Shown here: positions 1 to 64,000 of the stretch, piece by piece
Layout of the letters: every line of letters begins with the position of its first letter
How positions within the stretch are numbered: the stretch's first letter is position 1
Source: Pisolithus tinctorius
Lineage: Eukaryota > Basidiomycota > Agaricomycetes > Boletales > Pisolithaceae
Direction: 5' to 3'
Length of the DNA stretch: 64,000 bases
Assembly: GCA_024663395.1 (NCBI GenBank)
Contig: JANFAH010000002.1
Coordinates: forward strand, 3,286,001 to 3,350,000
Program-made: the position numbers and the translations under genes
Notes under the pieces: model-generated
Seen by the model: only the letters and a program-made list of their open reading frames with translations
The model's database searches: none
What the model was told of the DNA's origin: nothing

Positions 1-880
1 GGATGTGAGATCGCACTCAGGGAAGACCGAGATATTAGGGTGATAACCCTTATTAGTGAAGAAGGGTGATACCCCGGTCGTAGTGCTGGGTGCATTGTTG
101 TAAGCGAACTCAGCTAGTGGTAGTAGTTCGGCCCAGTTGTCCTGCTGATAGTTGCAGTAGACCCGGAGATACTGTTCGAGGGTCTGGTTGGTGCGCTCTG
201 TCTGACCATCCCCCTCTGGGTGATACCCGGAGGTGAAATGTAGACGCATGTCTAGAGCTTTACCTAGAGACCAGAAGAAGTGAGATACAAACTCTGATCC
301 CCAGTCTGAGGTTACATGAGCCGGTACACCGTGCTTAGAGAACATGTGCATGAGGAAGAGTTTGGCGAGCTCAGGGGCTGTGATGGTGTTGTGAGTAGGT
401 ATGAAGATGGCTTGCTTTGAGAGCCGGTCGACCATGACGAGGATTGCGGTAAAGCCGGTTGAGGCCGGGAGTTGCTTGAGTAGGCCATAAGGCTGGTGGC
501 AGGGTACCTTGGCCTGGGCACAGGTAGTACAAGACCGGACATAGTCCTTGACAAATGTCCTTAGGCTGGGCCAAGTGTATTCACGCTGGATGAGCTCTAG
601 AGTTCTGTTTTGGCCGAAGTGGCCGGACAAGGGATGGTCGTGTTTAAACCTCAAGACACGAAGGCGAAGGTCATTAGAGTCCGGTACATAGATTCTTCCA
701 TCTAGACAGAGGAAGCTGGTGTCATCAACCGACCACCGGGAATCTGATGTGTCTGAGAACCGGACTTGGGCGACCAGGTCTGAGGGTAGGGCTGAGAGAA
801 TATCATTATGCAACTTCTCCACGTCCATTAGTGCAACAGCACGTAGGACCAGGTATTCAAGGTAGGTGGCGCGCAGCGCA
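1..880 (-). pseudogene. pol integrase region of A1, partial, catalytic Asp deleted
   Basis: The reading frame from about 880 down to the window edge encodes the HHCC zinc domain (HDHPLSGHFG, then CTTCAQ) and the DDE core (TSDWGSEF; DGQTERTNQ). Compared with A2 it lacks 18 codons between two QLP repeats; the lost segment contains the SMDFIEQ motif with the first catalytic Asp. The identical bases at both ends point to deletion between short direct repeats. TSDRG has become TSDWG (CGG to TGG). A one-base frameshift near 880-890 separates this part from RNase H. The chromodomain lies beyond the window. Confidence 0.88.
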
Positions 881-3097
881 GGAAGGTGGCTAGCTGTTCC
901 TGTGTGAAGACCAGTCTGAGATTCTGTGGGTTGACCCGGGCATAGTCACTATCCCCCTCTTTGGGGTAGATGTCCCATCGTCTAGTTAGGGCGTCAGGTT
1001 TAGCACCGAGTTTACCAGGTCTGAACCGGATAACCATATTGAATTGCGACAGAAACTCAGACCAGCGCGCCTGGCGCTGGGTTAAAACCTTTGAGGTGGA
1101 GAAGTACTCCAGGTTCTTGTGATCGGTGACAACGTCAACCGGTACTGCAGAGCCTTCTAAGTAATGCCGCCATGTCTGGAATGCCTCGAAGATCGTGAGT
1201 AATTCCTTATCATGGGTGTCATAATTTAGCTCTGGGGCTGTCAGGGTACAAGAATAAAATGTGACTGGCTGGATTTGACCATCACCACCGGTGATGGACA
1301 AAATACCAGCTATGGTGTAATCAGAAGCATCAGTCTCGACAGTAATAGGAGCTTCCAGGGAAAAGTGAGTTAGGACCGGGGCAGTAGTGAAGGCCTGCTT
1401 GAGTTTATTGAAAGACCGGCAGCACTCCTCAGAAAAACTCCAGGGAGTACCTTTGCGTGTCAACCGGGTTAGAGGTACCACTATGTCCGAGTAGTTAAAA
1501 ATGAACTGGCGGTAGAAATTGGCGAAACCCAGGAAGGACTGAATGTCCTTTACCTTCCGGGGCTCAGGCCAGTCGCAGATAGCTTTGACTTTCTCTGAAG
1601 ACATGGTAAGGCCGGCTGGGGACAAGTGGTAACCCAAGTATTCCACAGAGTCTGAGTGGAATTCGCACTTCTCCGGTTTGGCATACAGGCCATGCAACTG
1701 GAGCCGGTGAAGAACCTCCCGGACATGCTGCTTGTGTGATGACTCATCTCCGGAGTAGATTAAAATGTTGTCAAGGTAGACAATGATGCAGACATCTAGC
1801 ATATCTGCAAAGATTGAATTGACGAACCGCTGGAAGGTGGCCGGGGCATTGGTAAGACCAAAAGGCATTACCAACCACTCGTAAGACCCATAGCGCATTC
1901 TGAAGGCAGTTTTCCACTCATCCCCAGGTGCAATCCGGACAAGGTGGTACGCATGCCTTAAGTCGATCTTAGTGTAGATTTTGGCATGGCTAGGGGAGTC
2001 GAGTAGATCAGATATTAGTGGTAGGGGATACTGATCTTTCTTGGTGAGCTTGTTAAGGCCCCGGAAGTCAACACATAACTGGAGTGAACTGTCCTTCTTC
2101 TTTACAAAGAGGACCAGTGCAGCATAGGGGGAAGAGGTGGGCCGGATGAAACCGGTAGTCAGGTTTTCGTTGATGAAGGCCTGGAGAGCTTGCAGCTCGA
2201 CCGGGGATAGCGAGTAGATGGTTCCTATGGGTGGTGTAGTACCCTCTTCCAATTCAATCTTAAGGTCGTACTCCCAGTGTGGGGGGAGAGTAGAGGCCTT
2301 GGCTTTGCTAAAGACGTCAGCAAAGTCATGATAGTTCTTTGGTACACCGGCCAGGTCTGGTGGAGGACTGGTAGAAGTAGACCGGGCCAGGACCGGGTCC
2401 AATGGGCGTAGATGGAGTTGGAATTGGGTGGATCCCTCTAGTTTGCAAGCATGTACATATGCAGCTGCATTGATCAGGGCGATAGGGGGAGCTTTCAGGG
2501 GGGTGTGAACCGGTGAGTCGACAGATGGTACAGATGGCGCAGGGCCGGGGTTGGGTTGGTCAGGTAGACCGGGTTTGGGAACACCGGTTAAGACCAGTGT
2601 GGCAGGGGGTGTTGATGGGGTTGGCATTCCTCCTGTAGATGTCCAGAAAGTTAGACTGCTCAATACCCAATCAATCGACGGATTGTAGCGGGTGAGCCAG
2701 TCATGTCCAAGGACTATCTTACATTCAGAATCCAATGGGGCTAGAAACAGGGTTACCAGGGTGACATCGCCAGTCGCAAACTGAACCGAAAGATCTACTG
2801 CTTGGGTGATAACGAAACTTGACGACCCATCAAAGAGCCAGAGTTGGATAGGAGACACGGGATAAGGGGCAAAAGAGTGTTGATTAGCAAAGTCTTTATC
2901 TATGAAACTATGCATGGAACCGGAGTCCACTAGTGTACGGAACCAGGGTAAATTGTGACTGATAATGGAGACATGGGGGGTTAACAAGTTTGGATTAGAA
3001 AGAGCGGACACGTTGAGACGAGCCTCTGTAGGTGCACAGCCGGAGTCAACGCAGCTCTCAGTCTGTGTGGAGTCCTGAGAGCTGCTACCTATTTTTT
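880..3097 (-). pseudogene. pol of A1: aspartic protease, reverse transcriptase, RNase H
   Basis: About 730 codons. Retropepsin LVDSGSMHSFID, with the second protease motif VLGHDWLTRYNPSIDWV. RT starts near YDLKIELEEG and contains [39 protein letters not shown] and YLDN, where YLDD is required. GAC GAC to GAC AAC is a CpG-to-CpA change that removes a metal-binding Asp. RNase H shows ETDASDYTIAGIL, NYDTHDKELL and [13 protein letters not shown]. The frame enters pol in -1 relative to gag at 3092-3098 and stays open until the frameshift at about 880-890, where it runs into a stop at 828. Confidence 0.92.
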
Positions 3098-3098
3098 T
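3051..3098 (-). promoter_or_regulatory. -1 ribosomal frameshift signal, gag/pol of A1
   Basis: In the gag frame the sequence reads GCA AAA AAA TAG, a consensus slippery heptamer A AAA AAA (3098-3092) directly before the gag stop (3091-3089). Six nt after the heptamer an 11-bp hairpin begins, GCAGCTCTCAG (3085-3075) pairing with CTGAGAGCTGC (3061-3051). The -1 frame is open from ATA onward into the protease. Relative to A2 one base pair has changed on both arms (C-G to T-A), so pairing is preserved. Confidence 0.85.
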
Positions 3099-4445
3099 GC
3101 CTCAGGGGCAGAGCCCGAGGTTGAGGCCAGTGCTGCCTCAGAGGTGGCCACAGTGCGAGCTTTGGCTTTCCCAGCTTTCTTGGGGCACTTATCTGCAAAA
3201 TGTCCAGTGCCCCCACAGAACATGCAAAGGTTATTGTCTCTACAGCATTTGTGCTCCTCCGGTGTCAACTTGCCGTCCTTGCCCAGTTTGTTTGAGTCCA
3301 GCTTGGGTGTGTTAGAGCCAGTCTGACCGGTCGAGGCAGGTTTGGACTGAGTTTGGTTACTGGAGTTGCTATTTCCGGAGTTGTTGCCGGTCTTGGATTT
3401 CTCTTGACCGGGCTTAGACTGATTGTTGTGGCTGGGGTTGGGAGTAGACTTGTTACCAGAGGACGACCCCTGGTGCTTACTAGACCGCTGAACCTCCTCT
3501 TTGCACTCCCAGTAACGTGCGTCAATCTCCCAGGCTAGGTGGTGAAGCTTGTGAAGGGTTCTTGGTTTGCCGACCCAGCAGACCTTGTCTTTGATACGGT
3601 CGGGGAGACTGGTGTAGAAGAAGTGGCGCAGAGCGCCATCACCATATCCCCGGACTTGTGAGGCAAGCTGGTTGAATTCGACCACATACTTATTGATCCA
3701 GTGGTTATCTTTCATTTGGAGGTGGTCCAGCTGGCTTTCAGCGTCAGCCACCGGGTCGTGAGGTCTGAAAGTAGTTTGAAGTTCTATGATGAACTCCTTC
3801 CAAGAGTCCATCCAGTAGGGCCGGTCCTCCGGGTCTTCAGTTCCAAGTAGGTCCAGCTCGAACCACTCGAGAGCCATCCCTTTAAGAACTGACTGCATGA
3901 AAGTGACCTTGGCTTGATCACTTTGAAAGGCCCAGGGCCGGTCCCGGAAGTTGAGTTTGCACTGGATAAGGAACATGTGCAGCTTCTTTGGGTCTGTCCC
4001 ATCAAAGGTGTCCAGTTCGCGCAACTTGGTTCTGGAGGATGATTCAGAGCTGGTGCAAGCATTACGTGCAAGGAGCTCGATGGCTTTGGCAAGATTATCA
4101 AGCACGGTTACACCAGGCTCAACATCATCCTCTGGGAGGGGTTCTTCATCGTCATTAGCCAGGACCATCATCACCGGGGTCATTGCCACCGGGATTGAAG
4201 TCATTTGGTTCATCCGGGTCCAGTTCATCATCCGGATCATTAGTGGGTGCAGGAGGTCGATTAGGGACGGGGGTAGTGGAATTATGGGCTGAGAAGCCCC
4301 TGAAGTTATTGACTTCACCAGGCGACCTTCTGGCTGTCCCTAAGGATACCAGGGCAGTGGCATGGCACAAGTCAACTGCTGAAGCGGAATCTGGGTTGGT
4401 GGTAGCACATGCCCGTGCTGCTTGGGTTCTGGTTTGGGTAGGCAT
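3089..4445 (-). pseudogene. gag of A1, frameshifted
   Basis: Capsid and nucleocapsid protein. The N-terminal part is in one frame (ATG about 4445, Ser/Pro/Asp-rich leader) and the body is in another, with the frame change at about 4155-4165. Capsid motifs KLRELDTFDGTDPKKL, KGMALEWFELDLLG and INKYVVEFNQLASQVRGYG match A2. A C-terminal CCHC knuckle reads CMFCGGTGHFADKC. The protein ends KK-stop at the slippery site. A2 Gag (445 codons, intact) is the reference for the start choice. Confidence 0.9.
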
Positions 4446-4500
4446 GCCGAGGGTGTGATGCTGAGGATTGAGCAGAAGGGTGATGACCCACACAAGTGTG

Positions 4501-4512
4501 AGTCTGAAATAC
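4501..4512 (-). promoter_or_regulatory. Primer binding site of A1 (self-priming type)
   Basis: Directly after the LTR the minus strand reads GT then ATTTCAGACT (4510-4501), with no TGG and therefore no tRNA-type site. It is the exact 10-nt complement of AGTCTGAAAT at 4725-4716, at the expected RNA start below the TATA box. This is the arrangement known for Tf1/sushi elements, where the 5' end of the RNA primes reverse transcription. Confidence 0.72.
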
Positions 4513-5100
4513 TGTTAAGTCCAGGTCTTCACCGGTCCAAGGCCGGTCCAGAGTCCAGTTGGGGGTTAGAAGGTAATACAAGGTATCAAGGGGTTTTGGA
4601 CTATTTGGACTTAGCGACTGAGGGCGCAGCGCTATTCCCTTGCGTGGGCCATAGTCCGGTTGAGAGACAGAAGACAGAGGACGAGAGAGACCAGGTTAAG
4701 ACGAGAACTAGTTTGATTTCAGACTGAGGCTAAACAGAATACCCTATGGCTTAAATACTAGAAGTAACCTAAGTGTAACATAGCACCGGAGACCAGTCTG
4801 CACCAGTACAGCAATGATTGGTAAACAGATTGGTAAGTAGTGTTACAAAGAATCTTATCAAGCAAAGAGTATGAACAAGGGATTACCAGGAACCGGGGCA
4901 GGGCATGTGGCTGGGCCGGGTGTTACACCAGCCCGGTACCAACTGAGGGGACAACTCGACTGGGCACTGCCTTGCAGTGCCTCGCGAGCTAACACATTTC
5001 TGGGTTGAAGGGTTAAGGCTGGGACTGGGGCAAGGGTTGGACAGGACTGGTCGAGACTGGGGTAGAGCTGGTCTGGGGTGGTCTGGGCATGGTCATGACA
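4513..5100 (-). repeat. 5' LTR of A1 (588 bp)
   Basis: Minus-strand LTR from TGTCATGACC (5100) to CTTAACA (4513). A TATA-like TATTTAAG lies about 33 nt upstream of AGTCTGAAAT (4725-4716), the predicted transcript start. Similar to the 523-bp LTRs of A2. Confidence 0.88.
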
Positions 5101-5261
5101 GTATCCCCCTCTTGGAGCCAAGCCCACGAGGCTCCAATGAGGTCGTGAGCTAACACATTTCTGGGTTGAAGGGTTAAGGCCGGGACCAGGGCAAGGGTTG
5201 GACAGGACCGGTCGAGACCAGGGTAGAGCCGGTCTGGGGTGGTCTGGGCACGGTCATGACA
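5101..5261 (-). repeat. Polypurine tract plus partial second LTR beside A1
   Basis: 5101-5143 holds a family A 3' internal end (minus strand CTCCAAGAGGGGGATAC before the LTR), including the leader found before the 3' LTR of A2. 5144-5261 repeats the first about 118 bp of the LTR at 4983-5100 and ends in the same GTCATGACA. The order LTR-fragment, PPT, complete LTR, gag is what remains of two family A elements in tandem sharing one LTR, with most of the first interior deleted. Confidence 0.75.
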
Positions 5262-6180
5262 GTTCGATGCTCGAGAGACGAAGGATAGCAAGCGTGGTTT
5301 GATTGCTGGACTCGAAGGTGGCCTTAAGACGAGCGATGAAGGTTTTAAAGTCATTGGTATAGTAGATCTGGCCATCCAGGAGTTTGTTTTCATTCTGATA
5401 GTTTTCGGCGAAAGACACTGCCGCCCCCTTGGTCATATAAGTGAGCACAAACGAGATTTTGAGAGCCTCGGTTGTGTAAACATGTCGGTTAAGGTTGAGG
5501 TAACCTTCTACTTGGGTAAGCCAGGTTTGTAGACCGTTATGGCTTCCATCGTATTCTCCTGGGCGTCCAACGTTGAACTCCCTACTGCCATTGGGTGGCC
5601 TCACATAGGCATCATCGTCGTCATCATACTGGGATTTCCCCTTACTGCCACCACCAATGTGTGGCTCTGGGAGTATGTCCTTTCTGAAACAATGTGCATA
5701 CCAATTTCAGAGTGTGCTTTCAGTAGGTGCACCGGACAGAAACGGGTCAGAATTTCCCATTGAACCAGAGATCATCCTACAGGCTTCTTCCATCATATGG
5801 ATCCGCTGATCTTCCACTTGCTGATGCACTTCTTCTTCAGTGTACAATTTCGGTGGCATTTCCAGAGGAGACTCTCCATGCCCTTGCGTCATTGACATTA
5901 CATTAACGTGCGCGGCTTGTTCCTGTTCTTCCTTGAGGACTGATCCGAAAGAAGTCTTGGACTTCTGATCGTCTTCTTCTCCTGAACTAAGCGCGACTTC
6001 CGACTCGCAGTAGCAAGATAAAATTGAAAGACATGGGTTCGAAGCAGTAGCTGACGGTCCCAACCGTCCAGAAGGATACGGAGGCAAAGGAGGATTCCTT
6101 CCTAGGCCAAGCGGGTTAGGGTGGGGAGGGATTGGAGGCTTACGCTTCGACTGGTTAGACACTTTAACGAATAGTGACAA
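5262..6180 (-). pseudogene. gag of family B copy B1, frameshifted and interrupted
   Basis: Two frames make one Gag. The N-terminal frame (from 6180) holds a Pro-rich leader, an acidic stretch (SGEEDDQ) and a putative coiled coil (LYTEEEVHQQVEDQR). The second frame (5604 to 5254) has a retrotransposon capsid domain (EYDGSHNGLQTWLTQVEGYL, FVLTYMTKGAAVSFAENY, KTFIARLKATF). The frames switch around 5600-5710. The zinc knuckle is absent because the ORF is broken at 5262. B2 supplies the knuckle part of a related Gag at 58510-59001. Confidence 0.78.
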
Positions 6181-6479
6181 TCAGAGACTGAGGGAGGATT
6201 TATATCCTGAAGGAAACCTGTCAGTGTGTTAAAAAGGGGAGAAAGATTCTGGACTCTAGGGAGGCGATGTATTAATCCTGTGTGGGTTGCCTGTAGAGCG
6301 TTAAGCTGGGTATAGATTATGTAGACTGGTTTGTTGAAGTTCAGTAACTGAGGGACGAGTTTGGCTTTGCATGAAGAGGCCAAACGAGTCCTGAAAGCTG
6401 CATCGAGTTTTTCGATTTTGTTATGCTCGTGATGAGTGACTTCGTCAAATGGACTAGGCACGAATGTCACGAGGTGTTT

Positions 6480-7099
6480 CTACAGGCCAAACTTATCGTA
6501 ACCCCTATGGTCCAGCTGGTTATTAACGAGTCCAATTAGAGGTTCATCCTACTGGCGAGTTCTTCTGGGATCGTGACGGAGGAGGGACTGAGGACGAGTT
6601 AAAGATGATAGCTAGATTGCAAGAAATCAAAAAACTGAGGATACACGGTATGGTACTCTCTACTTAAATACCCGACGTGGGTTTGTACCATACACACATC
6701 CACAGTTAGCCACAAACAAGTAAACGATGAAATAGAAACGACACAAGTACCGGGTGTACTGCCAAACCGACTGCGGGCAAAGTCCGCAGTAAAGGGCACT
6801 GATACCAAACTAGAGGAAAGGGTCATTTATGCAAAACAAACTAGTCAACAGAACACGGAAGGGAGAAGTAAACACTAATGAAATATATGTCCATCAGCTG
6901 CAGGCACAGCTACGAGTCAGAACAGCGACGGTGTATGCAGCATCAGTTGGTATTGGAAATACCACCACCGCCGGTGATCCGAAGGCTCTTCGCACCAACA
7001 GACCGAGGACAAGCGATGCGACGAGGCACGTGACACACGTGACTTGGTGATTTAGGGGTCGTTGATGAAAAAGGAAACATGTACAGTGAGAGCGTAACA
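6480..7099 (-). repeat. Probable 5' LTR of B1 (inner boundary approximate)
   Basis: Starts TGTTACG at 7099. A TATA-like TATTTAAGTAG is near 6665 on the minus strand, so the LTR must reach below about 6630. No second copy is in the window to fix the inner end, which I place roughly at 6480. The stretch 6181-6479 is leader; a 122-codon frame overlapping it (6102-6470) has no recognisable domain. Confidence 0.5.
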
Positions 7100-7496
7100 C
7101 TCAGAGGCAAGTCCGGATGGTAATTCCGACTTGGAAGTGGGCTCAGGCAAGAACCCAGGTTGGTGGTGAGTCCGGATGGTGAGTCTGACTCAGGGGCTGA
7201 CATGGCCGGTCCAGAGTCAGGAGAAAACGAGGGGCAGGCAGGGCAGGAGTAAGGGAATGGATGCATTAAGTTTTGACCACTAAGGACATAGTGTCAGGGG
7301 TAATGCAAACCAGGGGTGTGCAGAGTGCTGAGGGTCACCAGTTACCTCTCTGCTTTAGCAGAGATCTCCGGGTTGGGCTCCAGAGTCAGAGGAGAGGTAT
7401 CCCGATGAGTCCTGATGGGCAAGGCCATGGGTAGGGGCTCTAGAGCAGGACCTAGACATGATGAAGTGACTTGCACAAGTGTGAGTCAGAATATAC
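7100..7496 (-). mobile_element. Family C gypsy-like element, leader and gag start only
   Basis: After the LTR and primer site the minus strand has an ATG (about 7459) and a Ser/Pro-rich Gag-like N terminus broken by stops, cut off at 7099/7100 by B1. Nothing of its pol is in the window. Confidence 0.6.
7484..7496 (-). promoter_or_regulatory. Primer binding site of family C (self-priming type)
   Basis: GT then ATATTCTGACT (7494-7484) follows the LTR. It is the exact 11-nt complement of AGTCAGAATAT in the LTR (7860-7850), below a TATTTAA box. Compared with family D, the T-to-A change in one partner is matched by the A-to-T change in the other. Confidence 0.7.
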
Positions 7497-8023
7497 TGTG
7501 AAGTATGGGTTTACCCTTGGTTGACCAGGCTTCAAGACTGGGTGACAGGGGCCAAGTCCGAGTGGCCAGAATCAAGGCCAGGAGACAGGGGCTAAGTCCG
7601 GAGGACCAGACTTAAGGCTGGGAGCACGGGAATAAGACTGGTAGTGTGGGAAACTGACTGGTGTTGGAGTGTGCACAAGGGGAAGCCAGTCCAGGGTTGG
7701 ATCTACCTCCCTTGGTCTCAGCTTATGTGCTGTACCCTTATGCAAGCCAGGGAGAGGTCCAGGACAGGGGCCGGGGATAGCTTAAGGCTCGGCCTTAGCT
7801 ATAGAGTAGTCTCGAGGGGTAATACGGAGTTGAGGGTAATACTAAGTTGATATTCTGACTGAGGGTGCTACAAAGTATGTACAGGGGTTAAATACATGAG
7901 GCCGGTCTGAGATAACGAACATAGAGCCAGACTTGTTAATAAGCTATTAGCAAGAAGATTAGCAAGAGAGTGGATAGCCACAGTGGCTGTTCCAAGGCTA
8001 ATAGCCAAAGTCCGGGTGACCGG
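7497..8023 (-). repeat. Family C LTR, inner part
   Basis: Inner portion of a minus-strand LTR ending CTTCACA at 7497. The outer portion is at 16249-16587, displaced by the TR-GAG insertion. Joined length is about 860 bp. It contains the TATTTAA box and predicted transcript start. Confidence 0.72.
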
Positions 8024-8487
8024 TGTAGGGAACGAGTTCGAGTTCCCTAGGAGAATCCATCTTGGTCAGGAGTTTAGGGGTGGAAGGACTTGTTTTATTT
8101 CTTGCCTTTGTTTTTGTGTTTGTACCCCTGGACTTGGTGACGAGCAGCCGCGTCGCTGACTAAGCACATGTGCTGTGTTCGCGCGAGTTCAGTTTACCAT
8201 AACAACCAGTACACGTCACAGGCCCTCAGTAGTAGGGTGATTTAGTCTCGCATTTCGGCGAGTTTTCAAAGTTAGATTTATTACTTTGGGGAGTACCCAA
8301 AGTGCCAGGAGGACTGGCAAGAGTATTAGACAGGCACAGCTAAGTATCTTTTTTCTAGTTCGCATTTTTTACTTTTTTACTACACTTCTTTCTCCAGAGA
8401 GAACCTCCCTCTTGGGTCGAGCAATATACTCGCCCATCATTACTGACTATTACCATTATAGGTATATCTATTTTACCTATTCCTACA
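8024..8487 (+). repeat. 5' LTR of TR-GAG element (464 bp)
   Basis: TGTAGG...CCTACA. The first 24 bases form an interrupted palindrome, TAGGGAAC and GTTCCCTA around an 8-nt spacer. Nearly identical to 15785-16248. Confidence 0.93.
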
Positions 8488-8489
8488 TC

Positions 8490-8506
8490 TGGAGCCCACC
8501 GTGAGG
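8490..8506 (+). promoter_or_regulatory. Putative tRNA-type primer binding site
   Basis: Two bases after the LTR the sequence is TGGAGCCCACCGTGAGG, starting with the TGG that pairs with tRNA CCA-3'. I cannot name the tRNA. This contrasts with the self-priming sites of families A, C, D and E. Confidence 0.5.
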
Positions 8507-10589
8507 GGGGTTCTGTCCAATTTGGGGAAGGAAGTCACCGTTTTATCACCGAACGAAGTTTTGCTGGGTTGAGTTGGACAAGCTAAGTACTCAGAGTCTC
8601 GGTTATAGTTACAGTCTACACTCAGGAGTTTGGGAAATTTTCAGAGTTATTTTTCGAGCAGCAAATGTCGAGCAAGTATCTAAGTCGAAGATCCCTCGAG
8701 CCGAGAAGCAAGTCCGAAGGCAAATTAATAATCGAATTTCTGCGAAGAAGCCATGAGAATGCGCCGAGAGATCTCGAGGGAATGCCACCGAGGCATTCGA
8801 GGGATGCACCATGGTTCTCAGGGTGTGTGTCTGACCTTTTTAGGTATTTCGAAGAGGTTCGAAGTCTTTGCGAGCACGAGAATTGCTTCGATGACCAAGA
8901 ATGGGCGAAATGGGTCTGCTGGTATGCAAGCAGCGAAGTCTCAGACTCATGGTATGAATTCATCAAAGATCAGCTGAGTTGGCCCGAATTCGTGGTGGCC
9001 ATTGTGCGTTTGTATCCTGGGTCCCGGAAAATGGATCAACAGTACTCGAGGAATGACCTTCACAGCCTCATTGACAGCCGAGCAAGAAGAGAAATTCGTA
9101 CAGAGGAAGAACTGATGAACTACAGACTATATTTTCTAGATTTAGCAACGTTTCTACGGGTTTCGAAGCAACTCGAGGCTGACGAGCTCGAAGACCTCTA
9201 TGTACAAGGCTTCGACAAGGAATTCCGGCGCGAAATTATTCGGAAAATGTGACGCGATGATCGACGGCGACACTTGGACGATCCATGGCCCATGGAGCAA
9301 GTAACATACACAGCAACACGACTACTACACAAAGGATTTCGCTCAGAGCGAGCACAAACAAGCGCGGGAGACTACTATGAGCCACGAAGTGACCCAGAAT
9401 CGAGTTTGGACAAGCAACATCTATCTACGAAGTGTTTTCTGCCTACAGCTACACATGACTCGCTGACGAACAATGTACAGGGATCTACAGAGTTATCAAG
9501 GTTCATAGAGTGCGAGAAAGTACCGAAGTTAGTTTCGACAAGTCGTGTGCAGCCACACAGCCCACTGGAGAAGACAAGTAGTGAGGACCGAAGCCCTGGC
9601 AGGCTTGTCGAAGCAGCTGCAGCAACCTGTTTTGAGACGGGAGAGTTTTCCTTGAGTACAAACAGAATACTGACTACTGAGTTACAGGAAGCAGTAGAAC
9701 TCGAGCGAGTCGAACCTGCATTGGTGGAGGAACCACTCACGACGAAAGTCCCGTTCGAATTTGAAGCGAATTACAACACTCAAAGGGGTTTTTCTTTTTG
9801 TTCGTATCAAGCTTCTCTGATGGCTACTGGTGTGTCACTACAGGAGTCCTACCTAAGAGGTCGAGGTAATGAAAGGAGCGGCCTCGGAATTCCTGCAGTC
9901 AGCAGAAATATGCATCAGTTAACCAATGACCCATTCAGGTCAAAGATTCTGCTCGAATTCAAAGCCGAAAGGCTCGAAGAACACCCGAAGCCCACAGGAG
10001 TTGAAGTCGAAGGGCTCGAAATACTCACAGGCAGCCCCGAAACAGATAGGTTGGCATACGAAGAGGTCATTGACTCACACAGAGCGCCGCAGCACATGAA
10101 TCACATCGAGTCGAAGGTTATTGCGAGAAGAATTCGGGTCGAGGAGCCATCAAGGCTCGTCATACGAAGGAAGCCACCAGAAGAAATTTTGCGAATCGAA
10201 ATGTTGAAGCACACGGCGAGGATAGATGCCCTCGCACTCGAAACATTCTGTGGCCGCACAGTATCAGCAATAAATGTTTTATTCGAGGATTCGTCGAGCG
10301 AATCGACGCGCGCACTCGGTGTTAGGACTTGCGCAGAAAGTCCTGCGATGTTGACTAAGCGGAGTCACGTGACCGCTCTGCGCGTCGTGGCCGCGCGCAC
10401 TCAAGTACTACATACCGACGCATCTAGTATTACAGGCCAACTACGCAAGATCGCAGCGACCGAAGGATATGAAGAATGGGGCGAACGACGTACCACGCGC
10501 GAGGTACCACAGTTACGAGCGATGGCGACAGCAGCAAAAGCGACAATGGCAGCGACTCGAGCGACAGCGATGATGACAACGACGACTTT

Positions 10590-13500
10590 ACTTAGTGCAG
10601 ATCAACGGCTGGGCGAGATGGGAAGGACAGTGCTATGGAAACAGGGCGCGATGAGCGCAGGGTCTGAGCTCGACAGCTCAAAGGTCGGTTTTGATTGCAG
10701 AACGTTTTACTTACATCTGCCTTACTCTAGGGAAACCGGATATTCACAACGGACAACAATTGTGATACAAAGAACGACGACAACGGTTACACTTACTGCG
10801 GACCAACGGCCAGGCGAGATCGGATGCACCACTCGATGGAAACAGGGTGGGAAGAGCGCAGATGGAGAGCCCAACGGCTCACAGGTTTGTTTTAGTTTCG
10901 AAACGTTTTACTTACAGCTATTCTACGCAGGAGAAAGCTGGTACATGCGATGGAGACTGACCGACGTCCGAGCGATCACAGTACAAGGAACGACAAAGAC
11001 GGTTGCACTGAGCGCGGACCGACGCTCGTGCGAGAGCGGAAGTGCCATTCCATGGAGGGAAAATGGCTATACACAACGACGTACAAGCGACACCCAGGCC
11101 ATCGCGATACAAGAAACGATGATGATGACAAGACCTAGCAGAGATCGACAGCCAAGCAAGATCGGATGTGCCGCTCAACGGAATTGGGGCACGAGGAATG
11201 CAGATGGAGAGCCCAATGGCTCACAGGTTCGTTCATATTTCGAAACGTTTTACTTACATCTACGCTATTCTAGGGCAGAAAGAGGAGCTGGGTATCTACT
11301 ACGGACAACGATCACGATACAAGAAACGACGATGATGACAAGACCTAGTGGAGATTGACAGCCAAGCAAGATCGGATGTGCCGCTCAACGGAATTGGGGC
11401 ACGAGGAATGCAGATGGAGAGCCCAACGGCTCACAGGTTCGTTCATATTTCGAAACATTTTACTTACATCTATGCTATTCTAGGGCGGAAAGAGGAGCCG
11501 GGTATCTACTACGGACAACGATCGCGATACAAGGAACGACGACGACGATTATGCTGAGCGCAGATACTGAGCCCTATGGCTCAAGGTTTTATGTCGATTT
11601 CAGGATGTTTTACTTACAACTATCCTACTCTAGGAAAAGCAGATGTGCGGGACGACGCTCGAACGATGTCCGAGCAGTGGCGATTCAAGGATCTACGACG
11701 GTCTACCAAGGACAGTGGACCGTCAAGGAGAAGCTACGTGACACGATACAGCGGTACTACTACGAGTGGGGCGAATGGTCAGGACAAGCCGAAGGCTTAA
11801 ATCTAGCGACAGCAACAGTTACAGCGAGGACAACGACAGCGCTGGACTCAGAGTGACAGCCATGCGAGGCTGGAGCAGCCGTTCAATGGAGACAGGGCGC
11901 GACGAGCGCAGATATTGAGCATTACGGCTCAAGGTTTTATTTTGATTTCATAGCATTTTACTTACAGCTATCCTACTCTAGGAAGAGCGAGAGAAACCTA
12001 CAACGAAGCGCGGTCGCAGCGCGAGAATCTACGCAGGACCATGAACGGAAGACACTCGGATGTACAGCGAAACAAGGGCGACGACTATGGTTCGATCTAC
12101 AACAACGACCATCAAGGATACAAGAGCGAGTGCGACATGAGGCAAGAATTGCCATCCGAAGGAAACAACGCGCGATGAAGACCACCGAGCTCGAACGCTC
12201 GAAGTTCTGTTTTAGTCCTATGATAGTTTACTTACGCCTTCGTTATTCTAGGGAGGCCAGATGTCTACGATGGACAACGATCGCGGTACAAGGGACAACG
12301 ACGACAACGAGGCTCGAAGCAGATCGGTGGCCATGCAAGGCTGGAACAGCCGTTCACTGGGAACGAGGCGCGATGAGCGCGGGTACTGGGCTCGACAGCC
12401 CAGGGTTTTGTTTTGATTCTAGAACGTATTACTTACACCTATCCTACTCTAGGGGTGGCAGACAGCTGCGACGAAGTGCAACCAGCGTCCCTGCGATCAA
12501 GACTCAAGAATCTGTGCTCGAACGTCAATGGCGATCGTCGAGGATACAACATCCAACAGTAGACGACGATTCGGAAGAAAGGACACATCGACATACAGTG
12601 CAACAAGTACTACGACGGCTGCGGAAGGCCACAAGAAACAAGTTCAAGGCGACTACATGGACCGGTATACGAGAGTTGCTACAAATGGCGATGCGACGGC
12701 GAGGTTTGAAGTCACGACAAGAAGCAAGACGTGCGAGAAGTGTCGAAGTCACATTGAGTGGGCCCGACGGCCTGAGTTTTAGTTTTTTTTTCGAAGCGTT
12801 TAACTTATGGCTACGTTGTTTCAGGAAATACGAGTTTTCACAGAGTATCGACGAATCATCGAGGATGGATAATGAGTGCGACAGCTCTAGTTTCTGTTTT
12901 CGTTTTGCAAATTTCTACTTACAGCTACGTCATATTAGAATAGACGAAGACGTCGAAGAAGGAACGCATCTATATACAGTACAACAGCGAATTTCAAAGT
13001 CGCAGCAAGACGCACGAGATGCGAGGAGCATCGAAGCCATGCCGAGTGGGCTCGAAGGCCCAAGTCTTGGCCTTCTCTTTAAGCCGTTTTACTTACAGCT
13101 ACCGCATTTTAGGGATCACGAATTTTTACAGAGCATCAACGAACCCTTGAGTGTCGACGCGCCTACAGTACAAAGGTCCGGATCGGGACGACCTGCGACC
13201 GCGTCCCTTCAAGAAGAAGATGCCTACCTTACCATCGATCGAAGTGAAATTTTAGGTCGACACGCTGTTGAGCAGTTAGCGAGGGGAGACACCATCCCCA
13301 TGTTGGATATTGTGCAGAGACATCATGATGTCCCATTTTGTTCGGGGGACACCACAGACGAACGGGACGTGTTGGATATATTGGAGAGATCGGGCGTTAC
13401 ATATATTGTACAGAATGCCTTACTATGGCGAGGCGTGAAAGACCCCTCCGTCTACTTCAGGGGTTACATCGAAGGCACCCGAGCCATCATTGAAGCAGCC

Positions 13501-14450
13501 ATCGCAGCCGGTGTCCATAAGCTCGTCTACACGAGTTCCGCAGGCGTCGTATTTGACAGCACTGACGTCGTGAATGTCAACAAACGAGTGCCCTATCTGG
13601 AGAAGCCGTTCGACGCGTATAATCTACTGCCTTACCGTTCTACCACGTCAAGCGAACCTAGACTGGACCCTGAGGGCGCGACAGCAAAGCTCAACGAATC
13701 TCTACACCGCGCTCTCCCTCCCATATGTGCCACAACCGAATATCACCGCACGATGCAGACACTCAGTTCCTATGTCGCACCCACACCCAACGCTGAATCC
13801 ATCCTATCCGCGTTCAACACCCCATTTGACCCATGTGGACTCACGGACCCCGTTGTCTGTTCTCGAAGCGATGGACAAGTGTTCTTCATCACAAGTGGAG
13901 AAGCGTTCGGTATCTTAGACTTTACAAGGGTATACAATGAGTACGAGTGAAAACCATCGCGCTTAAAGGTACAGGGTACATACAAATGGCTATGTGATGA
14001 GACGAGGGTATGGCTCGTCATCGAACGGTGGTCATTTGAAGCAACAGCAAGCTTTCGATGGATGAGATGCATAGAGGATTCACGCGCTGGGCTTGACAGC
14101 TTGGATTTTCATTTTGATCTTAGAACATTCTGTTTACATCCTCGTTATTCTAGGGAAGATGGACGTTTGCAGCGAATTGCGGTCGCAGAACAAGAGACTA
14201 CGATGAACTGCGAGCAAAGGACATGTGGAGGAATCGACATGTGGCTACTGATGTCTGGAAGAGAAGAAGATGAAGCGAGTTCGAGTAGGCGAGATGGCGA
14301 GCAGTATGCGAAGATTGAGGAGGGGCGAGGCTGGCCAGAACAACGAAGTCGCACACAGTGTATTCGAGGCGGTGTGGATTCAGACACCGAGCCCGAGCGC
14401 TCGTTTTTGTCTTTTGTTTTTATGACGATCTACTCACAAATCTACAGGTC
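10590..14450 (+). repeat. About 12 degenerate 150-300 bp repeats with intron-like core
   Basis: Each unit has a conserved core with 5' GT, a T-rich stretch, TTTTACTTACA, then TAYTCTAGG 10-15 nt later. Cores: 10684-10730, 10885-10930, 11227-11273, 11437-11483, 11586-11633, 11934-11981, 12204-12251, 12405-12452, 12776-12824, 12890-12938, 13064-13112 and 14403-14447. A further unit near 14100 has lost the 5' GT. Cores are 45-49 nt and look like fungal introns (GT, CTTAC branch site, TAG), yet all are open in the giant frame and encode FYLxLxYSR. Two adjacent units (about 11130-11345 and 11345-11550) are almost identical, showing recent tandem duplication. Confidence 0.8.
13190..13950 (+). pseudogene. 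Captured fragment of a host sterol 3-dehydrogenase (ERG26-like)
   Basis: Homology is to the 3-beta-HSD/extended SDR family, which in ergosterol synthesis acts as C-3 sterol dehydrogenase/C-4 decarboxylase. Visible pieces: a decayed Rossmann start ending EILGRHAVEQLARGD, VKDPSVYFRGYIEGTRAII, GVHKLVYTSSAGVVF (catalytic Ser region), PFDAYN (catalytic Tyr region), then a jump to the C-terminal motifs YVAPTPNAESILSAFNTPFD and GQVFFITSGEAFGILDF. The GGxGFLG dinucleotide motif, the Lys of YxxxK and most of the central domain are missing, so it cannot be an active enzyme. It lies in frame with Gag. I recognise the family from memory; no search was run. Confidence 0.7.
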
Positions 14451-14733
14451 TAAGGTACTCGACCGAGCCGAAGCGCAGTTGCTGATATCCGAAGGAAAAG
14501 AAGATGGCGCAAGTTCATGGGTAGAGTGCGAAGAGCTATTGACGAAACTCAGGAAGGGGAAATTTGAAGCCAAGGTGCCCTTTTCGGTTTTGATTCGAAC
14601 ATTATCTACTGCGAGGTACAGGTACCCTGGTGCGAAGGAAAAGGCGATTGATGGGGATGGACGGCTCGAAGCTGTTCATCAGTACTTAGCATCAAGACTT
14701 CGTCCGCCCGACTGTGAGGTTGGAGGCCGATGA

Positions 14734-15784
14734 CCAAGATTGAACAAAGTTAGCACCTTCACCCGTTGGGGTCGAAGACCTATCATCGAAGAGAGCTTGA
14801 GGATCTACAGACTTAAGGTGACAGCTTTTTATTATAGTTCAAACATGTGCTACTTCGAGATATTTTGTTTCTAGCAGTGAACAAGTGGTAGACGAAGATG
14901 GGCGACTCGAGGTCGCTCGGTGACACTTAGTGCGAGAGCTTCGGCCACCTGATGGAGTACCAGACGAAGTACGAGAAATCAAGTGCGCACATGCACAGGG
15001 AGTCGAGGCTGTGAAAATAGGAAGGGGACAAGTGAACGAGGCAAGGGTCCCGGTGAGCATGTTGATGTATAGTTTTCTTTAAAATGAGTTTTGCTTCGAG
15101 CGACGTCGTTCAACCGAGTCGTGCTAACCTTCGGGTGATTCTACTCACCCCAACTTATAGTTTCGAGTTCCATTGTTTTTTTTCTTGGTGCTAAATCGTC
15201 TTAAGGACGAGCAGTAGTCGAGAGCACATATGCGTATAAGGATAGTAAATACACGACTGATCGAGATTTGTTTTAGGTACATATATACGTCTTCGAGCTG
15301 CCTCCTAGAGGGCCAGCATCCGCTGTACCAGCCGCTGAGCTGCATTACACTCTGTTACTGTTTCGCACAAAGACTGTGCCTCAAAGAGCTGTCATTGACT
15401 CGCTCTGCACTCGATTTATTACTCACTTGTTCGCTTGCCTGGAGATTATCTCCGTCGTCTTTTGGTTCGAGGTTTGGGCCTTGAGGGGAGTGTTCGAGAG
15501 GCAGGGTGTGTGTTCGAGAGGCCAGGTGGCGCTCTGTAGGTGGAAAGGGTTGTGTTCGAGGGCGAAAGGTTTTGAGGATGAAGAGGGTTGTTCAGCGAGA
15601 TCAGGAGCATGTTTTGGGAAGGAAGGGGGTCATGTTCGAGTAGTGAGGAGGTTAGGGGCGAAGAGTTGTGTTTGAAGGGCATGAGGATATGTGGTGAGGT
15701 CGAGGGAAGCAGATGCGAGGATGAGGATGTTTGTGTGAGGAGGAGAGCGACCGAGGACAGTCGAATTCTAAACCACCCCTCGGA
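14734..15784 (+). other. Noncoding 3' part of TR-GAG element
   Basis: About 1 kb between the giant frame and the 3' LTR. No domain is recognisable; there are repeated TCGAG/TTCGAG motifs. The bases just before the LTR are pyrimidine-rich, not a polypurine tract; a purine-rich stretch (GAGGAGGAGAG) lies about 40 nt upstream. Confidence 0.6.
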
Positions 15785-16248
15785 TGTAGGGAACGAGTTC
15801 GAGTTCCCTAGGAGAATCCGTCTTGGTCAGGAGTTTAGGGGTGGAAGGACTTGTTTTATTTCTTGCCTTTGTTTTTGTGTTTGTACCCCTGGACTTGGTG
15901 ACGAGCAGCCGCGTCGCTGACTAAGCGCATGTGCTGTGTTCGTGCGAGTTCAGTTTACCATAACAACCAGTACATGTCACAGGCCCTCAGTAGTAGGGTG
16001 ATTTAGTCTCGCATTTCGGCGAGTTTTCAAAGTTAGATTTATTACTTTGGGGAGTACCCAAAGTGCCAGGAGGACTGGCAAGAGTATTAGACAGGCACAG
16101 CTAAGTATCTTTTTTCTAGTTCGCATTTTTTACTTTTTTACTACACTTCTTTCTCCAGAGAGAACCTCCCTCTTGGGTCGAGCAATATACTCACCCATCA
16201 TTACTGACTATTACCATTATAGGTATATCTATTTTACCTATTCCTACA
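15785..16248 (+). repeat. 3' LTR of TR-GAG element (464 bp)
   Basis: Same length and ends as 8024-8487. Confidence 0.93.
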
Positions 16249-16587
16249 CTGGCATACTGGGGTCAGACACAGGATTTGTATAGTAAGCAAAGTCAGATGA
16301 ACAGGCTAGACTAAATATAGTACAAGCAAAGGGAAACAGACCAGAGTTATGTCCAGGTGACCTGGACATAGACCTGGGAGGACCAGGGTGGAGCAGCGCA
16401 AGGCTGGGAGGCCGAAACAGACCGGAGATAGGGGTAAAACACCGGACTTGAGTTATGCAGGCTGGAGTTGAGTTATCTAGGGCCGGGATTGGGTTTTCTA
16501 GGCTGGTCTAGGACCGGACTTGACCGGAGATAGGGGCTAGGGGTCCAGACTGGACTGGGACCAAGTCTGAGAGTCATGGATATGACA
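16249..16587 (-). repeat. Family C LTR, outer part
   Basis: Minus-strand LTR start TGTCATATCC at 16587. It continues at 8023 once the TR-GAG element is removed. The element lies in the gag of D1, whose sequence starts at 16588. Confidence 0.72.
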
Positions 16588-16888
16588 AGACTTGAACACT
16601 GACAAAGGGAAAACCTTGGCATCCAGCACCTCCCAGCCCCCCACTGCACCAAAGACCGGCAGTACCAATGCCAGGTCTTCAAAGCCCGAGCCAGCCAGCA
16701 ACAAACTTGGCAAGGATGGGAAGTTAATGGCTGCTGAGCGAAAGTGATGCTTCGACCTAAAGCTCTGTATGTTCTGCAGAGGGGAAGGTCATGTAGCCAA
16801 GGAATGCCCCAAGAAGGTGGCCAAGGCTAGAGCAGCTGCAGTAGCTCCAGAAGCCACACTGGAGGCCTCCACTGAGGCAAAAAAATAG
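16588..16888 (+). pseudogene. gag C terminus of D1
   Basis: Begins KDLNTDKGK, matching D2 Gag at 33480. CCHC knuckle CMFCRGEGHVAKEC; one TGA just before the knuckle region (CGA in D2). Ends Lys-Lys-stop at the slippery site 16879-16885. Confidence 0.85.
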
Positions 16889-16934
16889 TTGGCAGTCCGC
16901 AGAACCTCACACACCCTGAGGACCATGTTGACTC
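16879..16934 (+). promoter_or_regulatory. -1 frameshift signal of D1, hairpin decayed
   Basis: A AAA AAA at 16879-16885, then TAG (16886-16888). The hairpin seen in D2 (CAGTCCTCAG/CTGAGGACTG) is here CAGTCCGCAG/CTGAGGACCA, with about three pairs lost, in keeping with the age of the copy. Confidence 0.7.
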
Positions 16935-19900
16935 TGGTGGTGTGCTCTTGGAGGTTAATGTCAAGTTCAGGATGTCTGGGTTGAGGCCAGACTGGAGACT
17001 GAAGTGGGCATGAGGCCAAGGGGTCAGGATCAGGAGGGGAGTCGAAGATACAGATGGTTGGACTGATTGGACTTAGTGACTGAGAGTACAGTGCTCTTCC
17101 CTTGTGTGGGCCTCAGTCTGAGTCCAAGGCTGAGATGGGGTTATCAGAGTAAACTTTGTTGATTTCAGACTGAGGGATACAGGCTGAGTATCTATGAGCT
17201 TATATACTAGAAGTAACTATAGTATGGAGACTGCTAATGCCAGTCTCACAAGGATTGCTAAGATGATTGGTAAGACAAGGATTACTAATGTATGACTAAG
17301 GTAATGGAGACCGGGACAAGACCAGGCAGGACCTAACTGAAATGGCAGACACTGCAAAGCAGTGTTCACCGTGCTAGGCTATCTGGGGACAAGGGGACAG
17401 GCAAGGCCAAGGTTGGACTGGATGAGTGCGAGGCCAAGTTCAGCTGGGGTCGAGACATGGCTATGACAGTTAAGCTCAATGTGTCTGCTCTTTGCAACCC
17501 AAATAGTCTTATGCCTACCATTTCTCTAGCATCCTACGATGAGCCAGCATTCCCAGTACTCATTGACTCCAGCTCTACACACTGTTTTATAGATACAAAA
17601 TTTGCAAATAAAATCTCTGTTCCCCTTTACTCCATCCTGCTGGTCCAGCTTTGGCTGTTTGACAGCACATCCAACTCACTCATCACCCAGGCAGCAGATC
17701 TTGTCTTTGTTTGTCCCTCCAGCAATGCAACCTAGGTCACCCTCTATGCAACCCTGCTGGACTCCAAGTGCAAGGCAGTCTTAGGATACAACTGGCTCAC
17801 CCAACACAATCCATTGATTGACTGGGTCTGATGCCTGTACAATGAGTGCCAGACCCCCCAATGTCACCCCCTGACCCCAAGCCTTTGGCTCCCAGACCAA
17901 CCACCCTCAGCTCTAATGAGCATCTGACCCTGCAATTAGAGAAACCAGTTGCACCAGGCTTGACTTGCCCACCTATCGCCTTCATCAATGCCACAGCCTA
18001 TGTCCGGGCATGTAAACTTGAAGGGTCTTCTCAGTTCAGCCTCCAGCTCCATCCCTCGGCTCTCACCTCCATTTGATCTTCAAAAGTAGAAGACACACTG
18101 AATCTCTCCAGCATTCCACTGGAGTACCATGAGTATGCTGATGTGTTCAGCAAATCCAAAGCCACTACCCTAGCACCCCACCGAGAACATGATCTCAAGA
18201 TTGAGCTGGAAGGAGACTCATCACCACCCCTTGGCCCTATCTACTCCCTGTCACCAGTAGAGCTTGAAGCTCTCCAGGCCTTCCTAGATGAGCATCTGGC
18301 TACCAGGTTCATCTGACTGACCTCTTCCCCCCACAGAGTGCTGGTCCTCTTTGTCAAGAAGAAGGATGGCTCCCTTCGGCTTTGTGTTGACTTCTGGGGC
18401 TTGAACAAGGTCACCAAAAAGGACCGATACCCACTCCCCCTCATCACTGACCTCCTGGACTTGCCATCCTGGGCCAAGGTTTACACCAAAATCGACCTCA
18501 GACACGTGTATCACCTAGTCCAGATCACCAATGGTGATGAATGGAAAACTGCATTCCGCACTCAGTATGGGTCCTTTGAATGGCTTGTCATGCCTTTTGG
18601 TCTGTCCAACACCCCAGCAGTGTTCCAGTGCTTTGTCAACACAGTGTTCACCGACCTCCTAGATGTATGCATTGTGGTCTACCTGGACAACATGCTCATC
18701 TACTCCAATGACGAGGACTCACACTGGCAGCATGTTAAAGAGGTCCAGCACTGACTCCAGAAACATGGCCTGTATGCCAAACTGGAAAAATGTGAGTTCC
18801 ATTCTGAATCGGTAGAATACTTAGGCTACTGTCTTTCACTGACCAGCCTCACCATGTCCGGCAAAAAGATCAAAGCCATCTGCGACTGGCCTGAACCCTG
18901 GAAGGTCAAGGACATTCAGTCCTTCCTAGGTTTTGCCAACTTCTACCAACACTTCATCTACAACTACTCAGACATCATCGTCCCCTTGACCCACCTTACA
19001 TGAAAAAACATACCCTGGAACTTCTCCAAGGAGTGCCAGTTGGCCTTCAATAAGCTTAAAGAAGCTTTCACCACTGCTCCTATCCTTACTCACTTTGTTC
19101 CTGGTGCTCAACTCACAGTGGAAACTGATGCCTTGGACTATGCCATCGCCAGCATACTGTCCATTACCAGTGAAGACAACCAACTTCACCTGGTTGCCTT
19201 TTACTCCTGAACACTGTCTGCACTGGAACTCAACTATGACACCCACGATAAGGAGTTGCTTGCTATCTTTGAGGCCTTCTGGGCCTAGAGACACTACTTG
19301 GAGGGTGCTCCTCTACCCATTGATGTGGTCACTGACCACAAGAACCTCGAATACTTCTCAACCTCTAAGGTACTCACATGCTGGCAAGCCCGGTGGTCTG
19401 AGTACCTGTCACAATTCAACCTTGTCATCCATTTTTGCCTGGGTAAGCTCAGTGCCAAGCCTGATGCTCTCACTAGACGATGGGATGTCTACCCCAAAGA
19501 GGGGGATAGGGGCTATGCCCAGGCAAACCCCCACAACCTCCAACTGGTGTTCATGCAAGAACAGCTGGTCTCAGCTCTCTGCACCACATGCTTGGAGTAC
19601 CCCATACTATGTGCCAGCCTTCTAATGGATGTAGAACAACTCCACAATGAAATACTTGCAGCACTACCCTTGGACCCACTGTCCCAACACCAACTCACAG
19701 ACACCTCCAACCCTTGGTGGTTGGTCGACAGCACTGGTCTGCTGTGCCTTGATAACCAGATCTATGTACCAGATGCCAACGACCTTCGGCTCAAGGTCCT
19801 TCAGTACAAGCATGATCACCTGCTGTCAGGACACTTCAGCCAGAATCAGATGTTGGAACTGATCCAGTGAGAGTACACCTGGCCTGGCATTCACACCTTT

Positions 19901-21080
19901 GTCAAGGAGTATGTGAGGTCCTGTACTACATGCATGAGAGCCAAAACACCCAGACACCGACCATATGGCACCCTGAAACAACTGCTGGTACCGGAAAAGC
20001 CATGGAATTCCATTTCTATGGATTTCATTGAGCACCTACTGGCATCCAGTGGTCACACTGCTATCCTAGTGGTTGTGGACTGACTGTCCAAGCAGGCTAT
20101 ATTCATACCCACCCATGACACTATTACCTCCCCCAAGCTTGCTAAGCTCTTTCTACTCCATGTCTTCTCAAAACATGGTGTCCTGGCACATGTAACCTCC
20201 AACTGAGGCTCTGAATTTGTCTCACACTTCTTCCAGTCCTTGGGTAAAGTGCTGGATATGTGCCTACACTTCACATCTGGATACCACCTGGAAGGAGATG
20301 GCCAGACCGAATGAGCAAACCAGACCTTGGAACAGTACCTCCAGGTATATTGCAACTACCAACAGGACAACTGGGCCGAGCTACTTCCATTGGCCAGGTT
20401 TGCCTACAACAATGCCCTGAGTGCTACCACCAGTGTTTCCCCTTTCTTCACCAACAAGGGCTACCACCCTAATGTCTTGGTCTTCCCCAAAAGGGACTTA
20501 TCCTTGGCACAGGCTAGGGACTACACCATGGACCTAGACGAACTACACCAGTTCCTATGAGAAGAGATGACACTAGCCCAAGCTAGATACCAAGGTCCAG
20601 CAGATGCAAAAAGGCTACCAGCACCCAAGATCAACCTTGGCAACCAGGTCTATGTCAAAGCCAAGTACTTCCAGACCACAAGACCATCACAGGAACCTAG
20701 GCCCTTACTCGGTAATAGCCCAGCCTGGCACCCACTCATTCACCCTTCACCTCCTGGACACTATGCATGCGGTACACCTGGTGTTCTACATATCACAGTT
20801 AGAACTGGCACACCCCAACACTATCCTGAACCAAACTCAGCCACCACCACCTCTGGTCAAGGTGGATGGTGAACCAGAGTATGAGATCGCCAGGATCCTT
20901 GACTCAAAGGTAGACTGACGACAGAAGTGTAAGCTACAGTACCTGGTATGCTGGGCTGGCTACGAGGGCACTGATGAAGAAACATCCTGGCTACTGGCCA
21001 CTGAGCTGGGCAATGCCAAGGATCTACTCGCAGCTTTCCATGCCAGTTATCCTGGTAAACCTGGGCCAGCCACTAGCTAA
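16885..21080 (+). pseudogene. pol of D1: PR, RT, RNase H, integrase, chromodomain
   Basis: Protease VLIDSSSTHCFID (DSG changed to DSS). [44 protein letters not shown] (YLDD lost by GACGAC to GACAAC). RNase [27 protein letters not shown]. Integrase HHCC about 19810-19930, DDE core MDFIEHL, SHFF region and GDGQTE followed by a stop. Chromodomain about 20870-21060 (EYEIARILDSKVD, VCWAGYEGTDEETSWLLATEL). Many TGA/TAG stops, most at positions where related copies have CGA. The solo LTR 16959-17468 interrupts it near its start. Stop at 21078. Confidence 0.9.
16959..17468 (-). repeat. Solo LTR of family A (510 bp) in D1 pol
   Basis: TGTCAAG (16959) to TATGACA (17468) on the plus strand, so the LTR reads on the minus strand. 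Perfect 5-bp target duplication GTTAA at 16954-16958 and 17469-17473. Removing it restores the D1 reading seen in D2 at about 33840. No internal sequence remains: a solo LTR left by LTR-LTR recombination. Confidence 0.95.
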
Positions 21081-21199
21081 ACATTCCTCTATGTTTCCTT
21101 CCTTCTTCTTGTTCTTACTTTCCTTACTATACTAAGATGGTTGATGCATTGAAAAAGATGTACAGTATTTACATCAGCATTCAACTTAGACCAGCACAC

Positions 21200-22258
21200 T
21201 CACCCAGAGTCTCCCTCGAAAACCCCTCCCTCACTCGTCCAGAGTTCCCTTTCCTCTCCACTTTCCAACCCGGACCACTGACCCTTCATGTGCACATCCT
21301 TGGGCCAGCACATGACCCTCTCGTCCAACTCCACCCCCACTCCTTTGTGATCCGACTGAAGGCTCTCGAGCTCCAGGTCTGCCACATCCAAGTGCAGCTC
21401 TTCACTGGATTCGGACGCTGGGGGGGGCGGGCAAAGCACAAACTCAAACTCACCCAGCAGATCACCCAGCTGATTGTTGAATCAGCACTGGGTCTCCCTC
21501 CTGGCTCACATCTCCATGGTCTGACAGTCTATAGCAGCTGTGATTAGTTCAAAACCCTTGGTCACTGCTGCAACCAGAGGGTTGGAAGAGGTGGTAGTGG
21601 GTGCTACCACTCCTGAGGGGCCAGCTTCCAACTCACCGGGCACCCCAGACCCAGTTTGGACAACCTTCTTCTTCTCCCCAGCCCTCGGTGATGTGGTGTC
21701 CTCTGGCACTCGTTTCTTCCCCAACTTCACCCCAACCTCCTTGACCTCAGGCTCTACCCCCTCAGGCAGCTTGCACTTGACCTTCATCTCAGTACACTGG
21801 TCGCATGTCCTCTTCTTGCACTTACTCTGCTGTGTGCGACTGAAGGTACATGGTACCTGCCCCTTCTTGCATTGTTGGCATGACATGGCACTCGTCACCT
21901 GTGCCTTGCCCTTTGGTTCTCCCACCTTCTGTTGGGCATGGGCCTCCTGCTCTCAGCACTTGGCCTCCAGTCACCCCTGCTCCCACCTCTTGGCCTCCAG
22001 CTGTTCCTGCTCATGTCTCTTGGCCTCCAACCTCTCTTGCTCTCAATGCTCAGCCTCCAGTTGCTCTCTCTTGAGCCTTTCTGCCTCCAACCGAGCAGCC
22101 TCTTCCCTCAGCACCTTGTGCCGCTTGTGCTCAGCCATCTTAGCCCAGATGTCAGCCTCCTCATCATTGCTGGTGATTTGGAGTTCAGGCATGGTGGCCT
22201 TCTGAAAGCCAGTTGGGTTGTTGGGTATGTGCAGGGAAGCTTGACAGGTAGAAGACAT
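21200..22258 (-). pseudogene. Antisense accessory gene of D1 (coiled coil + Zn2Cys6)
   Basis: Opposite in strand to pol and convergent with it (pol ends 21080, this ends 21200). ATG at 22258 reads MSSTCQASLHIPNNP. Then an acidic linker, a Glu/Arg/Leu-rich coiled coil (EEAARLEAERLKREQLEAE) broken by several TGA, and a cysteine cluster at 21880-21773, C-x2-C-x6-C-x14-C-x2-C-x6-C, which is the spacing of fungal Zn(II)2Cys6 binuclear clusters. A basic segment (KKRTCDQCTEMKVKCKLPEG) lies across the cluster. The C-terminal third has SSEELHLDVADLELESL and an acidic tail. Same gene as D2's at 43782-44852. Its start is 143 bp inside the 3' LTR. Role unknown; DNA binding is an inference from the cluster. 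Confidence 0.78.
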
Positions 22259-22386
22259 GATGATAGGGTCAGGAGAAAACAAGTCTTCGCAAAGATGCAC
22301 CTTTTTAACCCTGGGGAACATGTGTTCTGTCAGCATGGTGACTGCTGACCTTGTGTACCTTAGGGCAGGTCTTGAGGGCTTGACCC

Positions 22387-22401
22387 TAAGGGGGGGGATA
22401 C
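22387..22401 (+). promoter_or_regulatory. Polypurine tract of D1
   Basis: CTAAGGGGGGGGATAC just before the 3' LTR. The same motif precedes the 3' LTRs of D2 (43640-43655, minus), A2 (26003-26018, minus, CTAAGAGGGGGATAC) and E1 (before 36678). Confidence 0.85.
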
Positions 22402-22871
22402 TGTCACATACCGAGACACCCACAGTTTGGCCTTAGGTTCAGAACACCGAAACAAACTCTGTTCCTTGTTATACTCTTTTCTAGTTAGCTTCTGTACTGC
22501 CCTTGCTTGTGCTGGGGCAGTGTCTGTCTTCAGCTCTCTGATCCCTGTCTCCTCACTTAACCTTTAGTTGGTTCCTTGTACAGCTATTTAGTCTCCCACT
22601 GGCAACCCTGGCCTTTGGGTTACCGGTCTTTGGTATATATACTCTACATACGTTGTACTTAGCCCCCCAGTCTGAATATCAAACTAGTTCACCCTCTGCT
22701 CCTAAGCTTAAGCCTGAGATGACTCTTGGCTTTCGCTCCTGACCCCCCTTGGCTTTCTCTGACTTCAACCCAGCTTGCACAAGGGTCTAGCGCACAAGCT
22801 CAGACCAAGGGTTGTTGCACCCAGCACTCAGCCTTCAGCCTTCAACCCCTGTCCCAGTCTCAAACTTAACA
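22402..22871 (+). repeat. 3' LTR of D1 (470 bp)
   Basis: TGTCACATACC to CTTAACA. About 485 bp in D2. Contains the AGTCTGAATATCAAC transcript-start motif near 22670. Confidence 0.92.
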
Positions 22872-23240
22872 AGTTCACACTTTGTCCTTGGACAACATTC
22901 ATCCACCCAGATGATTGTTCCATGAGCACACTTTTTCCAACCCATGAGAGCCTTTCCACTCTGCTTCTGGACTCTTGCCAGGTAAATGTCTGCTTTCAGT
23001 ATTCAATGGAATGCTAACCCATCCATGTCAAGGAATGCAAACTAGTGTCTTGCTGGAAGCTGCCTTTACTGCTGTCTTTGCATCTCTGAACTCACAACCT
23101 CATGCTGTGAGTCAAAGTGTGGAAAGGTGGTGCAAACCAACCAAAACCAACACCAAAGACAAATAATGTGTGAGTGGTGGTTTGCCTCCATGGAACCTGG
23201 AGTGCAAAAAAATCTAAGTGGGGGGGATTTCAGTGGCAGG
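22872..23240. other. Unassigned flank of D1
   Basis: Sequence into which D1 inserted. Small plus-strand frames (22975-23166) show no domain. It ends with AAAAAAATCTAAGTGGGGGGG (23206-23226, split here by its A and G runs), which looks like a polypurine tract without a recognisable LTR behind it. Confidence 0.4.
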
Positions 23241-24185
23241 TGCTCCTAGTGCAAGTTGTTGATGAGTTACACAGGAACAGATGAGCAAGTGATGACTAGA
23301 CAGGGGATGCTGAATGGAACAAAGGTATTCAGCCGAAAGGACTCCTAGTGCAAGTTGTTGTCACATTATGCAGGAGTGGGAGGATGACTAAGCAAGACTG
23401 CTGACTAAGTGTGGATAAAGCTTCAGATAAAGGATGGATGCAGATAGACCCCTTCATGGAGCCTCAACTACCAAGTATGATGAATGGTGACAGATAGACT
23501 CTTCTGAATGAGCCTCAACTGTTGCCAACAAGTTACATATGCACTGAACTGACTGCTTGAGTGACTGCTGATTCACTTTGGGGGTTGTAGTTAAGTACAT
23601 GGGGGTTTATATACTGTGGGGGGAGTGCAGCCTATGACAAATGAGGCACAAACACTTGGTAAGTAATGAGTAAGGACTGTAAGCAATGAGTAATACTGAT
23701 GAGTAAGCAAGGAATGAAAAGTAAGCAAGCAAAGTGTTACACTTGACTGAAGTCAAGACATAGGGAGAGCTCAAATGCAGATGATTGGTTTCTACTGAGC
23801 AATGGCTGCAGTAACCTTTGTAAATGACAAAGGATTTGATCAATGCCATTAAGAGTGATCCTGGTTAGGGACACTGAGGGTGAAGTTCTGAGGACAACTG
23901 CATATGATTGAGCAGCTCAAGTCTGGAGTTCCAGGACTTGAGCTGGCAGGCTAAATACTACAAAGAAACGGACCATGAGGCATCTGCATGTATTGAGGTA
24001 ACTATGCCATTGGTTGAACAACAGTGGCACATGTCCTAAGCATGTAGAGGGTGAGCAATGCTAGTGGTGGAAATAGAGAGCTGTCGGATCAGAGAGAAGA
24101 TGGCTCTAAAAGGAAAGATGGTCCAATGGATCAAATGTAAGGTAAACATACAGTGAAAACAAAGAAACAGGGGTGAAACGTAACA
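23240..24185 (-). repeat. 3' LTR of family B copy B2 (far boundary approximate)
   Basis: Starts TGTTACGTTTC at 24185 on the minus strand, right after the polypurine tract AGAAGGGGGGTAA (24198-24186). A TATA box AGTATATAAAC lies near 23610, so the LTR extends past it. Short duplications occur in the R/U5 part (CTCCTAGTGCAAGTTGTTG near 23247 and 23341; AGATAGAC..GAGCCTCAACT near 23452 and 23492). The far end is unresolved. Confidence 0.6.
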
Positions 24186-24222
24186 TTACCCCCCTTCTAA
24201 ACATTGAAGTCCCTGACTTCAA

Positions 24223-24391
24223 CTACTCTCCATAAGGTTCTCCAGTCATATTGCTGATGGTGGAGTCGTTGAAGTCAAAATTATTGTCATATAGATCATC
24301 ATCCTCACTCCCAATGAGGGTACGATCATCTACCACACCAGGAGTGGCAATTATTTCTTGTAGCAGGTGGTGAGGGTGTAAAGATGGGCAT
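24223..24391 (-). pseudogene. C terminus of family B third ORF (B2)
   Basis: In-frame continuation of the ORF at 42317-43154 once D2 and the inversion are removed: the frame passes through the ATGCC target site and reads HHLLQEIIATPGVVDDR, an acidic segment (GSEDDDLYDNN) and ends at TAG 24223, 25 bp before the polypurine tract of B2. Confidence 0.75.
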
Positions 24392-24876
24392 TGTCACATA
24401 CTGAGAAACCCACAGTTTGGCCTTAGGTTCAGAATGCTGATTCAACACTGAATGCTGAAACACACTCTATTCCTCACTATACTTTTCTAGTTAGCTTCTG
24501 TACTGCCCTTGCTTGTGCTGAGGCAGTGTCTGTCCTCGGCTCTCTGATCCCTGCCTCCTTGTTTAACCTTTAGTTAGTTCCTTGCACAGCTATTTAGTCC
24601 CTCATCAGTAACCCTGGCCTTTGGGTTGCTGGTCTTCGGTATATGTACTCTACATACATTGTACTTAGCTCCCCAGTCTGAATATCAACTTAGTTCACCC
24701 CAAGTTCCCAGCTTAAGCCCAAGTTGACTCTCAGCTTTCGCTCCTGACCCTCCTTGACTCTCTCTGACTTTAACCTGGCTTGTGCAAGGGTCTAGTGCAT
24801 GAGCTAAGACCAAGGGTTGTTGCACCCAGTGCTTGGCCTTCAGCCTTCAACCACCGACCTAGTCACGAACTTAACA
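24392..24876 (+). repeat. 5' LTR of D2 (485 bp)
   Basis: TGTCACATACTG to CTTAACA. Predicted transcript start AGTCTGAATAT at 24675-24685. Partner LTR is 43155-43639, same length. Confidence 0.95.
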
Positions 24877-24889
24877 GTATATTCAGACT
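24877..24889 (+). promoter_or_regulatory. Primer binding site of D2 (self-priming type)
   Basis: GT then ATATTCAGACT (24879-24889), exact 11-nt complement of AGTCTGAATAT at 24675-24685. Confidence 0.75.
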
Positions 24890-24916
24890 GCCACTTGTGC
24901 AAGTCACTCACCACCC

Positions 24917-25479
24917 ATGACCAGAACCCACACCCAAGCTCAAGCAGACTGTGCTTTAGAATCTGCCTCTGCCTCGAGACCAACTCAACCTGAAACCTCA
25001 GATGACCCTCACCACCAGTCAGCCCTTAGTTCCCTCGCCAGCCACTGCCAGACTTCTGCAATCATGCAGCAGTTCCAAGGATTCTCAGCCCATTGTTCCA
25101 GTACTACACTGGCTTCCAATGATCGAGGTACACCAACACCAGCCAGTTGTCGGCCTCCTGCTCCCTTTGGCAACCCCAGAGGTGATGGTGATGACAACCT
25201 GGATGACTCTGACCATCACTCCAGTGATGACGACAATAACAACATCGATGATCCTTTTGGGCCTAATCCCAAGGAAGGTGAACACAAGGAAACTGAAGAA
25301 AACCTGCAAATGAGGGTCTTAGGCAGTCTCGCCAGGGCCATACAGTCCCTTGCCTGGTCTTCCTGCCAAGACACTGAAGGAGGCTCAGGATCAGCCAAGG
25401 TCTGAGAACCAGACACCTTCAATGGCACTGACCCAAAGAAGCTCTGGCAGTTCCTCATTCAGTGTGAGCTGACTTTCCA
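24917..25479 (+). pseudogene. gag N-terminal part of D2
   Basis: ATG 24917 (MTRTHTQAQADCALES). Ser/Pro and Asp-rich leader (GDDNLDDSDHHSSDDDNN), then one TGA where relatives have Arg, then EPDTFNGTDPKKLWQFLIQ. A2 is inserted after TTCCA (25475-25479); the codon is completed at 32973 (FQNKPQTF). Confidence 0.88.
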
Positions 25480-26002
25480 TGTCAAGTATGGGATGTCCGG
25501 GTTGAGGCTGGACCGGAGACCGAAGTGGGCGCGAGGCCGAGGGGTCAGGATCAGGAGAGGAGTCAAGGATACAGGTAGTTGGACTGATTGGACTTAGCGA
25601 CTGAGGATACAGCGCTATTCCCTTGTGTGGGCCTCAGTCTGAGTCCAAGGCTGAAGCGGGGTTATCAGAGTATACTTAGTTGATTTCAGACTGAGGTCTA
25701 CAGGCCGAGTATCTATGAGCTTATATACTAGAGTAGCTATAGTACGGAGACCGGTAATGCCAGTCTCGCAAGGATTGCTAAGACGATTGGTAAGGCAAGG
25801 ATTACTAATGTATGACTAAGGTAACGGAGACTGGGACAGGTGGACCGGGGACAACACTGGGCAGAGCTTAACCGAAGTGACAGACACTGCAAAGCAGTGT
25901 CTACCGTGCTAGACCAACTGGAGATACGGGACAGGCGAGGCTGAGGCCGGACTGAGTGAGTGCAAGGCCGAGTCCGGCCAGGGTCGAGGCATGACTATGA
26001 CA
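25480..26002 (-). repeat. 3' LTR of A2 (523 bp)
   Basis: Ends as in 32445-32967. It differs at some thirty sites, mostly C/T or G/A at CpG. Keeps the AGTCTGAAAT start motif (25692-25683), which the 5' copy has lost. The polypurine tract CTAAGAGGGGGATAC adjoins at 26003. Confidence 0.95.
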
Positions 26003-26122
26003 GTATCCCCCTCTTAGGGGTTGAACCCATGAGACCCCTGCGAGAGTGGCAGGCTGAGTTTGAAAAACCAATACTTGTGGCTCGCTAAGCCCTTTGCATC
26101 TTTCTTTCTCATCCTATTCATC

Positions 26123-27173
26123 ATGTCTGAATCGAGGCCGATCAGCACGACTGGCAATGACAACAAAGGCTGGGTCATCGTTGACTGGACCCAGGTAGCA
26201 GACAACGCCATCAGGTATGACACCGATGACGAAGAGGAGGTGATGAAGGCGAAGGCGAAGGAGAGAAAAAGGCAAAAGGCAGCCAAGCAAGCCCAGCGGG
26301 AGGAGCAGGCTTGGATTGAGGCTGAGAGGGTGGTGAGAGAGCAAGCCGAGGCCAAGAGGATAGCATGGGAGGCCAAGGAGCAAAGGGCTCACAAGGAAGA
26401 AGAGAAGTGCAGAGCCGAGGAGGAGAAGGAGGCCGAGCAGAAACATAAGGCCAAGGCCAACAAGGGAGATGAGGCTGGGGGGGAGGTGAGGAAGGTGGTT
26501 ATGGACCCCAGGTGAGTACTCTTTCAACCTTGTGCATTTTTTTCATTTAATCTCCTCTGTTAGATGTACTCACTGCTCCTGAGCTAAGGTCACCTGTGAG
26601 TTCCTCATAGATGGCAATAAGAAGTGGGTAGCCTGCGTTCAGTGCAACCTATCGAAGGGCAAGTGCTGGTGGCCGGGAGACGGGAAGGATGCCAAGGCCA
26701 GTCCCAAGGTCAAGGCTGACAAAGGGAAGAAGCGGAAGGCTGACAAAGAGACGCCAGAGCCCGGGCCGAGCCAGAAGAAGCAGGCAAAGTCCAGGCTGAC
26801 CGAGGTGCTGGAGATTGACGAGCCTGAGGCCAGTGGGAGTGGGGTGAGGAAGGCCAGCACAGGGGGACCCTCTGGCTTAGAAGAAAAGCTCGAGCAGCTT
26901 ATTGATGTCACAGGGCTCATTGCCAACAACCTGGCGGGGCTCTTCGAGCTTCATGAGACCGTGGCTGAGAACTCAGGCCGCATAGCCGACACGCTCGAGT
27001 CGCTGCTCGACAAGTCCTATGGCTTTGGCATGGTGGTGTCCCCCTTGGACTCGGGCTCATCTGAGCTCGACTCCAATGAGTTGTGTGAGGAGGCCAACTG
27101 GTTAAGAACCCATGGCGAAGACGAGGAGGAGGAGGCCAGAGGGGAAGATGAACCCATGGCTGAGGCCGAGTAG
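26123..27173 (+). pseudogene. Antisense accessory gene of A2 (coiled coil, intron, Zn2Cys6)
   Basis: Opposite to gag-pol; ATG 26123 (MSESRPISTTG) lies 120 bp from the 3' LTR, and the gene ends 183 bp short of the pol stop. An in-frame ATG at 26060 is an alternative. Exon 1 (26123-26511) encodes an acidic start (YDTDDEEEVMKAKAKERKR) and a long charged coiled coil. An intron 26512-26563 (GTGAGT..TTAG, 52 nt) is followed by exon 2, whose first residues form C-x2-C-x6-C-x12-C-x2-C-x6-C (codons 26565-26666), the Zn(II)2Cys6 spacing. A single TGA (26580) falls inside the cluster. Then a Lys-rich stretch (KADKGKKRKADKE), a leucine-rich segment (LEEKLEQLIDVTGLIANN) and an acidic end. Function unknown; possibly DNA binding. 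Confidence 0.8.
26512..26563 (+). other. Intron in A2 accessory gene
   Basis: GTGAGTACTC to CTCTGTTAG, 52 nt. Splicing joins codon AG|A (Arg) directly to the first Cys of the zinc cluster. E1's homologue has a 54-nt intron a little before its cluster (36051-36104). Being antisense to the genomic RNA, it would not be removed during retrotransposition. Confidence 0.75.
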
Positions 27174-27356
27174 TTTTGTAGCATACGGTCTTGTAGTTTT
27201 TTCCTTCTGCGAATGTCATGCGTCTGGTGTCCAGTGTCCGGTGTCCAGTAAAGTAAGAGAAACAGAAGAAAGGGAAAACAAGGTAAGTAAGAGATCAAAG
27301 AAAACTAGATACCAATAGAAAACAGAAAAGAAGCTGAGGCCAGTTGAGACTGGTCC

Positions 27357-28819
27357 TCATTGATATGGTCTGGGTTTACCAGGATAGCTGGAGTGAAATT
27401 CTTGGATGAGTTCAGAAGCATTGTCAAGCTCTGTAGCGAGTACCCAAGTAGTTTCTTCATCAGTCCCCTCATAGCCGGTCCACCGGACTAGATACTGTAA
27501 CCAACACCGGCAACGCCGGTCGACCTTAGAGTCGAGGATTTCTGCTACCTCAAACTCTAGTTCACTGTCAACTTCGGCTGGTGGGGGTGGTGGTTGGGTC
27601 CAGTTCGGGATGGTGTTAGGGACAGCCAGCTCGAGTTGGGAAACATGGAAGACTGGGTGCACTGTGCACATTGAGTCTGGCAGGCACAGTGTGAAAGAGT
27701 GGGTACCGGCCTGAGCTATGACCGGGTATGGCCCAAGGTTCTTCTCTGAGAGTTTCTTGGAAGGCTGGGTCAACCAGAAATATTTAGCTTTGACATACAC
27801 CTGGTCACCGACCTTGAAGTCCAGGGCCGGCATGCATTTAGCATCGGCTGGTCCTTGGTAGCATTGTTGTGCGAGGGTCATCTCCTCACGTAGGTACTGG
27901 TGCAATGCATCTAGATCGACTGCATAATCGTGAGCCCGAGTGGAGGTAAGATCGTGCTCAGGGTATACTGAGATGTTGGGATGGTAGCCCTTATTAGCGA
28001 AGAAGGGTGAAACACCAGTAGTAGTGCTAGGGGCATTATTGTAAGCAAACTCGGCCAGGGGTAGTAGGTCGGCCCAGTTGTCCTGCTGGTAGTTGCAGTA
28101 CACTCGGAGGTATTGCTCAAGAGTTTGGTTGGTCCTTTCAGTCTGACCATCACCTTTGGGGTGGTAGCCTGAAGTGAAGTGTAGGCACATGTCCAAGGCC
28201 TTACCGAGTACTGGAAGAAGTGCGAGACGAACTCCGAGCCTCGGTCTGAGGTTACATGGGCCAGCACCCCGTGCTTAGAAAAGACATGGAGTAGGAACAA
28301 CCTGGCAAGTTCTGGGGCTGTTATGTCATGGGTGGGGATGAATATGGCCTGCTTGGAAAGCTGGTCAACTACGATGAGGATGGCCGTGAAGCCAGTTGAG
28401 GCCGGGAGTTGCTCAATGAAATCCATAGAAATAGAATTCCATGGCTTCTCTGGCACCGGGAGTTGCTTGAGGAGGCCGTAAGGCCGATGGCGGGGAACCT
28501 TAGCCCGAGCACAGGCCATGCAAGACCGGACATAGTCTTTGATGAAGGTCCTGAGGCTGGGCCAGGTATACTCACACTGAATGAGCTCCAGTGTGCATTT
28601 TTGGCCGAAGTGGCCAGACAGAGGGTCGTCATGCTTGAGGCGCAAGACCCTAAGGTGAAAGTCATTTGAGTCCGGCACATAGATCCTTCCATCAAGCCGA
28701 AGGAAGCCGGTATCATCTACTGACCACTGGGGATCAGACATGTCGGACAGGCGGATTTGTGAGACCGGGTCGTCTGGCAGTGCAGTCAGGATATCATTAT
28801 GAAGTTTTTCTATATCCAT
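27357..28819 (-). pseudogene. pol of A2: integrase and chromodomain
   Basis: Starts MDIEKLHNDIL (28819). HHCC zinc domain (KHDDPLSGHFG; CMACARAK), catalytic SMDFIEQ, TSDRGSEF and DGQTERTNQ are all present. One frameshift near 28200-28215 (after EFVSHFF). GPY-type region NLGPYPVIAQAGTHSF. C-terminal chromodomain FEVAEILDSKVD, YLVRWTGYEGTDEETTW, ending at TAA-type stop 27357 after KPRPYQ. The chromodomain would direct insertion to marked chromatin. Confidence 0.92.
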
Positions 28820-28825
28820 CAGTGC

Positions 28826-31074
28826 GACTGCTCATAAGACCAGGTACTCGAGGTATGTGGTGTGAAGGGAGACTGCTAGTTGTTCTTGGGTGAAGACCAG
28901 TCTCAGGTTTTGCGGGTTCACTCGGGCATAGCCACTATCCCCCTCTTTGGGGTAGACGTCCCATCGTCTAGTAAGGGCGTTGGGCTTAGCCCTGAGCTTA
29001 CCGGGCCTAAATCTGATGATCATATTGAATTGCGAAAGGAATTCAGACCAGCGAGCTTGGCAGTGGGTGAGTACTTTAGAGGTAGAAAAGTACTCGAGAT
29101 TCTTGTGGTCGGTAACAACGTTGACTGGTGAGGCCGAGCCCTTAAGGTAGTGGTGCCAGGTCCGGAATGCTTCAAAGATTGCAAGCAGTTCCTTATCGTG
29201 GGTATCATAATTCAATTCCGGGGCTATCAGAGTCTGGGAGTAAAAAGCAACCAGGTGGATCTGGCTGTCGCTGCAGGTGATAGAGAGGATGCTGGCGATG
29301 GCATAGTCCGAAGCATCGGTCTCAACAGTGATAGGAACCCCGGGGATGAAGTGGGTTAAGACTGGTGCGGTAGTGAAGGTGGCCTTGAGGTTATTAAATG
29401 ACCAGCGACACTCCTCTGAGAAGTTCCAAGGAGCACCCTTGCGGGTAAGCCGAGTCAGCGGTATGACAATGTCCGAGTAGTTAAAGATAAAACAGCGGTA
29501 AAAATTGGCGAAGCCGAGGAAAGATTGAATGTCCTTGACCTTGCGAGCCTCAGGCCAGTCGCAGATGGTCTGGACCTTTTCCTTGGACATCATGAGGCCG
29601 GCAGGGGAGAGGTGGAACCTGAGGTATTCGACCAAGTCTGAGTGAAACTCACATTTCTCCGGCTTTGCATAAAGGCTGTGAAGCTGAAGCTGGCAGAGTA
29701 CCTCTCGGACATGCTGCTTGTGAGACTCCTTATCTCCAGAGTAGATCAGGATGTCATCTAGGTAGACGACCACACAGACATCCAACATATCCACGAAGAT
29801 AGTGTTGATGAAGCGCTGGAAGGTGGCCGGGGCATTGGTGAGGCCGAAGGGCATCACTAACCACTCGTAAGAACCATACCGAGTCCGGAATGCGGTTTTC
29901 CATTCATCGCCCGGAGCAATCTGGACGAGATGGTAGGCATGCTGAAGATCAATTTTAGTATAGATCTTGGCTCGGCTTGGTGAATCCAAGAGGTCGGAGA
30001 TGAGTGGGAGTGGGTAGCGGTCCTTCTTAGTGATTTTGTTGAGGCCGCGGAAGTCTACACAAAGTCAGAGGGAGCCGTCCTTCTTTTTGACAAAGAGGAC
30101 TGGAGCAGCATAGGGGGAAGAGGTTGGCTGAATGAATCTGGTAGCAAGGTTTTCATCGATGAAAGTCTGGAGAGCTTGGAGCTCGACTGGAGACAGCAAG
30201 TAGATTGTGCTGAGAGGCGGGGTTGTTCCTTCTTCGAGCTCTATCTTTAGGTCATACTCCCAGTGGGGTGGGAGTGCCAAGGCCTTGGCCTTGCTGAATA
30301 CATCAGTGAAGTCATGGTACTCTTCCGGTACATTGGGTAAGGCCGGAGGAGAGGAAGCCGAGGCCGATCGGGCTTGAGCTGAGTCCGAGGGGTGGAGCTG
30401 AAGTTGGAACTGGACAGACCCTTCTAGTTTGCAGGTGCGCACAAAAGTGGCTGCATTGATTAGGGAAACAAGAGGGGCCTTCAGGGGGGTGCGAGCCGGG
30501 GAGTCGGAGACCGGTACAGATGGTGCAAGGCCAGGTTGGTCACTAGGACCGGAGTCAGGGAGGCTGGTGGAAACCGGGCTTACGGGGGGTGTCAATGGGG
30601 TTGGCATTCCTTGTGCAGGAGTCTGGAATGTTAGACTGCCCAATACCCAATCAATCAATGGATTGTAGCAGGTGAGCCAGTCATGTCCAAGAACTACTCT
30701 ACACTCAGAATCCAACAGGGCTAGATACAGGGTTACTGGGGTGACATCGCCAGACGCGAAGTGGATGTTGACATCTACTGCTTGGGTTATGGTAAAGGTG
30801 GACGTTCCATCAAAAAGCCGGAGTCGGATTGGGGAGACCGAGTACGGGGTAAAAGATTGTTGATTAGCAAAGTGATTATCTATAAAACAGTGAGTGGAAC
30901 CAGAGTCCACTAAAGTACGAAGCCGAGGTAAATCTGGGTTTTCTAATGTGACATACAGGGTCAAGGAGTTCAGACTGGAAAGAGCGGATGCATTGAGACG
31001 AGCCTCCAAGTTTGCACAACCGGAGTCAACGCAGCTCCCAGATTGTGCAGAGTCCTGGGAGCTGCTACCTATTT
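28826..31074 (-). pseudogene. pol of A2: protease, RT, RNase H
   Basis: Protease LVDSGSTHCFID and VLGHDWLTCYNPLIDWV. RT has an intact YLDDILIYS box and MPFGLTNAPATFQRF. TGA stops near 30065 (KKDGSL-stop-LCVDF) and near 28832 (LEYLVL-stop-AVALM) replace Arg codons of relatives. RNase [40 protein letters not shown]. Reached by -1 shift from gag at 31072-31078. Apart from the two stops the frame is continuous. Confidence 0.93.
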
Positions 31075-31078
31075 TTTT
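31031..31078 (-). promoter_or_regulatory. -1 frameshift signal of A2
   Basis: ACA AAA AAA TAG: heptamer A AAA AAA at 31078-31072, gag stop 31071-31069, 3-nt GTA, then a perfect 11-bp hairpin GCAGCTCCCAG (31065-31055)/CTGGGAGCTGC (31041-31031) with a 13-nt loop. Spacer of 6 nt fits known viral signals. The -1 frame is open through the hairpin to the protease. Confidence 0.87.
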
Positions 31079-32406
31079 GTCTCAGGGGTAGAACCCGAGC
31101 CCGAGGCCGGTGCGGCCTCGGTGGTGGCCACAGCATGAGCTTTGGCCTTTCTGGCTTTCTTGGGGCATTTGTCAGCGAAATGACCAGACCCTCCACAGAA
31201 CATGCAGAGGTTTCTGTCTAGGTGACGCTTGTGTTCCTCTGGGGTAAGCTTTCCATCTTTGCTGAGTTTGCTAGGCTCGGGCTTGGATGAATTGCTGTTA
31301 TTACCATTGCCCGGCTTCAATGAAGCTGGCTTAGGGGAAGAACCAGAGTTGTTATTGTTGCCAGTCTTGGTCTTCTCTTGACTGTTGTTGCCAGAACCTC
31401 TGGACTTATTGTTGCTGGAGTTGGACGAGCCTTGGTGCTTACTCGCCCGCTGGACTTCTTCCTTGCACTCCCAATAGCACGCATCTATCTCCTGGGCAAG
31501 GTGGCAGAGCTCATGTAGAGTCTGGGGTTTTCCAACCCAGCAGACCTCATCTTTGATTCGGTCTGGAAGGCCGGAATAGAAATGGTGGCACAGCACACCG
31601 TCTCCATAGCCTCGGACTTGCGAGGCAAGCTGATTAAAGTCAACTATGTATTTGTTGATGCGCTGGTTATCCTTCATGTGTAAATGGTCGAGCTGACTCT
31701 CGGCGTCAGCAACCAGGTCGTGGGGGCCAAAGGTGGTTTGTAGCTCTAAGGCAAACTCCCTCCAGGAGTCCATCCAGAGAGGCCAGTCATTGGGGTCATC
31801 GAGCCCGAGCAAGTCCGGCTCGAACCATTCAAGGGCCATGCCCTTGAGGTAAGACTGCACAAAGATGACTTTGGCACAGTCAGTCCTGAAAGCCTGGGGA
31901 CAGTCTTGGAAATTGAGCTCGCACTGGATGAAGAAAGTGCGAAGTTTCTTTGGGTCGGTACCATCAAAAGTGTTGGGCTCGTGCAACTTGGTCCTGCTTG
32001 AGGATTCAGGGCTAGTGCGGGCATTGCGAGCCAACAGTTTGATGGCCGATGCGAGGTTGTCCAAGACTGTGATGGCGGGCTCGGTGTCCGGATCTGGGAA
32101 GTCTGGATCATCATCACCAGGACCATTATTACCAGGGTCATCATCATCTGGGTTGTTGTCATCATCGCCGCCCGGCCCATCATCACCAGGGTCACCCTTG
32201 GGGATGGGAGCAGTGGGACAATGTGGAGTGGGGGTATTGGATGTGCAGGCTGAAAAGCCCCTGAAAGGACTGACGGGGTCTGGGGAGCGCCTAGTGGTGC
32301 CCAATGCAGCTAGAGCTGTTTTGTGGCGAGCCCCACTGGCTGAAGCGGAGTCGGGGTTAGTGGCAGAACAACCACAGGGAGGTTGAAAACGAGTCTTGGT
32401 TGCCAT
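31069..32406 (-). CDS. Gag polyprotein of A2, intact
   Basis: 445 codons, ATG 32406, no internal stop. Residues about 1-150 are a Ser/Pro and then Asp/Gly/Asn-rich leader (GDDGPGGDDDNNPDDDD). The capsid-like region (about 155-330) has NTFDGTDPKKLRTFF, SYLKGMALEWFEPDLL, INKYIVDFNQLASQVRGYG and FYSGLPDRIKDEVCWVGKP. An Asn/Ser/Gly/Lys linker follows, then a CCHC knuckle at about 401-414 (CMFCGGSGHFADKC) for RNA packaging and a basic end. It terminates at the frameshift site, so most ribosomes would stop here and a minority would make Gag-Pol. The only intact Gag in the window. Confidence 0.94.
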   Translation of the reverse strand: MATKTRFQPPCGCSATNPDSASASGARHKTALAALGTTRRSPDPVSPFRGFSACTSNTPTPHCPTAPIPKGDPGDDGPGGDDDNNPDDDDPGNNGPGDDDPDFPDPDTEPAITVLDNLASAIKLLARNARTSPESSSRTKLHEPNTFDGTDPKKLRTFFIQCELNFQDCPQAFRTDCAKVIFVQSYLKGMALEWFEPDLLGLDDPNDWPLWMDSWREFALELQTTFGPHDLVADAESQLDHLHMKDNQRINKYIVDFNQLASQVRGYGDGVLCHHFYSGLPDRIKDEVCWVGKPQTLHELCHLAQEIDACYWECKEEVQRASKHQGSSNSSNNKSRGSGNNSQEKTKTGNNNNSGSSPKPASLKPGNGNNSNSSKPEPSKLSKDGKLTPEEHKRHLDRNLCMFCGGSGHFADKCPKKARKAKAHAVATTEAAPASGSGSTPETKK

Positions 32407-32432
32407 GATGTATTAGACCCACACAAGTGGAG

Positions 32433-32444
32433 AGTCTGAAATAC
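32433..32444 (-). promoter_or_regulatory. Primer binding site of A2 (self-priming type)
   Basis: GT then ATTTCAGACT (32442-32433) beside the LTR. Complementary to AGTCTGAAAT of the 3' LTR (25692-25683). The 5' LTR now reads AGTTTGAAAT (32657-32648), one transition. A second complementarity, CTTGTGTGGG after the site to CCCACGCAAG in the LTR, resembles the U5-IR stem. Confidence 0.72.
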
Positions 32445-32967
32445 TGTCAAGTATGGGATGTCCGGGTTGAGGCCAGACCGGAGACCAAAGTGGGTGCAAG
32501 GCCGAGGGGTCGGGATCAGGAGAGGAGTCGAGGATACAGGTAGTTGGACTGATTGGACTTAGTGACTGAGGATACAGCGCTATTCCCTTGCGTGGGCCTC
32601 AGTCCGAGTCTGAGGCCGAAGTGGGGTTATCAGAGTATACTTAGTTGATTTCAAACTGAGGTCTACAGGCCGAGTATCTACGAGCTTATATACTAGAGTA
32701 GCTATAGTACGGAGACCGGTAATGCCGGTCTCGCAAGGATTGCTAAGATGATTGCTAAGGCAAGGATTACTAATGTATGACTAAGGTAATGGAGACCGGG
32801 ACAGGTGGACCGGGGACAAGACCGGGCAGAGCTTAACCGAAGTGACAGACACTGCAAAGCAGTGTCTACCACACTAGACCAACTGGAGATATGGGACAGG
32901 CGAGGCCAAGGCCAGACTGAGTGAGTGCGAGGCCAAGTCCAGCCAGGGTCGAGGCATGACTATGACA
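32445..32967 (-). repeat. 5' LTR of A2 (523 bp)
   Basis: TGTCATAGTCATG (32967) to ACTTGACA (32445). TATATAAG box about 34 nt before the predicted start. Flanked by TTCCA. Confidence 0.96.
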
Positions 32968-32972
32968 TTCCA

Positions 32973-33780
32973 GAACAAACCCCAAACCTTCTGTGATGAC
33001 TGCCAAAAGGTAACCTTCGCTCAATCCTACCTCAAGGGAATGGCACTCGAATGGTTCAAGCCAGACCTTCTCCTCACCAGCAAACCCAAGGACCCACCCC
33101 TGTGGATGGACAGCTGGTGCAAGTTTGTCATCAAACTCCAGTCAACCTTCAGCCCCTATGACCTGGTAGCAGAAGCCAAGAACCAGCTTGACCACCTAAC
33201 CATGAAAGAAACCCACCACATCAACAAATACATGGTTGAGTTCAACAGGCTAGCTACCCAGGTCCAGGGTTACAGTGATGGGGCTCTCTGCCATTTCTTC
33301 TATGCTGGCCTTCCCCACCAAATCAAAGACAAGATAAGCTGGGTAGGCAAACCCTGCACCCTTGAAGACCTTTGCTGTCTAGCTCAGGACATAGATGCCA
33401 ACTACTGGGAACGACATGAGGAGGTCCAACACCAGAACTGGTCTTCCAGTAACCAGAACTCATCAAAGACTGGCAATAAAGACTTGAACACCAACAAAGG
33501 GAAAACCTCAACATCCAACACCTCCCAGCCCCCCACTGTGCTGAAGACTGGCAGTACCAATGCCAGGTCTTCAAAGCCCAAGCCAGCCAGCAACAAACTT
33601 GGCAAGGACAGAAAGTTAATGGCTGCCGAGCAAAAGCGATGCTTCGACCTAAAGCTCTGTATGTTCTGCAGAGGGGAAGGTCACATAGCCAAGGAATGCC
33701 CCAAGAAGGTGGCCAAGGCTAGAGCAGCTGCAGCTGCTGCAGAAGCCACACTGGAGGCCTCCACCAAGGCAAAAAAATAG
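32973..33780 (+). pseudogene. gag C-terminal part of D2
   Basis: Continues 25479 after A2. Open without a stop to TAG 33778: capsid motifs SYLKGMALEWFKPDLL, INKYMVEFNRLATQVQGYS, YAGLPHQIKDKISWVGKP; Asn/Ser/Lys linker; CCHC knuckle CMFCRGEGHIAKEC. Joined with the N-terminal part it has only the TGA near 25404. Confidence 0.9.
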
Positions 33781-33817
33781 TTGGCAGTCCTCAGAACCTC
33801 ACACACCCTGAGGACTG
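33771..33817 (+). promoter_or_regulatory. -1 frameshift signal of D2
   Basis: GCA AAA AAA TAG: heptamer 33771-33777 followed at once by the gag stop. 10-bp hairpin CAGTCCTCAG (33785-33794)/CTGAGGACTG (33808-33817), 13-nt loop. Sequence of the arms differs wholly from family A, yet pairing, spacing and loop size are kept. Confidence 0.85.
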
Positions 33818-35161
33818 TGTTGACTCCAGTGGTGTGCTCTCAGAGGTTAAGCTCAATGTGTCCACTCTATGCAACCTGAATAGTCTTATGCCTACCATTT
33901 CTTTAGCATCCTATGATGAGCCAGCATTCCCAGTACTCATCGACTCCAGCTCTACACACTGTTTCATAGATACAAAATTTGCAAATAAAATCTCTGTTCC
34001 CCTTTACTCCATCCTGCTGGTCCAGCTTTGGCTGTTTGATGGCACATCCAACTCAGTCATCACCCAGGCAGCAGATCTTGTCTTTGTTTTTCCCTCCAGC
34101 GATGCAACCCCAGTCACCCTCTATGCAACCCTGCTGGACTCCTAATGCAAGGCAGTCTTAGGATACAACTGGCTCACCCAACACAATCTGTTGATTGACT
34201 GGGTCTTGAGCAGTATTAGATTCCAGACACCTGTACAATGAGTGCCAGACCCCCTGACATCACCCCCTGACCCTGAGCCTTCAGCTCCCAGACCAACCAC
34301 CTTCAGCTCTAATGAGCATCTGACCCCACAATTAGAGAAACTGGTTGCACTGGGCTTGACTTGCCCACCTATTGCCTTCATCAATGCCACAGCCTATGTC
34401 CAGGCATGTAAACTCAAAGGGTCTTCTCAGTTCAGCCTCCAGCTCCATCCCTCAGCTCTCACCTCCCTTCGGTCTTCAAAAGTAGAAGATGCACCAAACC
34501 TCTCCAGCATTCCACCAGAGTACCATGAGTACGCCAAGATGTTCAGTAAATCCAAAGCCACTACCCTAGCACCCCACTGAGAACACAATCTTAAAATCGA
34601 GCTGGAAGGAGACTCATCACCACCCCTCAGCCCTATCTACTCCCTGTCACTGGTAGAGCTTGAAGCTCTCTGGGCCTTCCTAGATGAGCATCTGGCTACT
34701 GGATTCATCTGACTGACCTCTTCCCCCCACAGAGCACCAGTCCTCTTTGTCAAGAAGAAGGATGGCTCCCTTTGGCTTTGTGTTGACTTCTGGGGCTTGA
34801 ACAAGATCACTAAAAAGGACCGATACCCACTCCCCCTCATCACTGACCTCCTAGACTCGCCATCCTGGGCCAAGGTTTACACCAAAATTGACCTCAGACA
34901 TGTGTATCACCTAGTCTGGATCACTGATGGTGATGAATGGAAAACTGCATTCCACACTCGGTATGGGTCCTTTGAATGGCTTGTCATGCCTTCCAGTCTG
35001 TCCAATGCCCCAGCAGTGTTCCACATCAACACAGTGTTCGCTGACCTCCTAGACGTGTGCATCATGGTCTACCTGGACAACATACTCATCTACTCCAACG
35101 ATGAGAACTTGCACTGGCAGCGTGTTAAAGAGGTTCTGCACTGACTCCAGAAACATGGCCT
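33777..35161 (+). pseudogene. pol N-terminal part of D2 (PR, start of RT)
   Basis: Protease VLIDSSSTHCFID; RT to [13 protein letters not shown] and the following LQKHGL, then broken by the inversion junction at 35161. Stops include TAA near 34143 and several TGA. A short deletion is seen at AVFHINTVF (relatives have [11 protein letters not shown]). YLDD is YLDN as in D1. The rest of pol is at 47246-44971. Confidence 0.9.
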
Positions 35162-35170
35162 AAACAAAAT
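35155..35170. other. Inversion junction, left
   Basis: D2 RT sequence (AAACATGGCCT) stops at about 35161 and E1 3' sequence begins. The expected continuation of D2, TATGCCAAACTGG, is found at 47246 reading on the minus strand. Confidence 0.85.
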
Positions 35171-35257
35171 CACAAGTCTATTTCGTAGTAGTACAAAAAT
35201 ATACAAACTAAAGACAAAAAAAAAAAAAAGGAAAAAGGAAAGAAAAACAAAACTACT

Positions 35258-36484
35258 CTACTCTTCCATCACTTGTCCTCTGCCACCCTCCTGTTCCTCT
35301 CCACCTTCCTTCTCTCCTCCAACTTCTTCCTCTTCCTCATTATCCCCCTCTGCACCTTCATCTGCTTCTTTGTTCTTGTCCTCCACTGCCTCCGACTGAG
35401 GCCTCTTCCATCCTCCACCTGTGCGCTCGAGCTCAGCCATCCTGGCCTCTCGCACATCCTCCCTCCTCCTCATCTCTGCCCACTCTTCCCAGGTGCAGTA
35501 CAGCGCCCACTCATCGGCTGTCCGCTCTGCAGCCACCGCCATCCACTCCGCTGCCCTTGCCATCCTCTCGAAGGCTGTCGCAGCCTTCTCGTGCACCACC
35601 GCGTACCTCTCCGCAGCCTGCAGCTGCCACTCCCACTCCCACTCTGTCCACCAGGAGGAGACCCCCGCTTCTAAGGGTCCCTCGTGTGGTGTTGCTGGCT
35701 CTTCCTTGTCTTCTCTGCCTACCTCCCACTCGTCATCCACTTCCTCTGTCTCTGTCACTTTCTCCTTTCCCTTCCCTCATGTCCTCTTCTTCTTCTCTCC
35801 TCGGGAACTCCCCATCCCTGCTCTCTTCCACGAGGGTCCCACCGCCACCTCTTCCTGCGTCCAACTGCAGGTTTTCTTCTTGTTGTGGCAGGGTGCGCAG
35901 GCCCTGGTCTTACCTTGCCCTGGCTCGCACTGACCCGCCATCAGACTCACTATGCAGTGAGTGCAAGGGGGCTGCCTGGTTGTGGTGACCACCACAGAGG
36001 TCCCAGGGACCCTCTGGGTGGTGTTGACATCATAGACCGCGCTGCTTAACCTGAAATAAAAATACAAGTCAGCTCTGCCTGACTTGTAGGATTCTGTCAC
36101 TCACCTTTGTGTGGCCTCATCCCACCTGGCCTGGGCCCTCTCTGCAGAAGCCCTCTGCCTCTGCCTTTCTGCCTCCTCCTCTGCCACCTTCTTCCTTCAA
36201 GCCTCCTCTTCCTCCTCTGCTCTCTTCCTCCACTCCGCCTCCAACCTCTCCTCCTCCATCTTCCGCCTCGTGGCCTCCTCACACTTGGCCTTGTGCTCTG
36301 CCTTGCGCTCTCTCTCTCTCCGCTCGGTCTCCTCTCATTGGCGCACCTTCTCTGCAGACTTCTCCCGCTCAGTGTTGGTGGAGTCATCAGTGAGGATGAC
36401 CAGTTCTTCATCCGCGACTTGGGAGTAGTTGTGGACATGGCTGGGGGTTGGCTGGGGGGTGTTGCTCTGGCGCTGGGAAGGCAT
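35258..36484 (-). pseudogene. Antisense accessory gene of E1 (coiled coil, intron, Cys cluster)
   Basis: ATG 36484 (MPSQRQSNTPQ), 193 bp from the 3' LTR and antisense to it. Exon 1 (36484-36105) carries an acidic start and a Glu/Arg/Lys coiled coil (RKMEEERLEAEWRKRAEEEE) with two TGA stops. Intron 36104-36051 (GTGAGT..GCTGAC..TTTCAG, 54 nt) joins EATQ|R to LSSAVYDV in frame. Exon 2 has C-x2-C-x8-C-x9-C-x2-C-x6-C (CTHC..CAPCHNKKKTC), a slightly altered Zn2Cys6 pattern. A change of frame is needed near 35770-35780 to reach the C-terminal part (35758-35258), which is Trp/Glu/Ala-rich and ends in a very acidic tail. Sequence has diverged greatly from A2 and D2, but architecture, strand and intron are shared. 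Confidence 0.72.
36051..36104 (-). other. Intron in E1 accessory gene
   Basis: GTGAGTGACAG to TTTATTTCAG with a GCTGAC branch site. Located upstream of the cysteine cluster, like the A2 intron. Confidence 0.75.
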
Positions 36485-36677
36485 GATGATAGGGGGAAGG
36501 GACGAAGGTTCAGTACCCTGACACGTGTTTTTAAGCGGTACTTTGAACTCCGATGGAGCTCCACCACAGCTAAAGCCATCATCCTTGAGGCATCAAAATA
36601 ATTTCAAATGATCAACTCATGTTGATCTTGTCCCATACATGCAGCCTTCAGGGGTTCAGGCCCTAAGGGGGGGGCAC

Positions 36678-37391
36678 TGTCATAACCATGTGTTCATCAT
36701 AGGTCTTTGCTCACTCCGCAACCTTTTCTGCCGGTCATCTGCTCACTCTGTACCAACTCCACCCAACTTCTGTTGGTTGCGAACCATCTCCACTCTGACT
36801 GCTGTCGGACTTGTGTTGCTCTCCTACCAGACCGAGCAGTCCATTCTCTGAGGGGTCATGTGACTACCTTCGCAGTCAGGTACTCTGCAGTGCGCTCACC
36901 ACATGGTCCAGTGCCTGGACTGTTTCCTTTTCTGGATGTTCTGTGTTACCTGTTCATATGTCCTCTGTCTACTCTTCATTCGTTGTCCAGGAAATTTTAC
37001 TTGAAAATTTATGAGTCTCCATATGTCAGTTCCGATTCCGATTACTGTACCTCCATAGCAGTATAAAAGCATGTACTGTACTCTGCTGTTCTTCAGTACA
37101 AATATCAACTGAGTTCCTACTCCCTCTGACTCCGTCTTCTGCCTGTTGGAGTTATCTCCGACTCTCCGTCTGTACTCTCCCTCTGAAATACGAGGGCTGA
37201 GATCATGCAAGGGGGTAGTGCATGAGCTAAACCCGACGCCCTCACTCTGCTCCGCCTTTGCTTCAGCAGTCTTCATCTCTGCCAACACTCCACTAGTCGG
37301 AGTTCTGTTCCTGTGTGTCGGACTTGCTTCTGGACCCTCCTCTAGACCTTGTTTAGCGTCGGAGTTGGTCAGAGTAGGCCCAGACTTGACA
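36678..37391 (+). repeat. 3' LTR of E1 (714 bp)
   Basis: TGTCATAACCATG to GACTTGACA, preceded by CTAAGGGGGGGGCAC. Transcript-start motif AGTACAAATATCAAC near 37100. Partner LTR 52405-53111 (707 bp) and solo LTR 37733-38446. Confidence 0.95.
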
Positions 37392-37732
37392 TGTCATTTT
37401 CAAGCGCCAAGATGTGTCTGTACCACATGGTGTGCCGCTCGAGGGGGAGCAGGGGAATTCCGACACCTCAGAAAGACATTCCGAAGCCTCAAAACAAAAT
37501 TCCGAAACCTCAGAATGGAACTCCGCAGCTTCACAGGGAAATTCCGAGGCCCCACAGATGGTTGAGTGACCCACTGAAGCAACTTCAGGAATTCCGAGAC
37601 TAATTCCAGACCCACTTGGAGACAATTTTGAAACACCTCCACCTCAACCTCGTCGCTCCACTTGCCAGCACTTTGAATCAGACTATATGAGGCGCCTACG
37701 TACAGGGGAAGGCACTCAAGATGGGCACATCC
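37392..37732 (+). pseudogene. Copia pol linker between integrase and RT
   Basis: After removal of E1 this joins the integrase frame that ends at 53112. It has Ser/Glu/Asn-rich degenerate 21-24 bp repeats (around ATTCCGA..CCTCAGAA, 37455-37560), then a basic segment typical of this region (PPPQPRRSTCQHFESDY). The solo LTR 37733-38446 interrupts it. Confidence 0.8.
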
Positions 37733-38446
37733 TGTCATGACTGTGTGTTCATTATAAGTCCCTATACACTCCGCACCCTACTCCACCAGTCGTTCACTCA
37801 CTCCGCACCAACTCTGCCCAACGTCTGCTGTTTACGAACCATCTCCACTCCAACTGCTGTCAGACTTGTGTTACTCTCCTACTGGACTGAGCGGTCCGTT
37901 CTCTGAGGGGTCATGTGACTACCTTCACAGTCAGGTACTCCACAGCACGCTCACCGCATGGTCCAGTGCCTGGACTATTTCCTTTTCTGGATGTTCTGTG
38001 TTACCTGTTCGTATGTCCTCCATCTACCCTTCATTTGTCGTCCAGGAAATTTTACTTGAAAATTTATGAGTCTCCGTATGTCAGTTCCGATTCCGATTAC
38101 TGTACCTCTGTAGCAGTATAAAAGCATGTACTGTACTCTGCTGTTCTTCAGTACAAATATCAACTTAGTTCCTACTCCTCCTGACTCTGTCTTCTGTCTG
38201 TCGGACTTGTCTCCGACTCTCCGTCTGTACTCTCCCTCTGAAATATGAGGGCTGAGATCATGCAAGGGGGTAGCACACAAGCTAAACCTGACGCCCTCAC
38301 TCCACTCCGCCTTTGTCTCAGCAGTCTTCATTCCTGCCGACACTCCGCTAGTCGGAGTTCTGTTCTTCTGTGTCAGACTTGCTTCCGAACCCCTCTCTAG
38401 ACCTTATATAGTGTCGGAGTTGGTCGGAGTAGGCCCGGACTTGACA
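37733..38446 (+). repeat. Solo LTR of family E (714 bp) in Copia
   Basis: TGTCATGACTGTG to GACTTGACA, perfect target duplication CATCC (37728-37732, 38447-38451). No internal sequence. Confidence 0.96.
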
Positions 38447-40180
38447 CATCCCTCTTGACTTTGTAAAAGAACTCTGAGAGAGCAATAGCAACCCAAACAG
38501 CCTGAAATCCCAAGAAAATGCTACCTACGTGTTTGATGAAGAACTAGCTACTGATGAAGATGACACTAACATTGTGTATGCTATGGTGGCAGGGATGGCT
38601 GAAGCCAAAGGGCTGGACCCATCAACAGTCCATGAGGCAAAATCCCAAGCTGACTGGCCGAAGTGGCAAAATGCCATAAATGCGGAATTAAACAGCCTAG
38701 AGGAAGTGCATACCTGGGATGTCATTGAGTGCCCCAAAGGCACAAATGTTGTAGGATGCAAATGGGTCTTCAAGATCAAATGCAATGCTGCCAGAGAAAT
38801 CGAGAAGTACAAGGCCTGCCTAGTCACTAAGGGCTACTCCCAGATACAGGGCATTGACTACAATGAAACATATGCTCCTGTCGCAAGACTCGCATCTCTC
38901 TGCACCATACTAGCAGTTGCTGCATGCAATGACTGGGATATCGATGTATTCGATTTCCACTTGGCATTCCTCAATGGCAAACTTGGAGATGGCGAAGACA
39001 TCTACATGGAGCTCCCTGAGGGCTACACTGTAGGGCGGAATTTTTCCTGTCCAGTTGGGAAGCTAAACATAGCATTATACGGCTCGAAACAAGGCATGCT
39101 TCGGTGGTACCAGAAGCTATGTGCTACTCTTGCAGATCTTGGGCTCACCAGAGCACATGCAGACTGGGGAGTGTTCTATGGTCGCATAGGACCAGAAATT
39201 CTCATCCTTGCCAGCCACGTCGACGACTGCACTGTAGCAGGCAGTTCCCCATCATTAATTCGCTCATTTAAACAGGAGATCAGCACTCATTTTAAAATCT
39301 CTGACCTAGGGCCCATCAGTTGGCTACTTGGGATGAAGATGACATGGAACAGAGAAGCCTGCACCATATCACTATCCCAGCAGTCATACATTGAGGCCAT
39401 CCTAATGAAATACAACCTTGCTGACTGCAAACCTGCCACAATTCTGATGGACCCCAGAATAAAACTCTCTCACAGAGAAATTCCGCAACCAGCCGAAGAA
39501 GCTGCACACATGAAAAATGTACCCTACTGTGCTGCTGTTGGCTCCCTCATGCACCTTGCCATTGGAACGTGCCCTGACATTGCATTTGCTGTCTCCACAG
39601 TCACACAGTTCAACAATGCACCCAACATGACTCACTGGGAGGCTGTGAAATGAATCTACAGGTATATCTCAGGCACAAAAGCACTCACTTTAACATTTGG
39701 AAATTCAGAACGAGGCCTCAAGGGCTATACCGATGCAGATGGAGCTTCGCAGGAGCATCGACATGCTATAAGCAGATATGCCTACCTACTGGATGGTGGA
39801 GCTATCAGTTGGGCCTCACAGAAACAGGAACTCGTAACGCTCTCCACCACTGAAGTGGAGTACATCACAGCGACTCACACAGCCAAAGAGGGCCTGTGGC
39901 TTTGACAACTCCTCAGTGAAGTTTTCCGACCACTCAAACACCCTATCCCACTGTATTCTGACAGTCAATCCACCATCGCACTTACCAAAGATGGCAGCTA
40001 TCACGCTCGCACAAAGCACATCGACATATGATACCATTTTATTTGTTTTGCTGTGGAAAACCATTCCTTTCATTTAATTTATTGTCCTACTGACGACATG
40101 GTCGCTGATACCCTTACCAAACCTCTACCTAGCATCAAGGCAAAACACTTTGCATCTGCACTCGGACTTTGTTCTGATTG
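38447..40180 (+). pseudogene. Copia pol: reverse transcriptase and RNase H
   Basis: RT from about 38529: WQNAINAELNSLEEVHTW, VGCKWVFKIK, YAPVARLASL, DVFDFHLAFLNG, LYGSKQGMLRWYQKL and the active site HVDDCTVAG (HVDD is usual in Copia). TGA at 39651 precedes IYRYISGT. RNase H: GYTDADGA, AISWASQKQELVTLSTTEVEY, SDSQSTIALTKDG, ADTLTKPLP. Further TGA near 39904 and 40030. It ends at about 40180 against the polypurine tract GAGGGGGAG and 3' LTR. Normally a minus-strand element; this half is in the inverted segment. Confidence 0.93.
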
Positions 40181-40188
40181 AGGGGGAG

Positions 40189-40482
40189 TGTCGAGAATGT
40201 GATCCAGAATTACGGTAGCATCTCGGAGTTTCGCCCAGAGGGCTCGGAATTGTTCCCCGACCCTCGGAATTAAATTCCGATGTCAATGCGCTTACTAATT
40301 ATGGTACTATAAATTTTCCACACCATTCTTTTCCACCTCAGTGACTACTTCGTACACTGAGGTGAGTATAGCTAGATTCCTGCTCGTTTACTTGGTACTG
40401 ATGTAGTGTAGAAACTCATACCTTCGTTAGGTACTAATATAAAGTGACTACTTCGTACACTGAGAAACTCATACCTTCATTA
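40189..40482 (+). repeat. 3' LTR of Copia element (294 bp)
   Basis: TGTCGAGAATG to CTTCATTA. Target duplication ACAAC at 40483-40487; complement GTTGT at 56857-56861. The last bases are TTA, not CA. Contains two copies of GTGACTACTTCGTACACTGAG about 100 nt apart. Confidence 0.88.
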
Positions 40483-40487
40483 ACAAC

Positions 40488-42280
40488 ATCTATGACAGAG
40501 AACTGCTAGGGGTTATTTGAGGATTGAAATTGTGGAGACATTACCTCCATGGATCCCCATTTCTGGTCAAGGTCTTCACCAACCATAAGAATTTGACCTA
40601 TTTTAAAGCACCACAAAACCTAAACCATTGCCAGGCTTGTTGGCTCCTTGACCTTGCAGACTTTGATCTGCAGTTAGAACATGTCCCAGGCAAAGACCTG
40701 GCCACACCTGATGCACTCTCCTGATGCCCTGACCATGTCCCTGATGATGATGAAGATAACAAAGGAGTCACTCTTCTTCCCCAGACACTGTTTGTCAATC
40801 TCAACAACACAAACCTCACCCAGAAGGTCGCTTCCTCCTCTATGAAAGACCCTGTGGTTCAGACAGCACTTCATGCCAATGAAAATGTCGACATGCCACT
40901 CCCATTTAAGTCTCATCTTTCCAAATGGAAGTTTGACAATGGAGTGTTGCTCTATAAAGACTGGATTTACATCCCAGATGACCCCTCCCTCTGATGGACT
41001 GTCATGTCCAACCACCATGACCACCCCTCTGCAGGACACCTTGGTGTACTGAAAACCCAACAACTCATCTCCTCCAAGTTTTGGTGGCCTGGACTCACCT
41101 CTTTCATCTGAAAATATGTGGAAGGCTGTGCTGCTTGCCAGCAGAATAAGGTCAACACCCACCTGATGACACCTCCCCTTATGCCCATCCCCTCAACCTC
41201 AACCCACCCCTTCCAACAGATCTCTTGCGATCTGGTTACTGACCTCCCCCTTTCTAAGGGCTATGATTCCCTTTTGGTCGTGGTAGACCATGGGCTTACA
41301 AAGGGGGTAATTTTAACACCCACAAAGAAAACTGCCTCTGCTGCAGACATTGTGGCACTCTTTTTCAAGAAGGTCTACTCCCGCTTCGGGTTGTATGACA
41401 AAATCATATCCAACTGAGGGCCTCAGTTTGCCTCTATATTCGCAAAAGAACTCACTTCCCTCTTAGGATACTCCCTCACCCTGTCTATGGCATATCACCC
41501 TCAAATGGATGGAGAAACTGAATAAATCAAGAAGTGGAGACTTATCTCCACATCTTCTGCCAGAATGACCCCACCTCATGGGTGGACAACCTCCCAATGG
41601 CTGAATTTGCACATAACCACCACCCTCATTCCATTACTCATCAATCCCCATTCTACCTCATGTATGGATATGAACCAAAACCACTTCTGTCCCTTATCAT
41701 GGAGACCCACCTTCCCACCACTGAGTCTAGACTCAAGGAACTCTGAAAGGCTAGGGAAGAAGCCCTTGCAGCACATGATTTGGCCAGAAAAGCTATGAAA
41801 AACTGCTCGTCATGACCCTTCACCCTGTTTCAAAAAGGTGATAAGGTTTGGCTAGAAGCATGGAACCTAAAGTGTTCCCATGAAAATAGAAAGATTGCCC
41901 CAAAATGGGAAGGACCCTTCACTGTCTCCAAAGTCCTATCCCTGATTACTTATCACCTTGTGATTCCTCCATGATGGAAGATCCACAATGTCTTCCATGC
42001 TTCCCTTCTATTGCCCTATCATGAAAATGACATCCACAGACCAAACTTCCCAGCTCCACTGCCTGACCTGATCAATGAAGAAGAAGAATACAAAGTTGAG
42101 GCGATAGTCAGCCATAAAAGGTCTGGCCATGGCCATGCCTTTTTAATCAAATGGAAGGGTTATCCTTCATCCAAAAACTCATGGCAGAAAGAAGCACACC
42201 TTGAACATGCAGATGACACGCTCTCTGCATATAAGACATGCTTCCCAAAGGACTTCCCTCCTCAAAAACTACCCACTTGA
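40488..42280 (+). pseudogene. B2 pol C-terminal half: RNase H, integrase, chromodomain
   Basis: Joins the RNase H frame ending at 56862 (ERNYN | IYDRELLG across the ACAAC site). RNase H: LKLWRHYLHG, TNHKNLTYFKAPQNL, GKDLATPDALS. Integrase HHCC (HHDHPSAGHLG, CAACQQNK), DDE core SCDLVTDLP, then SNxGPQFAS and GETE followed by a stop. Chromodomain at about 42085-42240: YKVEAIVSHKRSG, FLIKWKGYPSSKNSW. Stops (TGA mainly) at about 40516, 40722, 40995, 41110, 41415 and others. Confidence 0.9.
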
Positions 42281-42316
42281 TGCTCTACTTGCACCATCAG
42301 AAAGATCACTCTAGAA

Positions 42317-43154
42317 ATGCCCCCTTGTCACTACACCTACCCCCATGAACCCTCCCACAGACACACCCCCTTTGCTCGTCACCAACAACAGCCTGCTAGT
42401 GATCAGATGATTGCTTCTTACTGACTTTTCATCACTGATCCCACTGTTGTTGGTACTGTCTACTACAAAGTCGATGAGAACTCCCCTCTCAACCTGGTCT
42501 ATCACACTACCATCCAAGCCCTTTGGCTTGAAGAGTTGTCTCACTATGTCAATCAACAGAACCCTCTTCTGTCCCCTGCATGTACTATACTAAATGAAAT
42601 CATGTATGAGCAGGATCCCCTGCTTCTCAGACTCTTCGATATTCTTGGAGGTGCAGACCTCATTTATAACATCCATCAATACCCCACATTGATCACACCC
42701 CCTCCCCCTGGGTCTCGAAGACCCTTGACTGCAACCTCTCCCCCAGTTTCATCTGTGTCATCTTCCCCTCCAGTGTCATCGCCATCATCCTCCCAGTCAT
42801 CCCACTCTCTCAGAAGAGCTGACAGACCCTGGGCCTGCTGCCTGTCTGGCCCTAACCCCCAACCTTGCAAGTCTCATGACTCCCCATCTGAAGTAGACCC
42901 TGAGACTGCTTTTGGCATCTCTAGAGCCAAACTCAACTACACCTTGAACATTGTCGAGACTCTCACCCAGTTACCACCATCCCCTGTGCTGAACGCACTC
43001 ACTGAGGCTGATCGTCCTCTTACCCCTTCTGATCCACACTATTGTCAGACTTGTTATGTCTGCCACTGCCTTGGGCATGTCCACATCAATTGTGGACTCT
43101 ATGAATGTCCACTCTGTCACACCACTCATCCTGGACATACCCAGGCTCAATGCC
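42317..43154 (+). pseudogene. Third ORF of family B (B2), tandem zinc knuckles
   Basis: Same strand as B2 pol, starting 37 bp after its stop. ATG 42317 (MPPCHYTYPHEP), one TGA near 42421. Middle part ITDPTVVGTVYYKVDENSP, then a Pro/Ser-rich region and two zinc-knuckle-like motifs near the end: CYVCHCLGHVHINC (CX2CX4HX4C) and CPLCHTTHPGHTQAQC (CX2CX6HX4C). D2 is inserted at 43154; the last about 55 codons are at 24391-24223. Intact length would be near 335 codons. It is a distinct ORF, not Gag. Nucleic-acid binding is an inference from the knuckles. Confidence 0.72.
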
Positions 43155-43639
43155 TGTTAAGTTCATGACTAGGTCAGTGGTTGAAGGCCAAAGGCCGAGT
43201 GCTGGGTGCAACAACCCTTGGTCTTAGCTCATGCACTAGACCCTTGTGCAAGCCAGGTTGAAGTCAGAGAGAGCTGAGGGGGGTCAGGAGCAAAAGCTGA
43301 GAGTCAACTTGGGCTTAAGCTGGGAACTTGGGGTGAACTAAGTTGATATTCAGACTGGGGAGCTAAGTACAATGTATGTAGAGTATATATACCAAAGACC
43401 AGCAACCCAAAGGCCAGGGTTACCAGTGAGGGACTAAATAGCTGTGCAAGGAACTAACTAAAGGTTAAACAAGGAGGCAGGGATCAGAGAGCCAAGGACA
43501 GACACTGCCTCAGCACAAGCAAGGGCAGTACAGAAGCTAACTAGAAAAGTATAGTGAGGAATAGAGTGTGTTTCAGTGTTCAGTGTTGACTTGGCATTCT
43601 GAACCTAAGGCTGAACTGTGGGTTTCTTGGTATGTGACA
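43155..43639 (-). repeat. 3' LTR of D2 (485 bp, inverted)
   Basis: Minus strand TGTCACATACC (43639) to CTTAACA (43155). Same length as 24392-24876. Polypurine tract CTAAGGGGGGGATAC (minus) at 43640-43655. Confidence 0.95.
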
Positions 43640-43781
43640 GTATCCCCCCCTTAGGGTCAAGCCCTCAAGACCCACCCTAAGGTACATGAGGTCAGCAGTC
43701 ACTGTGCTGACAGAACATGTGTTCCCTGGGGTTAAAAAGGTGTGTTTTTGCGAAGACTTGTTTTCTCCCGACTCCTTCATC

Positions 43782-44852
43782 ATGTCTACTCGTCAAGCTT
43801 CCCCACATGTACCCACTGACTCATCTGGCTTCCAGAAGGCCACCACACCTGAACTCCAGATCACCAGTGATGACAAGGAGGCTGACATCCAGGCCAAGAT
43901 GGCCAAGCGCAAGTGGTGCAAGGCATTGAGGGAAGAAGCTGCCCAGCTGGAGGCAGAGAGGCTTGAGAGGGAGCAACTAGAGGCAGAGCAGCATGAGAGG
44001 GAGTGGGTGGAAGCTGAAAAGTGGGAACAGGAGTGGTTAGAGGCTGAAAGGCGAGAGCAGGAGTGGTTGGAAGCCGAGTGCCAGGAATGGGAGACCCAGG
44101 TGCAACAGAAGACCGGGGAGCTGAAAGGCAAGGAGTGGGAGAAGGCTGTCAGTGTTGCAAGCACCAGGTCATGCCAGCAGTGCGAGAAGGGTTGGGTACT
44201 GTGCACTTTTGGCCATGCACAGCAAAGTAAGCACAAGAAGAGGACATGCAACTGGTGCACCAAAATGAAGGTCAGGTGCAAGTTGCCTGAGGGGGTGGAG
44301 CCTGAGGCTGAAGAGGCCAGGGCAAAGGCTGGGAAGAAGAGAGTGCTGGAGGATGTCATGTTGCTGAGGGCCAGGGAAAAGAAGAAGGTCACCTGAGTTG
44401 GGTCTGCGATCCCTGGTGAGTCAGAAGCTGGTCCCTCGGGAGTGGTCATGCCCATCATTACCCCCTCTGACCCTTTGGTGGCAGCAGTAGTCAAGGGGTT
44501 CAAGCTAATTGTGGTGGCCATGGACCAGCAAATGGCAGAGATGCAGGCTGGAAGAGAGACCCAGTGCCAGTTCAACAGCTGGCTGGGCGACCTGCTGGGT
44601 GAGTTCAAGTTCGTCCTGCACCTGACCACCCCAGTTTCCAAGTCCAGTGAGGAGCTGCATTCAGATGTGGCAGACCTGGAGCTCAAGAGTCTCTGGTCAG
44701 ACTGAGAGGGAGTGGGGGTGGAGTTGGACAAGGAAGTCATGTGCCAGCCCAAGGACATGCACATGAAGGGCCAGTGGTCTGATTTGGAGAGTGGGGAGGA
44801 GGGGGAGCTCTGGGCAAGTGATGGGGAGGTGTTCAAGGGGGACTCCAAGTGA
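43782..44852 (+). pseudogene. Antisense accessory gene of D2 (coiled coil + Zn2Cys6)
   Basis: ATG 43782 (MSTRQASPHVPTDSSG), 142 bp from the 3' LTR, antisense to pol and ending 118 bp from the pol stop (44971). Open for 205 codons, then TGA at 44394 and 44703, end 44852. N-terminal ATTPELQITSDDKEADI, a long coiled coil (LEAERLEREQLEAEQHERE), then C-x2-C-x6-C-x14-C-x2-C-x6-C at 44172-44279, exactly 36 residues as in D1. Basic residues across the loop (SKHKKRTC). Downstream: VEPEAEEARAKAGKKR, DPLVAAVVKGFKLIVVAMD, SSEELHSDVADLELKSL, acidic tail. No intron is needed here. Best preserved of the four copies. Confidence 0.83.
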
Positions 44853-44970
44853 GAGCCAGCTAGGACCAAATGCTGATGTATGTACATAGTATCAGTGTAT
44901 TGAACATTCTTGGTATAGTAAGGGAAAACAAGAGTAAGGAAACAAGAGAGAAAGAAGAGAAAGGTATGTT

Positions 44971-47246
44971 TTAACTAGTGACTGGACTGGGTTTACTGGG
45001 ATAACTGGCATGGAAAGCAGCAAGTAGATCTTCAGCATTGCCCAGCTCAGTGGCCAGTAGCCAGGATGTTTCTTCATCAGTGCCCTTGTAGCCAGCCCAG
45101 CATACCAGGTACTGTAGCTTACACCTCCATTGTTGGTCTACCTTTGAGTCGAGGATCTCAGCGATCTCATACTCTGGTTCACTGTCAACCTCGACCAGAG
45201 GTGGTGGTGGCTGAGTTCAGTTTGGGATAGTGTTGGGGTGTGCCGGTTCTAACTGTGACATGTGGAACACCAGGTGTACTGCATGCATGGAGTCTGGGAG
45301 GCAAAGGGTGAACAAGTGGGTGCCAGGCTGGACTATTACCAAGTAAGGGCCTAGGTTCTTGTCTGCAAGTTTCTGTGATGGTCTTGTGGTACAGAAGTAC
45401 TTGGCTTTGACATAGACCTGGTCGCTGAGGTTGATCTCAGGCACTGGTAGCCTTTTCACATCTGCTGGACCTTGGTATCCAGCTTGGGCTAGTGCCATCT
45501 CTTCTCATAGGAACTGGTGTAGTTCATCTAGGTCCATGGCATAGTCCCTAGCCTGTGCTGAGGACAGGTCCCTTTCAGGGAAGACTGAGAGGTTAGGGTG
45601 GTAGCCCTTGTTGGCAAAGAAAGGGGAAACACTGGTGGTAGCACTCAGGGCATTGTTGTAGGCAAACTCAGCCCAGTTGTCCTGTTGGTAGTTGCAATAT
45701 ACCCAGAGGTACTGTTCCAAGGTCTGGTTTGCTCATTTGGTCTGGCCATCTCCTTCTGGATGGTATCCAGAAGTGAAGTGTAGGCACATATCCAGTGCTT
45801 TACCCAAAGACCAGAAGAAGTGTGAGATGAATTCAGAGCCTCAGTCAGAGGTTACATGTGCCAGAACACTGTGTTTCGAGAAGACATGGAGTAGGAAGAG
45901 TCTAGCAAGCTCAGGGGAGGTGATAGTGTCATAGGTGGGTATGAATATAGCCTGCTTGGATAGTCGGTCCATGACCACCAGATGCTGGTAGGTGCTCAAT
46001 GAAATCCATAGAGATGGAATTCCATGGCCTTTCCAGTATTGGCAACTGTTTCAGGGTGCTGTATGGTTGGTGTCTGGGTGTTTTGGCTCTTGCACACATA
46101 GTGCAGGACTTCACATATTCTTTGATGAAGGTGCAAATGCCAGGCCAGGTGTACTCTCGCCAGATCAGTTCCAACATCTGATTCTGGCCAAAGTGTCCTG
46201 ACAGCAGGTGATCATGCTTGTACCAAAGGACCTTCAGCCAAAGGTCATTGGCATCTGGTACATAGATCTGGTTATCAAGGCACAGCAGACCAGTGCTATT
46301 GACTGACCACCAAGGGTTGGAGGTGTCTGTGAGTCAGCATTGGGACAGTGGGTCCAAGGGTAGTGCAGTGAGTATTTCTTTGTGGAGTTGTTCTATGTCC
46401 ATTAGAAGGCTGGCATGTAGTACAGGGTACTCCGAGCATGTGGTGCAGAGAGCTGAGACTAGCTGTTCTTGCATGAACACTGGTCAGAGGTTGTGGGGGT
46501 TCACCTGGGCATAGCCCCTATCCCCCTCTTTGGGGTAGATGTCCCATCATCTAGTGAGAGTGTCAGGCTTAGCACTGAGCTTACCTGGGCAGAAACTGAT
46601 GACAAGGTTGAACTGTGACAGGTATTCAGACCACCAGGCTTGCCAGCATGTGAGTACCTTAGAGGTTGAAAAGGTTCTTGTGGTTGGTGACCACATCAAT
46701 GGGTAGAGGGGCACCCTCCAAGTAGTGTCTCCAGGCCCAGAAGGCCTCAAAGATAGCAAGCAACTCCTTATTGTGGGTGTCATAGTTGAGTTCCAGTGCA
46801 GACAGTGTCCAGGAGTAAAAGGCGACCAGGTGAAGTTGGTTGTCTTCACTGGTAATGGACAGTACACTGGCGATGGCATAGTCCAAGGCATCAGTTTCCA
46901 CTGTGAGTTGAGTGCCAGGAACAAAGTGAGTAAGGATAGGAGCAGTGGTGAAAGCTTCTTTGAGCTTATTGAAGGCCAATTGGCACTCCTTGGAGAAGTT
47001 CCAGGGTATGTTTTTTCATGTAAGGTGGGTCAAGGGGACGATGATGTCTGAGTAGTTGTAGATGAAGTGTTGGTAGAAGTTGGCAAAACCTAGGAAGGAC
47101 TGGATGTCTTTGACCTTCTGGGGTTCGGGCCAGTTGCAGATAGCTTTGATCTTTTTGTCAGACATGCTGAGGCTGGTCAGTGAAAGGCAGTAGCCTAGGT
47201 ATTCTACCAACTCAGAGTGGAACTCACATTTTTCCAGTTTGGCATA
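44971..47246 (-). pseudogene. D2 pol C-terminal part (RT end, RNase H, integrase, chromodomain)
   Basis: Starts in RT at AKLEKCEFH, exactly where 35161 leaves off. IQSFLGFANFYQHF, RNase H ETDALDYAIASVL, integrase [12 protein letters not shown], chromodomain (EYEIAEILDSKVD, CWAGYKGTDEETSWLLATEL), stop TAA at 44971. A deletion of about 25 bp joins NHKN to LFNL in RNase H; other deletions lie near 45690 and 45970. Many TGA. Confidence 0.9.
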
Positions 47247-47255
47247 TGCGACTCT
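47240..47255. other. Inversion junction, right
   Basis: D2 RT sequence ends at about 47246 and the 3' noncoding sequence of E1 begins (47247). Its natural neighbour is 35162 read on the other strand. Confidence 0.85.
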
Positions 47256-47355
47256 GAGAAGTGAAACAGATAAGTGGAGAAAAATTCTAAAGTACTTAAG
47301 GTAGTTCAGTAAGAGGCAGAGTTGGCCCGTGGAGGAGGATTATGTAGGTGGAGTA

Positions 47356-50300
47356 TTATGGTGGAGGTTGGTATGGGCCAGGTTTGTGTGGATAGCGTTC
47401 ATGGAAAGTGGATACTATGTCAGAAGCGTGATCTAGCTCAGTTGCAAGCAACCAAGAGGTTTCTTCGTCGGTGTTCTCATAACCAGCCCAGCAGACTAGA
47501 TACAAGAGTTGACAGTGGTGGCGATGGCAGTCCACCTTAGAGTTGAGTATCTCTGATACTTTGTACTCAAGGTCACCATCGACATCCACTGGCGGAGGTG
47601 GAGGTTGTTGTCGGTTTGGGAAAGGGTTAGCCGCTGCGGCTTCCAGTTGTGAGACATGGAAGACCAGATGCACCGAGTGCATAGAGTCAGGGAGCTTAAG
47701 GGTGACAGAATGTGTACCTGGCCTGGCCAAGATGGTGAATGGACCCAAGTACTTTTCAGAGAGTTTTTCCGAAGGATGAGTGGAGCAGAAGTACCTGGCC
47801 TTGATGTAGGCCTGTTCTCTGACCTTGAACTCAGGCGGAGGTATGCGTTTAGCATCTGCTGGACCCTGGTAGCATTGTTGAGTGGCGGACATTTCGGAGT
47901 GGAGGAAGTCATGAAGGGCGGAGAGCTCGACGACATAGTCGTGAGCCCTTGGAGAGGTAAAGTCTTGGTCAGGGACCACAGACAAGTTTGGATGGTATCC
48001 CTTGTTAGCGAAGAAGGGAGAGACTCCAGTAGTTGCACTTGGTGCATTGTTGAAAGTGAACTCCGCTAGAGGTAACAGCTCAGCCCAATTGTCTTGTTGG
48101 TAGTTACAGTAGACATGAAGGTACTGCTCGAGGGTCTGGTTCGTTCGCTCGGTCTGGCCATTGCCTTCTGGGTGGTAACCCGAAGTGAAGTGAAGACGCA
48201 TATCAAGGGCTTTTCCTAGAGAGTGGAAGAAGTGTGAGATGAACTCAGGACCTCTGTCGGAGGTGACATTAGCTGGCACTCCGTGCTTGGAGAAGACATG
48301 GGTTAGGAAGAGCTTAGCAAGTTCGGCAGAGGTGACGGAATCGTGGGTGGGGATGAACACCGCTTGCTTTGAGAGGCGGTCCACTACCATGAGTATGGCG
48401 GAGTAGCCATCGGAGTTTGGGGGGTGTTCGATGAAGTCCATGGAGATGGAGTTCCAAGGTCTCTCCAGGACGGGAAGTTGCTTCAGTAGACCGTAAGGGC
48501 GGTGGTGCGGAGTTTTGCTGCATCCACAGGTGGTGCATGACCTGACATATTCTTTCACATCGGAGCGGAGGTTAGGCCACACATAGTCCCTGTGGACGAG
48601 TTCTAGGGTGCGGTTTTGCCCGAAATGGCCTGCTAGAGGATGGTCATGCTTAAACCGAAGCACTCGAAGGCAGAGGTCATCAATGTCAGGGACAAAGATG
48701 CGACCGTCGAGGCAGAGTAGACCATCGGAGTCCAGGGACCACTGAGGCCTAGTCGGAGTTGGAAGGTGGCTGGCAGAGACGGGGTCAGAGGGTAGGGCGG
48801 AGATGATGTCAGAGTGCAAGCACTCAACATCGAAGACCATGGCGGCATGGAGTACAGGTGCCATGAGGGTGGTGGTACGGAGGGACGACGTGAGTTGCTC
48901 CTGTGTAAACATAGGGTGGAGATTGTGAGGATTTACCTGCGTGTAGTCCCTATCCCCCCCTTTTGGGTAGACGTCCCAACGTCGTGTAAGTGTGTTGGGT
49001 TTGGCTCCCAAGCAGCCAGGTTGGAAGTGGATGGAAAGATTAAACTGTGAAAGGTACTCCAACCAGCAGGCCTGCCAATGGGTGAGAACCTTAGAAGTGG
49101 AAAAGTACTCAAGGTTTTTGTGGTCCATCACCACATCAACAGGCAAGGCAGAACCTTCTAGGTAATGCCGCCAGTGGCGGAAAGCCTCAAAGATAGCCAA
49201 CAGCTCCTTGTCATGGGTATCATAGTTGAGTTCTGGCACGGTCATGGTGCAAGAGTAGAAAGTGACTGGGCAGAGTTCACTGTCAGAGCAGGTGATCAAC
49301 AACATGCCAGCAATGGCATAGTCGGAGGCGTCGGTTTCAACTGTAAGTGGAGCGTCAGGAACCCAATGAGTGAGAATAGGAGCAGAGCTGAAGGCATCCT
49401 TCAGGCAGAGGAAAGCAGATCGGCACTCCTTGGAAAAGTTCCAAGGAGCACCCTTTCACATGAGGCGAGTGAGTGGAACAACGATGTCGGAGTAGTTATT
49501 AATGAATTGTCTGTAGAAATTTGCAAAACCAAGGAAAGACTGGATGTCTCGCACCTTCTGCAGCTCAGGCCAGTCGTGGACTGCCTGAACCTTCTCAGTG
49601 GACATGGTGAGACCGGAGGGGGAAAGAACATAACCAAGGTACTCGACAGAGTCAGAGTGAAACTCACACTTCTCCAGCTTGGCATAAAGGCCATGCTTTC
49701 GAAGGCGGTGGAGTACCTCTTTTACATGTTTGCGATGCGACTCCATGTCCTGCGAATAGATTAGGATGTCATTGAGGTATACCATGATGCAGACATCAAT
49801 CATGTCTGCAAAGATGCTATTGACAAATCGCTGGAAAGCCACAGGCACGTTAGTCAGACCAAATGGCATTACCTGCCACTCATAAGAACCATAATGAGTG
49901 CAGAAAGCTGTTTTCCATTCATCTCCATCTGCTATGCGGACCAGATGATAGGCATGGTGGAGATCAATCTTGGTGTAGACTTTAGCGCAGCTTGGAGAGT
50001 CGAGTAGGTTGGAGATGAGCGGCAGCAGATAGCAATCTTTTTTTGTGATTTTGTTGAGTCCTTGGTAGTCTACGCAGAGGCGGAGTGAGCCGTCCTTCTT
50101 CTTCACGAAGAGGACAGGGGCACCGTGAGCAGAGGTGGATTGTTTGATGAAGCCATAGCCAAGATGCTCGTCAATGAAGGTGCGGAGAGCTTCAAGCTCT
50201 GGCAGAGAAAGAGAGTAGATTGTACCAATGGGCAGAGAAGCTCCTTCCTCAAGGTCAATCTTGAGATCGAACGAGCGGTGTGGCAGAAGTTCAGTGGCCT

Positions 50301-51080
50301 TGTCTTTACTAAAGATGTTGGCAAACTCATGATACTCAGAAGGGACCGAGGAGAGGTCAGGAGGCGGAGATGAAGTGGAGGACACACGAAGCTTCACATC
50401 ATCAGTGGAGAGCTGTAAGTGGAACTGTCTAGAGCCAGGGAGAGCACAGGCTCTGACATACGCAGCAGCATTGATGAGTGAGACGAGCGGAGCAGAGTGC
50501 GGTGAGTCTGTTGGAGGTGCAGTCGGAGCTGCAAATGGAGCGGAGGGTGTTGGATCTGGAGCAGAGGTCGCAGCAGAAGATGATGAAGGCGCCTGGGGTG
50601 TTGGCATTCCCTGTAACAATGGTTTGAACGATACACTGCCCAGTACCCAGTCAATTAACAGATTGAAGTGGGTGAGCCAGTGGTGTCCTAACACCAGCGA
50701 ACATGAAGAATCCAATGGAGTAACATAAAATGAAATGGAATTGACATCGCCGGAAGGAAAGCGGAGGGAAAGATCTACTTCTTGGGAAATGACAGCATTT
50801 GTACTACCATCGAACAAGTGGAGTGGAATTGGCAGAGAAACGGAGGAAACAGAGATAGCATATTTTTTAATTACAGATGGGTCTATGAAGCAATGAGAAG
50901 AACCAGAATCGATCAACGCAGAAAAAGTATCCACAGAATAATCCAGAAGAGTTACAGATGGAAGTAAAGAATTGGGACTAGAAAGAGTGGACGCGTTGAG
51001 TCGGATGTCTGGTTGCACACAGTTGGGATCAATGCTTCCTCCAGGCTGTGCAAGCTCCCTGGAGGAGCGGACTAATTTTT
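47356..51080 (-). pseudogene. pol of E1, one in-frame TGA
   Basis: About 1240 codons in a single frame with only TGA 49456-49458 (relatives have Arg after LTRL). Protease [61 protein letters not shown], and YLNDILIYS, where YLDD has lost an Asp by CTCGAT to CTCAAT. RNase [27 protein letters not shown]. Integrase HHCC (KHDHPLAGHFG; CTTC), DDE motifs SMDFIEH, TSDRGPEF, NGQTERTNQ intact. Chromodomain about 47370-47590 (YKVSEILNSKVD, YLVCWAGYENTDEETSWLL). The most complete pol in the window. Confidence 0.94.
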
Positions 51081-51081
51081 T
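51037..51081 (-). promoter_or_regulatory. -1 frameshift signal of E1
   Basis: CCA AAA AAT TAG: heptamer A AAA AAT (51081-51075), then gag stop (51074-51072). Hairpin TCCTCCAGG (51066-51058)/CCTGGAGGA (51045-51037), 12-nt loop, starting 8 nt after the heptamer. A third, unrelated arm sequence with the same layout. Confidence 0.8.
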
Positions 51082-52343
51082 GGCTCTGCCTTCTCTGCAG
51101 GCAGAGTAGGCAGAGTTCCAGCCATAGCTGCACGGGCTTTGGCAGCATGAGAGGTGGACTTGGGACAGTCCTTGGCAGAGTGGCCAGCCTTGCCACAGAA
51201 GAGGCAGAGGTTGTTCTTCATCCTGCGCTGTCATTCAGCAGAGGTGAGCTTGCCATCCTTGCCCAGAAGATGGGCAATATCAGACTTGGGCAGATCTTTC
51301 TGTTTGCCCTTGCCCTTGGCGTCGGACTTTGGAGCAGAGGACGAGGAGGATGACAATTTAGTTTTATTGTTGGAGTTGGAAGACTGTGACTTGTTGGAGG
51401 TGGACTTGGTGGTGCGCGAGATCTCTGCTTTGCGCTCCCAGTAGCACACATTGATGGTCTGAGCGAGTTCACGGAGTTGTGTGAGGGTAGAAGGTTTTCT
51501 GACACGAGTGATCTCGTCCTTGATGTGGTCTGGAAGCCTGCTATAGAAGCGGTGGCGGAGTGCACCGACACCGTAGTCCTTGACCTGTGAAGCCCAGCGA
51601 TTGAACTCCATGATGTATTTGGTAATTCGAGAACCATCCTTCATGGTGAGGTTCTCGAGTTGTTGGACGGCATCCGCTATGGCATCATGCGGACTGAAAT
51701 TAGTTGTGAGCTCTTGTAAGAACTCATGGTAGTCGTCCATCCAGAGCAGGCGGTCATAGTTGTCGGGATTTAGTAGATCTGGCTCGAACCAAGCCAGAGC
51801 CATACCCTTGAGATAAGATTGAGCGAAGGTAACCTTTGCTCTGTTGGAGCGGAATGTGCAAGGGTGGTCTTGGAAGTTCAACTCACATTGAACGAGGAAC
51901 TTGCAGAGTTTCTTAGGGTCGGAGCCATCAAAGGTGTCAGGCTCGCAGACTTTGGTTTTCGGAGTGGAGTCCCCAGTGTGCGAACTAGACCACACAAGTG
52001 CATGGACAGCTCTAGCAAGAGCTACAAGGGGATCCTCTGGTGGCTCAGCCAGGTCTTTGGGGATATCCCTGTCACCGCTGCCCCTGCCGTTGGGATCACC
52101 ATCAGGATAGTCAGGGTCGGGGTTGGGTCCATCATCTCGGTTATGAGGAGACGGAGTATGGAAAGTTGTTGGGTGGAGGTCAGAGTGACCAGCTTGCGAA
52201 GTGCTTTCACCTTCAGCATGAGAGTGGTGTCGAGTGGAGAAAGACTGGAATTGTTCAACGATGGAAGGGAGTCGACATGGATTAGCTAGTGCTACAGCGA
52301 GGTTCTCAGCAACCTCTCTCTGGGATTGAGCTCAAGTTCTCAT
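51072..52343 (-). pseudogene. gag of E1, two TGA stops
   Basis: ATG 52343; the fourth codon is TGA. Leader with Asp/Pro/Gly (DDGPNPDPDYPDGDPNG), capsid motifs PDTFDGSDPKKLCKFL, SYLKGMALAWFEPDLL, ITKYIMEFNRWASQVKDYG, a Ser/Asn/Lys linker, TGA near 51231, then the CCHC knuckle CLFCGKAGHSAKDC and end EPKN-stop. About 423 codons. Confidence 0.9.
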
Positions 52344-52374
52344 AATGGTGTAAGTTTTTTGGAAGACAGAAAAG

Positions 52375-52404
52375 GAGATCGTACAAGTGCAAGTACAAAT
52401 ATAC
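52375..52404 (-). promoter_or_regulatory. Primer binding site and U5-IR-like arm of E1
   Basis: GT then ATATTTGTACT (52402-52392), exact 11-nt complement of AGTACAAATAT at 52694-52684 in the LTR. Next, CTTGTACGATCTC (52387-52375) can pair along 13 positions (one G-U) with GAGATCGTGCAAG in the LTR (52597-52585). Confidence 0.78.
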
Positions 52405-53111
52405 TGTCAAGTCCGGGCCTACTCCGACCAACTCTGACACTAAACAAGGTCTAGAGGAGGGTCCGGAAGCAAGTCTGACACACAGGAACAGAACTCCGAC
52501 TAGCAGAGTGTCGGCAGAGACGAAGACTGCTGAAGCAAAGGCGGAGCAGAGTGAGGGCATCGGGTTTAGCTCGTGCACTACCCCCTTGCACGATCTCAGC
52601 CCTTGTATTTCAGAGGGAGAGTACAGATGGAGAGTTGGAGATAACTCCAACAGGCAGAAGACAGAATCAGAGGGAGTCAGTTGATATTTGTACTGAAGAA
52701 CAGCGGAGTACAGTACATGCTTTTATACTGCTATGGAGGTACAGTAATCAGAATCGGAACTGACATACAGAGACTCATAAATTTTCAAGTAAAATTTCCT
52801 GGACAACAAATGAAGGGTAGATGGAGGACATATGAATGGGTAACACAGAACATCCAGAAAAGGAAACAGTCCAGGTGCTGGACCATGCGGTGAGCATGCT
52901 GCGGAGTACCTGACTGCGAAGGTAGTCACATGACCCCTCAGAGAACAGACCGCTTGGTCTGGTAGGAGAGCAACACAAGTCTGACAGCAGTTGGAGCGGA
53001 GATGGTTCGCAACCAACAGAAGTTGGTTGGAGTTGGTATGGAGTGAGCGGATGACCGGCAGAAAAGGTTGCGGAGTGAGAAAAGACCTATGACGAATGCA
53101 TGGTTATGACA
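52405..53111 (-). repeat. 5' LTR of E1 (707 bp)
   Basis: TGTCATAACCATG (53111) to GGACTTGACA (52405). Flanked by TGACA. Confidence 0.95.
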
Positions 53112-54015
53112 TGACACTTCTTTCAATCCCGATTGCTCGTGTGTCAGGCCAGTAGATACAGTGGCCATCGCTCTCAGGGTCAAAACCTACCCAGTGTCCA
53201 TCTCAGGCTCGCATGTCTAGTTTGGAGCCAGAGGTGTCATGGACCTTGACACGACATCCCCAGACCAGAATTTTTGAGAGGTCGGGTGGTCTTTGGTAGA
53301 GCATTTCATAGGAAGTTTTTGTGCCTAGATGGCGAGTTGACAAGCGGTTTTTGAGCCAGGTTGCATGCATAATGGCCTCCCCCCAGAGGTTCTTGGGTAG
53401 GCCACTGGTGTGAATCATCACACGTACATGCTCAACAAGTGTTCTGTTGAGTCGTTCTGCAACTCCATTGTGTTTGGGGGTATCATGGATGGTTATGTGT
53501 CGTTCTGTGCCTCGGGATTTCAGATATTCCGAAAATTCTGCACTAAGGTATTCTCCCCCTCGATCTGAGCAAAGTCACTTGACTTTGGTGTCGAACTGCG
53601 TGTTCAGCCATGCTTCATAGGCCTTGTATGATGTGAAGGTCTCGGCTTTCGTCTTCTGGAGGTACAGCTTGGTGTAGTGGGTGTGGTCATCCGTGAATGA
53701 GACGTAGTATTGGCTGTGGCCAGGGGTTTGGACCAGAGAAGGTCCCCAGAGATCTGTGTGGACCTTGTCGCCAAGATGTTCATGGCGGGGTGGGTCACAC
53801 TCCTTCCCAATGGGCTTCTGAGTTGCTTTGGCATATTCACATGAATTGCATGTGCCCATGGTAGAATGTGCTTTGTCCAGTTTAATTGCGGTGATTGTTC
53901 CATCCTTGAGCATGCGCCAGATGGCTTCAGGAGCAATGTGGCCAAGCCTTATGTGAACCTCCTCCATGGTTAAGGATTCTGTGGCCTTGGCTAGGCCTGC
54001 AAAGGCACAGTGAGC
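53112..54015 (-). pseudogene. Copia pol: pre-integrase and integrase
   Basis: Pre-integrase zinc part HIRLGHIAPEAIWRML and CNSCEYAK. Integrase core: VHTDLWGP (first Asp), SFTDDHTHYTK, then after a TGA near 53575 the second part with NGVAERLNRTLVEH (catalytic Glu), LWGEAIMHATWLKNR and FGCRVKVHD-like (VWGCRVKVHD). Another TGA near 53203. Interrupted at 53112 by E1; continues at 37392. Confidence 0.92.
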
Positions 54016-55464
54016 TCATTTGAGGCAGTAGAGGCCTTTTTGCATCGGAATTTTGGCTACTTTCCTTTTCCGAGCATCGAAAATTTGACAACACTTGTCT
54101 TGGAATAATGCCACATACCCAGTGATGTCAAGTTTGCTAACAGAAATGAGTGTAATTCCCATCTTGGGAGCATAGAGCATGTCCTTGAGTCGAATATGGG
54201 TCTGGGTAGTGCCATTTGGGAGTGAAATTGCAAGATTGCCTTTCCCAATGGCATGGAAGGTGTGGTTGTCAGCAGTGGTGATAGGTTTGGGTATGATTGG
54301 CTTGTAGTCAAGGAATTTGCTGCGGTAGGAGGACATATGACGTGAAGCGCCAGAGTTGAACAGGATTGTCTCTTCTGTGGAATTTAGGCTTTCGCCTGCC
54401 AGGAGAACATGGTCATAGTTGTTCATATATGTGTCTTCTTCGTCATTAACAATGTCCTGGGGGTTCGGAATTTCTTCCTCCACAATTTCTGTAAGCCAGT
54501 CATCATCCTGCAGGTGCGCTAGCCAAACTCTGTCAGGTTCTGGGTCAGCACTGGTCTGCGCACTTGAGCTGGCTGATGCACTGGCCGCAGTGGCCACTTT
54601 TCCGGTACCTTCCTCCTTCTTTTTCCCTTTTCCCTTGTTCTGGAACCACTTGGGCGCTTGCCCAGCTTTTCCACCACCCTCTTCCCAGCACTGGTCTTTT
54701 GTATGACCTTTCTTTCCGCAGTTTTCACAATTTGGCTTCTTTCCATCCTTTGCTGAGTAAGCTGCATCTTCAGAATTTCCAGAGTTTCCAGAGTTGCCTC
54801 TCTTCATCTGCGTTTGGCACCTATCATATTTGTTGGAAATTACTTTGATGATAAAGTCTGGAGATAGGTCCTTTTGCATGACTAGGGCCAAAGATGTCAT
54901 AGCTGTGAGGTTGGAATCATAAGAAGTGGGAAGTGAACTGAGGATGATGGCTGCAAAGTCGTCATCTGTGATTGACTGTCCAAGCACAGCAAGTTGTTCA
55001 CACAGTGCACGCATCTTGTCAAAGTGAGTGTGGACACTGCCTTTTTCCGAACAGCGGGATTCTTGGAGTTTTCTCCGAAGGTTGATTGCAACAATGTGAG
55101 AGCAGTTTTGGAAAAGATCGGTGAGGACACCCCACACACTCTTCGCAGTCTCTTCCTTCAGGACTTGAAGGAACAGAGATTCCAGGAGCGACACAGCGAT
55201 CACTTGCTTGATGTATCCATCATCCTTAGCCCATTGCTGAAGTTTTTCTGGGTATTTGCTGACAAGTTTTTGCTCCATGGCTGTGGGCTTCCAGGAGGCA
55301 TCTTTCCCTGCTGAAGGGTCCTCTGGTTTCGCATCCAAGCCAGTCAGGTGTCCGATCAGCCCTTTTGAGCTGACAGCCCATTCAACCTGAGCCTTGTAGT
55401 ATAGCCAGTTGCTTCCATCTGCATTTAGGGTTGGGACTTGTAAGGAATGATTGTCTTTTGCCAT
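54016..55464 (-). pseudogene. Copia gag and protease
   Basis: 482 codons, ATG 55464 (MAKDNHSLQVPTLNADG). Copia Gag domain (NWLYYKAQVEWAVSSKG, LRRKLQESRCSEKGSVHTHF), CCHC knuckle CENCGKKGHTKDQC, Lys-rich linker, then the protease, whose catalytic motif is LFNSGASRHM. The expected Asp is Asn through TTCGAC to TTCAAC, a CpG change. Stop TGA at 54016 where the frame otherwise continues into integrase, so Gag and Pol were one frame. Confidence 0.93.
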
Positions 55465-55499
55465 AGTGGGTATTGTTGCTGCATATTAACTCTTTTGGA

Positions 55500-55528
55500 A
55501 TTAGAGCGCGAGAGCGGGGCTCATAATC
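55500..55528 (-). promoter_or_regulatory. Copia primer binding site, half-tRNA type
   Basis: After the LTR the minus strand reads GATTATGAGCCCCGCTCTC. Its complement contains GGGGCTCATAATC, which looks like the anticodon arm of a tRNA-Met (CAU in a CUCAUAA loop), preceded by a D-arm-like GAGCGCG. Copia elements elsewhere are primed by the 5' half of initiator tRNA-Met. I cannot confirm the host tRNA here. Confidence 0.5.
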
Positions 55529-55693
55529 TAACGAAGGTATGAGTTTCTCAGTGTATGAAGTAGTCACTTTATATTAGTACCTAACAAAGGTATGAGTTTC
55601 TACACTACGTCAGTACCAAGTAAATGAGTGGGAATCTAGCTATACTCACCTCAGTGTACAAAGTAGTCACTGAGGTGGAAAAGAATGGTGTGG

Positions 55694-56247
55694 TGTAGGA
55701 AAAGTCCAAGTAGCTGTATAATACGAGCTAGATGGCTTAGATAACAACAATAAAAAATGAAGGGAATGAATTGTTTGTCCCAAGGGATTCTGGACTGTCA
55801 GGACTAGAAGGTGGGACCCAGTGCTTTGTAGCAGTAGAGATTTGTGACGTGTGTGGTGTGGTCTGTGGAGTAGTAAGTTGTAGGAAAAGTCCAAGTAGCT
55901 GTATAATATGAGCTAGATGGCTTAGATAACAACAATAAAAAATGAAGGGAATGAATTGTTTGTCCCAAGGGATTCTGGACTGTCAGGACTAGAAGGTGGG
56001 ACCCAGCACTTTGTAGCAGTAGAGATTCATGATGTGCGTGGCATGGTCTGTGGAGTAGTAAGTTGTAGGAAAAGTCCAAGTAGCTGTATAATACGAGCTA
56101 GATGGCTTAGATAACAACAATAAAAAATGAAGGGAACAAATTGTTCGTCCCAAGGGATTCTGGACTGTCGGGACTAGAAGGTGGGACCCAGCGCTTTGTA
56201 GCAGTAGTGATTCGTGACATGCATGGTGTGGTCCATGGAGTAGTACT
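55694..56247. repeat. Three tandem 185-bp repeats
   Basis: Units start at 55694, 55879 and 56064, each with TGTAGGAAAAGTCCAAG. Differences between units are mainly C/T and G/A. Confidence 0.93.
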
Positions 56248-56723
56248 GGCGATGTGAGCAGTGCGAGTGGTATACATAGTTTGTGCGCGGCGGAATGCGA
56301 GACGTGCGGTGTAGACAAAGTGCAAAGGAAACTCATGGCGACCTTCCAAGAGCCAAAAGGTATCATTCTGTACCTAAGTACAGGGCTTTATAGTCCAGGC
56401 AAACCTGGAACCTAAGTAAGACAAGGTACAGTAAGGGAAAACCACATGACAGCGCATACACATAAGACAGGACAAGCCAGAACAGAGACTGAGGGTATAC
56501 TACTAACAAAAAGGAACAGAGACCGTGATAAGAGAAAGAGTCCGAGGGAAAAGAAGGGACTGGAGCACAGTGGCCATGGGTATAGCATTGTGTGAGAGGG
56601 AGCGAGGGCGTGTGAAGGTAGCGCATGAACAATGGTGAACGTGAGAGGGGAGCGGACATAACAGTAGTCACAGAACAGTTAATAATAGGGGCTCACACGT
56701 CTAGGGAATGCGGATTCCTTACA
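55694..56723 (-). repeat. 1030-bp solo-LTR-like insertion in Copia LTR
   Basis: Begins TGTAGGAAAAG and ends TTCCTTACA on the plus strand, so TG..CA ends. The flanks GTGG and GCAG could both derive from a 4-bp GCGG duplication by CpG decay. A CTATAAAG box near 56388 favours the minus strand. No coding capacity recognised. Confidence 0.68.
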
Positions 56724-56861
56724 GCAGAAAATTTATAGTACTGTAATTAGTAAGCACATTGACATCGGAATTTAATTCCGAGGGTCAGGGAACAATTCCG
56801 AGCCCTCTGGGTGAAACTCCGAGACACTACCGTAATTCTGGATCGCATTCTCGACAGTTGT

Positions 56862-59001
56862 AGTTCCTTTCTGCAGGGTTAAATGATTGGGAGATGAAGG
56901 CACAGGGTTGCCACTGGCCATTGGAATCTTCCTGGAGAAGAATGCCTCCAGTCACGTACTTTGATGCATTGGTAGTTATTGCGAATGGTCAAGAGGTGAC
57001 AGGCATTCAAAGGGTCAGTTGTGCCATGAAAATCCTTTTCAGGAGTTCAAAGGCAGTTTGACATTTCTTTGACCACCCCCAAGTAGTTGTTTTCTTGGTA
57101 AGGTCAATTAGGGGTTGGGCGATGTCTGAGTAGTAAGGGACAAATCTTCTGTAGAAATTTGCAAATCCCAGGAAGGATTGTACATCCTTAACTTTCTTTG
57201 GGACAGGCCATTCAGTGATGCCTTGGACCTTGACAGGATCCATGGTGACAGTGTTTTCTTTGATGATCATTCCTAGGTATTCCACTTTGGTCAGATCAAA
57301 ATGGCATTTTTCTAATTTGAGAGGAAGTGACAGTTCCCTCATTCGTTCAAGAACATGATGAGTTCTTTGTTTGTGTTCTTCAGGGTTGGTGGAAAAGATA
57401 AGGAGATCATCCATGTAGACGTCCAGCCAACCTTCAGTGATCATGTCTTGAAAGGAGTCATTCATGAATCACTGGAAGGTGGCAGGAGAGTTGCACAACC
57501 CAAAGAACATAACTGTCAGTTCAAAAAGTCCTTTATGCATAATGAATGTGGCTTTCCATTGGTCCCCTTCTTTGATGCAAACATTGTTGTAGCCTGATCT
57601 TACATCCATCTTTGTGAAGATAGATGCTCCCTTGAGTTTATCAATGAGATCCAAGATAAGGGGAAGGGGGTACACATCCTTCACTGTATTCTTATTCAGA
57701 TATCAGTAGTCTTGACAGGGGTGAAGGGAGCCATCTTTCTTTCCAACAAAGAAGAAGGGTGCAGCTTGGGGGGACTTTGAGGGGCGAATTTTACCCTCTC
57801 AAAGGTTTTCTTCAATGAATTTCTCTGCAGACTCCCTTTCAGAGGGGGAGAGTGGGTATGCTTTTGCCACCTTGGGAATGAAGTCCTCAGCAGGGTTGAT
57901 GGCATGATCATAGGGCCATGATGGAGGTAAGACTCCATCAGATGGTTTCTCAAAAACTGAGGCATAATCCTTATAGTCTTCAGGGAGGACAGCCTTCAGT
58001 TTCTTTTTGTGTTCTTCTTGGGCCAGGTCAGTAGCTGTGGTGATCTTTTGAAGAAGACTATTGTTTGGATTTATCTTCTTGGCTTCCTCTACAAGTTTTC
58101 CAAGAGCCAAGGGAGGCCTAGGATGATGTTTTCCATTCCACAGTTGATGATGTGGAAGAAGGACTGATGAATGAGTCCTTCAATCCTAAAGTACAGGGTG
58201 GTGGAAAACAGGATTTTTCCCTTGGAGTTCTGGGTTCCATCTGCATTCTTGGCAAGGATGGGTTCTTTGAGTTGTTGAGTAGGGATCTGGTGCTTTTGCA
58301 CAAATCCCCAGTCAATACAGGATATTTCTGCCCCAGAATCAACTAGAGCAGTGGTGTTGACGACTTTGGTGGTTCTTTCTGATGTGTAAAGGGAAATGGG
58401 GACTTGCATAGTGCATTCTGGTGTAGAAGATACAAGTACAGGCACAACAGAAAGAGAACTGTCCTTAGTGTGGTGTGGGGAACATCTGGCATCAACACAG
58501 AGTTCCCTTCTAAAAATCCTTTCCAAGTGCCCTAGCAATGTTTACCAAGGCAATGGAAGGCCCAGCAACTTTTTCTTCATCGTCACTTTCTTCAACCTCC
58601 ACAATTTTGTGGATCTTCTTCTCCTTTTTCTGGGGGACTTTTCCTTTGTCAGGACACTCTTGAGAGAGGTGTCCTTTGTTTCCACAACCGAAACATCTTC
58701 CTTCTTTGATGTGATGGTCTCTTTCTTCTTTGGCGAGTCTCACTCCATCCATGTCCATGGCATTTGGGTCTTTTTCTTCAGAGAGATTGTTCCTGGGATA
58801 GAATGCTCTCTTTTCTCTCTTTCCAGAGAACTCATTTACCTTTCTCCACTTTGCATCGAACTTTTGTGCCTGAGTGTACCACTCAGTAACCTTTGTGGGA
58901 GTGGTTTCCATCATGTGGATCTGGTTCGCAATGAAAGGTTTGAGTCCTTGTGAGAAGAACTCAATCAATGTGATGTCTTCCATAATGCTAGAGTCAGCAG
59001 C
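56862..59001 (-). pseudogene. B2 gag end and pol N-terminal half (PR, RT, RNase H start)
   Basis: Gag part 59001-58510: ITLIEFFSQGLKPFIANQ, CCHC knuckle CFGCGNKGHLSQEC. Protease (58538-58089) [67 protein letters not shown] (intact), VQSFLGFANFYRRFVPYYSD. RNase H start ATTNASKYVTGG to ERNYN at the Copia insertion. Stops near 57795, 57703, 57467, 57005. A family unlike A/D/E, closer to other chromovirus clades. Upstream gag is cut by A3 at 59002. Confidence 0.9.
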
Positions 59002-59513
59002 TGTCATAGTCATGTCTCGACCCCAGCTGGACTTGGCCTCGCACTCACTCAGTCTGGCCTTGGCCTTGGCAATCCCATATCCCTGGTTGGTCTAGCACAG
59101 TGAACACTGCTTTGCAGTGTCTGTCACTTTGGATAAGTCCTGCCTGGTCTTGTCCTGGTCTCCGTTACCTTAGTCATACATTACTAATACTTGTCTTACC
59201 AATCACCTTAGCAATCCTTGCGAGACTGGCATTACTGGTCTCCATACTTATAGCTACTTCTAGTATATAAACTCATAGATGCTTGGCCTGTACCTCTCAG
59301 TCTGAAATCAACAAAGTTTATCCTGTTAACCCCATCTTGGCCTTGGACTCGGACTGAGACCCATGCAAGGGAATAGTGCTGAAACCTCAGTCACTAAGTC
59401 CAAATAGTCCAACCATCTGTATCCTCGACTCCCCTCTTGATCCCGACCCCTTGGCATTGCACCCACTTTGGTCTCCAGTCTGGCCTCAACCTGGACAACC
59501 CACAAACTTGACA
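59002..59513 (+). repeat. 5' LTR of A3 (512 bp)
   Basis: TGTCATAGTCATG to AACTTGACA. Start motif AGTCTGAAAT at 59299-59308 below a TATATAAAC box. Confidence 0.94.
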
Positions 59514-59525
59514 GTATTTCAGACT
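59514..59525 (+). promoter_or_regulatory. Primer binding site of A3 (self-priming type)
   Basis: GT then ATTTCAGACT (59516-59525), complement of 59299-59308. Confidence 0.72.
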
Positions 59526-59551
59526 CTCCACTTGTGTGGGTCTAATACACC

Positions 59552-60866
59552 ATGGCAACCAAGATTTGACTCCAACCTCCCTGTGGCCATTCTGCCACAA
59601 ACCCCAACTCTGCCTCAGCCAGTGGGGCTTGCCATGAGACAGCACTAGCTGCCTTAGGCACCACTAGGCACTCCCCAGATCCTGTTAGCCCTTTCAGGGG
59701 CTTCTCAGCCCACACATCTAATACCCCCACACCATGTCATCCCACTGCTCCCATCCTTGAGGGTGACCCTGGCAATGATGGGCTGGGTGATGATGATGAT
59801 AATAACCCAGACAATGATGACCCTGACAATGGTCCCAGTGATGATAATCCAGATGTGAATGATCTGGAGGATGAACCAGACTTCCCAGATCTGGACACTG
59901 AGCCTGCCATCACAGTCTTAGACAATCTTGCAGAAGCCATCAAGCTACTGGCTTGCAACGCCCACACCACTCCTGAGTCCTCAAGTAGGACCAAGTTATG
60001 TGAGCCCAACACTTTTGATGGCACCGATCCCAAGAAGCTCTGTGCTTTCTTTATCCAGTGCAAGCTTAATTTCCAAGACCAACCCTGCCAAGGTCATCTT
60101 TGCCCAGTCCTACCTCAAGGGCATGGCTCTTGAATGGTTCGAGCTGGACTTACTTGGACTCAACAACCCCGATGATTGGCCTCTCTGGATGGACTCCTGG
60201 AGGGAGTTTGTCCTAGAGTTGCAAACTACCTTTGGCCCTCACAATCCAGTTGCTGACACCAAGAGCCAACTCAACCACTTACATATGAAGGATAACCAAC
60301 ACATCAACAAGTACGTAGTTGACTTTAATCAGCTTGCTTCACAAGTCCAAGGCTACAGAGACAGTGTGCTGTGCCATCATTTCTATTCTGGCCTCCCAGA
60401 CTGAATCAAGGATGAGGTCTGTTGGGTTGGCAAGCCCCAGACACTTCACGAGCACAAGGAAGAAGTCCAGTGGGCAAGTAAGCACCAAGGCTCATCCAAC
60501 ACTAGTAACAACAAGTCTGGAGGCTCTGGCAACAACAATCAGCCCAAGACTGGTCAAGAGAAAGCCAAGACCAGCAACAATAACAACTCCAGTTCTTCCC
60601 CCAAGCCAGCTTCATTGAAGCCAGGCAACAATAATCACAGCAACTCCTCCAAGCCCGAGCCTAGCAAACTTGGGAAGGATTGGAAGCTCACCCCAGAGGA
60701 ACACAAGCATCACATAGAGGGCAATCTCTGCATGTTCTGTGGAGGCCCTGGTCATTTTGCAGACAAATGCCCCAAGAAAGCCAGAAAGGCCAAGGCTTGT
60801 GCTGCAGCTACCACTGAGGCCACACTGGCCTTGGGCTCAGGTTCTACCCCCGAGACAAAAGAATAG
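59552..60866 (+). pseudogene. gag of A3, deletion and stops
   Basis: ATG 59552 (MATKI-stop). Same layout as A2 Gag. A deletion/frameshift near 60085 (NFQDQP to AKVIFAQ), a TGA at about 60403, and loss of about 20 codons after GKPQTLHE. CCHC knuckle CMFCGGPGHFADKC. Ends ETKE-stop. Confidence 0.9.
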
Positions 60867-60904
60867 GTAGCAGCTCCCAGGACTCCACACAATCTGGGAG
60901 CTGC
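60857..60904 (+). promoter_or_regulatory. -1 frameshift signal of A3, slippery site broken
   Basis: ACA AAA GAA TAG: the heptamer is interrupted by one A-to-G change, while the 11-bp hairpin GCAGCTCCCAG (60870-60880)/CTGGGAGCTGC (60894-60904) is still perfect. Confidence 0.8.
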
Positions 60905-62400
60905 ATTGACTCTGGTTGTGCAAACTTGGAGGCTTGTCTCAATGCATCTGCTCTTTCCAGTCCAAACTCTTTAACCCCCTATGTCACATGAGAAAACCCA
61001 GATTTACCTTGGCTTTGTACTTTAGTGGACTCCAGCTCCACTCATTGTTTTATAGATAATCATTTTGCTAATCAACATTCCTTTACCCCTTACTCGGTCT
61101 TACCAATCCGACTCTGACTTTTTGATGGAATGTCCACCTTTACCATAACCCAAGCAGTAGATGTCAACATCTGCTTTGCATCCGGTGATGTCACCCCAGT
61201 AACCCTGTATCTAGCCCCATTGGATTCTGAGTGTAAGATAGTTCTTGGACATGACTGGCTCACCCACTACAATCCATTGATTGATTGGGTATTGGGCAGT
61301 CTAACATTCCAGACTCCTGCACAAAGGATGCCAACCCCATTGACACCCCCTGTAAGCCTGGTTTCCACCAGCCTTCCTGACCCCAGTCCTTGTGACCAAC
61401 CTGGCCTTGCGCCATCTGTACCAGTTTCTGACTCCCCAGCTCACACCCCCCTGAAGGCCCCTCTTGTTTCCCTAATCAATGCAGCTGCCTTTGTGCATGC
61501 CTGCAAACTAGAAGGGTCTGTCCAGTTCCAACTTCAACTCCACCCCTTGGACTCAGCTCAAGCCCGATCGGCCTCAGCTTCCTCCCCTCTGGCCTTACCA
61601 AATGTCCCAGAAGAGTACCATGATTTTGCTGATGTCTTCAGTAAAGCCAAGGCCTCAGCTCTCCTGCCTCACTGGGAGTATGACCTGAAAATAGAGCTCG
61701 AAGAAGGAACAACCCTGCCTCTCAGCACCATCTACTCGCTGTCTCTGGTCGAGCTCCAAGCTCTCTGGACATTCATTGATGAAAACCTTACTACTGGTTT
61801 CATTTGACCTACCTCTTCCCCTTATGCTGCACTGGTCCTCTTTGTCAAAAAGAAGGATGGCTCCCTCCAGCTTTGCATTGACTTCTGCGGCCTGAATAAG
61901 ATCACTAAGAAGGACCACTACCCACTCCTGCTCATCTCTGACCTCTTGGACTCACCAAGCCAAGCCAAGATCTATACCAAGATTGATCTGCGGCATGCCT
62001 ACCATCTCGTCTGGATTGCCCTGGGCGATGAATGGAAGACTGCATTCCAGACTCAGTATGGATCTTATGAGTGGTTAGTAATGCCTTTCAGCCTCACCAA
62101 TGCCCTGGCCACATTCCAACGCTTTGTGAATACCATTTTTGTGGACATGTTGGATGTCTGCATAGTCATCTACTTAGATGACATCCTAATCTACTCCAGA
62201 GATAAAGAGTCCCATAAGCAGCATGTCTGAGAAGTACTCCACCAGCTTCAGCTTCACAGCCTTTATGCAAAGCCAGAGAAATGTGAGTTTCACTCAGACT
62301 CGGTTGAATACCTCAGATTCCACCTTTCCCCTGCCAGCCTCACAATGTCGAAGGAAAAGGTCCAGACCATCTGCAACTGGCCTGAACCTCACAAGGTCAA
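60863..62400 (+). pseudogene. pol of A3: protease and part of RT
   Basis: Protease TLVDSSSTHCFID-like (stops at 60988 and 61117), [72 protein letters not shown] intact, LSPAS. Ends at PHKVN where family G LTR begins. Confidence 0.9.
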
Positions 62401-63068
62401 TGTTATGCCGACGACTTGTATCGCGTCACAAATCAAGTGCGATGAAGCACAAGCACGTGACTGCGCAAGAAGTGATGTGTAATTTAACTTCACTAGCGGT
62501 GGAACACTAGTCTTGGCCAACCGAAGTCATACTGGCAAGTCCTTGTTGGTACAGCATGCAGAGCTAAGGGTGGTTGCAAAGTAGATTTTGAATGAGGGAC
62601 CGGTACAGTACATGTGGGTTTATAGTGTGTACAGTACAGCAAGTCAAACATTTGAATACAGGTACAGCCACTCACCCAAGTCTGAACACAGAAGGCACAA
62701 GGGCAACCCTACTGCGGATGGGACTCTATGGGGGTGAACGAACACAGGAAAGAGGGACTAACCGCGTATGTGAGTCAAAGGTGGAGTGTTCACCCAGGGT
62801 GAATGCATCATGTGACCGTGTGGATCAGGGCCACCAGCGGATCACGGAGGGAAAGGGGAACAGACACAATGTCCAGCTATAGTACAACGCGGGGTAGACA
62901 GGGGTCTACCAAGAAAGGAAACAGATGACATAAGGAAATGTATGGAACACAAGTCCAACTGTGTAAACAGTGGCTTGCGAGTGAACAGAACACCTACAGA
63001 GGCGGGACGAAGCGCGAACGGTTTATGTAAGCGTCTGTAAGAGGAAACAATGTGAGTGCAGCATAACA
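62401..63068 (-). repeat. LTR of family G element (668 bp)
   Basis: Perfect 8-bp terminal inverted ends TGTTATGC/GCATAACA. On the minus strand it is preceded by the purine tract GAAGGGGGGGTGA (63081-63069), so this is a 3' LTR. CTATAAAC box near 62620 on the minus strand. Left flank GTCAA. Confidence 0.82.
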
Positions 63069-63079
63069 TCACCCCCCCT

Positions 63080-64000
63080 TCAAGGCCTGAGGTCCTCCGA
63101 AGGCAGGTAAAGGCCCTGTTGGACCCAGGAGCGGATTTCGGCATTAGTTGCCACCGCAAGTTGGGCAGTCAGCCGACCAATGTCCAAGGCATGAACATCA
63201 GTAACAGGCGAACTGATGAAGGGGATGCTGCCAATTGATGGGAACGAGCCCACCAAGTTCTCTCTTACTGAGGGTGGAGACAGGTACAGGGACAAAGGGA
63301 GTTGCCAGTAGAGCTCTTGATGTCTGAGGAGCATAGAAGAGGGCTCTTCCAGCGGCGTCACCTCGGGCCTGAGTGAAGAAGTCGAGCCAGTCGCGGGGCG
63401 ATCTGTTGAAGGGGACAGATGCGAGCATGTCCATGATGGCCTGGAAGTGTTCTCTACCCTGGCCCAGTACAATCTTCTCCCAGCAATCGCGACACCTCGG
63501 TTCGACATCTCTGACAGCCTCTCCACTTCCTCTGGATCCAGATTGTAGCATCCCTCGGAGACCGGCTTCTTCTCCCATGACCTTCCATGCTTCCTCTCGG
63601 TGAGGGTCCTGAGGTAGGCCTGATCTTCCAGGTGTTGCTTGACTTGCCAGAGGGAGGAGCCCGTGGACCACGATGTCAAGGGGTGTTCGGTTGAGGAAGG
63701 CGTGAAAGGAGGAGATGAGGGATGGGCCGTAGTCTTTGTGGACAATCTTGACGACAGCTTCCTGGGTCTTAAGTATTTCCTGGAGGATGGCGGAGTTGGC
63801 CTTGTCGATGTCTTCGTAGGTATGTGCTTCGAAACTTCCTTCCGCGGTCGCTACCTGGTCATGTACATGCTTACCAATCACTTCTGAGCTTCTGAAGATC
63901 TTAGACAGCACCCGTAGATGTTCATGATGTCCTCCTGCTCTCCAGCCGTGTGATTCCCAGCGCTCGAAGTTGTTAAGTAGCTGCATGTAACCAAGGAAGA
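63080..64000 (-). pseudogene. 3'-end ORF of family G element, unknown protein
   Basis: Minus frame from beyond about 63986 (MQLLNNFERWESHG is its first Met in the window) through HKDYGPSLISSFHAFL, DIVVHGLLPLASQATP and WLDFFTQARGDAAGRAL. A frame change near 63245-63260 is needed to reach the end QLAVATNAEIRSWVQQGL..SEDLRP-stop at 63080, next to the polypurine tract. No RT or integrase motif is seen and I do not recognise the fold. Position parallels the third ORF of family B. Confidence 0.5.

What the first reader, a model, noticed from the sequence alone, without database searches (positions are those of the whole stretch)
26123..27173. Retrotransposons carry an antisense gene for a coiled-coil Zn2Cys6-type protein
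Four elements from three LTR families (D1 22258-21200, D2 43782-44852, A2 26123-27173, E1 36484-35258) each carry, between pol and the 3' LTR, a gene on the strand opposite to gag-pol. Start codons are 120-193 bp from the polypurine tract. All four share acidic start, long charged coiled coil, a six-cysteine cluster and acidic tail. Spacing is C-x2-C-x6-C-x12/14-C-x2-C-x6-C in A2, D1 and D2, the pattern of fungal Zn(II)2Cys6 factors, and slightly changed in E1. Low sequence similarity with kept architecture suggests long vertical co-evolution and selection. A DNA-binding factor could regulate the LTR, counter silencing or guide integration; this is inference. I know of no description of it, but could not search.
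Basis: partly seen in the sequence, partly recalled or inferred. Interest (0 to 1): 0.88.

Follow-up and report, generated by a model that had tools for sequence, protein, structure and literature searches.

The report
Backwards zinc-cluster gene in fungal retrotransposons
Several families of virus-like jumping elements in the mushroom Pisolithus carry an extra gene written backwards and kept by natural selection, for a protein that looks like a nuclear zinc-bound regulator; such backwards genes were known mainly from plant elements, and what they do is still open.

Summary
The window is from Pisolithus tinctorius. All four stretches are copies, each now broken, of one real gene lying antisense between the chromodomain integrase and the 3' LTR of Ty3 elements. 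Uninterrupted copies of all three families exist elsewhere in the genome. Families A and E carry a short GT...AG intron on the antisense strand; a spliced A product equals a public Pisolithus gene model letter for letter. Purifying selection on codons is clear in all three families, and the antisense frame is the most constrained of six in 103 of 112 pairs. All six cysteines are kept in 44 of 44 DNA copies. Profiles link A with D and A with E, so a single origin is likely. Of ten chromoviral pol ends sampled, the two that carry the gene fall in the same clade. Related hits listed were in Pisolithus only. The kind is not new: antisense accessory genes are published for plant elements and for Boty of Botrytis. 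The zinc-cluster-like protein and a basidiomycete case were not found in my searches. Zinc and DNA binding are unproven: Pfam's Zn_clus cut-off was not reached, and the cluster is predicted only weakly. Best reading: an element-encoded nuclear regulator.

The parts
25480..32967 (-). A2 element: LTRs 25480-26002 and 32445-32967 (93.7% identical), gag-pol on the minus strand 27357-32412
26003..26122 (+). PPT complement and leader between 3' LTR and antisense ATG of A2; CT-rich stretch and CATCATG start context
26123..26511 (+). A2 antisense gene, exon 1 (acidic start and coiled coil)
26512..26563 (+). A2 intron, 52 nt, GTGAGT...TAG on the antisense strand
26564..27173 (+). A2 antisense gene, exon 2 (six-Cys cluster, basic clusters, second helix, acidic tail); one in-frame stop in the cluster region in this copy
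27357..28274 (-). A2 pol end: SH3_Tf2-1 and chromodomain, convergent with the antisense gene
43782..44852 (+). D2 antisense gene, no intron, 2 internal stops; six-Cys cluster at about 44172-44279
43154..43639 (.). LTR next to D2
43640..43781 (+). D2 leader: PPT complement, inverted repeat, TTAAAAAGG box about 50 nt before ATG
21200..22258 (-). D1 antisense gene, five internal stops
22402..22871 (.). LTR next to D1
35258..36484 (-). E1 antisense gene, two exons, three stops after splicing; detached from its own pol in this copy
36051..36104 (-). E1 intron, 54 nt, GTGAGT...CAG
36677..37391 (.). LTR next to E1

Best explanation
A clade of chromodomain Ty3 retrotransposons in Pisolithus carries its own accessory gene, read from the strand opposite to gag-pol. 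Shown: it is a protein gene, it lies between the chromodomain and the PPT, two of three families carry an intron on the antisense strand, it is under purifying selection, and in family D it has diverged together with integrase. Inferred: it is transcribed from a short promoter just inside the 3' LTR; the protein forms a coiled-coil oligomer, binds zinc through the six cysteines, enters the nucleus through basic clusters behind them, and acts on DNA or chromatin for the element, most likely by tuning the element's own LTR transcription, less likely by guiding integration or countering silencing.
For: Uninterrupted frames: D 2 of 22 copies, A 7 of 11 after splicing (L030 and L031 are near-duplicates), E 1 of 11. 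The spliced L035 product equals gene model P0111 of another P. tinctorius assembly letter for letter. All 11 A copies show GTGAGT or GTAAGT at the exon edge when the raw DNA is printed; the E splice pattern, which my script required, was found in 10 of 11. Introns vary in length (49-62 nt in A, 54-78 in E); in A ungapped exon columns are 83% and intron columns 71% identical. Nonsynonymous/synonymous ratio against trinucleotide-matched shuffles: medians 0.51 (A, 36 pairs), 0.57 (D, 55), 0.50 (E, 21), with 33, 45 and 19 pairs at or below 0.005. The antisense frame is lowest of six in 33 of 36, 50 of 55 and 20 of 21 pairs. Six Cys codons kept in 44 of 44 DNA copies, while four other Cys columns of D are kept in 10-65%. 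Integrase-chromodomain adjacent on the opposite strand: 17 of 20 D loci, 4 of 4 E, both A elements found by pol. Profile matches A-D 98%, A-E 97%, across the cluster.
Against: No expression, localisation or binding data. Selection is not seen everywhere: ratios range up to 1.01 (A), 1.15 (D), 0.81 (E), and stops are hardly rarer than in the shuffles in D (334 against 361.5) and E (102 against 112.9), clearly so only in A (71 against 121.2). Pfam Zn_clus cut-off not reached; 0 of 22 E models match at all. AlphaFold2 is confident only for the helices (mean pLDDT 59.8 and 55.2); the cluster is low and Foldseek found no PDB match for the A model. The 60 residues behind the cluster hold KKRK-like clusters but are near neutral overall (+1, 0, -1). 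The D-E profile match covers only the N-terminus; the coiled coil inflates such scores and Neff is about 1.7. The coiled coil lies before the cluster, unlike the recalled Gal4 order.
Confidence: 0.55

Rival explanations
1. The protein is real but is not a DNA-binding regulator: a zinc-stabilised coiled-coil protein that works in the particle or with the genomic RNA, for example as a chaperone or scaffold.
For: Long confident helices; the cluster departs from the Zn2Cys6 class and its spacing differs between families; near-neutral charge behind the cluster.
Against: Antisense expression is an odd way to make a particle protein (inference); six Cys are kept in 44 of 44 copies; the plant counterpart GENE23 is nuclear (PMC7264820).
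Confidence: 0.25
2. The antisense transcript, not the protein, matters (antisense or dsRNA control of the element).
For: The transcript would overlap more than 1 kb of genomic RNA; antisense RNAs with such roles are discussed in PMC7264820. Stops are hardly depleted in D and E.
Against: Codon-level constraint in the antisense frame, kept splice sites, kept cysteines. It may act in addition.
Confidence: 0.07
3. A host zinc-cluster gene was captured lately and is only hitch-hiking.
For: Some public names call the proteins 'Zn(2)-C6 fungal-ty...' (39 of the 120 listed, 4 of 23 in P0003-P0025, 0 of 46).
Against: Three families, same position and orientation, correlated divergence with integrase in D; no homologue in another genus among the related hits seen. 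Those searches show no genomic context, so a host copy in Pisolithus is not excluded.
Confidence: 0.05
4. The reading frame is an artefact of a coding sense strand (an env-position ORF on the gag-pol strand).
For: In D2 the opposite frame is open for 364 aa, in L014 over the whole stretch, and it shares third codon positions, so it also scores below 1.
Against: Splice sites point to the antisense strand; the antisense frame is the lowest in 103 of 112 pairs; the identical public gene model P0111 reads the antisense strand.
Confidence: 0.02

Closest known systems
Antisense additional ORFs (aORF-3R) of plant Retand, Grande and RIRE2 elements (PMC7264820 parts 1-2 of 3 read; PMC11963269 passages seen, most of its abstract among them)
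   Same: [quoted passage not shown] GENE23 of Grande is nuclear with its own promoter; Retand TRP28 is predicted to bind DNA
   Different: Plant hosts; Retand is a non-chromovirus lineage with a long 3' region and TRP28 or SMC domains; the word 'intron' does not occur in the text of PMC11963269; no six-Cys cluster named in what I read
brtn of Boty-like elements in Botrytis cinerea (Zhao 2011; seen only as a citation and a remark in PMC8365987, and in PMC7264820)
   Same: Antisense gene in a fungal retrotransposon
   Different: Ascomycete; I could not see its sequence or domains, so homology is untested
HBZ of HTLV-1 (mentioned in PMC11963269 passages; antisense promoter in the 3' LTR of HTLV in PMC7264820; bZIP nature recalled)
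   Same: Antisense nuclear protein made near the 3' LTR of a retroelement
   Different: Different host and protein; an analogy only
Fungal Zn(2)-Cys(6) regulators (PF00172; Gal4 and AlcR named from recall)
   Same: Six-Cys spacing in A; the ethanol-regulon factor 1f4s is a weak PDB hit of the D profile (E 3.2, not significant)
   Different: Below the Pfam cut-off; coiled coil in front of the cluster; E spacing differs

Membership tests
Antisense additional ORF (aORF-3R) of LTR retrotransposons | ORF opposite to gag-pol, between pol and 3' LTR | tested here: met
Antisense additional ORF (aORF-3R) of LTR retrotransposons | Conserved as coding sequence | tested here: met
   selection; six Cys in 44 of 44 copies
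Antisense additional ORF (aORF-3R) of LTR retrotransposons | Present in most copies of the family | tested here: inconclusive
   loci were found by the gene (17 of 20 D and 4 of 4 E have pol beside it), so copies lacking it were not counted; of 10 pol ends of mixed lineages 2 carry it
Antisense additional ORF (aORF-3R) of LTR retrotransposons | Own antisense transcription | not testable with these tools
   no RNA data; only kept leader motifs
Fungal Zn(2)-Cys(6) binuclear cluster (PF00172) | Score over the curated cut-off of 21 bits | tested here: not met
   best seen 18.2 bits, P0002; matches at E<=1 in 3 of 30 A, 3 of 17 D, 0 of 22 E
Fungal Zn(2)-Cys(6) binuclear cluster (PF00172) | C-x2-C-x6-C-x5-12-C-x2-C-x6-8-C (pattern recalled) | tested here: inconclusive
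   A fits; D has x14; E has x8 in the first half
Fungal Zn(2)-Cys(6) binuclear cluster (PF00172) | Zinc-cluster fold | tested here: inconclusive
   short helices near the CxxC pairs but low pLDDT; no Foldseek match for the A model
brtn of Boty | Sequence homology | not tested
   brtn sequence not seen

The most novel reading that the evidence does not exclude
An LTR retrotransposon clade that encodes its own sequence-specific zinc-cluster transcription factor, made from a spliced antisense gene with its own promoter inside the 3' LTR, which reads the element's LTR or leader (a palindrome with CGG-N11-CCG occurs in some D copies) and so gives the element a self-made switch, comparable to HBZ in a retrovirus but of separate origin.
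Probability: 0.3. Interest if true: 0.85.

Novelty: new variant of a known kind. Interest (0 to 1): 0.62.

Why it matters
The role of antisense accessory genes in LTR retrotransposons is an open question; PMC7264820 says so. Here is a case outside plants with a recognisable candidate domain, an intron that fixes the coding strand, three families and uninterrupted copies, in a fungus. Antisense introns survive retrotransposition because the genomic RNA carries only their complement (established logic, not tested here). It also means that well over a hundred Pisolithus 'Zn(2)-C6' and hypothetical gene models are probably element-borne; PMC10066745 reports zinc-finger genes among the commonest near repeats (passage seen), part of which may be this (inference).

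Tried and rejected
Sense-strand coding and RNA-only function: disfavoured by splice-site orientation and frame tests, though stop depletion is weak in D and E. Structure: two AlphaFold2 models too weak in the cluster; one Foldseek search, of the A model, without a useful match. PDB sequence profiles of A and D gave only insignificant hits (coiled-coil and designed chains, thanatin and others; a zinc-cluster factor at E 3.2 for D); E was not searched. An operator for the protein: D leaders hold TCGGCA-N7-TGCCGA (CGG-N11-CCG) in 2 of the 19 copies that keep the region; arms match each other in 9 of 19, counted by eye. L014 and L020 differ, and L028, whose gene is uninterrupted, lacks the stretch, so it is not claimed. 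Distribution outside Pisolithus: three protein searches gave none that I judged related, but one search listed 120 of 180 hits, one search scored only 8000 candidates, and the 84 other hits were put aside as coiled-coil matches by name and coverage, not tested one by one. Literature: ten searches (titles and abstract starts seen) found no zinc-cluster antisense gene in an LTR element; the library is open-access only. Rows left out before counts: L031 and L033 (A), 11 of 22 D copies (mostly more stops or a shifted frame) and L040, L045, L047, L048 (E); L022 (identical to L023) and pairs under 20 differences (1 of 120); the A leaders are 9 of 11.

Full report
Source. The window lies in a 92.5-Mb assembly. 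Three contig lengths (C8 2371960, C14 1451474, C15 1431670) equal those given for BKA82DRAFT proteins P0167, P0215 and P0227 of Pisolithus tinctorius, and the spliced product of L033 on C14 agrees with P0215. The organism is therefore Pisolithus tinctorius, an ectomycorrhizal basidiomycete.

What is in the window. A2 is a Ty3 element, 25480-32967, with LTRs 93.7% identical, gag (Retrotrans_gag), and a broken pol ending in SH3_Tf2-1 and a chromodomain on the minus strand. The antisense gene runs 26123-27173 on the plus strand and is interrupted by a 52-nt intron. D1 and D2 belong to a second LTR family, E1 to a third. All four window copies are broken. E1 has lost contact with its own pol; the neighbouring pol is D1-like, while 4 of 4 fetched E copies elsewhere keep the expected order, with a chromodomain tail like that of the pol at window 47356.

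The gene is real. DNA searches of the genome scored about 40 places each for D, A and E, out of 77, 332 and 400 first-look candidates. Of 22 D copies examined, two are open throughout. Of 11 A copies, seven give a product of 324-334 aa after removal of the intron. Of 11 E copies, one is open in both exons. Gap lengths between D copies are multiples of three in 280 of 421 pairwise gaps. The spliced product of L035 is identical over 332 aa to gene model M404DRAFT_32831 of another P. tinctorius assembly; it may be the same locus, so this shows that an annotation pipeline chose the same splice, not that there are two independent copies. Intron length and sequence drift while the splice ends stay, which fixes the coding strand.

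Selection. Because copies decay after insertion with many transitions, I compared nonsynonymous and synonymous changes with shuffles that keep each change's trinucleotide context. The ratio is below 1 in most pairs (medians 0.51, 0.57, 0.50; 33 of 36, 45 of 55, 19 of 21 pairs with at most 0.5% of 200 shuffles as low; maxima 1.01, 1.15, 0.81). The copies were selected for few stops and a kept frame (9 of 11 A, 11 of 22 D, 7 of 11 E), and pairs share copies, so they are not independent. Stops are clearly rarer than in shuffles only in A (71 against 121); in D and E they are near expectation, which fits neutral decay after insertion. Of six frames the antisense frame is lowest in 103 of 112 pairs; the complementary frame that shares third positions is second (medians 0.58-0.65), as expected from overlap. 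The neighbouring integrase-chromodomain gives a median of 0.47 against 0.61 for the antisense gene in the same 16 D loci (119 of 120 pairs). So the gene is constrained, somewhat less than pol.

The protein. Order in all families: helix of about 75-95 residues, six-Cys cluster, a stretch with basic clusters but near-neutral net charge, second helix, acidic tail (the helices modelled for A and D only). The six Cys are kept in 22 of 22 D, 11 of 11 A and 11 of 11 E DNA copies. In D four other Cys columns are kept in 10-65%; mean retention of all columns is 0.77 and 41% of columns are fully kept, so the signal lies in all six being so. Public gene models are less complete: full spacing in 29 of 30 A, 10 of 17 D and 15 of 22 E (two of the 17 D rows are my translations of L013 and L028), which I put down to gene prediction and decay. 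Profile comparison joins A with D (98%) and A with E (97%) across the cluster; D with E (82%) only at the N-terminus. I take the three as divergent homologues; low alignment depth and the coiled coil make the probabilities soft.

Position and history. The gene sits beside the integrase-chromodomain on the opposite strand in 17 of 20 D loci by a strict criterion; of the rest L010 has it 2.3 kb away, L019 has none so oriented and L021 missed the criterion. Of ten chromoviral pol ends that I picked from 150 scored places (1710 candidates), two carry the gene, both A-like; eight show none within 2.3 kb. In a tree of 18 chromodomain segments the A- and D-type pols and the E-type pol of window 47832 form one group (95/94), apart from the lineages without the gene; many inner branches are open and no fetched E locus was in the tree. 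One acquisition in the ancestor of this clade is the simplest account. LTR pairs were recognised in 8 of 20 D loci, 93.0-96.3% identical (L025, at a contig end, set aside).

Transcription. Between PPT and ATG (120-193 bp) D keeps GGGTTAAAAAGG or a form one base shorter (20 of 20) and E keeps TTAAAAACAC (11 of 11), both about 50 nt before the ATG. The A leaders (9 shown) and D leaders end in CATCATG; in E 3 of 11 read CACCATG. This suggests a small promoter inside the element, as reported for Grande gene23 (PMC7264820). It is inference.

Distribution. Of 108 hits with the D protein 24 are plainly related (23 D-type, one A-type), 20 in P. tinctorius and 4 in P. orientalis. All 120 listed A hits (of 180) and all 46 E hits are P. 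tinctorius. UniRef names 39 of those 120 'Zn(2)-C6 fungal-ty...'.

What is known. [quoted passage not shown] Retand elements carry a TRP28 protein predicted to bind DNA (PMC11963269, passages, most of the abstract among them); brtn is cited in PMC8365987 (passages). Passages of PMC2864245, PMC3411680 and PMC5408684 found by term search did not describe such a gene. Hence a new variant of a known kind.

Verdict. Gene, strand, selection and position: shown. Zinc, DNA binding, nucleus, LTR control: inferred, about even odds as a whole.

Noticed in passing
window 8024-16252: LTR pair 98.7% identical around ORFs with a gag-like start (by eye) but no Pfam pol match in the three ORFs scanned; ORF 11857-13950 holds a 3-beta-HSD stretch (PF01073, E 6e-13), probably a captured host gene.
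   Followed up: partly
L049-L051, L056-L058; window 63080-63850 (-): In 6 of 10 pol ends a long open frame (444-529 aa) on the sense strand lies behind or overlaps the pol end, a possible sense-strand accessory gene of another chromovirus lineage; a stretch at the window edge looks similar by eye.
   Followed up: no
window 26003-26070, 43640-43700 and about 36640-36670: Inverted repeat just inside the PPT in all three families (A GGGGTC-N10-GACCCC, D GGGTC-N10-GACCC, E GCCT-N10-AGGC, E seen in the window copy only) with a similar loop; arms differ between families but pair. Hairpin or binding site unknown.
   Followed up: partly
D leaders and E leaders: D copies show TCGGCA-N7-TGCCGA (CGG-N11-CCG) or decayed forms; 10 of 11 E copies show GATCAAC-N4-GTTGATC.
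   Followed up: partly
window 10605-12447 and 55683-56245: Degenerate tandem repeats inside the young LTR element, and a 185-bp repeat in three copies.
   Followed up: no
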